DNA of 64,000 nucleotides, taken from positions 744,001 through 808,000 of the forward strand of contig NW_027480544.1 in NCBI RefSeq assembly GCF_051401765.1, given 5' to 3'. Positions within the stretch are counted from its first letter, which is position 1; each line of letters opens with the position of its first letter. Made by a program: the position numbers and the translations under genes. This document shows positions 1 to 64,000 of the stretch, in pieces. Below the pieces are notes generated by a model. That model was not told where the DNA came from and made no database searches. It saw nothing but the letters and a program-made list of their open reading frames with translations. The DNA comes from Calliopsis andreniformis. Lineage: Eukaryota; Arthropoda; Insecta; Hymenoptera; Andrenidae.

Positions 1-2384
1 GTAGAGGATGAGGGCTGAGGGTTGCGGATTGAGGTTTGAGTATTGAATACTGAGAATTCAGGATATTCTATTGAGTATTGATAATTGAGGATTGATGGTT
101 GAGTATTGAGGGTTGAGGATTGAGGATTGAGGATTGAGTATTGAAGATTGAGGATTGATGATTGAGGATTGAGGATTGAGGACTGAGGACTGAGGATTGA
201 GTGTTGAAGATTGAGGATTGATGATTGAGGATTGAGGATTGAGGATTGAGGGTTGAGGATTGAGGACGAGGACTGACGGTTGGGGATTGAGGTTTGAGTA
301 TTGAGGATTGAGGATTGAGGACTGAGGATTGGGGATTGAGGACTGAGGATTGGGGATTGAGGACTGAGGATTGAGGATTGATTATTGAGCTTTGGGGATT
401 GAAGATTGTGGACTGGGTATAGAGGATTGAATATTGAGGATTAAGGATAGAGTATTGGGGATTGAGTATCTAGGATACGAGATTGATAATTGAGGATTGA
501 AGATTGAGGATTGAGGTTTGAGGATTGAGAATTGAGAATTGAGGATGAGGACTGAGGGTTGAGGATGGAGGTTTGAGGAATGAGGATTGAGGAATGAGGA
601 TTGAGGATTGAAGATTGAAGATTGAAGATTGAGTATTGAGGATTGAAGGTTGAGGATTGAGGATTGAGTATTGATGATGGAGAATGAGGGCTGAGGGTTG
701 AGGATTGGGGTTTGAGTACTGAATCCTGAGAATTCAGGATATTCTATTGAGTATTGAGAATTGAGGACTGACGGTTGATGATTGAGGTTTGAGTATTGAG
801 GATTGAGGATTGAGGACTGAGGATTGGGGATTGAGGACTGAGGATTGACGATTGATTATTGAGCTTTGGGGATTGAAGATTGTGGACTGGGGATAGAGGA
901 TTGAATATTGAAGATTGAGGATTGAGTATTGAAAACTGAGAATTCAGGATATTCTATTGAGTATTGAGTATTGAGTATTGAGGGTTGAGGATTGAGGATT
1001 GAGTATTGAAGGTTGAGTATTGATGATTGAGGACTGACGATTGAGGATTGAGGATTGAGGATTGAGTTTTGAAGATTGAGGATTGATGATTGAGGATTGA
1101 GGATTGAGGATTGAGGATTGGGGATTGAGGATTGAAGATTGAGGATTGAGGATTGAGGATTAGGTGTTGAGGGTTGAGTGACGAGAATTGACGTTTGTGG
1201 ATGGAGAATTGAAGATTGAAGATTGAGGATTGAGTATTGAAAACTGAGAATTCAGGATATTCTATTGAGAATTGAGAATTGAGGAATGATGATTGAGGAT
1301 TGAGGATTGAGGTTTGAGGATTGAGGACGAGGACTGACGGTTGAGGATTGAGGTTTGAGTATTGAGGATTGAGGATTGAGGACTGAGGATTGGGGATTGA
1401 GGACTCAGGGTTGAGGATTGATTATTGAGCTTTGGGTATTGAAGATTGTGGACTGGGGATAGAGGATTGAATATTGAGGATTAAGGACAGAGTATTGGGG
1501 ATTGAGGATCTAGGAGACGAGATTGATTATTGCGGATTGAAGATTGAGGATTGAGGATTGAGGATTGAGAATTGAGAGTTGAGGATGAGGACTGAGGGTT
1601 GAGGATGGAGGTTTGAGGAATGCGGATTGAGGATTGAGGATTGTGGATTGAGTGTTGGAGATTGAGGATTGATGATTGAGGATTGAGGATTGAGGATCGA
1701 GGATTGAGGATTGAGGATTGAAGATTGACGATTGAGTATTGAAGATTGAGGATTGATGACTGAGGATTGAGGATTTAGGATTGAGGATTGAGGTTGGAGG
1801 ATGACGGCTGAGGGTTGAGGATTGAGGTTTGAGTATTGAATCCTGAGTATTCAGGATATTCTGTTGAGTATTGAGATTTGGGTATTGATGGTTGGGTATT
1901 GAGGATTGAGGATTGAGGACTGAGTATTGAAGATTGAGGATTGATGATTGAGGATTGAGGATTGAGGATTGAGGCTTGAGTATTGAGCACTGAGGCCTGA
2001 GGATTGAGGATTGAGGATTGAAGATTGAGGTATGGGGATTGAGCATTGACGATTAAGGATTAAGGATTGAGGATTGGGGATTGAGGATCTAGGATTGAGG
2101 ATTGAGGACTGCGGATTGACGATTGAGTATTGAAGATAGAGTATTGATGACTGAGGATTGAGGATTGAGGATTGAGGTTTGAGGATTGAGGATTGAAGAT
2201 TGAAGACTGAGTATTGAGGATTGAAGGTTGAGGATTGAGGATTGAGTTTTGAAGATTGAGGATTGATGATTGAGGATTGAGTATTGAGGATGGAGGATCG
2301 AGCGTTGACGTTTGAGGATTGAGTATTGAAGATAGACGATTGATCATTGAGGATTGAGGATTGAGGATTGAGTATTGAGGATTG
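1..2384 (+). repeat. Scrambled HOR fragments at the left edge
   Basis: This stretch holds boxes t4 (54), t6 (730), t7 (940), t7 (1248) and t5 (1847), with marker segments at 387, 861 and 1427. The order is not that of an intact HOR. Bases 1 to about 1000 resemble 3024 to about 4130 (t4 and t6 boxes at 3077 and 3864), with about 110 bp net difference. It also holds a - strand open frame of 178 codons (1510-2046) that ends exactly on the CTA of a TCTAGGA word, as expected of a repeat by-product. Confidence 0.8.
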
Positions 2385-5300
2385 AGTATTGAAGATTGTG
2401 GATTGATGATTGACGATTGAGGACTGAGGATTGAGGATTGATTATTGAGCTTTGCGGATTGAAGAATGTGGCCTGGGGATAGAATATTGAATATTGAGGA
2501 TTAAGGATAGAGTATTGAGGATTGAGGATCTAGGACAAGCGAGTGATTATTGAGGATTGAAGAGTGAGGATTGAGGATTGAGGATTGATGATTGAGGATT
2601 GAGGATTGAAGATTGAGTATGGAGGATTGAAGATTGAGGATTGAGTATTACGAATTGAGGATTGAAGATTGAGGACTGAGTGTTGAGGGTTGAGTGATGA
2701 GAATTGATGTTTGTGGATTGAGATTTGAAGATTGAAGATTGGGGATTTAGCATTGAACCATGAGAATTCAGGATATTCTATTGAGTATTGAGAATTGAGG
2801 ATTGATGGTTGAATATTGGTGATTGATGGTTGAGGGTTGTGTGTTGAATCTTGAGGATTGAGGATTGAGGATTGAGGATTGAGGATTGAGGACTGAGGTT
2901 TGAGTATTGAAGATTGAGTATTCATGACTGAGGATTGAGGATTGAGGATTGAGGGTTGAGGATTGAGGATCGAAGATTGAGTATTAAGGATTGAAGGTTG
3001 AGGTTTGAGGATTGAGGATTGACGGTAGAGGATGAGGGCTGAGGGTTGAGGATTGAGGTTGAGTATTGAATACTGAGAATTCAGGATATTCTATTGAGTA
3101 TTGATAATTGAGGATTGATGGTTGAGTATTGAGGGTTGAGGATTGAGGATTGAGGATTGAGTATTGAAGATTGAGGATTGATGATTGAGGATTGAGGATT
3201 GAGGACTGAGGACTGAGGATTGAGTGTTGAAGATTGAGGATTGATGATTGAGGATTGAGGATTGAGGATTGAGGATTGAGGATTGAGGATTGAAGACTGA
3301 GTATTGATGATTGAGAATTGAGAATTGAGGATGAGGACTGTGGGTTGAGGAATGAGGTTTGAGGCTTGAGGTTTGAGGATTGAGGATTGAGGGTTGAGGA
3401 TTGAGGACGAGGACTGACGGTTGGGGATTGAGGTTTGAGTATTGAGGATTGAGGATTGAGGACTGAGGATTGGGGATTGAGGACTGAGGATTGGGGATTG
3501 AGGACTGAGGATTGAGGATTGGTTATTGAGCTTTGGGGATTGAAGATTGTGGACTGGGGATAGAGGATTGAATATTGAGGATTAAGGATAGAGTATTGGG
3601 GATTGAGTATCTAGGATACGAGATTGATAATTGAGGATTGAAGATTGAGGATTGAGGTTTGAGGATTGAGAATTGAGAATTGAGGATGAGGACTGAGGGT
3701 TGAGGATGGAGGTTTGAGGAATGAGGATTGAGGAATGAGGATTGAGGATTGAAGATTGAAGATTGAGTATTGAGGATTGAAGGTTGAGGATTGAGGATTG
3801 AGTATTGATGATGGAGAATGAGGGCTGAGGGTTGAGGATTGGGGTTTGAGTATTGAATCCTGAGAATTCAGGATATTCTATTGAGTATTGAGAATTGAGG
3901 ACTGACGGTTGAGGATTGAGGTTTGAGTATTGAGGATTGAGGATTGAGGACTGAGGATTGGGGATTGAGGACTGAGGATTGACGATTGATTATTGAGCTT
4001 TGGGGATTGAAGATTGTGGACTGGGGATAGAGGATTGAATATTGAGGATTAAGGATAGAGTATCGGAGATTGAGGATCTAGGACAGGAGATTGATTATTG
4101 AGGATTGAAGAGTGAGGATTGAGGATTGAGGATTGATGATTGAGGATTGAGTATTGAAGATTGAGTATGGAGGATTGAAGATTGAGGATTGAAGATTAAG
4201 GATTGAGGATTGAAGATTGAGGACTGAGTGTTGTGCGTTGAGTGATGAGAATTGATGTTTGTGGATTGAGATTTGAAGATTGAGATTGGGGATTTAGCAT
4301 TGAACCATGAGAATTTAGGATATTCTATTGAGTATCGAGAATTGAGGGTTGATGTTTGAATATTGGTGATTGATGGTTGAGGGTTGAGTGTTGAATATTG
4401 AGGATTGAGGATTGCGGATTGTGGATTGAAGATTGAGTATTGATGATTGAGGATTGAGGGTTGAGGGTTGAGGATTCAGGACGAGGGCTGACGGTTGAGG
4501 ATTGAGGTTTGAGATTGAGGATTGAGGGCTGAGGATTGAGGACGAGGACAGACGGTTGAGGATTGAGGATTGATGATTGAGGATTGAGGATTGCGGACTG
4601 AGGATTGAGGAATGAAGATTGAGCATTGAGGATTGAAGATTGAGGACTGGTTATTGAGGATTGAAGATTGAGGATTAAGGATTGAGGATTGGGGATTGAG
4701 GATCTAGGATTGAGGATTGAGGACTGTGGAATGAAGATTGAGGACTGAGTGTTGAGGGTTGAGTGATGAGAATTGATGTCTGTGGATTGAGATTTGAAGT
4801 TTGAAGATTGAGGATTGAGTATTGAAAACTGTGAATTGAGGATATTCTATTGAGGATTGAGGATTGGCAATTGATTGTTGCGGACTGAGGGATGAAGATT
4901 GAGCATTCAGGACTGAGGATTCGGAATTGAGGTTTGAGGACTGAGGATTGAGGGTTCAGGATTGAGGATTGAGGATTGACGCTTGAGGATAGAGAATTGA
5001 GGATGGAGGATTGAAGAGAGAGGACCGAGTGTTGAGGATTGAGTGTTGAGAATTGATGTTTGCGGGTTGAGATTTGATTATTGAATATTGTGGATTGAGT
5101 ATTGAATCATGAGAATTCGGGTTATTCTATTGAGTATTGAGAATTGAGGATTGATGGTTGAGTATTGAGAATTGATGGTTGATGGTTGTGTGTTGAATAT
5201 TGAGGATTGAGGGTTGAGGATTTAGGATTGAGAATTGAGGATTGAAGATTGAGGATTGGGGATTGAGGATTGAGGATTGAGGATTGAGAATCGAAGATTG

Positions 5301-6512
5301 AGTATCGAGGATTGAAGATTGAGGTTTGAGGATTGAGTATTGAGGATTGAGGTTGGAGGATGAGGGCTGAGGGTTGAGGATTTAGGTTTGAGTATTGAAT
5401 ACTGAGAATTCAGGATATTCTATTGAGTATTGAGAATCGAGGATTGATGGTTGAGTATTGAGGATTGAGGATTGAGTATTGAGGATTGAAGATTGAGGTT
5501 TGAGGATTGAGAATTGAGAATTGAGTATGATTACTGAGGGTTGAGGATTGAGGTTTGAGGAACGAGGATTGAGGATTGAGAATTGAGGACTGAGGATTCA
5601 CGATTGAGTATTGAAGATTGAGGATTGATGACTGAGGATTGAGTATTGAGGATTGACGATTGAGGATTGAGGATTGAAGATTGAGTATTGAGGATTGAGG
5701 ATGAGGGCTGAGGGCTGAGGTTTGAGGTTTGAGGACTGAGGACAGAGGATTGAGGATTGAGAATTGAGGATGGAGGATAGAGGATTGAGGATTGAGGATT
5801 GGGTATTGAGGATTGAAGAATGAGAATTGACGATTGTGGATTGAGTATTGAGGTTTGAAGATTGAGTATTGAGGATTGAAGGTTGATGATTCAGGATTGA
5901 GGATGGATGATTGAGGATTGAGGATTGAGGATTGAGGATTGAGGGTTGAAGATTGAGTATTGAGGATTGAAGATTGAGTATTGATGATTGAATATTGAGG
6001 ATTGAGGATTCATAGTTGAGGATTGAGGACGAGGACTGACGGTTGAGGATTGAGGTATGAGGATTGAGGATTGAGGACTGAGGACTGAGGACTCAGGTTT
6101 CAGGATTGAGGACTGAGGATTGAGGATCGAATGTTGAGTATTGAGGATTGAAGGTTGAGGATTGATGATTGAGGATTGAGGATGGAGCATGAGGACTGAG
6201 GATTGAGGATTTTGGATTGAGGATTGAGGATGGAGGATGAGGGCTGAGGGTTGAGGATTGAGGTTTGAGTATTGAATCCTGAGTATTCAGGATATTCTAT
6301 TGAGTATTGGGATTTGAGGATTGATGGTTGAGTATTGAGGATTGAGGATTGATGATTGAGAATTGTGGATTGAGGATTGAGGATTGAGTATTGAGGATTG
6401 AGGATTGAGGATTGAGGGTTGTGGACTGAGGACGAGGACTGACGGTTGAGGATTGAGGATTGATGTTTGAGGATTGAGGATTGAGGACTGAGGATTGAGG
6501 ATTGAGGATTGA
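2385..6512 (+). repeat. HOR block, source or sister of 19788-23434
   Basis: Box order is t1 2764, t4 3077, t6 3864, t1 4311, t2 4833, t3 5113, t4 5406, t5 6283. From 2764 to 5113 every box recurs exactly 17,403 bp downstream. After a 481-bp deletion in the other copy, t5 recurs 16,922 bp downstream. The part from about 4560 to 6512 also recurs at 34588-36540 at a constant offset of 30,028 bp. By eye the copies differ by scattered single bases, e.g. TTACGAA near 2650 against TTAAGAA in the later copy. Confidence 0.85.
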
Positions 6513-6921
6513 GGATTGAAGATTGAGTATTGAAGATTGAAGATTGAGGGTTGAAGATTGAGTATTGATGATTGAATATTGAGGATTGAGGATTGAGAAT
6601 TGAGGACGAGGACTGAGGGTTGAGTATTGATGTGTGAGGTCTGAGGATTGAGGTTTGAGGATTGAGAGTTGAGGATTGAGGATTGAAGATTGAGGATTAG
6701 GTATTGAGGATTGAAGAATGAGGATTGAGGATTGAGGATTGAGGATTGAGGATTGAGGATTGAGGATTGAAGATTGAGTATTGAGGATTGAACATTGAGG
6801 CTTGAGGATTGAGAATTGGGAATTGAAGATTGGGGATTGAAGATTGAGTATTGAGGATTGAAGATTGAGGATTGAGGATTGAGGATTGAGGATTGAGAAT
6901 CGAGGATTGAGGATTGAGGAT

Positions 6922-8457
6922 TCAAGATTGAGGATTGGGTATTGGGGATTGAAGAATGAGCATTGAGGATTGAGGATTGAGGATTGAGGATTGCAGATTG
7001 TGTATTGAGGATTGAGGATTGAGGATTGAGGATTGAGGATTGTGGATTAAGGATTGAGGATTGAGGATTGAGGATTGAAGATTGAGTATTGAGGATTGAA
7101 GATTGAGGATTGAGGATTGAGGATTGATAATTGAGGATTGAGGATTGAAGATTGAGGATTGAGGATTGAAATTGAGTATTGAGGAATGAAGATTGAGGAT
7201 TGAGATTTGATTATTGAATATTGTGGTTTGAGTATCGAACCATGCGGATTCAGGATATTCTATTGTGTATTGAGAATTGAGGACTGATGGTTGAGTATTG
7301 AGGATTGTTGGCTGAGGGTTGTGTGTTGAATATTGAGGATTGGGGATTGAGGATTGAGGATTGAGGATTGAGGACTCAGGATTGAAGATTGAGTATTGAG
7401 GATTGAAAATTGAGGCTTGAGGATTGAGAATTGAGGATTGGGAATTGAAGATTGAGTATTGAGGATTGAAGATTGAGGATTGAGGATTGAGAATTGAGGA
7501 TTGGGGATTGAAGATTGAGTATTGAGGATTGAAGATTGAGGATTGAGGATTGAGGATTGAGGATTGAGGATTGAAGATTGAGGATTGTGGATTGAGGATT
7601 GAGGATTGAGGATTGAGGATTGAAGATTGAATATTGATGATTGAAGGTTGAGGATTGAGGATTGATGGTTGTGGATAGAGGGCGAGGACTGAGGGTTGAA
7701 TATTGATGTTTGAGGTCTGAGGATTGAGGATTGAGGATTGAGAATTGAGGATTGAGGATTGAGGATTGAAGATTGAAGATTGGGTATTGAGGATTGAAGA
7801 ATGAGGATTGAGGATTGAGGATTGAGGATTGACGATTGCAGATTGAGTATTGAGGATTGAGGATTGAGGATTGAGGATTGAGGATTGAGGATTGAGGATT
7901 GAGGACTGAGGATTGCGGATTGAGGATTGAAGATTGAGTATTGAGGATTGATTATTGAGGATTGAGGATTGAGTATTGAGGATTGAGGTTGAGGACTGAA
8001 GATTGAGGATTGGGGATTGAGGATTGACGATTGAGGACTGAGTATTGGGGATTGAGGATTGAGGATTGAGGATTGAGGATTGAGGATTGAGGATTGACGA
8101 TTGCAGATTGAGTATTGAGGATTGAGGATTGAGGATTGAGGATTGAGGATTGAGGATTGAGGATTGAGGATTGAGGATTGAGGTTTGAGGATTGAAGAAT
8201 GAGGATTGATGATTGAGGATTGAGGATTGAGGTTGAGGATTGAAGATTGAGGATTGGGGATTGAGGACTGATGATTGAGGATTGAGGATTGACGATTGCA
8301 GATTGAGTATTGAGGATTGAGGATTGAGGATTGAGGATTGAGGATTGAGGATTGAGGATTGAGGACTGAGTATTGGGGATTGAGAATTGAGGACTGATGA
8401 TTGAGGATTGAGAATTGAGGCCTGATGATTGAGGATTGAAGATTGAGGATTGGGCAT
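6922..8457 (-). other. Longest repeat-encoded open frame (511 codons), probably not a gene
   Basis: This is an uninterrupted ATG-initiated frame on the - strand whose product is almost entirely degenerate SILNPQS heptapeptides. Each peptide repeat corresponds to three DNA heptamers (21 nt). The other two - strand frames encode the same peptide in other phases, so the frame carries no sign of selection for one reading. It has no signal peptide, membrane segment, non-repeat domain, or visible promoter or splice context. It is longest here because this domain is rich in consensus units and poor in words that create stops (TCTAGGA, TTAAGGA, TTCAGGA). A real low-complexity Ser/Asn/Gln/Pro-rich protein cannot be excluded without transcript data, but I think it unlikely. 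Confidence 0.15.
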
Positions 8458-10174
8458 TGAGGATTGAAGAATGAGAATTGAGGATTGAGGATTGAGGATT
8501 GAGGATTACAGATTGAGTATTGAGGATTGAGGATTGAGGATTGAGGATTGAGGATTGAGGATTGAGGATTGAGGTTTGAGGATTGAAGAATGAGGATTGA
8601 TGATTGAGGATTGAGGATTGAGGTTGAGGATTGAAGATTGAGGATTGGGGATTGAGGACTGATGATTGAGGATTGAAGATTGAGGATTGAGTATTGATGA
8701 TTGAATATTGAGGATTGAGTATTGAGGTTTGAGGATTGAGGACGAGGACTGACGGTAGAGGATTGAGGTTTGAGGATTGAGCATTGAGGACAGAGGATTG
8801 AGGATGAGGGCTGAGGGTCGGGGACTGAGGTTTGACGACTGAGGACTGAGGATTGAGGATTGAGAATTGAGGACTGATGATTGAGGATTGAAGATTGAGG
8901 ATTGGGTATTGAGGATTGAAGAATGAGGATTGAGGATTGAGGATTGAGGGTTGCGGATTGAGGAACTAGGATTGGAGATAGATTATTGACGATCGAGGAT
9001 TGAAGATTGAGAATTGAGGATTGAAGATTGAGGATTGAGGATTGAGGATTGAGGATGGAGGATGAGGGCTGAGGGTTGACGATTGAGGATTGAGAATTGA
9101 GGATTGAGGATTGAGGATTGAGGATTGAGGATTGAGGACTGATGATTGAGGATTGAAGATTGAGGATTGGGTATTGAGGATTGAAGGATGAGGATTGAGG
9201 ATTGAGGATTGAGGGTTGCGGATTGAGGACCTAGGATTGGAGATTGATTATTGACGATTGATGATTGGGGATTGAGGATTGAGGATTGAGGATCTAGGTT
9301 TGGTAATCGATTATTGAGGATTGAGGTTTGAGGTATGAGGGCTGAGGATTGAGTATTGAGAATTGAGGATTGAGGATTGAGGATTGAAGATTGAGGATGG
9401 GGGACTGAGTGTTGAGGGTTGAGTGATGAGAATTGAAGTTTGTGGATAGAGATTTTAAGATTGCAGACTGAGTATTGAGTATTGAAAAGTGTGAATTGAC
9501 GATATTGTATTGAGGATTGAGAACTGACGAATGATTGTTGAGGACTGCGGACTGAAGGTTGAGGATTCAGGATTGTGGATTCAGGATTGAGGTTTGAGGA
9601 CTGAGAATTGAGGATTGAGTATTGAGGATTGAGGATTGAGGATTGAGGATTGAGGATTGAAGATTGAGGATTGGGTATTGTGGATTGAACATTGAGGATT
9701 GAGGATTGAGTATTGAGGATTGAGGATTGAGGACTGAAGTTTGAATATTGATGATTGATGATTGAGTATTGAGGATTGAGGGTTGTGAATTGAGGACGAG
9801 GACTGAGGGTTGAGTATTGATGTGTGAGGTCTGAGGGTTGAGGATTGAGGATTGAGAGTTGAGGATTGAGGATTGAAGATTGAGGATTGGGTGTTGAGGA
9901 TTGCAGAATGAGGATTGAGGATTGAGGATTGAGGATTGAGGATTGAAGATTGAGTATTGAGGATTGAACATTGAGGATTGAGGATTGAGAATTGAGGATT
10001 GGGGATTGAAGATTCAGTATTGAGGATTGAAGATTGAGGATTGAGGATTGAGGATTGAGGATTGATGATTGATGATTGAGGATTGGGTATTGAGGATTGA
10101 AGAATGAGGATTCAGGATTGAGGATTGAGGATTGAGAATTGAATATTGAGTGTTGAGGATTGAAGGTTGAGGAT

Positions 10175-12523
10175 TGAGGATTGAGGATTGAGGATTGAGG
10201 ATTGAAGATTGAGTATTGAGGATTGAAGATTGAGGATTGAGTATTGAGGATTGGGATTCAGGGTTGAAGATTGAAGATTGAGGATTGAGGATTGAGGATT
10301 GAGGATTGAGGATTGAAGATTGAATATTGATGATTGAATATTGAGGACTGAGGATTGAGGGTTGTGGATTGAGGAAGAGGACTGAGGGTTGAATATCGAT
10401 GTTTGAGGTCTGAGGATTAAGGATTGAGGATTGAGAATTGAGGATTGAGGATTGGGGATTGAAGATTGAGGATTGGGTATTTCGGATTGAACATTGAGGA
10501 TTGAGGATTGAGGATTGAGGATTGAGAATTGAGGACTGATGATTGAGGATTGAAGATTGAGGATTGTGGATTCAGGATTGAGGTTTGAGGACTGAGGATA
10601 GAGGATTGAGTATTGAGGGATGAGGATTGAGGATTGAGGATTGGGGATTGAAGATTGAGGACTGGGTATTTCGGATTGAACATTGAGGATTGAGGATTGA
10701 GGATTGAGGATTAAGGATTGGGGACTGAAGATTGAATATTGATGATTGATGATTGAGGATTGGGTATTGAGGATTGAAGAATGAGGATTGAGGATTGAGG
10801 ATTGAGGATTGAGGATTGAAGAATGAGGATTGAGGATTGAGGTTTGAGGATTGAGGATTGAAGATTGAGTATTGATGATTGAATATTGAGGATTGAGGAT
10901 TGAGGTTTGAGGATTGAGGATGAAGACTGAGGGTTGAGGATTGAGGTTTGAGGAACGAGGATTGAGGTTGAGGATTGAGGACTAAGGATTGACGATTGAG
11001 TATTGAAGATTGAGGATTGATGACTGAGGATTGGCGACAGAGAATTGAGGATTGAGTATTGCTGATTGAAGATTGAGTATTGAGGATTGAATATTGCGGA
11101 TTGAGGATTGAGGATTGAGGATTGAGGATTGAGGATTGAGGATTGAGGATTGAAGATTGAGTATTGAGGGTTGAAGATTGAGTATTGATGATTGAATATT
11201 GAGGATTGAGGATTGAGGATTGAGGACGAGGACTGAGGGTTGAGTATTGATGTGTGAGGTCTGAGGATTGAGGATTGAGGATTGAGAGTTGAGGATTGAG
11301 GATTGAAGATTGAGGATTGGGTATTGAGGATTGAAGAATGAGGATTGAGGATTGAGGATTGAGGATTGAGGATTGAGGATTGAGGATTGAAGATTGAGTA
11401 TTGAGGATTGAAGATTGAGGATTGAGTATTGAGGATTGGGATTCAGGGTTGAAGGTTGAAGATTGAGGATTGAGGATTGAGGATTGAGGATTGAGGATTG
11501 AAGATTGAATATTGATGATTGAATATTGAGGACTGAGGATTGAGGGTTGTGGATTGAGGAAGAGGACTGAGGGTTGAATATCGATGTTTGAGGTCTGAGG
11601 ATTAAGGATTGAGGATTGAGAATTGAGGATTGAGGATTGGGGATTGAAGATTGAGGATTGGGTATTTCGGATTGAACATTGAGGATTGAGGATTGAGGAT
11701 TGAGGATTGAGAATTGAAGACTGATGATTGAGGATTGAAGATTGAGGATTGTGGATTCAGGATTGAGGTTTGAGGACTGAGGATAGAGGATTGAGTATTG
11801 AGGGATGAGGATTGAGGATTGAGGATTGGGGATTGAAGATTGAGGTCTGGGTATTTCGGATTGAACATTGAGGATTGAGGATTGAGGATTGAGGATTAAG
11901 GATTGGGGACTGAAGATTGAATATTGATGATTGATGATTGAGGATTGGGTATTGAGGATTGAAGAATGAGGATTGAGGATTGAGGATTGAGGATTGAGGA
12001 TTGAAGAATGAGGATTGAGGATTGAGGTTTGAGGATTGAGGATTGAAGATTGAGTATTGATGATTGAATATTGAGGATTGAGGATTGAGGTTTGAGGATT
12101 GAGGATGAAGACTGAGGGTTGAGGATTGAGGTTTGAGGAACGAGGATTGAGGTTGAGGATTGAGGACTAAGGATTGACGATTGAGTATTGAAGATTGAGG
12201 ATTGATGACTGAGGATTGGCGACAGAGAATTGAGGATTGAGTATTGCTGATTGAAGATTGAGTATTGAGGATTGAATATTGCGGATTGAGGATTGAGGAT
12301 TGAGGATTGAGGATTGAGGATTGAGGATTGAGGATTGAAGATTGAGTATTGAGTGTTGAAGGTTGAGGATTGTGGATTGTGGATTAAGGATTGAGGATTG
12401 AATATTGTAGATTGAGTATTGATGCCTGAGGATTGAGGATTGAGGATTGAGGATTGAGGATTGAGGATTGAAGATTGAGTATTGAAGATTGAAGATTGAG
12501 GGTTGAAGATTGAGTATTGATGA
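10175..12523 (+). repeat. Direct tandem duplication with 1,185-bp offset
   Basis: The segment starting near 10175-10190 is repeated from about 11360 at a constant offset of 1,185 bp. Matched landmarks are GGGATTCAGGG (10253 and 11438), the word pair around TATTTCGGATTG (10488 and 11673), and GTATTGCTGATTG (11057 and 12242). The two copies differ at a few single bases, and the match breaks down shortly after 12340. The repeated piece is about 1.16 kb, so the copies are essentially head to tail. Confidence 0.85.
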
Positions 12524-13074
12524 TTGAATATTGAGGGTTGAGGATTGACGATTGAGGACGAGGACTGAGGGTTGAGTATTGATGTGTGAGGTCTGAGGAT
12601 TGAGGATTGAGGATTGAGAGTTGAGGATTGAGGATTGAAGATTGAGGATTGGGTATTGAGGATTGAAGAATGAGGATTGAGGATTGAGGATTGAGGATTG
12701 AGGATTGAGGATTGAAGATTGAGTATTGAGGATTGAACATTGAGGCTTGAGGATTGAGAATTGAGAATTGAGGATTGGGGATTGAAGATTGAGTATTGAG
12801 GATTGAAGATTGAGGATTGAGGATTGAGGATTGAGGATTGAGAATTGAGGATTGAGGATTGAGGATTCAAGATTGAGGATTGGGTATTGGGGATTGAAGA
12901 ATGAGCATTGAGGATTGAGGATTGAGGATTGAGGATTGCAGATTGAGTATTGAGGATTGAGGATTGAGGATTGAGGATTGAGGATTGTGGATTGAGGATT
13001 GAGGATTGAGGATTGGGGATTGAAGATTGAGTATTGAGGATTGAAGATTGAGGATTGATGATTGAGGATTGAGG

Positions 13075-16000
13075 ATTAAGGATTGAGGATTGAAGATTGA
13101 GGACTGAGTGTTGAGGGTTGAGTGTTGAGAATTGATGTTTGTGGATTGAGATTTGAAGATTGAGATTGGGGATTTAGCATTGAACCATGAGAATTCAGGT
13201 TATTCTATTGAGTATCGAGAATTGAGGATTGATGTTTGAATATTGGTGATTGATGGTTGAGGGTTCAGTGTTGAATATTGAGGATTGAGGATTGTGGATT
13301 GAGGATTGAAGATTGAGTATTGATGATTGAGGATTGAGGGTTGAGGGTTGAGGATTGAGGACGATGGCTGACGGTTGAGGATTGAGGTTTGAGATTGAGG
13401 ATTGAGGGCTGAGGATTGAGGACGAGGACAGACGGTTGAGGATTGAGGATTGATGAATGAGGATTGAGGATTGCGGACTGAGGATTGAGGATTGAAGATT
13501 GAGCATTGAGGATTGAAGATTGAGGACTGGTTATTGAGGATTGAAGATTGAGGATTAAGGATTGAGGATTGGGGATTGAGGATCTAGGATTGAGGATTGA
13601 GGACTGCGGATTGAAGATTGAGGACTGAGTGTTGAGGGTTGAGTGATGAGAATTGATGTCTGTGGATTGAGATTTGAAGTTTGAAGATTGGGGATTGAGT
13701 ATTGAAAACTGTGAATTGAGGATATTCTATTGAGGATTGAGGATTGACAATTGATTGTTGCGGACTAAGGGATGAAGATTGAGCATTCAGGACTGAGGAT
13801 TCGGAATTGAGGTTTGAGGACTGAGGATTGAGGGTTCAGGATTGAGGATTGAGGATTGACGCTTGAGGATAGAGAATTGAGGATGGAGGATTGAAGAGAG
13901 AGGACCGACTGTTGAGGATTGAGTATTGAGAATTGATGTTTGAGGGTTGAGATTTGATTATTGAATATTGTGGATTGAGTATTGAATCATGAGAATTCGG
14001 GATATTCTATTGAGTATTGAGAATTGAGGATTGATGGTTGAGTATTGAGAATTGATGGTTGACGGTTGTGTGTTGAATATTGAGGATTGAGGTTTGAGGA
14101 TTTAGGATTGAGAATTGAGGATTGAAGATTGAGTATTAATGATTGAAGATTGAGGATTGAGGATTGAGGGTTGAGGATTAAGGACAAGGACTGACGGTTG
14201 AGGATTGAAGATTGACCATTGAGAATTGAGGATTGAGGATTGAGGATTGAGGATTGAGGATTGAGGGCTGAAGCTTGAGGAATGGGTATTGAGTATTGAA
14301 GAAACAGGATTGAGGATTGAGGACTGAGGATTGCAGATTGAGTATTGAGCTTTGGGGATTTGAGATTGTGGACTGGGGATAGAGGATTGAATATTGAGGA
14401 TTAAGGATAGAGTATTGGAGATTGAGGATCTAGGACAGGAGATTGATTATTGAGGATTGAAGAGTGAGGATTGAGGATTGAGGATTGATGATTGAGGATT
14501 GAGGATTGAAGATTGAGTATGGAGGATTGAAGACTGAGGATTGAGGATTAAGGATTGAGGATTGAAGATTGAGGACTGAGTGTTGAGGGTTGAGTGATGA
14601 GAATTGATGTTTGTGGATTGAGATTTGAAGATTGAGATTGGGGATTTAGCATTGAACCATGAGAATTCAGGATATTCTATTGAGTATTGAGAATTGAGGA
14701 TTGATGTTTGAATATTGGTGATTGATGGTTGAGGGATGTGTGTTGAATATTGAGGATTGAGTATTGTGGATTGAGGATTGAAGATTGAGTATTGATGATT
14801 GAGAATTGAGAATTGAGGATGAGGACTGAGGGTTGAGGAATGAGGTTTGAGGAATGAGGATTGAGGATTGAGGATTGAGGATTGAGGATTGAGGATTGAG
14901 GATTGAGTATTGAAGATTGAGTATTCATGACTGAGGATTGAGGATTGAGGATTGAGTGTTGAGGATTGAGGATCGAAGATTGAGTATTGAGGATTGAAGG
15001 TTGAGGTTTGAGGATTGAGGATTGAGGGTGGAGGATGAGGGCTGAGGGTGGAGGATTGAGGTTTGAGTATTGAATACTGAGAATTCAGGATATTCTATTG
15101 AGTATTGAAAATTGAGGGTTGATGGTTGAGTATTGAGGATTGAGGATTGAGGATTGAGGATTGAGTATTGAAGATTGAGGATTGATGATTGAGGATTGAG
15201 GATTGAGGACTGAGGATTGAGGATTGAGTGTTGAAAATTCAGGATTGATGATTGAGGATAGAGGATTGAGGATTGAGGATTGAGGATTGAGGATTGAAGA
15301 CTCAGGATTGAGGATTGAGGATTGAGTGTTGTGGGTTGAGTAATGAGAATTGATGTTTGTTAGATGGAGACTTGAAGATTGAAGATTGAGGATTGAGTAT
15401 TGAAAACTGAGAATTCAGGATATTCTATTGAGAATTGAGTATTGAGGATTGATGATTGAGATTTGATGATTGATGTTTGAGGGTTGTGTATTCAATATTG
15501 AGGATTGAGGATTGAGGATTGAGGATTGAGGATTGAGGATTGAAGATTGAGTATTGATGATTGAAGATTGAGGATTGAGGATAGAGGGTTGAGGATTGAG
15601 GACGAGGACTGACGGTTGAGGATTGAAGTTTGAAAATTGAGGATTGAGGATTGAGGACTGAGTATTGGGGATTGAGGACTGAGGATTGAGGACTGATTAT
15701 TGAGCTTTGGGGATTGAAGATTGTGGACTGGGGATAGAGGATTGAATATTGAGGATTAAGGATAGAGTATTGGGGATTGAGGATCTAGGATATGAGATTG
15801 ATAATTGAGGATTGAAGATTGAGGATTGAGGTTTGAGGATTGAGAATTGAGAATTGAGGACGAGGACTGAGGGCTGAGGATGGAGGTTTGAGGAATGAGG
15901 ATTGAGGATTGAGGATTGAGGATTGAGGATTGAGGATTGAGTATTGAAGATTGAGGATTGATGGCTGAGGGTTGCGGATTGAGGATTGATGATTGAGGAT

Positions 16001-16824
16001 TGAGGATTGAAGATTGAGTATGGAGGATTGAAGATTGAGGATTGAGGATTAAGGATTGAGGATTGAAGATTGAGGACTGAGTGTTGAGGCTTGAGTGATG
16101 AGAATTGATGTTTGTGGATTGAGATTTGAAGATTGAAGATTGGGGATTTAGCATTGAACCATGAGAATTCAGGATGTTCTATTGAGTATTGAGAATTGAG
16201 GATTGATGGTTGAATATTGGTGATTGATGGTTGAGGGTTGTGTGTTGAATATTGAGGATTGAGGGTTGTGGATTGAGGATTGAAGATTGAGAATTGATGA
16301 TTGAGGATTGAGGGTTGAGGGTTGAGGATTGAGGACGAGGGCTGACGGTTGAGGATTGAGGTTTGAGGATTGAGGATTGAGGGCTGAGGATTGAGGACGA
16401 GGACTGACGGTTGAGGATTGAGGATTGATGATTGAGGATTGAGGATTGAGGACTGAGGATTGAGGATGAAGATTGAGCATTGAGGATTGAAGATTGAGGA
16501 CTGGTTATTGAGGATTGAAGATTGAGGATTAAGGATTGAGGATTGGGGATTGAGGATCTAGGATTGAGGATTGAGGACTGCGGATTGAAGATTGAGGACT
16601 GAGTGTTGAGGGTTGAGTGATGAGAATTGATGTCTGTGGATTGAGATTTGAAGTTTGAAGATTGGGGATTGAGTATAGAAAACTGTGAATTGAGGATATT
16701 CTATTGAGGATTGAGGATTGACAATTGATTGTTGCGGACTGAGGGATGAAGATTGAGCATTCAGGACTGAGGATTGGGAATTGAGGTTTGAGGACTGAGG
16801 ATTGAGGGTTGAGGATTGACGATT
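13075..16824 (+). repeat. Recombined HOR pieces
   Basis: Box order is t1 13191, t2 13713, t3 13993, t1 14663, t4 15081, t7 15411, t1 16165, t2 16687. The first three boxes match 4311, 4833 and 5113 at a constant offset of 8,880 bp. That match ends near 14135, where the sequence switches to material also seen near 18540 and 27045 (GTATTAATGATTG). Markers lie at 14347 and 15702. The t1 box at 16165 is 463 bp from its marker rather than 316-317, so extra satellite has been gained there. Confidence 0.75.
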
Positions 16825-17664
16825 GAGGATTGAGTATTGAGGATTGAAGATTGAGGTTTGAGGATTGAGAATTGAGAATTGAGTATGTGGACTGAGGGTT
16901 GAGGATTGAGGTTTGAGGAACGAGGATTGAGGATTGAGAATTGAGGACTGAGGATTCACGATTGAGTATTGAAGATTGAGGATTGATGACTGGGGATTGA
17001 GTATTGAGGATTGACGATTGAGGATTGAGGATTGAAGATTGAGCATTGAGGATTGAGGATGAGGGCTGAGGGTTGAGGTTTGAGTTTTGAGGACTGAGGA
17101 CAGAGGATTGAGGATTGAGAATTGAGGATGGAGGTTAGAGGATTGAGGATTGAGGATTGGGTATTGAGGATTGAAGAATGAGAATTGACGATTGTGGATT
17201 GAGTATTGAGGTTTTAAGGTTGAGTATTGAGGACTGAAGGTTGATGATTCAGGATTGAGGATTGAAGAATGAGAATTGACGATTGAGGATTGAGTATTGA
17301 GGATTGAAGATTGAGTATTGAGGATTGAAGGTTGATGATTCAGGATTGAGGATTGAGGATGAGGGCTGCGGGTTGAGGATTGAGGTTTGAGGACTGAGGA
17401 CAGAGGATTGAGGATTGAGAATTGAGGATGGAGGATTGAGGATTGAGGATTGAGGATTGTGTATTGAGGATTGAAGAATGAGGATTGACGATTGAGGTTC
17501 GAGTATTGAGGATTGAAGATTGAGTATTGAGGATTGAAGGTTGATGATTGAATATTGCGGATTGATGATTGAGTATTGAGGATTGAGGATTGAGGATTGA
17601 GGATTGATGATTGAAGACTGAGTATTGAGGATTGAAGATTGAGGATTGAGAATTCAGGATCCAA
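16558..17664 (-). other. Repeat-encoded open frame (368 codons), probably not a gene
   Basis: The product is degenerate SILNPQS repeats beginning MDPEFS. The frame ends at 16558-16560 on the CTA of a TCTAGGA word, a repeat variant found throughout the window. Related frames starting with the same residues occur at 37369-38265 (298 codons) and 24263-24580 (105 codons). The last is shortened because 579 bp of satellite are missing there, yet it stays open across the junction, which any coding-neutral repeat of this type can do. Nothing non-repetitive is encoded. Confidence 0.12.
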
Positions 17665-19787
17665 GATTGAGTATCGAGGATTGAAGATTGAGGTTTGAGG
17701 ATTGAGGGTTGAGGATTGAGGATGGAGGATGAGGGCTGAGGGTTGAGGATTGAGGTTTGAGTATTGAATACTGAGAATTCAGGATATTCTATTGAGTATT
17801 GAGAATTGAGGATTGAGGATTGGGTATTGAGGATTGAAGATTGAGGTTTGAGGATTGAGAATTGAGAATTGAGTATGAGGACTGAGGGTTGAGGATTGAG
17901 GTATGAGGAACCAGGATTGAGGATTGAGAATTGAGGAATCAGAATTGACGATTGAGTATTGAAGATTGAGGATTGATGACTGAGGATTGAGGATTGAGGA
18001 TTGAGGATTGAGGATTGAGGATTGAGGATTGTAGATTGAGTATTGAGGATTGAGGATGAGGGCTGAGGGTTGAGGGTTGAGGTTTGAGGACTGAGGACAG
18101 AGGATTGAGGATTGAGAATTGAGGATGGAGGATAGAGGATTGAGGATTGAGGATTGAGGATTGAGGATTGAAGATTGAGTATTGAGGATTGAGGATGAGG
18201 GCTGAGGGTTGAGGGTTGAGGTTTGAGGACTGAGGATTGAGGGTTGAGGATTGAGGATTGAGGATTGACGCTTGAGGATAGAGGATTGAGAATGGAGGAT
18301 TGAAGAGAGAGGACCGACTGTTGAGGATTGAGTCTTGAGAATTGATGTTTGAGGGTTGAGATTTGATTATTGAATATTGTGGATTGAGTATTGAATCATG
18401 AGAATTCGGGATACTCTATTGAGTATTGAGAATTGAGGATTGATGGTTGAGTATTGAGAATTGATGGTTGACGGTTGTGTGTTGAATATTGAGGATTGAG
18501 GTTTGAGGATTTAGGATTGAGAATTGAGGATTGAAGATTGAGTATTAATGATTGAAGGTTGAGGATTGAGGATTGAGGGTTGAGGATTAAGGACGAGGAC
18601 TGACGGTTGAGGATTGAAGATTGACCATTGAGAATTGAGGATTGAGGATTGAGGATTGAGGATTGAGGATTGAGGGCTGAAGCTTGAGGAATGGGTATTG
18701 AGTATTGAAGAAACAGGATTGAGGATTGAGGACTGAGGATTGCAGATTGAGTATCGAGGATTGAAGACTGACGCTTGAGGATTGAGGATTGAGGATTGGG
18801 GATTGAGGATTGAGAATTGAATATTGAGTAGTGAGGATTGAAGATTGAGTATTGACGATTGAATATTGAGGATTGAGGATTCGTAGTTGAGGATTGAGGA
18901 CGAGGACTGACGGTTGAGGATTGAGGTATGAGGATTGAGGATTGAGGATTGAGGATAAGGGCTGCGGGTTGAGGATTGAGGTTTGAGGACTGAGGACAGA
19001 GGATTGAGGATTGAGAATTGAGGATGGAGGATTGAGGATTGAGGATTGAGGATTGTGTATTGAGGATTGAAGAATGAGGATTGACGATTGATGTTCGAGT
19101 ATTGAGGATTGAAGATTGAGTATGGAGGATTGAAGGTTGATGACTGAATATTGCGGATTGATGATTGAGTATTGAGGATTGAGGATTGAGGATTGAGGAT
19201 TGATGATTGAAGACTGAGTATTGAGGATTGAAGATTGAGGATTGAGAATTGAGGATCCAAGATTGAGTATCGAGGATTGAAGATTGAGGTTTGAGGATTG
19301 AGGGTTGAGGATTGAGGATGGAGGATGAGGGCTGAGGGTTGAGGATTGAGGTTTTAGTATTGAATACTGAGAATTCAGGATATTCTATTGAGTATTGAGA
19401 ATTGAGGATTGAGGATTGGGTATTGAGGATTCAAGATTGTGGTTTGAGGATTGAGAATTGAGAATTGAGTATGAGGACTGAGGGTTGAGGATTGAGGTAT
19501 GAGGAACCAGGATTGAGGATTGAGAATTGAGGAATGAGAATTGACGATTGAGTATTGAAGATTGAGGATTGATGACTGAGGATTGAGGATTGAGGATTGA
19601 GGATTGAGGATTGAGGATTGTAGATTGAGTATTGAGGATTGAGGATGAGGGCTGAGGGTTGAGGGTTGAGGTTTGAGGACTGAGGACAGAGGATTGAGGA
19701 TTGAGAATTGAGGACGGAGGATAGAGGATTGAGGATTGAGGATTGAGGATTGAGGATTGAAGATTGAGGATTGAGGATTGAGGATTG
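16825..19787 (+). repeat. t4/t3 sub-array, copy A
   Basis: Boxes t4 17775, t3 18402 and t4 19371 alternate, with t4 to t4 spacing of 1,596 bp (228 heptamers exactly). From about 17551 to 19771 it matches 24467-26687 at an offset of 6,916 bp (988 heptamers exactly). From about 16825 it matches 37426-40372 at an offset of 20,601 bp. It carries - strand open frames of 368 codons (16558-17664) and 249 codons (18511-19260). The latter recurs at 25427-26176 and 39112-39861, simply because the DNA is duplicated. Confidence 0.85.
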
Positions 19788-22700
19788 AGTATTGAAGATT
19801 GTGGATTGATGATTGACGATTGAGGACTGAGGATTGAGGATTGATTATTGAGCTTTGCGGATTGAAGAATGTGGCCTGGGGATAGAATATTGAATATTGA
19901 GGATTAAGGATAGAGTATTGAGGATTGAGGATCTAGGACAAGCGAGTGATTATTGAGGATTGAAGAGTGAGGATTGAGGATTGAGGATTGATGATTGAGG
20001 ATTGAGGATTGAAGATTGAGTATGGAGGATTGAAGATTGAGGATTGAGTATTAAGAATTGAGGATTGAAGATTGAGGACTGAGTGTTGAGCGTTGAGTGA
20101 TGAGAATTGATGTTTGTGGATTGAGATTTGAAGATTGAAGATTGGGGATTTAGCATTGAACCATGAGAATTCAGGATATTCTATTGAGTATTGAGAATTG
20201 AGGATTGATGGTTGAATATTGGTGATTGATGGTTGAGGGTTGTGTGTTGAATCTTGAGGATTGAGGATTGAGGATTGAGGATTGAGGATTGAGGACTGAG
20301 GATTGAGTATTGAAGATTGAGTATTCATGACTGAGGATTGAGGATTGAGGATTGAGGGTTGAGGATTGAGGATCGAAGATTGAGTATTAAGGATTGAAGG
20401 TTGAGGTTTGAGGATTGAGGATTGACGGTAGAGGATGAGGGCTGAGGGTTGAGGATTGAGGTTGAGTATTGAATACTGAGAATTCAGGATATTCTATTGA
20501 GTATTGATAATTGAGGATTGATGGTTGAGTATTGAGGGTTGAGGATTGAGGATTGAGGATTGAGTATTGAAGATTGAGGATTGATGATTGAGGATTGAGG
20601 ATTGAGGACTGAGGACTGAGGATTGAGTGTTGAAGATTGAGGATTGATGATTGAGGATTGAGGATTGAGGATTGAGGATTGAGGATTGAGGATTGAAGAC
20701 TGAGTATTGATGATTGAGAATTGAGAATTGAGGATGAGGACTGTGGGTTGAGGAATGAGGTTTGAGGCTTGAGGTTTGAGGATTGAGGATTGAGGGTTGA
20801 GGATTGAGGACGAGGACTGACGGTTGGGGATTGAGGTTTGAGTATTGAGGATTGAGGATTGAGGACTGAGGATTGGGGATTGAGGACTGAGGATTGGGGA
20901 TTGAGGACTGAGGATTGAGGATTGATTATTGAGCTTTGGGGATTGAAGATTGTGGACTGGGGATAGAGGATTGAATATTGAGGATTAAGGATAGAGTATT
21001 GGGGATTGAGTATCTAGGATACGAGATTGATAATTGAGGATTGAAGATTGAGGATTGAGGTTTGAGGATTGAGAATTGAGAATTGAGGATGAGGACTGAG
21101 GGTTGAGGATGGAGGTTTGAGGAATGAGGATTGAGGAATGAGGATTGAGGATTGAAGATTGAAGATTGAGTATTGAGGATTGAAGGTTGAGGATTGAGGA
21201 TTGAGTATTGATGATGGAGAATGGGGGCTGAGGGTTGAGGATTGGGGTTTGAGTATTGAATCCTGAGAATTCAGGATATTCTATTGAGTATTGAGAATTG
21301 AGGACTGACGGTTGAGGATTGAGGTTTGAGTATTGAGGATTGAGGATTGAGGACTGAGGATTGGGGATTGAGGACTGAGGATTGACGATTGATTATTGAG
21401 CTTTGGGGATTGAAGATTGTGGACTGGGGATAGAGGATTGAATATTGAGGATTAAGGATAGAGTATCGGAGATTGAGGATCTAGGACAGGAGATTGATTA
21501 TTGAGGATTGAAGAGTGAGGATTGAGGATTGAGGATTGATGATTGAGGATTGAGGATTGAAGATTGAGTATGGAGGATTGAAGATTGAGGATTGAAGATT
21601 AAGGATTGAGGATTGAAGATTGAGGACTGAGTGTTGTGCGTTGAGTGATGAGAATTGATGTTTGTGGATTGAGATTTGAAGATTGAGATTGGGTATTTAG
21701 CATTGAACCATGAGAATTTAGGATATTCTATTGAGTATCGAGAATTGAGGGTTGATGTTTGAATATTGGTGATTGATGGTTGAGGGTTGAGTGTTGAATA
21801 TAGAGGATTGAGGATTGCGGATTGTGGATTGACGATTGAGTATTGATGATTGAGGATTGAGGGTTGAGGGTTGAGGATTGAGGACGAGGGCTGACGGTTG
21901 AGGATTGAGGTTTGAGATTGAGGATTGAGGGCTGAGTATTGAGGACGAGGACAGACGGTTGAGGATTGGGGATTGATGATTGAGGATTGAGGATTGCGGA
22001 CTGAGGATTGAGGATTGAAGATTGAGCATTGAGGATTGAAGATTGAGGACTGGTTATTGAGGATTGAAGATTGAGGATTAAGGATTGAGGATTGGGGATT
22101 GAGGATCTAGGATTGAGGATTGAGGACTGTGGAATGAAGATTGAGGACTGAGTGTTGAGGGTTGAGTGATGAGAATTGATGTCTGTGGATTGAGATTTGA
22201 AGTTTGAAGATTGAGGATTGAGTATTGAAAACTGTGAATTGAGGATATTCTATTGAGGATTGAGGATTGGCAATTGATTGTTGCGGACTGAGGGATGAAG
22301 ATTGAGCATTCAGGACTGAGGATTCGGAATTGAGGTTTGAGGACTGAGGATTGAGGGTTCAGGATTGAGGATTGAGGATTGACGCTTGAGGATAGAGAAT
22401 TGAGGATGGAGGATTGAAGAGAGAGGACCGAGTGTTGAGGATTGAGTGTTGAGAATTGATGTTTGCGGGTTGAGATTTGATTATTGAATATTGTGGATTG
22501 AGTATTGAATCATGAGAATTCGGGTTATTCTATTGAGTATTGAGAATTGAGGATTGATGGTTGAGTATTGAGAATTGATGGTTGATGGTTGTGTGTTGAA
22601 TATTGAGGATTGAGGGTTGAGGATGAGGGCTGAGGGCTGAGGTTTGAGGTTTGAGGACTGAGGACAGAGGATTGAGGATTGAGAATTGAGGATGGAGGAT

Positions 22701-23434
22701 AGAGGATTGAGGATTGAGGATTGGGTATTGAGGATTGAAGAATGAGAATTGACGATTGTGGATTGAGTATTGAGGTTTGAAGATTGAGTATTGAGGATTG
22801 AAGGTTGATGATTCAGGATTGAGGATGGATGATTGAGGATTGAGGATTGAGGATTGAGGATTGAGGGTTGAAGATTGAGTATTGAGGATTGAAGATTGAG
22901 TATTGATGATTGAATATTGAGGATTGAGGATTCATAGTTGAGGATTGAGGACGAGGACTGACGGTTGAGGATTGAGGTATGAGGATTGAGGATTGAGGAC
23001 TGAGGACTGAGGACTCAGGTTTGAGGATTGAGGACTGAGGATTGAGGATCGAATGTTGAGTATTGAGGATTGAAGGTTGAGGATTGATGATTGAGGATTG
23101 AGGATGGAGCATGAGGACTGAGGATTGAGGATTTTGGATTGAGGATTGAGGATGGAGGATGAGGGCTGAGGGTTGAGGATTGAGGTTTGAGTATTGAATC
23201 CTGAGTATTCAGGATATTCTATTGAGTATTGGGATTTGAGGATTGATGGTTGAGTATTGAGGATTGAGGATTGATGATTGAGAATTGTGGATTGAGGATT
23301 GAGGATTGAGTATTGAGGATTGAGGATTGAGGATTGAGGGTTGTGGACTGAGGACGAGGACTGACGGTTGAGGATTGAGGATTGATGTTTGAGGATTGAG
23401 GATTGAGGACTGAGGATTGAGGATTGAGGATTGA
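19788..23434 (+). repeat. HOR block copy with 481-bp deletion
   Basis: Boxes t1 20167, t4 20480, t6 21267, t1 21714, t2 22236 and t3 22516 are exactly 17,403 bp after their counterparts at 2764-5113. Near 22620 the sequence jumps ahead: 481 bp present at about 5220-5700, including the t4 box 5406, are absent. The match then resumes at an offset of 16,922 bp through t5 23205. The junction lies in shared GAGGAT-type sequence. The copy ends near 23434, where 23435 onward follows different satellite. Confidence 0.85.
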
Positions 23435-26400
23435 GCATTGAGGATTGAAGATTGAAGACTGGGGATTGAGGATTGAAGATTGAGGATTAAGTATCGAGGA
23501 TTGGGGATTGAGGATCTAGGATTGAAGATTGAGGACTGCGGATTGACGATTGAGTATTGAAGATTGAGGACTGATGACTGAGGATTGAGGATTGAGGATT
23601 GAGGATTGAAGATTGAAGATTGAGTATTGAGGATTGAAGGTTGAGGATTGAAGATTGAGTATTGATGATGGAGAATGAGGGCTGAGGGTTGAGGATTGGA
23701 GTTTGAGTATTCAATCCTGAGAATTCAGGATATTCTATTGAGTATTGAGAATTGAGGATTGATGGTTGAGTATTGAGTATTGAGAATTGAGGATTGAGGA
23801 TTGAGTTTTGAAGATTGAGTATTGATGATTGAGGATTGAGTATTGAGGATTGAGGATTGAAGATTGAGGACTGAGTGTTGTGGGTTGAGTGATGATAATT
23901 GATGTTTGTGGATGGAGACATGAAGATTGAAGATTGAGGATTGAGTATTGAAAACTGAGAATTCAGGATATTCTATTGAGTATTGAGTATTGAGAATTGA
24001 GGATTGATGGTTGAGTATTGAGAATTGATGGTTGATGGTTGTGTGTTGAATATTGGGGATTGAGGGTTGATGATTTAGGATTGAGAATTGAGGATTGAAG
24101 ATTGAGGATTGTGGATTGAGGATTGACGATTGAGGATTGAGAATCGAAGATTGAGTAACGAGGATTGAAGATTGAGGTTGGAGGATTGAGGATTGAGGAT
24201 TGAGGTTGGAGGATGAGGGCTGAGGGTTGAGGATTTAGGTTTGAGTATTGAATACTGAGAATTCAGGATATTCTATTGAGTATTGAGAATTGAGGATTGA
24301 TGGTTGAGTATTGAGGATTGAGGATTGAGTATTGAGGATTGAAGATTGAGGTTTGAGGATTGAGAATTGAGAATTGAGTATGTGGACTGAGGGTTGAGAA
24401 TTGAGGTTTGAGGAACGAGGATTGAGGATTGAGAATTGAGGACTGAGGATTCACGATTGAGTATTGAATATTGCGGATTGATGATTGAGTATTGAGGATT
24501 GAGGATTGAGGATTGAGGATTGATGATTGAAGACTGAGTATTGAGGATTGAAGATTGAGGATTGAGAATTCAGGATCCAAGATTGAGTATCGAGGATTGA
24601 AGATTGAGGTTTGAGGATTGAGGGTTGAGGATTGAGGATGGAGGATGAGGGCTGAGGGTTGAGGATTGAGGTTTGAGTATTGAATACTGAGAATTCAGGA
24701 TATTCTATTGAGTATTGAGAATTGAGGATTGAGGATTGGGTATTGAGGATTGAAGATTGAGGTTTGAGGATTGAGAATTGAGAATTGAGTGTGAGGACTG
24801 AGGGTTGAGGATTGAGGTATGAGGAACCAGGATTGAGGATTGAGAATTGAGGAATCAGAATTGACGATTGAGTATTGAAGATTGAGGATTGATGACTGAG
24901 GATTGAGGATTGAGGATTGAGGATTGAGGATTGAGGATTGAGGATTGTAGATTGAGTATTGAGGATTGAGGATGAGGGCTGAGGGTTGAGGGTTGAGGTT
25001 TGAGGACTGAGGACAGAGGATTGAGGATTGAGAATTGAGGGTGGAGGATAGAGGATTGAGGATTGAGGATTGAGGATTGAGGATTGAAAATTGAGTATTG
25101 AGGATTGAGGATGAGGGCTGAGGGTTGAGGGTTGAGGTTTGAGGACTGAGGATTGAGGGTTGAGGATTGAGGATTGAGGATTGACGCTTGAGGATAGAGG
25201 ATTGAGAATGGAGGATTGAAGAGAGAGGACCGACTGTTGAGGATTGAGTCTTGAGAATTGATGTTTGAGGGTTGAGATTTGATTATTGAATATTGTGGAT
25301 TGAGTATTGAATCATGAGAATTCGGGATACTCTATTGAGTATTGAGAATTGAGGATTGATGGTTGAGTATTGAGAATTGATGGTTGACGGTTGTGTGTTG
25401 AATATTGAGGATTGAGGTTTGAGGATTTAGGATTGAGAATTGAGGATTGAAGATTGAGTATTAATGATTGAAGGTTGAGGATTGAGGATTGAGGGTTGAG
25501 GATTAAGGACGAGGACTGACGGTTGAGGATTGAAGATTGACCATTGAGAATTGAGGATTGAGGATTGAGGATTGAGGATTGAGGATTGAGGGCTGAAGCT
25601 TGAGGAATGGGTATTGAGTATTGAAGAAACAGGATTGAGGATTGAGGACTGAGGATTGCAGATTGAGTATCGAGGATTGAAGACTGACGCTTGAGGATTG
25701 AGGATTGAGGATTGGGGATTGAGGATTGAGAATTGAATATTGAGTAGTGAGGATTGAAGATTGAGTATTGACGATTGAATATTGAGGATTGAGGATTCGT
25801 AGTTGAGGATTGAGGACGAGGACTGACGGTTGAGGATTGAGGTATGAGGATTGAGGATTGAGGATTGAGGATAAGGGCTGCGGGTTGAGGATTGAGGTTT
25901 GAGGACTGAGGACAGAGGATTGAGGATTGAGAATTGAGGATGGAGGATTGAGGATTGAGGATTGAGGATTGTGTATTGAGGATTGAAGAATGAGGATTGA
26001 CGATTGATGTTCGAGTATTGAGGATTGAAGATTGAGTATGGAGGATTGAAGGTTGATGACTGAATATTGCGGATTGATGATTGAGTATTGAGGATTGAGG
26101 ATTGAGGATTGAGGATTGATGATTGAAGACTGAGTATTGAGGATTGAAGATTGAGGATTGAGAATTGAGGATCCAAGATTGAGTATCGAGGATTGAAGAT
26201 TGAGGTTTGAGGATTGAGGGTTGAGGATTGAGGATGGAGGATGAGGGCTGAGGGTTGAGGATTGAGGTTTTAGTATTGAATACTGAGAATTCAGGATATT
26301 CTATTGAGTATTGAGAATTGAGGATTGAGGATTGGGTATTGAGGATTCAAGATTGTGGTTTGAGGATTGAGAATTGAGAATTGAGTATGAGGACGGAGGG

Positions 26401-28186
26401 TTGAGGATTGAGGTATGAGGAACCAGGATTGAGGATTGAGAATTGAGGAATGAGAATTGACGATTGAGTATTGAAGATTGAGGATTGATGACTGAGGATT
26501 GAGGATTGAGGATTGAGGATTGAGGATTGAGGATTGTAGATTGAGTATTGAGGATTGAGGATGAGGGCTGAGGGTTGAGGGTTGAGGTTTGAGGACTGAG
26601 GACAGAGGATTGAGGATTGAGAATTGAGGACGGAGGATAGAGGATTGAGGATTGAGGATTGAGGATTGAGGATTGAAGATTGAGTATTGAGGATTGAGGA
26701 TGAGGGCTGAGGGTTGAGGGTTGAGGTTTGAGGACTGAGGATTGAGGGTTGAGGATTGAGGATTGAGGATTGACGCTTGAGGGTAGAGGATTGAGAATGG
26801 AGGATTGAAGAGAGAGGACCGACTGTTGAGGATTGAGTCTTGAGAATTGATGTTTGAGGGTTGAGATTTGATTATTGAATATTGTGGATTGAGTATTGAA
26901 TCATGAGAATTCGGGATATTCTATTGAGTATTGAGAATTGAGGATTGATGGTTGAGTATTGAGAATTGATGGTTGACGATTGTGTGTTGAATATTGAGGA
27001 TTGAGGTTTGAGGATTGAGGATTGAGAATTGAGGATTGAAGATTGAGTATTAATGATTGAAGATTGAGGATTGAGGATTGAGGGTTGAGGATTAAGGACG
27101 AGGACTGACGGTTGAGGATTGAAGGTTGACCATTGAGAATTGAGGATTGAGGATTGAGGATTGAGGATTGAGGATTGAGGGCTGAAGCTTGAGGAATGGG
27201 TATTGAGTATTGAAGAATCAGGATTGAGGATTGAGGACTGACGATTGCAGATTGAGTATTGAGGATTGAAGACTGACGCTTGAGGATTCAGGATTGAGGA
27301 TTGGGGATTGAGGATTGAGGATTGAAGATTGAGTAGTGAGGATTGAAGATTGAGTATTGATGATTGAATATTGAGGATTGAGGATTCGTAGTTGAGGATT
27401 GAGGACGAGGACTGACGGTTGAGGATTGAGGTGTGAGGATTGAGGATTGAGGATTGAGGACTGAGGGCTCAGGTTTGAGGATTGAGGACTGAGGATTGAG
27501 GATCGAATGTTGAGTATTGAGGATTGAATGTTGAGGATTGAGGATTGAGGATTGAGGATGGAGCATGAGGACTGAGGATTGAGGGTTTTGGATTGAGGGT
27601 TGAGGATGGAGGTTGAGGGCTGAGGGTTGAGGATTGAGGTTTGAGTATTGAATCCTGAGTATTCAGGATATTCTATTGAGTATTGAGATTTGAGGATTGA
27701 TGGTTGAGTATTGAGGATTGAGGATTGAGGACTGAGTATTGAAGATTGAGGATTGATGATTGAGAATTGAGGATTGAGGATTGAGGATTGAGGATTGAGG
27801 ATTGAGGATTGAGGATTGAGCGCTGTGGACTGGGGATTGAGGATTGAAGATTGAGGATTAAGGATTGAGGATTGGGGATTGAGGATCTAGGATTGAGGAT
27901 TGAGGACTGCGGATTGACGATTGAGTATTGAAGATTGAGGATTGATGACTGAGGATTCAGGATTGAGGATTGAGGTTTGAGGATTGAGAATTGAAGATTG
28001 AAGATTGAGTATTGAGGATTGAAGGTTGAGGATTGAGGATTGAGTATTGATGATGGAGAATGAGGGCTGAGGGTTGACGATTGGGGATTGAGTATTGAAT
28101 CCTGAGAATTCAGGATATTCTATTGAGTATTGAGAATTGAGGATTGATGGTTGAGTATTGAGGATTGAGAATTGAGGATTGAGGAT
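23435..28186 (+). repeat. HOR tail (t6, t7) followed by t4/t3 sub-array, copy B
   Basis: Boxes are t6 23721, t7 23959, t4 24259, t4 24691, t3 25318, t4 26287, t3 26907, t5 27659 and t6 28106. Within the sub-array t4 to t4 is 1,596 bp and t3 to t3 is 1,589 bp, both whole numbers of heptamers. The block from about 22620 to 27176 matches 35726-40861. The offset is 13,106 bp before and 13,685 bp after a 579-bp segment missing here at about 24467. The missing segment is present in the copies at 16.8-17.6 and 37.4-38.2 kb, so this copy has the deletion. Confidence 0.85.
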
Positions 28187-28552
28187 TGAGGACTGAGGAT
28201 TGGGGATTGAGGACTGAGGATTGACGATTGATTATTGAGCTTTGGGGATTGAAGGTTGTGGACTGGGGATAGAGGATTGAATATTGAGGATTAAGGATAG
28301 AGTATCGGAGATTTAGGATCTAGGACAGGAGATTGATTATTGAGGATTGAAGAGTGAGGATTGAGGATTGAGGATTGATGATTGAGGATTGAGGATTGAA
28401 GATTGAGTATGGAGGATTGAAGATGGAGGATTGAGTATTAAGGATTGAGGATTGAAGATTGAGGACTGAGTGTTGAGGGTTTAGTGATGAGAATTGATGT
28501 TTGTGGATTGAGATTTGAAGATTGAGATTGGGGATTTAGCATTGAAACATGA

Positions 28553-31441
28553 GAATTCAGGATATTCTATTGAGTATCGAGAATTGAGGATTGATGTTTG
28601 AATATTGGTGATTGATGGTTGAGGGTTGAGTGTTGAATATTGAGGATTGAGGATTGTGGATTGAGGATTGAAGATTGAGTATTGATGATTGAGGATTGAG
28701 GGTTGAGGGTTGCGGACTGAGGATTGAGGATTGAAGATTGAGCATTGAGGATTGAAGATTGAGGACTGGTTATTGAGGACTGAAGATTGAGGATTAAGGA
28801 TTGAGGATTGGGGATTGAGGATCTAGGATTGAGGATTGAGGACTGCGGATTGAAGATTGAGGACTGAGTGTTGAGGGTTGAGTGATGAGAATTGATGTGT
28901 GTGGATTGAGATTTGAAGTTTGAAGATTGAGGATTGAGTATTGAAAACTGTGAAGTGAGGATATTCTATTGAGGATTGAGGACTGACAATTGATTGTTGC
29001 GGACTGAGGGATGAAGATTGAGCATTCAGGGCTGAGGATTCGGAATTGAGGTTTGAGGACTGAGGATTGAGGGTTCAGGATTGAGGATTGAGGATTGACG
29101 CTTGAGGATAGAGAATTGAGGATGGAGGATTGAAGAGAGAGGACCGAGTGTTGAGGATTGAGTGTTGAGAATTGATGTTTGCGGGTTGAGATTTGATTAT
29201 TGAATATTGTGGATTGAGTATTGAATCATGAGAATTCGGGTTACTCTATTGAGTATTGAGAACTGAGGATTGATGGTTGAGTATTGAGAATTGATGGTTG
29301 ATGGTTGTGTGTTGAATATTGAGGATTGAGGGTTGAGGATTTAGGATTGAGAATTGAGGATTGAAGATTGAGGATTGGGGATTGAGGATTGAGGATTGAG
29401 GATTGAGAATCGAAGATTGAGTATCGAGGATTGAAGATTGAGGTTTGAGGATTGAGGATTGAGGATTGAGGTTGGAGGATGAGGGCTGAGGGTTGAGGAT
29501 TTAGGTTTGAGTATTGAATACTGAGAATTCAGGATATTCTATTGAGTATTGAGAATTGAGGATTGATGGTTGAGTATTGAGGATTGAGGATTGAGTATTG
29601 AGGATTGAAGATTGAGGTTTGATAATTGAGAATTGAGAATTGAGTATGAGGACTGAGGGTTGAGGATTGAGGTTTGAGGAACGAGGATTGAGGATTGAGA
29701 ATTGAGGACTGAGGATTCACGATTGAGTATTGAAGATTGAGGATTGATGACTGAGGATTGAGTATTGAGGATTGACGATTGAGGATTGAGGATTGAAGAT
29801 TGAGTATTGAGGATTGAGGATGAGGGCTGAGGGTTGAGGTTTGAGGTTTGAGGACTGAGGACAGAGGATTGAGGATTGAGAATTGAGGATGGAGGATAGA
29901 GGATTGAGGATTGAGGATTGGGTATTGAGGATTGAAGAATAAGAATTGACGATTGTGGATTGAGTATTGAGGTTTGAAGATTGAGTATTGAGGATTGAAG
30001 GTTGATGATTCAGGATTGAGGATTGATGATTGAGGATTGAGGATTGAGGATTGAGGATTGAGGATTGAAGATTGAGTATTGAGGATTGAAGATTGAGTAT
30101 TGATGATTGAATATTGAGGATTGAGGATTCATAGTTGAGGATTGAGGACGAGGACTGACGGTTGAGGATTGAGGTATGAGGATTGAGGATTGAGGATTGA
30201 GGACTGAGGACTCAGGTTTGAGGATTGAGGACTGAGGATTGAGGATCGAATGTTGAGTATTGAGGATTGAAGGTTGAGGATTGAGGATTGAGGATTGAGG
30301 ATGGAGCATGAGGACTGAGGATTGAGGATTTTGGATTGAGGATTGAGGATGGAGGATGAGGGCTGAGGGTTCAGGATTGAGGTTTGAGTATTGAATCCTG
30401 AGTATTCAGGTTATTCTATTGAGTATTGAGATTTGAGGTTTGATGGTTGAGTATTGAGGATTGAGGATTGGTGATTGAGAATTGAGGATTCAGGATTGAG
30501 GATTGAGGATTGAGGATTGAGGATAGAGGATTGAGGGTTGTGGACTGAGGACGAGGACTGACGGCTGAGGATTGAGGATTGATGTTTGAGGATTGAGGAT
30601 TGAGGACTGAGGATTGAGGATTGAGGATTGAGTATTGAGGATTGAAGGTTGAGGATTGAGGATTGAGTATTGATGATGGAGAATAAGGGCTGAGGGTTGA
30701 GGATTGGGGTTTGAGTATTGAATCCTGAGAATTCAGGATATTCTATTGAGTATTGAGAATTGAGGATTGATGGTTGAGTATTGAGGATTGAGAATTGAGG
30801 ATTGAGGATTGAGTTTTGAAGATTGAGTATTGATGATTGAGGATTGAGTATTAAGGATTGAGGATTGAAGATTGAGGACTGAGTGTTGAGGGTTGAGTGA
30901 TGATAATTGATGTTTGTGGATGGAGACATGAAGATTGAAGATTGAGGATTGAGTATTGAAAACTGAGAATTCAGGATATCCTATTGAGTATTGAGTATTG
31001 AGTATTTAGGATTGAGGATTGAGGACGAGGACTGACGGTTGAGGATTGAGGTTTGAGTATTGAGGATCGAGGATTGAGGACTGAGGATTGGGAATTGAGG
31101 ACTGAGGATTGACGATTGATTATTGAGCTTTGGGGATTGAAGATTGTGGACTGGGGATAGAGGATTGAATATTGAGGATTAAGGATAGAGTATCGGAGAT
31201 TGAGGATCTAGGACAGGAGATTGATTATTGAGGATTGAAGAGTGAGGATTGAGGATTGAGGATTGAAGGATTGAGGATTGAGGATTGAAGATTGAGTATG
31301 GAGGATTGAAGATTGAGGATTGAGGATTAAGGATTGAGGATTGAAGATCGAGGACTGAGTGTTGAGGGTTGAGTGATGGGAATTGATGTTTGTGGATTGA
31401 GATTTGAAGATTGAGATTGGGGATTTAGCATTGAACCATGA
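28553..31441 (+). repeat. Complete HOR unit, 2,889 bp variant
   Basis: All seven box types occur in order: t1 28553, t2 28952, t3 29232, t4 29525, t5 30402, t6 30729, t7 30967, then t1 of the next unit at 31442. It is shorter than the 3,166-bp unit mainly in two intervals: t1 to t2 (399 against 501 bp) and t5 to t6 (327 against 503 bp). The t3-t4 interval matches within 0-1 bp. The t2 box is mutated (GAAGTG instead of GAATTG) and t3 reads TTACTCT instead of TTATTCT. The block from about 28187 is copied at 40861-43980 with a constant offset of 12,674 bp. Confidence 0.85.
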
Positions 31442-32990
31442 GAATTCAGGATATTCTATTGAGTATCGAGAATTGAGGATTGATGTTTGAATATTGGTGA
31501 TTGATTGTTGAGGGTTGAGTGTTGAATATTGAGGATTGAGGATTGTGGATTGAGGATTGAAGATTGAGTATTGATGATTGAGGATTGAGGGTTGAGGGTT
31601 GAGGATTGAGGACGAGGGCTGGCGGTTGAGGATTGAGGTTTGAGATTGAGGATTGAGGGCTGAGGATTGAGGACGAGGACAGACGGTTCAGAATTGAGGA
31701 TTGATGATTGAGGATTGAGGATTGCGGACTGAGGATTGAGGATTGAAGATTGAGCATTGAGGATTGAAGATTGAGGACTGGTTATTGAGGATTGAAGATT
31801 GAGGATTAAGGATTGAGGATTGGGGATTGAGGATCTAGGATTGAGGATTGAGGACTGCGGATTGAAGATTGAGGACTGAGTGTTGAGTGTTGAGTGATGA
31901 GAATTGATGTCTGTGGATTGAGATTTGAAGTTTGAAGATTGGGGATTGAGTATTGAAAACTGTGAATTGAGGATATTCTATTGAGGATTGAGGATTGACA
32001 ATTGATTGTTGCGGACTGAGGGACGAAGATTGAGCATTCAGGACTGAGGATTCGGAATTGAGGTTTGAGGACTGAGGATTGAGGGTTCAGGATTGAGGAT
32101 TGAGGATTGACGCTTGAGGATAGAGAATTGAGGATGGAGGATTGAAGAGAGAGGACCGAGTGTTGAGGATTGAGTGTTGAGAATTGATGTTTGCGGGTTG
32201 AGATTTGATTATTGAATATTGTGGATTGAGTATTGAATCATGAGAATTCGGGTTATTCTATTGAGTATTGAGAATTGAGGATTGATGGTTGAGTATTGAG
32301 AATTGATGGTTGATGGTTGTGTGTTGAATATTGGGGATTGAGGGTTGAGGATTTAGGATTGAGAATTGAGGATTGAAGATTGAGGATTGTGGATTGAGGA
32401 TTGACGATTGAGGATTGAGAATCGAAGATTGAGTAACGAGGATTGAAGATTGAGGTTTGAGGATTGAGGATTGAGGATTGAGGTTGGAGGATGAGGGCTG
32501 AGGGTTGAGGATTTAGGTTTGAGTATTGAATACTGAGAATTCAGGATATTCTATTGAGTATTGAGAATTGAGGATTGATGGTTGAGTATTGAGGATTGAG
32601 GATTGAGTATTGAGGATTGAAGATTGAGGTTTGAGGATTGAGAATTGAGAATTGAGTATGAGGACTGAGGGTTGAGGATTGAGGTTTGAGGAACGAGGAT
32701 TGAGGATTGAGAATTGAGGACTGAGGATTCACGATTGAGTATTGAGGATTGAGGATTGATGACTGAGGATTGAGTATTGAGGATTGACGATTGAGGATTG
32801 AGGATTGAAGATTGAGTATTGAGGATTGAGGATGAGGGCTGAGGGTTGAGGTTTGAGGTTTGAGGACTGAGGACAGAGGATTGAGGATTGAGAATTGAGG
32901 ATGGAGGATAGAGGATTGAGGATTGAGGATTGGGTATTGAGGATTGAAGAATGAGAATTGACGATTGTGGATTGTGTATTGAGGTTTGAA
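31442..32990 (+). repeat. Partial HOR unit, t1 to t4
   Basis: Boxes t1 31442, t2 31964, t3 32244 and t4 32537 are followed by satellite without t5 to t7. The segment matches 48635-50095 at a constant offset of 17,193 bp at all four boxes. After about 32990 it leaves the HOR and enters box-free satellite. Confidence 0.8.
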
Positions 32991-34580
32991 GATTGAGTAT
33001 TGAGGATTGAAGGTTGATGGTTCAGGATTGAGGATTGATGATTGAGGATTGAGGATTGAGGATTGAGGATTGAGGATTGATGATTGAGAACTGAGGATTG
33101 AGGATTGAAGATTGAAGATTGAGGATTGAGGACTCAGGATTGAGGATTGAGAATGAGGGCTGAGGGTTGAGGATTGAGGTTTGAGGACTGAGGACTGAGG
33201 ATTGAGGATTGAGAATTGAGGATGGAGGATTGAGGATTGAGGATTGAGGATTGGGTATTGATGATTGAAGAATGAGGATTGACGATTGAGGATTGAGTAT
33301 TGAGGATTGAAGATTGAGTACTGAGGATTGAAGGTTGATGATTCAGGATTGAGGATTGAGGATGAGGGCTGTGGGTTGAGAATTGAGGTTTGAGGACTGA
33401 GGACAGAGGATTGAGGATTGAGATTTGAGGATGGGCGATTGAGGATTGAGGATTGAGGATTGTGTATTCAGGATTGAGGATTGTGTATTCAGGATTGAAG
33501 AATGAGGATTGACGATTGAGGATTGAGTATTGAGGATTGAAGATTGAGTATTGAGGATTGAAGGTTGATGATTGAATATTGAGGATTGATGACTGAGGAT
33601 TGAGGATTGAGGATTGAGGATTGAGGATTGATGATTGAAGACTGAGTATTGAGGATTGAAGATTGAGGATTGAGGATTGAGGATTGAGGATTGAGGATTG
33701 ATGATCGAAGACTGAGTATTGAGGATTGAAGATTGAGGATTGAGGATGAGGGCTGAGGGCTGAGGGTTGAGGGTTGACGTTTGAGGACTGAGGACAGAGG
33801 ATTGAGGATTGAGAATTAAGGATGGAGGATAGAGGATTGATGATTGAGGATTGGGTATTGAGGATTGAAGAATGAGAATTGACGATTGTGGATTGAGCAT
33901 TGAGGTTTGAAGATTGAGTATTGAGGATTGAAGGTTGATGATTGAGAATTGATTATTGAGGATTGAGGATTGAGGATTGAGGATTGATGATTGATGATTG
34001 AGAACTGAGGATTGAGGATTGAAGATTGAGGATTGAGGACTCAGGATTGAGGATTGAGATTGAGGGCTGAGGGTTGAGGATTGAGGTTTGAGGACTGAGG
34101 ACTGAGGATTGAGGATTGAGAATTGAGGATGGAGGATTGAGGATTGAGGATTGAGGATTGGGTATTGATGATTGAAGAATGAGGATTGACGATTGAGGAT
34201 TGAGTATTGAGGATTGAAGATTGAGTATTGAGGATTGAAGGTTGATGATTCAGGATTGAGGATTGAGGATGAGGGCTGAGGGTTGAGGATTGAGGTTTGA
34301 GGACTGAGGACAGAGGATTGAGGATTGAGATTTGAGAATGGACGATTGAGGATTGAGGATTGAGGATTGTGTATTCAGGATTGAAGAATGAGGGTTGACA
34401 ATTGAGGATTGAGTATTGAGGATTGAAGATTGAGTATTGAGGATTGAAGTTTGATGATTGAATATTGAGGACTGATGATTGAGGATTGAGGATTGAGGAT
34501 TGAGGATTGAGGATTGATGATTGAAGACTGAGTATTGAGGATTGAAGATTGAGGATTGAGGATTGAGGATTGATGATTGA
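32991..34580 (+). repeat. Box-free satellite stretch
   Basis: There are no boxes between 32537 and 34861. The sequence is locally repetitive, with several copies of the strings GATGATCGAAGACTGAG and GTGTATTCAGGATTG and blocks beginning GATGAGGGCTGAGG. The part from about 33690 to 34570 recurs at about 44014-44894 with a constant offset of 10,324 bp. Similar box-free material dominates 55-59 and 62-64 kb. No gene is seen. Confidence 0.8.
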
Positions 34581-37500
34581 AGACTGAGTATTGAGGATTG
34601 ATGATTGAGGATTGAGGATTGCGGACTGAGGATTGAGGATTGAAGATTGAGCATTGAGGATTGAAGATTGAGGACTGGTTATTGAGGATTGAAGATTGAG
34701 GATTAAGGATTGAGGATTGGGGATTGAGGATCTAGGATTGAGGATTGAGGACTGAGGAATGAAGATTGAGGACTGAGTGTTGAGGGTTGAGTGATGAGAA
34801 TTGATGTCTGTGGATTGAGATTTGAAGTTTGAAGATTGAGGATTGAGTATTGAAAACTGTGAATTGAGGATATTCTATTGAGGATTGAGGATTGGCAATT
34901 GATTGTTGCGGACTGAGGGATGAAGATTGAGCATTCAGGACTGAGGATTCGGAATTGAGGTTTGAGGACTGAGGATTGAGGGTTCAGGATTGAGGATTGA
35001 GGATTGACGCTTGAGGATAGAGAATTGAGGATGGAGGATTGAAGAGAGAGGACCGAGTGTTGAGGATTGAGTGTTGAGAATTGATGTTTGCGGGTTGAGA
35101 TTTGATTATTGAATATTGTGGATTGAGTACTGAATCATGAGAATTCGGGTTATTCTATTGAGTATTGAGAATTGAGGATTGATGGTTGAGTATTGAGAAT
35201 TGATGGTTGATGGTTGTGTGTTGAATATTGAGGATTGAGGGTTGAGGATTTAGGATTGAGAATTGAGGATTGAAGATTGAGGGTTGGGGATTGAGGATTG
35301 AGGATTGAGGATTGAGAATCGAAGATTGAGTATCGAGGATTGAAGATTGAGGTTTGAGGATTGAGTATTGAGGATTGAGGTTGGAGGATGAGGGCTGAGG
35401 GTTGAGGATTTAGGTTTGAGTATTGAATACTGAGAATTCAGGATATTCTATTGAGTATTGAGAATTGAGGATTGATGGTTGAGTATTGAGGATTGAGGAT
35501 TGAGTATTGAGGATTGAAGATTGAGGTTTGAGGATTGAGAATTGAGAATTGAGTATGAGGACTGAGGGTTGAGGATTGAGGTTTGAGGAACGAGGATTGA
35601 GGATTGAGAATTGAGGACTGAGGATTCACGATTGAGTATTGAAGATTGAGGATTGATGACTGAGGATTGAGTATTGAGGATTGACGATTGAGGATTGAGG
35701 ATTGAAGATTGAGTATTGAGGATTGAGGATGAGGGCTGAGGGCTGAGGTTTGAGGTTTGAGGACTGAGGACAGAGGATTGAGGATTGAGAATTGAGGATG
35801 GAGGATAGAGGATTGAGGATTGAGGATTGGGTATTGAGGATTGAAGAATGAGAATTGACGATTGTGGATTGAGTATTGAGGTTTGAAGATTGAGTATTGA
35901 GGATTGAAGGTTGATGATTCAGGATTGAGGATGGATGATTGAGGATTGAGGATTGAGGATTGAGGATTGAGGGTTGAAGATTGAGTATTGAGGATTGAAG
36001 ATTGAGTATTGATGATTGAATATTGAGGATTGAGGATTCATAGTTGAGGATTGAGGACGAGGACTGACGGTTGAGGATTGAGGTATGAGGATTGAGGATT
36101 GAGGACTGAGGACTGAGGACTCAGGTTTGAGGATTGAGGACTGAGGATTGAGGATCGAATGTTGAGTATTGAGGATTGAAGGTTGAGGATTGATGATTGA
36201 GGATTGAGGATGGAGCATGAGGACTGAGGATTGAGGATTTTGGATTGAGGATTGAGGATGGAGGATGAGGGCTGAGGGTTGAGGATTGAGGTTTGAGTAT
36301 TGAATCCTGAGTATTCAGGATATTCTATTGAGTATTGGGATTTGAGGATTGATGGTTGAGTATTGAGGATTGAGGATTGATGATTGAGAATTGTGGATTG
36401 AGGATTGAGGATTGAGTATTGAGGATTGAGGATTGAGGATTGAGGGTTGTGGACTGAGGACGAGGACTGACGGTTGAGGATTGAGGATTGATGTTTGAGG
36501 ATTGAGGATTGAGGACTGAGGATTGAGGATTGAGGATTGAGCATTGAGGATTGAAGATTGAAGACTGGGGATTGAGGATTGAAGATTGAGGATTAAGTAT
36601 TGAGGATTGGGGATTGAGGATCTAGGATTGAAGATTGAGGACTGCGGATTGACGATTGAGTATTGAAGATTGAGGACTGATGACTGAGGATTGAGGATTG
36701 AGGATTGAGGATTGAAGATTGAAGATTGAGTATTGAGGATTGAAGGTTGAGGATTGAAGATTGAGTATTGATGATGGAGAATGAGGGCTGAGGGTTGAGG
36801 ATTGGAGTTTGAGTATTCAATCCTGAGAATTCAGGATATTCTATTGAGTATTGAGAATTGAGGATTGATGGTTGAGTATTGAGTATTGAGAATTGAGGAT
36901 TGAGGATTGAGTTTTGAAGATTGAGTATTTATGATTGAGGATTGAGTATTGAGGATTGAGGATTGAAGATTGAGGACTGAGTGTTGTGGGTTGAGTGATG
37001 ATAATAGATGTTTGTGGATGGAGACATGAAGATTGAAGATTGAGGATTGAGTATTGAAAACTGAGAATTCAGGATATTCTATTGAGTATTGAGTATTGAG
37101 AATTGAGGATTGATGGTTGAGTATTGAGAATTGATGGTTGATGGTTGTGTGTTGAATATTGGGGATTGAGTGTTGATGATTTAGGATTGAGAATTGAGGA
37201 TTGAAGATTGAGGATTGTGGATTGAGGATTGACGATTGAGGATTGAGAATCGAAGATTGAGTAACGAGGATTGAAGATTGAGGTTGGAGGATTGAGGATT
37301 GAGGACTGAGGTTGGAGGATGAGGGCTGAGGGTTGAGGATTTAGGTTTGAGTATTGAATACTGAGAATTCAGGATATTCTATTGAGTATTGAGAATTGAG
37401 GATTGATGGTTGAGTATTGAGGATTGAGGATTGAGTATTGAGGATTGAAGATTGAGGTTTGAGGATTGAGAATTGAGAATTGAGTATGTGGACTGAGGGT

Positions 37501-40500
37501 TGAGGATTGAGGTTTGAGGAACGAGGATTGAGGATTGAGAATTGAGGACTGAGGATTCACGATTGAGTATTGAAGATTGAGGATTGATGACTGGGGATTG
37601 AGTATTGAGGATTGACGATTGAGGATTGAGGATTGAAGATTGAGCATTGAGGATTGAGGATGAGGGCTGAGGGTTGAGGTTTGAGGTTTGAGGACTGAGG
37701 ACAGAGGATTGAGGATTGAGAATTGAGGATGGAGGTTAGAGGATTGAGGATTGAGGATTGGGTATTGAGGATTGAAGAATGAGGATTGACGATTGTGGAT
37801 TGAGTATTGAGGTTTTAAGGTTGAGTATTGAGGACTGAAGGTTGATGATTCAGGATTGAGGATTGAAGAATGAGAATTGACGATTGAGGATTGAGTATTG
37901 AGGATTGAAGATTGAGTATTGAGGATTGAAGGTTGATGATTCAGGATTGAGGATTGAGGATGAGGGCTGCGGGTTGAGGATTGAGGTTTGAGGACTGAGG
38001 ACAGAGGATTGAGGATTGAGAATTGAGGATGGAGGATTGAGGATTGAGGATTGAGGATTGTGTATTGAGGATTGAAGAATGAGGATTGACGATTGAGGTT
38101 CGAGTATTGAGGATTGAAGATTGAGTATTGAGGATTGAAGGTTGATGATTGAATATTGCGGATTGATGATTGAGTATTGAGGATTGAGGATTGAGGATTG
38201 AGGATTGATGATTGAAGACTGAGTATTGAGGATTGAAGATTGAGGATTGAGAATTCAGGATCCAAGATTGAGTATCGAGGATTGAAGATTGAGGTTTGAG
38301 GATTGAGGGTTGAGGATTGAGGATGGAGGATGAGGGCTGAGGGTTGAGGATTGAGGTTTGAGTATTGAATACTGAGAATTCACGATATTCTATTGAGTAT
38401 TGAGAATTGAGGATTGAGGATTGGGTATTGAGGATTGAAGATTGAGGTTTGAGGATTGAGAATTGAGAATTGAGTATGAGGACTGAGGGTTGAGGATTGA
38501 GGTATGAGGAACCAGGATTGAGGATTGAGAATTGAGGAATCAGAATTGACGATTGAGTATTGAAGATTGAGGATTGATGACTGAGGATTGAGGATTGAGG
38601 ATTGAGGATTGAGGATTGAGGATTGAGGATTGTAGATTGAGTATTGAGGATTGAGGATGAGGGCTGAGGGTTGAGGGTTGAGGTTTGAGGACTGAGGACA
38701 GAGGATTGAGGATTGAGAATTGAGGATGGAGGATAGAGGATTGAGGATTGAGGATTGAGGATTGAGGATTGAAGATTGAGTATTGAGGATTGAGGATGAG
38801 GGCTGAGGGTTGATGGTTGAGGTTTGAGGACTGAGGATTGAGGGTTGAGGATTGAGGATTGAGGATTGACGCTTGAGGATAGAGGATTAAGAATGGAGGA
38901 TTGAAGAGAGAGGACCGACTGTTGAGGATTGAGTCTTGAGAATTGATGTTTGAGGGTTGAGATTTGATTATTGAATATTGTGGATTGAGTATTGAATCAT
39001 GAGAATTCGGGATACTCTATTGAGTATTGAGAATTGAGGATTGATGGTTGAGTATTGAGAATTGATGGTTGACGGTTGTGTGTTGAATATTGAGGATTGA
39101 GGTTTGAGGATTTAGGATTGAGAATTGAGGATTGAAGATTGAGTATTAATGATTGAAGGTTGAGGATTGAGGATTGAGGGTTGAGGATTAAGGACGTGGA
39201 CTGACGGTTGAGGATTGAAGATTGACCATTGAGAATTGAGGATTGAGGATTGAGGATTGAGGATTGAGGATTGAGGGCTGAAGCTTGAGGAATGGGTATT
39301 GAGTATTGAAGAAACAGGATTGAGGATTGAGGACTGAGGATTGCAGATTGAGTATCGAGGATTGAAGACTGACGCTTGAGGATTGAGGATTGAGGATTGG
39401 GGATTGAGGATTGAGAATTGAATATTGAGTAGTGAGGATTGAAGATTGAGTATTGACGATTGAATATTGAGGATTGAGGATTCGTAGTTGAGGATTGAGG
39501 ACGAGGACTGACGGTTGAGGATTGAGGTATGAGGATTGAGGATTGAGGATTGAGGATAAGGGCTGCGGGTTGAGGATTGAGGTTTGAGGACTGAGGACAG
39601 AGGATTGAGGATTGAGAATTGAGGATGGAGGATTGAGGATTGAGGATTGAGGATTGTGTATTGAGGATTGAAGAATGAGGATTGACGATTGATGTTCGAG
39701 TATTGAGGATTGAAGATTGAGTATGGAGGATTGAAGGTTGATGACTGAATATTGCGGATTGATGATTGAGTATTGAGGATTGAGGATTGAGGATTGAGGA
39801 TTGATGATTGAAGACTGAGTATTGAGGATTGAAGATTGAGGATTGAGAATTGAGGATCCAAGATTGAGTATCGAGTATTGAAGATTGAGGTTTTAGGATT
39901 GAGGGTTGAGGATTGAGGATGGAGGATGAGGGCTGAGGGTTGAGGATTGAGGTTTTAGTATTGAATACTGAGAATTCAGGATATTCTATTGAGTATTGAG
40001 AATTGAGGATTGAGGATTGGGTATTGAGGATTCAAGATTGAGGTTTGAGGATTGAGAATTGAGAATTGAGTATGAGGACTGAGGGTTGAGGATTGAGGTA
40101 TGAGGAACCAGGATTGAGGATTGAGAATTGAGGAATGAGAATTGACGATTGAGTATTGAAGATTGAGGATTGATGACTGAGGATTGAGGATTGAGTATTG
40201 AGGATTGAGGATTGAGGATTGTAGATTGAGTATTGAGGATTGAGGATGAGGGCTGAGGGTTGAGGGTTGAGGTTTGAGGACTGAGGACAGAGGATTGAGG
40301 ATTGAGAATTGAGGACGGAGGATAGAGGATTGAGGAATGAGGATTGAGGATTGAGGATTGAAGATTGAGTATTGAGGATTGAGGATGAGGGCTGAGGGTT
40401 GAGGGTTGAGGTTTGAGGACTGAGGATTGAGGGTTGAGGATTGAGGATTGAGGATTGACGCTTGAGGATAGAGGATTGAGAATGGAGGATTGAAGAGAGA

Positions 40501-40860
40501 GGACCGACTGTTGAGGATTGAGTCTTGAGAATTGATGTTTGAGGGTTGAGATTTGATTATTGAATATTGTGGATTGAGTATTGAATCATGAGAATTCGGG
40601 ATATTCTATTGAGTATTGAGAATTGAGGATTGATGGTTGAGTATTGAGAATTGATGGTTGACGATTGTGTGTTGAATATTGAGGATTGAGGTTTGAGGAT
40701 TGAGGATTGAGAATTGAGGATTGAAGATTGAGTATTAATGATTGAAGATTGAGGATTGAGGATTGAGGGTTGAGGATTAAGGACGAGGACTGACGGTTGA
40801 GGATTGAAGGTTGACCATTGAGAATTGAGGATTGAGGATTGAGGATTGAGGATTGAGGAT
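34581..40860 (+). repeat. Mosaic copy of 4.6-6.5 kb joined to a copy of 22.6-27.2 kb
   Basis: The first part (boxes t2 34861, t3 35141, t4 35434, t5 36311) matches 4833-6283 at 30,028 bp and carries the 481-bp segment that 22.6 kb lacks. From about 35726 it also matches the 22.6-24.4 kb block at 13,106 bp (t5 36311, t6 36827, t7 37065, t4 37365). After the 579-bp segment it matches at 13,685 bp (t4 38376, t3 39003, t4 39972, t3 40592). Near 40861 it switches to the 12,674-bp register of the 28.2-31.3 kb block. Confidence 0.85.
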
Positions 40861-41226
40861 TGAGGACTGAGGATTGGGGATTGAGGACTGAGGATTGACG
40901 ATTGATTATTGAGCTTTGGGGATTGAAGGTTGTGGACTGGGGATAGAGGATTGAATATTGAGGATTAAGGATAGAGTATCGGAGATTTAGGATCTAGGAC
41001 AGGAGATTGATTATTGAGGATTGAAGAGTGAGGATTGAGGATTGAGGATTGATGATTGAGGATTGAGGATTGAAGATTGAGTATGGAGGATTGAAGATGG
41101 AGGATTGAGTATTAAGGATTGAGGATTGAAGATTGAGGACTGAGTGTTGAGGGTTTAGTGATGAGAATTGATGTTTGTGGATTGAGATTTGAAGATTGAG
41201 ATTGGGGATTTAGCATTGAAACATGA

Positions 41227-43980
41227 GAATTCAGGATATTCTATTGAGTATCGAGAATTGAGGATTGATGTTTGAATATTGGTGATTGATGGTTGAGGGT
41301 TGAGTGTTGAATATTGAGGATTGAGGATTGTGGATTGAGGATTGAAGATTGAGTATTGATGATTGAGGATTGAGGGTTGAGGGTTGCGGACTGAGGATTG
41401 AGGATTGAAGATTGAGCATTGAGGATTGAAGATTGAGGACTGGTTATTGAGGATTGAAGATTGAGGATTAAGGATTGAGGATTGGGGATTGAGGATCTAG
41501 GATTGAGGATTGAGGACTGCGGATTGAAGATTGAGGACTGAGTGTTGAGGGTTGAGTGATGAGAATTGATGTGTGTGGATTGAGATTTGAAGTTTGAAGA
41601 TTGAGGATTGAGTATTGAAAACTGTGAATTGAGGATATTCTATTGAGGATTGAGGACTGACAATTGATTGTTGCGGACTGAGGGATGAAGATTGAGCATT
41701 CAGGGCTGAGGATTCGGAATTGAGGTTTGAGGACTGAGGATTGAGGGTTCAGGATTGAGGATTGAGGATTGACGCTTGAGGATAGAGAATTGAGGATGGA
41801 GGATTGAAGAGAGAGGACCGAGTGTTGAGGATTGAGTGTTGAGAATTGATGTTTGCGGGTTGAGATTTGATTATTGAATATTGTGGATTGAGTATTGAAT
41901 CATGAGAATTCGGGTTATTCTATTGAGTATTGAGAACTGAGGATTGATGGTTGAGTATTGAGAATTGATGGTTGATGGTTGTGTGTTGAATATTGAGGAT
42001 TGAGGGTTGAGGATTTAGGATTGAGAATTGAGGATTGAAGATTGAGGATTGGGGATTGAGGATTGAGGATTGAGGATTGAGAATCGAAGATTGAGTATCG
42101 AGGATTGAAGATTGAGGTTTGAGGATTGAGGATTGAGGATTGAGGTTGGAGGATGAGGGCTGAGGGTTGAGGATTTAGGTTTGAGTATTGATTACTGAGA
42201 ATTCAGGATATTCTATTGAGTATTGAGAATTGAGGATTGATGGTTGAGTATTGAGGATTGAGGATTGAGTATTGAGGATTGAAGATTGAGGTTTGAGGAT
42301 TGAGAATTGAGAATTGAGTATGAGGACTGAGGGTTGAGGATTGAGGTTTGAGGAACGAGGATTGAGGATTGAGAATTGAGGACTGAGGATTCACGATTGA
42401 GTATTGAAGATTGAGGATTGATGACTGAGGATTGAGTATTGAGGATTGACGATTGAGGATTGAGGATTGAAGATTGAGTATTGAGGATTGAGGATGAGGG
42501 CTGAGGGTTGAGGTTTGAGGTTTGAGGACTGAGGACAGAGGATTGAGGATTGAGAATTGAGGATGGAGGATAGAGGATTGAGGATTGAGGATTGGGTATT
42601 GAGGATTGAAGAATAAGAATTGACGATTGTGGATTGAGTATTGAGGTTTGAAGATTGAGTATTGAGGATTGAAGGTTGATGATTCAGGATTGAGGATTGA
42701 TGATTGAGGATTGAGCATTGAGGATTGAGGATTGAGGATTGAAGATTGAGTATTGAGGATTGAAGATTGAGTATTGATGATTGAATATTGAGGATTGAGG
42801 ATTCATAGTTGAGGATTGAGGACGAGGACTGACGGTTGAGGATTGAGGTATGAGGATTGAGGATTGAGGATTGAGGACTGAGGACTCAGGTTTGAGGATT
42901 GAGGACTGAGGATTGAGGATCGAATGTTGAGTATTGAGGATTGAAGGTTGAGGATTGAGGATTGAGGATTGAGGATGGAGCATGAGGACTGAGGATTGAG
43001 GATTTTGGATTGAGGATTGAGGATGGAGGATGAGGGCTGAGGGTTCAGGATTGAGGTTTGAGTATTGAATCCTGAGTATTCAGGTTATTCTATTGAGTAT
43101 TGAGATTTGAGGATTGATGGTTGAGTATTGAGGATTGAGGATTGGTGATTGAGAATTGAGGATTGAGGATTGAGGATTGAGGATTGAGGATTGAGGATTG
43201 AGGATTGAGGGTTGTGGACTGAGGACGAGGACTGACGGCTGAGGATTGAGGATTGATGTTTGAGGATTGAGGATTGAGGACTGAGGATTGAGGATTGAGG
43301 ATTGAGTATTGAGGATTGAAGGTTGAGGATTGAGGATTGAGTATTGATGATGGAGAATAAGGGCTGAGGGTTGAGGATTGGGGTTTGAGTATTGAATCCT
43401 GAGAATTCAGGATATTCTATTGAGTATTGAGAATTGAGGATTGATGGTTGAGTATTGAGGATTGAGAATTGAGGATTGAGGATTGAGTTTTGAAGATTGA
43501 GTATTGATGATTGAGGATTGAGTATTGAGGATTGAGGATTGAAGATTGAGGACTGAGTGTTGAGGGTTGAGTGATGATAATTGATGTTTGTGGATGGAGA
43601 CATGAAGATTGAAGATTGAGGATTGAGTATTGAAAACTGAGAATTCAGGATATCCTATTGATTATTGAGTATTGAGTATTTAGGATTGAGGATTGAGGAC
43701 GAGGACTGACGGTTGAGGATTGAGGTTTGAGTATTGAGGATCGAGGATTGAGGACTGAGGATTGGGAATTGAGGACTGAGGATTGACGATTGATTATTGA
43801 GCTTTGGGGATTGAAGATTGTGGACTGGGGATAGAGGATTGAATATTGAGGATTAAGGATAGAGTATCGGAGATTGAGGGTCTAGGACAGGAGATTGATT
43901 ATTGAGGATTGAAGAGTGAGGATTGAGGATTGAGGATTGAAGGATTGAGGATTGAGGATTGAAGATTGAGTATGGAGGAT
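41227..43980 (+). repeat. HOR unit t1 to t7, copy of 28553-31306
   Basis: Boxes t1 41227, t2 41626, t3 41906, t4 42199, t5 43076, t6 43403 and t7 43641 are each exactly 12,674 bp after those of the 28553 unit, so essentially no net indels separate the two over 2.7 kb. The match begins upstream of the first box, near 40861 (against 28187). It stops near 43990-44000, where the sequence switches to a copy of about 33680 onward, so the next t1 box is missing here. Confidence 0.85.
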
Positions 43981-45468
43981 TGAAGATTGAGGATTGAGGA
44001 TTGAGGATTGAGGATTGAGGATTGATGATCGAAGACTGAGTATTGAGGATTGAAGATTGAGGATTGAGGATGAGGGCTGAGGGCTGAGGGTTGAGGGTTG
44101 ACGTTTGAGGACTGAGGACAGAGGATTGAGGATTGAGAATTAAGGATGGAGGATAGAGGATTGATGATTGAGGATTGGGTATTGAGGATTGAAGAATGAG
44201 AATTGACGATTGTGGATTGAGCATTGAGGTTTGAAGATTGAGTATTGAGGATTGAAGGTTGATGATTGAGAATTGATTATTGAGGATTGAGGATTGAGGA
44301 TTGAGGATTGATGATTGATGATTGAGAACTGAGGATTGAGGATTGAAGATTGAGGATTGAGGACTCAGGATTGAGGATTGAGATTGAGGGCTGAGGGTTG
44401 AGGATTGAGGTTTGAGGACTGAGGACTGAGGATTGAGGATTGAGAATTGAGGATGGAGGATTGAGGATTGAGGATTGAGGATTGGGTATTGATGATTGAA
44501 GAATGAGGATTGACGATTGAGGATTGAGTATTGAGGATTGAAGATTGAGTATTGAGGATTGAAGGTTGATGATTCAGGATTGAGGATTGAGGATGAGGGC
44601 TGAGGGTTGAGGATTGAGGTTTGAGGACTGAGGACAGAGGATTGAGGATTGAGATTTGAGAATGGACGATTGAGGATTGAGGATTGAGGATTGTGTATTC
44701 AGGATTGAAGAATGAGGGTTGACAATTGAGGATTGAGTATTGAGGATTGAAGATTGAGTATTGAGGATTGAAGTTTGATGATTGAATATTGAGGACTGAT
44801 GATTGAGGATTGAGGATTGAGGATTGAGGATTGAGGATTGATGATTGAAGACTGAGTATTGAGGATTGAAGATTGAGGATTGAGGATTGAGGATTGAGGA
44901 TTGAGGATTGATGATCGAAGACTGAGGATTGAGGATTGAAGATTGAGGATTGAGGATTCAGGATTGAGGATTGAGGATGAGGGCTGAGGGTTGAGGATTG
45001 GGGTTTGAGTATTGAATCCTGAGAATTCAGGATATTCTATTGAGTATTGAGAATTGAGGACTGACGGTTGAGGATTGAGGTTTGAGTATTGAGGATTGAG
45101 GATTGAGGACTGAGGATTGGGATTGAGGACTGAGGATTGACGATTGATTATTGAGCTTTGGGGATTGAAGATTGTGGACTGGGGATAGAGGATTGAATAT
45201 TGAGGATTAAGGATAGAGTATCGGAGATTTAGGATCTAGGACAGGAGATTGATTATTGAGGATTGAAGAGTGAGGATTGAGGATTGAGGATTGATGATTG
45301 AGGATTGAGGATTGAAGATTGAGTATGGAGGATTGAAGATTGAGGATTGAGGATTAAGGATTGAGGATTGAAGATTGAGGACTGAGTGTTGAGGGTTGAG
45401 TGATGAGAATTGATGTTTGTGGATTGAGATTTGAAGATTGAGATTGGGGATTTAGCATTGAAACATGA
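43981..45468 (+). repeat. Chimeric joint between box-free satellite and HOR
   Basis: From about 44000 to 44890 this matches 33680-34570 (offset 10,324 bp). Around 44960-45010 it passes to a segment with t6 (45023) and marker (45153) that resembles 3830-4310 and 21230-21710. It then runs into the reference HOR at 45469. Two copy-choice switches therefore occur within 1.5 kb. Confidence 0.75.
45145..45245 (+). repeat. Marker segment GAGCTTTGGGG (one of 17 copies)
   Basis: A conserved string of unusual heptamers is marked by GAGCTTTGGGG (here 45153; TTTGCGG in two copies). It is followed by GTGGACTGGGGATAGAGG and the words TTAAGGA and TAGAGTA. Marker positions: 387, 861, 1427, 2447, 3528, 3995, 14347, 15702, 19850, 20931, 21398, 28237, 31125, 40911, 43799, 45153 and 48319. 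Where a t1 box follows directly it lies 316 or 317 bp downstream (2447, 3995, 14347, 19850, 21398, 28237, 31125, 40911, 45153, 48319). None occurs after 48319, or between 4 and 14 kb. Confidence 0.85.
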
Positions 45469-45490
45469 GAATTCAGGATATTCTATTGAG
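45461..45490 (+). repeat. Box type t1 (reference copy)
   Basis: The t1 box is GAATTCAGG preceded by ACATGA or CCATGA, and followed downstream by TATCGAG in most copies. GAATTC (or equivalent) positions: 2764, 4311 (GAATTT), 7247 (degenerate, GGATTC), 13191, 14663, 16165, 20167, 21714 (GAATTT), 28553, 31442, 41227, 45469, 48635, 53162 and 60539. It is preceded by GATTTAGCATTGAA in most copies. It was chosen as the HOR start because it is the easiest type to recognise. Confidence 0.85.
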
Positions 45491-45961
45491 TATCGAGAAT
45501 TGAGGATTGATGTTTGAATATTGGTGATTGATGGTTGAGGGTTGAGTGTTGAACATTGAGGATTGAGGATTGTGGATTGAGGATTGAAGATTGAGTATTG
45601 ATGATTGAGGATTGAGGGTTGAGGGTTGAGGATTGAGGACGAGGGCTGACGGTTGAGGATTGAGGTTTGAGATTGAGGATTGAGGGCTGAGGATTGAGGA
45701 CGAGGACAGACGGTTGAGGATTGAGGATTGATGATTGAGGATTGAGGATTGCGGACGGAGGATTGAGGATTGGAGATTGAGCATTGAGGATTGAAGATTG
45801 AGGACTGGTTATTGAGGATTGAAGATTGAGGATTAAGGATTGAGGATTGGTGATTGAGGATCTAGGATTGAAGATTGAGGACTGAGTGTTGAGGGTTGAG
45901 TGATGAGAATTGATGTGTGTGGATTGAGATTTGAAGTTTGAAGATTGAGGATTGAGTATTG

Positions 45962-45991
45962 AAAACTGTGAATTGAGGATATTCTATTGAG
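45962..45991 (+). repeat. Box type t2 (reference copy)
   Basis: The t2 box is the most eroded type: AAAACTGTGAATTGAGG replaces the EcoRI-like hexamer, while GATATTCTATTGAGG is kept. Positions of the GAATTG word: 4833, 9493, 13713, 16687, 22236, 28952 (GAAGTG), 31964, 34861, 41626, 45970 and 49157 (GAGTTG). It lies 399 to 522 bp after t1 and about 280 bp before t3. None is seen after 49157. Confidence 0.85.
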
Positions 45992-46241
45992 GATTGAGGA
46001 CTGACAATTGATTGTTGCGGACTGAGGGATGAAGATTGAGCATTCAGGACTGAGGATTCGGAATTGAGGTTTGAGGACTGAGGATTGAGGGTTCAGGATT
46101 GAGGATTGAGGATTGACGCTTGAGGATAGAGAATTGAGGATGGAGGATTGAAGAGAGAGGACCGAGTGTTGAGGATTGAGTGTTGAGAATTGATGTTTGC
46201 GGGTTGAGATTTGATTACTGAATATTGTGGATTGAGTATTG

Positions 46242-46271
46242 AATCATGAGAATTCGGGTTATTCTATTGAG
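46242..46271 (+). repeat. Box type t3 (reference copy)
   Basis: The t3 box has AATCATGAGAATTCGGG, with GGG where other types have AGG. It occurs in two forms, followed by TTATTCT (the HOR form) or ATATTCT/ATACTCT (the t4/t3 sub-array form). Positions: 5113, 13993, 18402, 22516, 25318, 26907, 29232, 32244, 35141, 39003, 40592, 41906, 46250, 49437 and 50371. Confidence 0.85.
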
Positions 46272-46534
46272 TATTGAGAATTGAGGATTGATGGTTGAGT
46301 ATTGAGAATTGATGGTTGATGGTTGTGTGTTGAATATTGAGGATTGAGGGTTGAGGATTTAGGATTGAGAATTGAGGATTGAAGATTGAGGATTGGGGAT
46401 TGAGGATTGAGGATTGAGGATTGAGAATCGAAGATTGAGTATCGAGGATTGAAGATTGAGGTTTGAGGATTGAGGATTGAGGATTGAGGTTGGAGGATGA
46501 GGGCTGAGGGTTGAGGATTTAGGTTTGAGTATTG

Positions 46535-46564
46535 AATACTGAGAATTCAGGATATTCTATTGAG
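46535..46564 (+). repeat. Box type t4 (reference copy)
   Basis: The t4 box has AATACTGAGAATTCAGG and is the commonest type. Positions: 54, 3077, 5406, 15081, 17775, 19371, 20480, 24259, 24691, 26287, 29525, 32537, 35434, 37365, 38376 (GAATTCACG), 39972, 42199, 46543, 49730, 54703 and 61556. In the HOR it is 291-293 bp after t3. In the sub-arrays at 17-19, 24-27 and 38-41 kb it alternates with t3. Confidence 0.85.
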
Positions 46565-47411
46565 TATTGAGAATTGAGGATTGATGGTTGAGTATTGAGG
46601 ATTGAGGATTGAGTATTGAGGATTGAAGATTGAGGTTTGAGGATTGAGAATTGAGAATTGAGTATGAGGACTGAGGGTTGAGGATTGAGGTTTGAGGAAC
46701 GAGGATTGAGGATTGAGAATTGAGGACTGAGGATTCACGATTGAGTATTGAAGATTGAGGATTGATGACTGAGGATTGAGTATTGAGGATTGACGATTGA
46801 GGATTGAGGATTGAAGATTGAGTATTGAGGATTGAGGATGAGGGCCGAGGGTTGAGGTTTGAGGTTTGAGGACTGAGGACAGAGGATTGAGGATTGAGAA
46901 TTGAGGATGGAGGATAGAGGATTGAGGATTGAGGATTGTGTATTGAGGATTGAAGAATAAGAATTGACGATTGTGGATTGAGTATTGAGGTTTGAAGATT
47001 GAGTATTGAGGATTGAAGGTTGATGATTCAGGATTGAGGATTGATGATTGAGGATTGAGGATTGAGGATTGAGGATTGAGGATTGAAGATTGAGTATTGA
47101 GGATTGAAGATTGAGTATTGATGATTGAATATTGAGGATTGAGGATTCATAGTTGAGGATTGAGGACGAGGACTGACGGTTGAGGATTGAGGTATGAGGA
47201 TTGAGGATTGAGGATTGAGGACTGAGGACTCAGGTTTGAGGATTGAGGACTGAGGATTGAGGATCGAATGTTGAGTATTGAGGATTGAAGGTTGAGGATT
47301 GAGGATTGAGGATTGAGGATGGAGCATGAGGACTGAGGATTGAGGATTTTGGATTGAGGATTGAGGATGGAGGATGAGGGCTGAGGGTTCAGGATTGAGG
47401 TTTGAGTATTG

Positions 47412-47441
47412 AATCCTGAGTATTCAGGATATTCCATTGAG
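47412..47441 (+). repeat. Box type t5 (reference copy)
   Basis: The t5 box has AATCCTGAGTATTCAGG, with GTATTC in place of GAATTC. Positions of GTATTC: 1847, 6283, 23205, 27659, 30402, 36311, 43076, 47420, 51122 and 59429. It keeps a perfect 7-bp dyad, ATCCTGA / TCAGGAT, around the 4-bp centre GTAT. The reference copy has ATTCCATT where most copies have ATTCTATT. Confidence 0.85.
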
Positions 47442-47914
47442 TATTGAGATTTGAGGATTGATGGTTGAGTATTGAGGATTGAGGATTGGTGATTGAGAAT
47501 TGAGGATTGAGGATTGAGGATTGAGGATTGAGGATTGAGGGTTGTGGACTGAGGACGAGGACTGACGGTTGAGGATTGAGGATTGATGTTTGAGGATTGA
47601 GGATTGAGGACTGAGGATTGAGGATTGAGGATTGAGCTTTGAGGATTGAAGATTGAGGACTGGGGATTGAGGATTGAAGATTGAGGATTAAGGATTGAGG
47701 ATTGGGGATTGAGGATCTAGGATTGAGGATTGAGGACTGCGGATTGACGATTGAGTATTGAAGATTGAGGATTGATGACTGAGGATTGAGGATTGAGGAT
47801 TGAGGATTGAAGATTGAAGATTGAGTATTGAGGATTGAAGGTTGAGGATTGAAGAATTGAGTATTGATGATGGAGAATAAGGGCTGAGGGTTGAGGATTG
47901 GGGTTTGAGTATTG

Positions 47915-47944
47915 AATCCTGAGAATTCAGGATATTCTATTGAG
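47915..47944 (+). repeat. Box type t6 (reference copy) with perfect 7-bp dyad
   Basis: The t6 box has AATCCTGAGAATTCAGG. The 18 bases ATCCTGAGAATTCAGGAT form a perfect dyad: arms of 7 bp around GAAT. Positions of GAATTC: 730, 3864, 21267, 23721, 28106, 30729, 36827, 43403, 45023, 47923, 51569, 52617 and 59994. The dyad could form a short hairpin or a binding site for a dimer. No known factor matches by eye. Confidence 0.85.
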
Positions 47945-48152
47945 TATTGAGAATTGAGGATTGATGGTTGAGTATTGAGGATTGAGAATTGAGGATTGAG
48001 GATTGAGTTTTGAAGATTGAGTATTGATGATTGAGGATTGAGTATTGAGGATTGAGGATTGAAGATTGAGGACTGAGTGTTGAGGGTTGAGTGATGATAA
48101 TTGATGTTTGTGGATGGAGACATGAAGATTGAAGATTGAGGATTGAGTATTG

Positions 48153-48182
48153 AAAACTGAGAATTCAGGATATTCTATTGAG
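48153..48182 (+). repeat. Box type t7 (reference copy)
   Basis: The t7 box has AAAACTGAGAATTCAGG. Positions: 940, 1248, 15411, 23959, 30967, 37065, 43641, 48161, 52855 and 60232. The copies at 30967 and 43641 read ATATCCTATT instead of ATATTCTATT, a shared change that agrees with their 12,674-bp duplication. Intact HOR units place it 238 bp after t6. Confidence 0.85.
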
Positions 48183-48634
48183 TATTGAGTATTGAGTATT
48201 GAGGATTGAGGATTGAGGACGAGGACTGACGGTTGAGGATTGAGGTTTGAGTATTGAGGATTGAGGATTGAGGACTGAGGATTGGGAATTGAGGACTGAG
48301 GATTGGCGATTGATTATTGAGCTTTGGGGATTGAAGATTGTGGACTGGGGATAGAGGATTGAATATTGAGGATTAAGGATAGAGTATCGGAGATTGAGGA
48401 TCTGGGACAGGAGATTGATTATTGAGGATTGAAGAGTGAGGATTGAGGATTAAGGATTGATGATTGAGGATTGAGGATTGAAGATTGAGTATGGAGGATT
48501 GAAGATTGAGGATTGAGGATTAAGGATTGAGGACTGAAGATTGAGGACTGAGTGTTGAGGGTTGAGTGATGGGAATTGATGTTTGTGGATTGAGATTTGA
48601 AGATTGAGATTGGGGATTTAGCATTGAACCATGA

Positions 48635-51600
48635 GAATTCAGGATATTCTATTGAGTATCGAGAATTGAGGATTGATGTTTGAATATTGGTGATTGATGG
48701 TTGAGGGTTGAGTGTTGAATATTGAGGATTGAGGATTGTGGATTGAGGATTGAAGATTGAGTATTGTTGATTGAGGATTGAGGGTTGAGGGTTGAGAATT
48801 GAGGACGAGGGCTGGCGGTTGAGGATTGAGGTTTGAGATTGAGGATTGAGGGCTGAGGATTGAGGACGAGGACAGACGGTTGAGGATTGAGGATTGATGA
48901 TTGAGGATTGAGGATTGCGGACTGAGGATTGAGGATTGAAGATTGAGCATTGAGGATTGAAGATTGAGGACTGGCTATTGAGGATTGAAGATTGAGGATT
49001 AAGGATTGAGGATTGGGGATTGAGGATCTAGGATTGAGGATTGAGGACTGCGGATTGAAGATTGAGGACTGAGTGTTGAGGGTTGAGTGATGAGAATTGA
49101 TGTCTGTGGATTGAGATTTGAAGTTTGAAGATTGGGGATTGAGTATTGAAAACTGTGAGTTGAGGATATTCTATTGAGGATTGAGGATTGACAATTGATT
49201 GTTGCGGACTGAGGGATGAAGATTGAGCATTCAGGACTGAGGATTCGGAATTGAGGTTTGAGGACTGAGGATTGAGGGTTCAGGATTGAGGATTGAGGAT
49301 TGACGCTTGAGGATAGAGAATTGAGGATGGAGGATTGAAGAGAGAGGACCGAGTGCTGAGGATTGAGTGTTGAGAATTGATGTTTGCGGGTTGAGATTTG
49401 ATTATTGAATATTGTGGATTGAGTATTGAATCATGAGAATTCGGGTTATTCTATTGAGTATTGAGAATTGAGGATTGATGGTTGAGTATTGAGAATTGAT
49501 GGTTGATGGTTGTGTGTTGAATATTGGGGATTGAGGGTTGAGGATTTAGGATTGAGAATTGAGGATTGAAGATTGAGGATTGTGGATTGAGGATTGACGA
49601 TTGAGGATTGAGAATCGAAGATTGAGTAACGAGGATTGAAGATTGAGGTTTGAGGATTGTGGATTGAGGATTGAGGTTGGAGGATGAGGGCTGAGGGTTG
49701 AGGATTTAGGTTTGAGTATTGAATACTGAGAATTCAGGATATTCTATTGAGTATTGAGAATTGAGGATTGATGGTTGAGTATTGAGGACTGAGGATTGAG
49801 TATTGAGGATTGAAGATTGAGGTTTGAGGATTGAGAATTGAGAATTGAGTATGAGGACTGAGGGTTGAGGATTGAGGTTTGAGGAACGAGGATTGAGGAT
49901 TGAGAATTGAGGACTGAGGATTCACGATTGAGTATTGAAGATTGAGGATTGATGACTGAGGATTGAGTATTAAGGATTGACGATTGAGGATTGAGGATTG
50001 AAGATTGAGTATTGAGGATTGAGGATGAGGGCTGAGGGTTGAGGTTTGAGGTTTGAGGACTGAGGACAGAGGATTGAGGATTGAGAATTGAGGATGGAGG
50101 ATAGAGGATAGAGGATTGGGGATTGAGGATTGAGGATTGAAGGTTGAGTATTGAGGATTGAGGATGAGGGCTGAGGGTTGAGGGCTGAGGTTTGAGGACT
50201 GAGGATTGAGGGTTGAGGATTGAGGATTGAGGATTGACGCTTGAGGATAGAGGATTGAGAATGGAGGATTGAAGAGAGAGGACCGACTGTTGAGGATTGA
50301 GTCTTGAGAATTGATGTTTGAGGGTTGAGATTTGATGATTGAATATTGTGGATTGAGTATTGAATCATGAGAATTCGGGATATTCTACTGAGAATTGAGA
50401 ATTGAGGATTGATGGTTGAGTATTGAGAATTGATGGTTGACGGTTGTGTGTTGAATATTGAGGATTGAGGTTTGAGGATTTAGGGTTGAGAATTGAGGAT
50501 CGAAGATTGAGTATTAATGATTGAAGATTGAGGATTGAGGATTGAGGGTTGAGGATTAAGGACGAGCACTGACGGTTGAGGATTGAAGATTGACCATTGA
50601 GAATTGAGGATTGAGGGTTGAGGATTGAGGATTGATGATTGAGGGCTGAAGCTTGAGGAATAGGTATTGAGTATTGAAGAAACAGGATTGAGGATTGAGG
50701 ACTGAGGATTGCAGATTGAGTATTGAGGATTGAAGACTGACGCTTGAGGATTGAGGATTGAGGATTGGGGTTGAGGATTGAGGATTGAAGATTGAGTAGT
50801 GAGGATTGAAGATTGAGTATTGATGATTGAATATTGAGGATTGAGGATTCGTAGTTGAGGATTGAGGACGAGGACTGACGGTTGAGGATTGAGGTATGAG
50901 GATTGAGGATTGAGGATTGAGGACTGAGGGCTCAGGTTTGAGGATTGAGGACTGAGGATTGAGGATCGAATGTTGAGTATTGAGGATTGAAGGTTGAGGA
51001 TTGAGGATTGAGGATTGAGGATGGAGCATGAGGACTGAGGATTGAGGATTTTGGATTGAGGATTGAGGATGGAGGTTGAGGGCTGAGGGTTGAGGATTGA
51101 GGTTTGAGTATTGAATCCTGAGTATTCAGGATATTCTATTGAGTATTGAGATTTGAGGATTGATGGTTGAGTATTGAGGATTGAGGATTGAGGACTGAGT
51201 ATTGAAGATTGAGGATTGATGATTGAGAATTGAGGATTGAGGATTGAGGATTGAGGATTGAGGATTGAGTATTGAGGATTGAGGGTTGTGGACTGGGGAT
51301 TGAGGATTGAATATTGAGGATTAAGGATTGAGGATTGGGGATTGAGGATCTAGGATTGAGGATTGAGGACTGCGGATTGACGATTGAGTATTGAAGATTG
51401 AGGATTGATGACTGAGGATTCAGGATTGAGGATTGAGGTTTGAGGATTGAGGATTGAAGATTGAAGATTGAGTATTGAGGATTGACGGTTGAGGATTGAG
51501 GATTGAGTATTGATGATGGAGAATGAGGGCTGAGGGTTGAGGATTGGGGTTTGAGTATTGAATCCTGAGAATTCAGGATATTCTATTGAGTATTGAGAAT

Positions 51601-53161
51601 TGAGGATTGATGGTTGAGTATTGAGGATTGAGAATTGAGGATTGAGGATTGAGTTTTGAAGATTGAGTATTGATGATTGAGGATTGAGTATTGAGGATTG
51701 AGGATTGATAATTGAGGACTGAGGATTGACGATTGAGTATTGAAGATTTAGGATTGATGACTGAGGATTGAGGATTGAGGATTGAGGATTGAGGATTGAG
51801 GATTGAAGACTGAGTATTGAGGATTGAGGATTGAAGATTGAGGATTGAGTATTGAAGACTGAGGATTGATGATTGAGGATTGAGGATTGAGGATTGAGGA
51901 TTGAGGATTGAAGATTGAGGATTGTGTATTCAGGATTGAAGAATGAGGGTTGACAATTGAGGATTGAGTATTGAGGTTTGAAGATTGAGTATTGAGGATT
52001 GAATGTTGATGATTGAATATTGAGGATTGATGATTGAGGATTGAGGATTGAGGATTGAGGATTGAGGATTGATGATTGAAGACTGAGTATTGAGGATTGA
52101 AGATTGAGGATTGAGGATTGAGGATTGAGGATTGAGGATTGATGATCGAAGACTGAGTATTGAGGATTGAAGATTGAGGATTGAGGATTCAGGATTGAGG
52201 ATTGAGGATGAGGGCTGAGGGCTGAGGGTTGAGGGTTGACGTTTGAGGACTGAGGACAGAGGATTGAGGATTGAGAATTAAGGATGGAGGATTGAGGACT
52301 GAGGATTGAGGATTGAGTATTGAGGATTGAGGGTTGTGGACTGGGGATTGAGGATTGAAGATTGAGGATTAAGGATTGAGGATTGGGGATTGAGGATCTA
52401 GGATTGAGGATTCAGGACTGCGGATTGACGATTGACTATTGAAGATTGAGGATTGATGACTGAGGATTCAGGATTGAGGATTGAGGTTTGAGGATTGAGG
52501 ATTGAAGATTGAAGATTGAGTATTGAGGATTGAAGGTTGAGGATTGAGGATTGAGTATTGATGATGGAGAATGAGGGCTGTGGGTTGAGGATTGGGGTTT
52601 GAGTATTGAATCCTGAGAATTCAGGATATTCTATTGAGTATTGAGAATTGAGGATTGATGGTTGAGTATTGAGAATTGAGAATTGAGGGTTGAGGATTGA
52701 GTTTTGAAGATTGAGTATTGATGATTGAGGATTGAGTATTGAGGATTGAGGATTGAAGATTGAGGACTGAGTGTTGAGGGTTGAGTGATGATAATTGATG
52801 TTTGGGGATGGAGACATGAAGATTGAAGATTGAGGATTGAGTATTGAAAACTGAGAATTCAGGATATTCTATTGAGTATTGAGTATTGAGTATTGAGGAT
52901 TGAGGATTGAGGATTGAGTATTGAAGATTGAGGACTGATGATTGAGGACTGAGGATTGAGGATTGAGGATTGAGGATTGAGTTTTGAAGATTGAGGATTG
53001 ATGATTGAGGATTGAGGATTGAGGATTGAGGATTGAGGATTGAGGATTGAAGATTGAGGATTGAGGATTGAGGATTGAGTGTTGAGGGTTGAGTGATGAG
53101 AATTGATGTTTGTGGATTGAGATTTGAAGATTGAGATTGGGGATTTAGCATTGAACCATGA
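48635..53161 (+). repeat. Expanded HOR unit, t1 to t7 with inserted HOR material
   Basis: Box order is t1 48635, t2 49157, t3 49437, t4 49730, then an extra t3 at 50371, t5 51122, t6 51569, a second t6 at 52617, and t7 52855, ending at t1 53162. The first part (to about 50095) matches 31442 onward at an offset of 17,193 bp. The part from about 50137 to 51700 matches about 26670-28170 at offsets of 23,463-23,464 bp between boxes, so a different lineage was joined at about 50100. The t2 box here reads GAGTTG. Confidence 0.75.
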
Positions 53162-54775
53162 GAATTCAGGATATTCTATTGAGTATCGAGAATTGAGGAT
53201 TGATGTTTGAATATTGGTGGTTGAAGGTTGAGGGTTGAGTGTTGAATATTGAGGATTGAGGATTGTGGATTGAGGATTGAAGATTGAGTATTGATGATTG
53301 AGGATTGAGGGTTGAGGGTTGAGGATTGAGGACGAGGCCTGACGGTTGAGGATTGAGGTTTGAGATTGAGGATTGAGGGCTGAGGATTGAGGACGAGGAC
53401 AGACGGTTGAGTATTGAGGATTGAGGACTGAGGACAGAGGATTGAGGATTGACAATTGAGGATGGAGGATTGAGGATTGAGGATTGAGGATTGTGTATTG
53501 AGGATTGAAGAATGAGGATTGACGATTGAGGTTCGAGTATTGAGGATTGAAGATTGAGTATTGAGGATTGAAGGTTGATGATTGAATATTGAGGATTGAT
53601 GATTGAGTATTGAGGATTGAGGATTGAGGATTGAGGATTCATGGTTGAAGACTGGGTATTGAGGATTGAAGATTGAGGATTGAGGATTGAGGATTGAGGA
53701 TTGAGGATTGATGATTGAAGACTGAGTATTGAGGATTGAAGATTGAGGATTGAGGATTGAGGATTGAGGTTTGAGAATTGATAATCGAAGATTGAGTATT
53801 GAGGATTGAAGATTGAGGTTTGAGGATTGAGGATTGTGGATTGTGGATTGAGGATTGAGGGTGGAGGATTGAGGATCGAAGTTTGAGTATTGAGGATTGA
53901 AGGTTGAGGTTTGAGGATTGAGGATTGAGTGTGGAGGATGAGGGCTGAGGGTTGTGGATTGAGGATTGAGGATTGACGCTTGAGGATAGAGGATCGAGGA
54001 TGGAGGATTGAAGGCTGAGTATTGAGGATTGAAGATTGAGGATTGAGGATTCAGGATTGAGGTTTGAGGATGAGGGCTGAGGGTTGAGGATTGAGGATTG
54101 AGGATTGAGGATTGAGGATTGAGGATTGAGGATTGAAGACTGAGTATGGAGGGTTGAGGATTGAGGTTTGAGGAACGAGGATTGAGGATTGAGAATTGAG
54201 GACTGAGGATTGACGATTGAGTATTGAAGATTTAGGATTGATGACTGAGGATTGAGGATTGAGGATTGAGGATTGAGGATTGAGGATTGAGGATTGAAGA
54301 CTGAGTATTGAGAATTGAGGATTGAGGATTGAGGATTGAGTATTGAAGACTGAGGATTGATGATTGAGGATTGAGGATTGAGGTTTGAGGATTGAGGATT
54401 GAGGGTTGAAGACTGAGTATTGAGGATTGAAGATTGAGGATTGAAGATTGAGGATTGAGGGTTGAGGATTGAGTGTTGAAGATCGAGGATTGATGATTGC
54501 AGATTGAGGATTGAGGATTGAGGATTGAGGATTGACGATTGAAGATGGAGGATTGGGGATTGAGGATTGAGGATTGAGGATTGAGAATCGAAGATTGAGT
54601 ATCGAGGATTGAAGATTGAGGTTTGAGGATTGAGGATTGAGGATTGAGGATGGAGGATGAGGGCTGAGGGTTGAGGATTGAGGTTTAAGTATTGAATACT
54701 GAGAATTCAGGATATTCTATTGAGTATTGAGAATTGAGGATTGATGGTTGAGTATTGAGGATTGAGGGTTGAGTA

Positions 54776-57590
54776 TTGAGGATTGAAGATTGAGGTTTGA
54801 GGATTGAGAATTGAGAATTGAGTATGAGGACTGAGGGTTGAGGGTTGAGGTATGAGGAACGAGGATTGAGGATTGAGAATTGAGGAATGAGGATTGACGA
54901 TTGAGTATTGAAGATTGAGGATTGATGACTGAGGATTGAGGATTGAGGATTGAGGATTGAGGATTGAGGATTGAAGATTGAGTATTGAGGATTGAGGATG
55001 AGGGGTGAGGGTTGTGGGTTGAGGTATGAGGACTGAGGACAGAGGATTGAGGATTGAGAATTGAGGGTGGAGGATAGAGGATTGGGGATTGAGGATTGGG
55101 TATTGAGGATTGAAGAATGAGAATTGACGATTGTGGATTGAGTATTGAGGTTTGAAGATTGAGTATTGAGGATTGAAGGTTGATGATTGAGAATTGATTA
55201 TTGAGGATTGAGGATTGAGGATTGAGGATTGATGATTGATGATTGAGAACTGAGGATTGAGGATTGAAGACTGAGGATTGAGGACTCAGGATTGAGGATT
55301 GAGGATGAGGGCTGAGGGTTGAGGATTGAGGTTTGAGGACTGAGGACTGAGGATTGAGGATTGAGAATTGAGGATGGAGGATTGAGGATTGAGGATTGAG
55401 GATTGGGTATTGATGATTGAAGAATGAGGATTGACGATTGAGGATTGAGTATTGAGGATTGAAGATTGAGTATTGAGGATTGAAGGTTGATGATTCAGGA
55501 TTGAGGATTGAGGATGAGGGCTGTGGGTTGAGGATTGAGGTTTGAGGACTGAGGACAGAGGATTGAGGATTGAGATTTGAGGATGGACGATTGAGGATTG
55601 AGGATTGAGGATTGTGTATTCAGGATTGAGGAATGAGGGTTGACAATTGAGGATTGAGTATTGAGGATTGAAGATTGAGTATTGAGGATTGAAGGTTGAT
55701 GATTGAATATTGAGGATTGATGATTGAGGATTGAGGATTGAGGATTGAGGATTGAGGATTGATGATTGAAGACTGAGTATTGAGGATTGAAGATTGAGGA
55801 TTGAGGATTGAGGATTGAGGATTGAGGATTGATGATCGAAGACTGAGTATTGAGGATTGAAGGTTGAGGATTGAGGATTCAGGATTGTGGATTGAGGATG
55901 AGGGCTGAGGGCTGAGGGTTGAGGGTTGACGTTTGAGGACTGAGGACAGAGGATTGAGGATTGAGAATTAAGGATGGAGGATAGAGGATTGAGGATTGAG
56001 GATTGGGTATTGAGGATTGAAGAATGAGAATTGACGATTGTGGATTGAGCATTGAGGTTTGAAGATTGAGTATTGAGGATTGAAGGTTGATGATTGAGAA
56101 TTGATTATTGAGGATTGAGGATTGAGGATTGAGGATTGAGGATTGATGATTGAGAACTGAGGATTGAGGATTGAAGGTTGAGTATTGAGGATTCAGGATT
56201 GAGGATTGAGAATGAGGGCTGAGGGTTGAGGATTGAGGTTTGAGGACTGAGGACTGAGGATTGAGGATTGAGAATTGAGGATGGAGGATTGAGGATTGAG
56301 GATTGAGTAATGGGTATTGAGGATTGAAGAATGAGAATTGACGATTGTGGATTGAGTATTGAGGTTTGAAGATTGAGTATTGAGGATTGAAGGTTGATGA
56401 TTGAGGATTGAGGATTGATGATTGAGGATTGAGGATTGAGGATTGAAGATTGAGGTTTGAGGATTGAGAATTGAGAATTGAGTATGAGGACTGAGGGTTG
56501 AGGGTTGAGGTATGAGGAACGAGGATTGAGGATTGAGAATTGAGGAATGAGGATTGACGATTGAGTATTGAAGATTGAGGATTCATGACTGAGGATTGAG
56601 GATTGAGGATTGAGGATTGAGGATTGAGGATTGAAGATTGAGTATTGAGGATTGAGGATGAGGGGTGAGGGTTGAGGGTTGAGGTATGAGGACTGAGGAC
56701 AGAGGATTGAGGATTGAGAATTGAGGGTGGAGGATAGAGGATTGGGGATTGAGGATTGGGTATTGAGGATTGAAGAATGAGAATTGACGATTGTGGATTG
56801 AGTATTGAGGTTTGAAGATTGAGTATTGAGGATTGAAGGTTGATGATTGAGAATTGATTATTGAGGATTGAGGATTGAGGATTGAGGATTGATGATTGAT
56901 GATTGAGAACTGAGGATTGAGGATTGAAGACTGAGGATTGAGGACTCAGGATTGAGGATTGAGGATGAGGGCTGAGGGTTGAGGATTGAGGTTTGAGGAC
57001 TGAGGACTGAGGATTGAGGATTGAGAATTGAGGATGGAGGATTGAGGATTGAGGATTGAGGATTGGGTATTGATGATTGAAGAATGAGGATTGACGATTG
57101 AGGATTGAGTATTGAGGATTGAAGATTGAGTATTGAGGATTGAAGGTTGATGATTCAGGATTGAGGATTGAGGATGAGGGCTGTGGGTTGAGGATTGAGG
57201 TTTGAGGACTGAGGACAGAGGATTGAGGATTGAGATTTGAGGATGGACGATTGAGGATTGAGGATTGAGGATTGTGTATTCAGGATTGAGGAATGAGGGT
57301 TGACAATTGAGGATTGAGTATTGAGGATTGAAGATTGAGTATTGAGGATTGAAGGTTGATGATTGAATATTGAGGATTGATGATTGAGGATTGAGGATTG
57401 AGGATTGAGGATTGAGGATTGATGATTGAAGACTGAGTATTGAGGATTGAAGATTGAGGATTGAGGATTGAGGATTGAGGATTGAGGATTGATGATCGAA
57501 GACTGAGTATTGAGGATTGAAGGTTGAGGATTGAGGATTCAGGATTGTGGATTGAGGATGAGGGCTGAGGGCTGAGGGTTGAGGGTTGGC
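54776..57590 (+). repeat. Displaced direct duplication, offset 1,660 bp
   Basis: About 54776-55930 recurs at 56436-57590 with a constant 1,660-bp offset. Landmarks are AGGGGTGAGG (55001 and 56661) and AGGATTGTGG (55881 and 57541). The copies are separated by about 500 bp of other satellite. Both ends fade into consensus heptamers, so exact boundaries are uncertain by tens of bases. Confidence 0.85.
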
Positions 57591-58814
57591 GTTTGAGGAC
57601 TGAGGACTGAGGATTGAGGATTGAGAATTGAGGATGGAGGATTGAGGATTGAGGATTGAGGATTGGGTATTGATGATTGAAGAATGAGGATTAACGATTG
57701 AGGATTGAGTATTGAGGATTGAAGATTGAGTATTGAGGATTGAAGGTTGATGATTCAGGATTGAGGATTGAGGATGAGGGCTGAGGGTTGAGGATTGAGG
57801 TTTGAGGACTGAGGACAGAGGATTGAGGATTGAGATTTGAGGATGGACGATTGAGGATTGAGGATTGAGGATTGTGTATTCAGGATTGAAGAATGAGGGT
57901 TGACAATTGAGGATTGAGTATTGAGGATTGAGGATTGAGGATTGAGGATTGATGATTGAAGACTGAGTATTGAGGATTGAAGATTGAGGATTGAGGATTG
58001 AGGATTGAGGATTCAGGATTGATGATTGAAGACTGAGTATTGAGGATTTAAGATTGAGAATTGAGGATTCAGGATTGAGGATTGAGGATGAGGGCTGAGG
58101 GTTGAGGATTGAGGTTTGAGGTTTGATGATTGAGGATTGAGGACTGAGGATTGAGGATTGAGGACTGAGGATTCAGCATTGAGGATTGAAGATTGAGGAC
58201 TGGGGATTGTGGATTGAAGATTGAGGATTGAGGATTGAGGATTGAGGATTGAGGATTGATGATTGAAGACTGAGTATTGAGGATTGAAGATTGAGGATTA
58301 AGGATTCAGGATTGAGGATTGAGGATGAGGGCTGAGGGTTGAGGAATGAGGTTTGAGGTTTGATGATTGAGGATTGAGGACTGAGGATTGGGGATTGAGG
58401 ACTGAGGATTCAGCATTGAGGATTGAAGATTGAGGACTGGGGTTGAGGATTGAAGATTGAGGATTAAGGATTGAGGATTGGGGATTGATGATCCAGGATT
58501 GGAGATTGATTATTCAGGATTGAAGGTTGAGGATTGAAGATTGAGGTTTGAGGATTGAGGGTTGAGAACTGAGGATGAGGACTGAGGGTTGAGGATTGAG
58601 GTTTGAGGAACGAGGATTGAGGATTGAGAATTGAGGACTGAGGATTGACGATTGAGTATTGAAGATTGAGGATTGATGACTGAGTATTGAGGATTGAGGA
58701 TTGAGGATTGAGGATTGAGGATTGAAGACTGTGTATTGAGGATTGAGGATTGAGAAGTGAGTATGAGGACTGAGGGTTGAGGATTGAGGTTTGAGGAACG
58801 AGGATTGAGGATTG
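57546..58814 (+). repeat. Duplicated block, copy at 62746-64000
   Basis: This segment recurs at the right edge of the window. The offset is 5,200 bp near 57591 and 5,186 bp from about 58021, a difference of two heptamers. Landmarks are GACTGGGGATTGTGG (58198 and 63384) and GGAGATTGATTATTCAGG (58501 and 63687). The match is still running when the window ends, so the true repeat is longer. Confidence 0.85.
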
Positions 58815-59428
58815 AGAATTGAGGACTGAGGATTGACGATTGAGTATTGAAGATTGAGGATTGATGAGTGAGGATTGAGGATTGAGGATTGAGGATTGAG
58901 GATTGAGGATTGAAGATCGAGTATTGAGGATTGAGGATGAGGGCTGAGGGTTGAGGTTTGAGGTTTGAGGACTGAGGACAGAGGATTGAGGATTGAGAAT
59001 TGAGGACGGAAGATAGAGGATTGAGGATTGAGGAATGGGTATTGAGGATTGAAGAATGAGAATTGGCGATTGTGGATTGAGTATTGAGGTTTGAAGATTG
59101 AGTATTGAGGATTGAAGGTTGATGATTCAGGATTGAGGATTGAGGATGAGGGCTGCGGGTTGAGGATTGAGGTTTGAGGACTGAGGACAGAGGATTGAGG
59201 ATTGAGAATTGAGGATGGAGGATTGAGGATTGAGGATTGAGGATTGTGTATTGAGGATTGAAGAATGAGGATTGACGATTGAGGTTCGAGTATTGAGGAT
59301 TGAAGATTGAGTATTGAGGATTGAAGGTTGATGATTGAATATTGAGGATTGAGGATTTAGGATTGAGGATTGAGGATGGAGGATGAGGGCTGAGGTTTGA
59401 GGATTGAGGTTTGAGTATTGAATCCTGA

Positions 59429-62400
59429 GTATTCAGGATATTCTATTGAGTATTGAGATTTGAGTATTGATGGTTGACTATTGAGGATTGAGGGTTGAGG
59501 ACTGAGTATTGAAGACTGAAGATTGACGATTGAGGATTGAGGATTGAGGATTGAGGATTGAGTATTGAGGATTGAGGATTGAGGATTGAGGATTGAGGGT
59601 TGTGGACTGAGGACGAGGACTGACGGTTGAGGATTGAGGATTGATGGTTGAGGATTGAGGATTGAGGACTGAGGATTGAGGATTGAGGATTGAGCATTGA
59701 GGATTGAAGATTGAGGACTGGGGATTGAGGATTGAAGATTGAGGATTAAGGATTGAGGATTGGGGATTGAGGATCTAGGATTGAGGATTGAGGACTGCGG
59801 ATTGACGATTGAGTATTGAAGATTGAGGATTGATGACTGAGGATTGAGGATTGGGGATTGAGGTTTGAGGATTGAGGGTTGAAGATTGAAGAATGAGTAT
59901 TGAGGATTGAAGGTTGAGGACTGATGATTGATTATTGAGGATGGAGAATGAGGGCTGAGGGTTGACGAATGGGGTTTGAGTATTGAATCCTGAGAATTCA
60001 GGATATTCTACTGAGTATTGAGAATTGAGGATTGATGGTTGAGTATTGAGGATTGAGAATTGAGGTTTGAGAATTGAGTTTTGGAGAGTGAGGATTGATG
60101 ATTGAGGATTGAGTATTGAGGATTGAGGATTGAAGAATGAGGACTGAGTGTTGAGGGTTGAGTGATGATAATTGATGTTTGTGGATGGAGACATGAAGAT
60201 TGAAGATTGAGGATTGAGTATTGAAAACTGAGAATTCAGGATATTCTATTGAGTATTGAGTAATGAGTATTGAGGGTTGAGGATTGAGGATTGAGTATTG
60301 AAGATTGAGTATTGATGATTGAGGACTGACGATTGAGGATTGAGGATTGAGGATTGAGTTTTGAAGATTGAGGATTGATGATTGAGGATTGAGGATTGAG
60401 GATTGAGGATTGGGGATTGAGGATTGAAGATTGAGGATTGAGGATTGAGGATTGAGTGTTGAGGGTTGAGTGATGAGAATTGATGTTTGTGGATTGAGAT
60501 TTGAAGATTGAGATTGGGGATTTAGCATTGAACCATGAGAATTCAGGATATTCTATTGAGTATCGATAATTGAGGATTGATGTTTGAATATTGGTGGTTG
60601 ATGGTTGAGGGTTGAGTGTTGAATATTGAGGATTGAGAATTGTGGATTGAGGATTGAAGATTGAGTATTGATGATTGAGGATTGAGGGTTGAGGGTTGAG
60701 GATTGAGGACGAGGGCTGACGGTTGAGGATTGAGGTTTGAGATTGAGGATTGAGGGCTGAGGATTGAGGACGAGGACAGACGGTTGAGTATTGAGGATTG
60801 AGGACTGAGGACAGAGGATTGAGGATTGAGAATTGAGGATGGAGGATTGAGGATTGAGGATTGAGGATTGTGTATTGAGGATTGAAGAATGAGGATTGAC
60901 GATTGAGGTTCGAGTATTGAGGATTGAAGATTGAGTATTGAGGATTGAAGGTTGAGGTTTGAGGATTGAGGATTGTGGATTGTGGATTGAGGATTGAGGG
61001 TTGAGGATTGAGGATCGAAGATTGAGTATTGAGGATTGAAGGTTGAGGTTTGAGGATTGAGGATTGAGGGTGGAGGATGAGGGCTGAGGGTTGAGGATTG
61101 AGGATTGAGGATTGACGCTTGAGGATAGAGGATCGAGGATGGAGGATTGAAGGCTGAGTATTGAGGATTGAAGATTGAGGATTGAGGATTGAGTATTGAA
61201 GACTGAGGATTGATGATTGAGGATTGAGGATTGAGGATTGAGGATTGAGGATTGAGGGTTGAAGACTGAGTATTGAGGATTGAAGATTGAGGATTGAAGA
61301 TTGAGGATTGAGGGTTGAGGATTGAGTGTTGAAGATCGAGGATTGATGATTGCAGATTGAGGATTGAGGATTGAGGATTGAGGATTGACGATTGAAGATT
61401 GAGGATTGGGGATTGAGGATTGAGGATTGAGGATTGAGAATCGAAGATTGAGTATCGAGGATTGAAGGTTGAGGTTTGAGGATTGAGGATTGAGGATTGA
61501 GGATGGAGGATGAGGGCTGAGGGTTGAGGATTGAGGTTTAAGTATTGAATACTGAGAATTCAGGATATTCTCTTGAGTATTGAGAATTGAGGATTGATGG
61601 TTGAGTATTGAGGATTGAGGGTTGAGTATTGAGGATTGAAGATTGAGGTTTGAGGATTGAGAATTGAGAATTGAGTATGAGGACTGAGGGTTGAGGATTG
61701 AGGTATGAGGAACGAGGATTGAGGATTGAGAATTGAGGAATGAGGATTGACGATTGAGTATTGAAGATTGAGGATTGATGACTGAGGATTGAGGATTGAG
61801 GATTGAGGATTGAGGATTGAGGATTGAAGATTGAGTATTGAGGATTGAGGATGAGGGGTGAGGGTTGAGGGTTGAGGTTTGAGGACTGAGGACAGGGGAT
61901 TGAGGATTGAGAATTGAGGATGGAGGATAGAGGATTGGGGATTGAGGATTGGGTATTGAGGATTGAAGAATGAGAATTGACGATTGTGGATTGAGTATTG
62001 ACGTTTGAAGATTGAGTATTGAGGATTGAAGGTTGATGATTGAGAATTGATTATTGAGGATTGAGGATTGAGGATTGAGGATTGATGACTGATGATTGAG
62101 AACTGAGGATTGAGGATTGAAGACTGAGGATTGAGGACTCAGGATTGAGGATTGAGAATGAGGGCTGAGGGTTGAGGATTGAGGTTTGAGGACTGAGGAC
62201 TGAGGATTGAGGATTGAGAATTGAGGATGGAGGATTGAGGATTGAGGATTGAGGATTGGGTATTGATGATTGAAGAATGAGGATTGACGATTGAGGATTG
62301 AGTATTGAGGATTGAAGATTGAGTATTGAGGATTGAAGGTTGATGATTCAGGATTGAGGATTGAGGATGAGGGCTGTGGGTTGAGGATTGAGGTTTGAGG

Positions 62401-64000
62401 ACTGAGGACAGAGGATTGAGGATTGAGATTTGAGGATGGACGATTGAGGATTGAGGATTGAGGATTGTGTATTCAGGATTGAAGAATGAGGATTGACGAT
62501 TGAGGATTGAGCATTGAGGATTGAAGATTGAGTATTGAGGATTGAAGGTTGATGATTGAATATTGAGGATTGATGATTGAGGATTGAGGATTGAGGATTG
62601 AGGATTGAGGATTGAGGATTGATGATTGAAGACTGAGTATTGAGGATTGAAGATTAAGGATGGAGGATTGAGGATTGAGGATTGAGGATTGATGATCGAA
62701 GACTGAGTATTGAGGATTGAAGATTGAGGATTGAGGATTCAGGATTGAGGATTGAGGATGAGGGCTGAGGGCTGAGGGTTGAGGGTTGACGTTTAAGGAC
62801 TGAGGACTGAGGATTGAGGATTGAGAATTGAGGATGGAGGATTGAGGATCGAGGATTGAGGATTGGGTATTGATGATTGAAGAATGAGGATTGACGATTG
62901 AGGATTGAGTATTGAGGATTGAAGATTGAGTATTGAGGATTGAAGGTTGATGATTCAGGATTGAGGATTGAGGATGAGGGCTGAGGGTTGAGGATTGAGG
63001 TTTGAGGACTGAGGACAGAGGATTGAGGATTGAGATTTGAGGATGGACGATTGAGGATTGAGGATTGAGGATTGTGTATTCAGGATTGAAGAATGAGGGT
63101 TGACAATTGAGGATTGAGTATTGAGGATTGAGGATTGAGGATTGAGGATTGATGATTGAAGACTGAGTATTGAGGATTGAAGGATGAGGATTGAGGATTC
63201 AGGATTGATGATTGAAGACTGAGTATTGAGGATTTAAGATTGAGAATTGAGGATTCAGGATTGAGGATTGAGGATGAGGGCTGAGGGTTGAGGATTGAGG
63301 TTTGAGGTTTGATGATTGAGGATTGAGGACTGAGGATTGAGGATTGAGGACTGAGGATTCAGCATTGAGGATTGAAGATTGAGGACTGGGGATTGTGGAT
63401 TGAAGATTGAGGATTGAGGATTGAGGATTGAGGATTGAGGATTGATGATTGAAGACTGAGTATTGAGGATTGAAGATTGAGGATTAAGGATTCAGGATTG
63501 AGGATTGAGGATGAGGGCTGAGGGTTGAGGATTGAGGTTTGAGGTTTGATGATTGAGGATTGAGGACTGAGGATTGGGGATTGAGGACTGAGGATTCAGC
63601 ATTGAGGATTGAAGATTGAGGACTGGGGTTGAGGATTGAAGATTGAGGATTAAGGATTGAGGATTGGGGATTGATGATCCAGGATTGGAGATTGATTATT
63701 CAGGATTGAAGGTTGAGGATTGAAGATTGAGGTTTGAGGATTGAGGGTTGAGAACTGAGGATGAGGACTGAGGGTTGAGGATTGAGGTTTGAGGAACGAG
63801 GATTGAGGATTGAGAATTGAGGACTGAGGATTGACGATTGAGTATTGAAGATTGAGGATTGATGACTGAGTATTGAGGATTGAGGATTGAGGATTGAGGA
63901 TTGAGGATTGAGGATTGAAGACTGTGTATTGAGGATTGAGGATTGAGAAGTGAGTATGAGGACTGAGGGTTGAGGATTGAGGTTTGAGGAACGAGGATTG
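59429..64000 (+). repeat. Second copy of the late HOR form, running off the right edge
   Basis: Boxes are t5 59429, t6 59994, t7 60232, t1 60539 and t4 61556, and none lies after 61556. Order t5-t6-t7-t1-t4 agrees with the main HOR except that t2 and t3 are missing after t1. The block is the counterpart of about 52.3-58.8 kb. Satellite continues to the last base with no sign of an array boundary. Confidence 0.8.

What the first reader, a model, noticed from the sequence alone, without database searches (positions are those of the whole stretch)
45469..48634. A 3,166-bp higher-order repeat with seven distinct box types in fixed order
Types t1 to t7 appear once each in order at 28553-31441, 41227-43641 (next t1 lost) and 45469-48634. 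Insertion-modified or partial forms follow the same order at 4311-6283, 31442-32537, 48635-53161 and 59429-60539. A simple 7-bp repeat has acquired a kilobase-scale hierarchy, comparable in logic to alpha-satellite HORs but from a much smaller unit.
Basis: seen in the sequence. Interest (0 to 1): 0.75.

Follow-up and report, generated by a model that had tools for sequence, protein, structure and literature searches.

The report
Heptamer satellite with local higher-order repeats
A huge satellite built from a 7-base word carries a real repeating block of seven marked segments about 3.2 kb long, much like known human satellites built from a 5-base word, so it is a good new example of a known kind.

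Summary
The whole window is one GAGGATT array with 95 copies of a 22-bp box. Typed by 200 bp of flank, they follow the cyclic order t1-t7 in 54 of 94 steps (shuffles 13.2 ± 3.4), with complete cycles at exactly the three stated places. The box is diverged heptamers in register and varies as much as its flanks (26/1540 vs 299/15680, p = 0.62).

Here the HOR is a mosaic of 1.3-3.2 kb duplicates at 97-99.8%. A tandem form with a 3,201-bp unit lies on contig C167, and the 3,166-bp copy aligns to it full length at 98.2%. The t4 marker has 63 exact genome copies. In 16 other 10-kb samples the order, pooled, is not above chance (31 of 166; shuffles 26.6), although a t2-t3 doublet recurs.

Best reading: neutral unequal exchange and segmental amplification inside a satellite of well over 100 Mb (11 of 40 random points; 136-178 Mb by box density) in a 1.02-Gb genome, probably an aculeate hymenopteran. 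Human HSat2 and HSat3/DYZ1 are direct precedents.

The parts
4..64000 (+). GAGGATT heptamer satellite array; the whole window is one tandem array
   Evidence: TRF: one row, period 7, 9176 copies, 75% matches, 1% indels
45469..48634 (+). complete seven-box HOR copy (3,166 bp), t1 to t7
   Evidence: typed; aligns full length at 98.2% to a 3,201-bp unit on contig C167 (L085)
28553..31441 (+). complete seven-box HOR copy (2,889 bp, short t1-t2 interval of 399 bp)
41227..45022 (+). third complete t1-t7 run (boxes 41227-43641), followed by a box at 45023 that ties between t5 and t4 instead of t1
   Evidence: 28172-31328 = 40846-44002 at 99.6%
48635..53161 (+). expanded HOR: t1,t2,t3,t4,t3,t5,t6,t6,t7
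4311..6304 (+). partial HOR t1-t5
31442..32558 (+). partial HOR t1-t4
34861..37086 (+). partial HOR t2-t7
59429..60560 (+). partial HOR t5,t6,t7,t1
45469..45490 (+). box t1, GAATTCAGGATATTCTATTGAG
45970..45991 (+). box t2 (GAATTG variant)
46250..46271 (+). box t3 (CGGGTT variant)
46543..46564 (+). box t4
47420..47441 (+). box t5 (GTATTC variant)
47923..47944 (+). box t6
48161..48182 (+). box t7

Best explanation
The window lies inside a megabase-scale 7-bp satellite, (GAGGATT)n, of a 1.02-Gb genome, probably an aculeate hymenopteran. Shown: the 'box' is the centre of roughly twelve diverged heptamers kept in register, and this older segment exists in many copies with different flanks. Shown: one arrangement of seven such segments, about 3.2 kb, has been copied as a unit, in tandem on contig C167 and as a mosaic here. 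Shown: sampled stretches elsewhere have other leading repeat offsets, and sequence sharing is highest next to the window. Inferred: in-register unequal exchange and segmental duplication or conversion turn over blocks of about 1-3 kb, so domains of some 45-120 kb grow their own HORs by chance, without selection on the box. How the same HOR family came to lie on several contigs (exchange between chromosomes, old shared ancestry, or two haplotypes in one assembly) is not resolved.
For: Order 54/94 vs 13.2 ± 3.4. Self-diagonals at 97-99.8%, the 45 longest 1.3-3.2 kb; no minus-strand hit among the 5,000 that BLAST returned, which is its cap. On C167 the type string is 12343 234567 1234567 1234, and 6 of 14 gaps between exact t4 markers are exactly 3,201 bp. 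Of 46 exact t3 markers, 37 have t4 at 277 bp (32) or 284 bp (5; one heptamer more), on 10 contigs. Exact markers: t4 63, t3 46, t1 391, against 65,614 for the shorter 22-bp box; marker lengths differ (43, 48, 38 bp), and the t1 marker misses the ACATG form that the three full copies carry. Pooled order not above shuffling in 16 other samples (31/166 vs 26.6 ± 3.8); the leading repeat offset differs in all 16. 40-mer sharing with the window 0.95 and 0.90 next door, 0.22-0.82 in the other 14. Box variation equals flank variation.
Against: The same HOR family on at least 10 contigs needs transfer between arrays, or haplotype duplicates, besides local exchange. Not everything is local: t2-t3 pairs at the HOR's own 280-bp spacing occur nine times in five of the 16 samples (L009, L014, L017, L021, L024), L024 being on contig C10, so that doublet is older and wider than the HOR; and next-door L017 holds t1-t2-t3, t5-t6 and t6-t7 pieces. 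Offsets near 2,005-2,012 bp recur in L013, L019, L020 and L022. Sharing does not fall evenly with distance: L016 (34 kb upstream) 0.58, L014 (234 kb upstream) 0.82, L019 (92 kb downstream) 0.45. No reads were available, so assembly error is not excluded. The neutrality test has modest power (26 box variants; pair-ratio range 0.63-1.35).
Confidence: 0.75

Rival explanations
1. The box is a functional motif, like the CENP-B box, and the HOR keeps it because a protein binds it.
For: A core from about -27 to +56 around the box is shared by the seven type consensuses while further flanks are less so; 65,614 exact copies genome-wide, none for the reversed control; a short dyad GAAT...ATTC can be read in the box (sequence itself).
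Against: Within types the box varies as much as its flanks (26/1540 vs 299/15680, p = 0.62; pair ratio 1.17 over all loci, 1.23 in the window, 0.93 outside it, bootstrap 0.63-1.35). Box spacing is irregular, 210 to 4,726 bp in the window. The shared core is also what an old duplicated segment would leave. The dyad is broken in t5.
Confidence: 0.08
2. The 3.2-kb HOR spread between arrays through extrachromosomal circles or rolling-circle copies that reinserted and seeded fresh expansions of 45-120 kb.
For: Stretches of the HOR region match C167, C108 and C237 at 97-99% in different arrangements; t4 markers cluster on C108, C135, C167 and C237 (45 of 63), the rest scattered over 11 contigs.
Against: No circle junction or insertion scar was looked for; ordinary exchange between chromosomes, or two haplotypes in the assembly, would look the same.
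Confidence: 0.15
3. The apparent HOR and mosaic are products of misassembly of a simple repeat.
For: Contig C135 is satellite at 14 of 14 sampled places and no reads could be checked.
Against: The t3-t4 spacing of 277 or 284 bp occurs on 10 contigs; copies differ by substitutions and by one-heptamer steps.
Confidence: 0.05
4. Boxes are insertions (a mobile element or its ends) into the heptamer array.
For: The box departs strongly from GAGGATT.
Against: It reads in register as GAGAATT CAGGATA TTCTATT GAGTATT between heptamers (sequence itself), with no added length.
Confidence: 0.01

Closest known systems
Human satellites 2 and 3 (HSat2 1.77-kb unit on chromosome 1; HSat3/DYZ1 3.6-kb unit on Y)
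   Same: Simple-word satellite whose diverged copies are organised into kilobase units and subfamilies, typically in heterochromatin next to centromeres (passages of PMC4022460).
   Different: 5-bp word (CATTC) against 7-bp GAGGATT; the human units define multi-megabase arrays, whereas t4-marked clusters here span about 45-120 kb.
Alpha-satellite HORs
   Same: Diverged units in fixed order, near-identical multi-unit copies.
   Different: Not built from about 171-bp monomers (recalled); the units here are variable stretches of heptamers between boxes; centromere role untested; no constraint seen on the box.
Drosophila virilis 7-bp satellites
   Same: Heptanucleotide satellites with a large genome share (over 40% by older gradient work; passages of PMC6922343).
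   Different: Those three differ from each other by single substitutions (same passages); I recall no kilobase HOR described in them, and did not search for one.
Xylocopa violacea heterochromatin satellites
   Same: 1.02-Gb bee genome with 80% masked as repeats (PMC11589580, abstract, passages and repeat section).
   Different: Predominant monomer there 109 bp (or 217 bp) and telomere reported as TTAGG; here 7-, 117-, 166- and 374-bp units were sampled, telomere TTAGGTCTGGG, 489 contigs against 1300 scaffolds; not shown to be the same species.

Membership tests
Higher-order repeat (general) | constituent units clearly diverged from one another | tested here: met
   73-89% flank identity among the seven types
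Higher-order repeat (general) | multi-unit copies nearly identical | tested here: met
   3157 bp at 99.6% in the window; 98.2% across contigs
Higher-order repeat (general) | HOR copies in head-to-tail tandem array | tested here: inconclusive
   in the window only short tandem pairs; met on C167 with 3,201-bp steps
Higher-order repeat (general) | seven separable unit types | tested here: inconclusive
   reference typing works; blind clustering fuses t4/t5/t6 and splits others
HSat2/3 family proper | CATTC-derived sequence | tested here: not met
   unit is GAGGATT
HSat2/3-like simple-word satellite with kb units | short word plus kilobase unit plus local subfamilies | tested here: met
HSat2/3-like simple-word satellite with kb units | pericentromeric heterochromatin | tested here: inconclusive
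   on C10 satellite at the sampled points up to 4.0 Mb, other sequence at 5, 6, 8, 10 and 17 Mb, telomere at the far end; no FISH or Hi-C
Alpha satellite | about 171-bp monomer (recalled) | tested here: not met
   7-bp period
CENP-B-box-like functional motif | motif more conserved than neighbouring DNA | tested here: not met
   modest power
CENP-B-box-like functional motif | protein binding | not testable with these tools
   needs binding or ChIP data

The most novel reading that the evidence does not exclude
The seven-box 3.2-kb unit is a self-spreading amplicon: a HOR that arose once in a 7-bp satellite, was carried to arrays on several chromosomes, and seeds new local expansions, so that a satellite of well over 100 Mb is a patchwork of competing, recently amplified HOR founders caught at early stages.
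Probability: 0.15. Interest if true: 0.6.

Novelty: new member of a known kind. Interest (0 to 1): 0.36.

Why it matters
It gives an example, independent of the human one, of how a word of a few bases grows kilobase hierarchies. One genome holds a mosaic stage (window), a tandem stage (C167) and stretches with other repeat offsets. Shared markers order the layers (a wide t2-t3 doublet, a confined t1-t7 unit), so models of satellite growth by unequal exchange can be tested on one assembly. It also shows that a striking 'box' in such an array need not be a functional motif.

Tried and rejected
Rejected: mobile insertion (box is in heptamer register); protein-coding repeat (the minus-strand heptamer AATCCTC has no stop in any frame, so long minus ORFs are mechanical; all 22 listed ORFs of 150 aa or more are minus); functional box (no constraint seen); boxes as exchange hot spots (4 of 138 segment ends within 50 bp of a box against 14.9% of random points; ends near boxes are pushed outward by the shared core, so this shows only no enrichment).

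Led nowhere: low-stringency BLAST self-comparison gave mainly background alignments near 80% among the longest rows. Species identification by ribosomal RNA did not complete. Paper searches did not identify the satellite or species: a GAGGATT satellite (one paper, on rice tandem repeats), a heptamer HOR in bees (no paper holds all five terms), general heptamer, HOR and satellitome searches (20 rows listed each, none on such a case by title), a 1.02-Gb hymenopteran (the only hymenopteran genome among 15 rows listed of 174 is Xylocopa violacea, which does not fit). Subscription papers are not held. No match in the phage collection, as expected.

Papers: PMC11589580 abstract, passages and repeat section; PMC4022460, PMC6922343 and PMC10632776 passages only; PMC9841428 passages only (its main text does not hold the motif TTAGGTCTGGG); PMC13081366 abstract and outline. 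Others only in search listings.

Full report
What is there. The window is G000:C135:744001-808000, in a 1.42-Mb contig of a 1,019,246,659-base, 489-contig assembly. It is one continuous 7-bp tandem array, consensus GAGGATT, 75% matches and 1% indels, with 24,214 G and 2,067 C in 64,000 bases. The 14 sampled 10-kb stretches of C135 are all the same satellite. On contig C10 it was seen at each sampled point from the start to 4.0 Mb and not at 5, 6, 8, 10 or 17 Mb; that contig's far end is a telomere of TTAGGTCTGGG. A second estimate, 65,614 boxes divided by box density in the samples, gives 136-178 Mb, so the share lies somewhere between about an eighth and a quarter, with a wide margin. Telomeres of this motif, seen at sampled ends of C5, C10, C16, C21, C22 and C23, are reported from many aculeate Hymenoptera (passage of PMC10632776). 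An aculeate is therefore likely; the species is not identified.

The observation. Boxes (GAATTCAGGATATTCTATTGAG, up to 3 mismatches) number 95, of which 49 exact; the mismatch histogram is empty at 4 before background starts at 5. With the 45469 copy as reference, the types run cyclically in 54 of 94 steps against 13.2 ± 3.4 (maximum 28) in 20,000 shuffles, with three complete runs at the stated coordinates. Intervals such as t2-t3 = 280, t3-t4 = 293 and t6-t7 = 238 bp recur across copies. Blind clustering is less tidy: t4, t5 and t6 form one group at k = 7, and the silhouette is highest at 15, the largest number tried. Between-type identities (t4/t5/t6 86-89%, t1/t3 85%, t2/t7 83%) suggest that the seven types arose by earlier duplications.

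The box. Read in phase it is GAGAATT CAGGATA TTCTATT GAGTATT, heptamers with no added bases. Across types the shared core runs from about -27 to +56, about twelve heptamers: an old duplicated segment. Within types the box varies at 26 of 1540 base positions and its flanks at 299 of 15,680 (p = 0.62; 70 of 95 boxes used, those below 0.93 identity to their reference or without full flank left out). Over 455 duplicate pairs in the window and 19 other loci the box/outside ratio is 1.17 (window 1.23, others 0.93), with a bootstrap range of 0.63-1.35. There is no sign of constraint.

Dynamics. Five of the strongest self-matches are 3157 bp at 99.6%, 2911 bp at 99.7%, 2848 bp at 99.5%, 2697 bp at 99.5% and 2198 bp at 99.8%, at offsets of 6.9 to 20.6 kb; tandem matches near one unit (2888, 3166) are shorter than the unit. 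So the window is a patchwork of duplicated blocks, not a regular HOR array.

Beyond the window. The exact t4 marker occurs 63 times on 15 contigs, most on C108 (12), C135 (8, all within this window), C167 (15) and C237 (10); the t3 marker occurs 46 times on 12 contigs. The t1 marker, which misses one variant, occurs 391 times, of which the first 100 places were listed. In 37 of 46 cases t4 follows t3 at 277 or 284 bp, on 10 contigs. On C167 the unit is a tandem of 3,201 bp, and 45469-48634 aligns to it over its full length at 98.2%; C108 shows partial cycles and C237 a t1-t4 run. These three loci, chosen for carrying t4, have 39 of 54 steps in cyclic order (7.9 ± 2.6 by shuffling). By contrast, 16 stretches of 10 kb chosen by place (14 on C135, 2 on C10) pooled show 31 of 166 against 26.6 ± 3.8; 16% of their 182 boxes match any type at 0.93 or better, and the leading repeat offset differs in all 16. 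Against a purely local picture, t2-t3 pairs at exactly 280 bp occur nine times in five of these samples, including one on C10, L017 next to the window holds short ordered pieces, and offsets of about 2,005-2,012 bp recur in four samples. The stretches next to the window share 0.95 and 0.90 of their sequence with it as 40-mers; three at 34-234 kb upstream share 0.58-0.82, and the other eleven 0.22-0.63.

Mechanism. These facts fit neutral growth by in-register unequal exchange and segmental duplication, with domains fixing their own HORs over an older shared stock of doublets and boxes. That the same HOR sits on several contigs needs exchange between arrays, or reflects haplotypes; this is not resolved. 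The patterns are shown; the process is inferred.

Comparison. Human HSat2 and HSat3/DYZ1 are the closest in kind: a 5-bp word with 1.77-kb and 3.6-kb units (passages of PMC4022460). The present case differs in word, host and the confined HOR clusters. It is filed as a new member of the kind 'simple-word satellite with kilobase higher-order units', not as a member of the HSat or alpha-satellite families. In the searches made I saw no report of this satellite; most rows were seen only as titles and abstract openings.

Noticed in passing
window 6922-8457 (-) and the other ORFs: All 22 listed ORFs of 150 aa or more are on the minus strand, up to 511 aa; the minus-strand heptamer AATCCTC has no stop in any frame, so they are an artefact of the repeat.
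   Followed up: partly
C135 between about 1.01 and 1.20 Mb (L020, L021); C10 between 3.0 and 3.5 Mb (L046, L047): The satellite flips strand inside contigs, reminiscent of the macro-dyad symmetries reported for Tribolium (PMC13081366, abstract).
   Followed up: no
window 7246-13191 and 54703-59429: Box-poor stretches inside the array; the second holds a local 1,660-bp repeat (54775-56095 against 56435-57755, 99.1%).
   Followed up: no
L010, L013, L018, L023: Other leading repeat offsets in the same satellite: 1429, 2005, 1086 and 4873 bp.
   Followed up: partly
L009, L014, L017, L021, L024: A t2-t3-like doublet at exactly 280 bp recurs nine times outside the window, including contig C10, mostly at lower identity; it looks like an older, wider layer.
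   Followed up: no
L026, L037, L042 and random points: Further satellites in the genome: 117-bp, 166-bp (12 of 40 random points) and 374-bp units; also GCCATA-like (L071, L117) and ATTATG-like (L030, L104) simple arrays.
   Followed up: partly
L029, L035, L052, L054, L075, L076: Telomeres of 11-bp TTAGGTCTGGG at contig ends.
   Followed up: partly
C108 and C135 t4 markers: The t4-t4 step of 1,931 bp recurs on C108 (twice) and in the window (once), and 5,340 bp twice on C108, so larger blocks seem shared between and within contigs.
   Followed up: no
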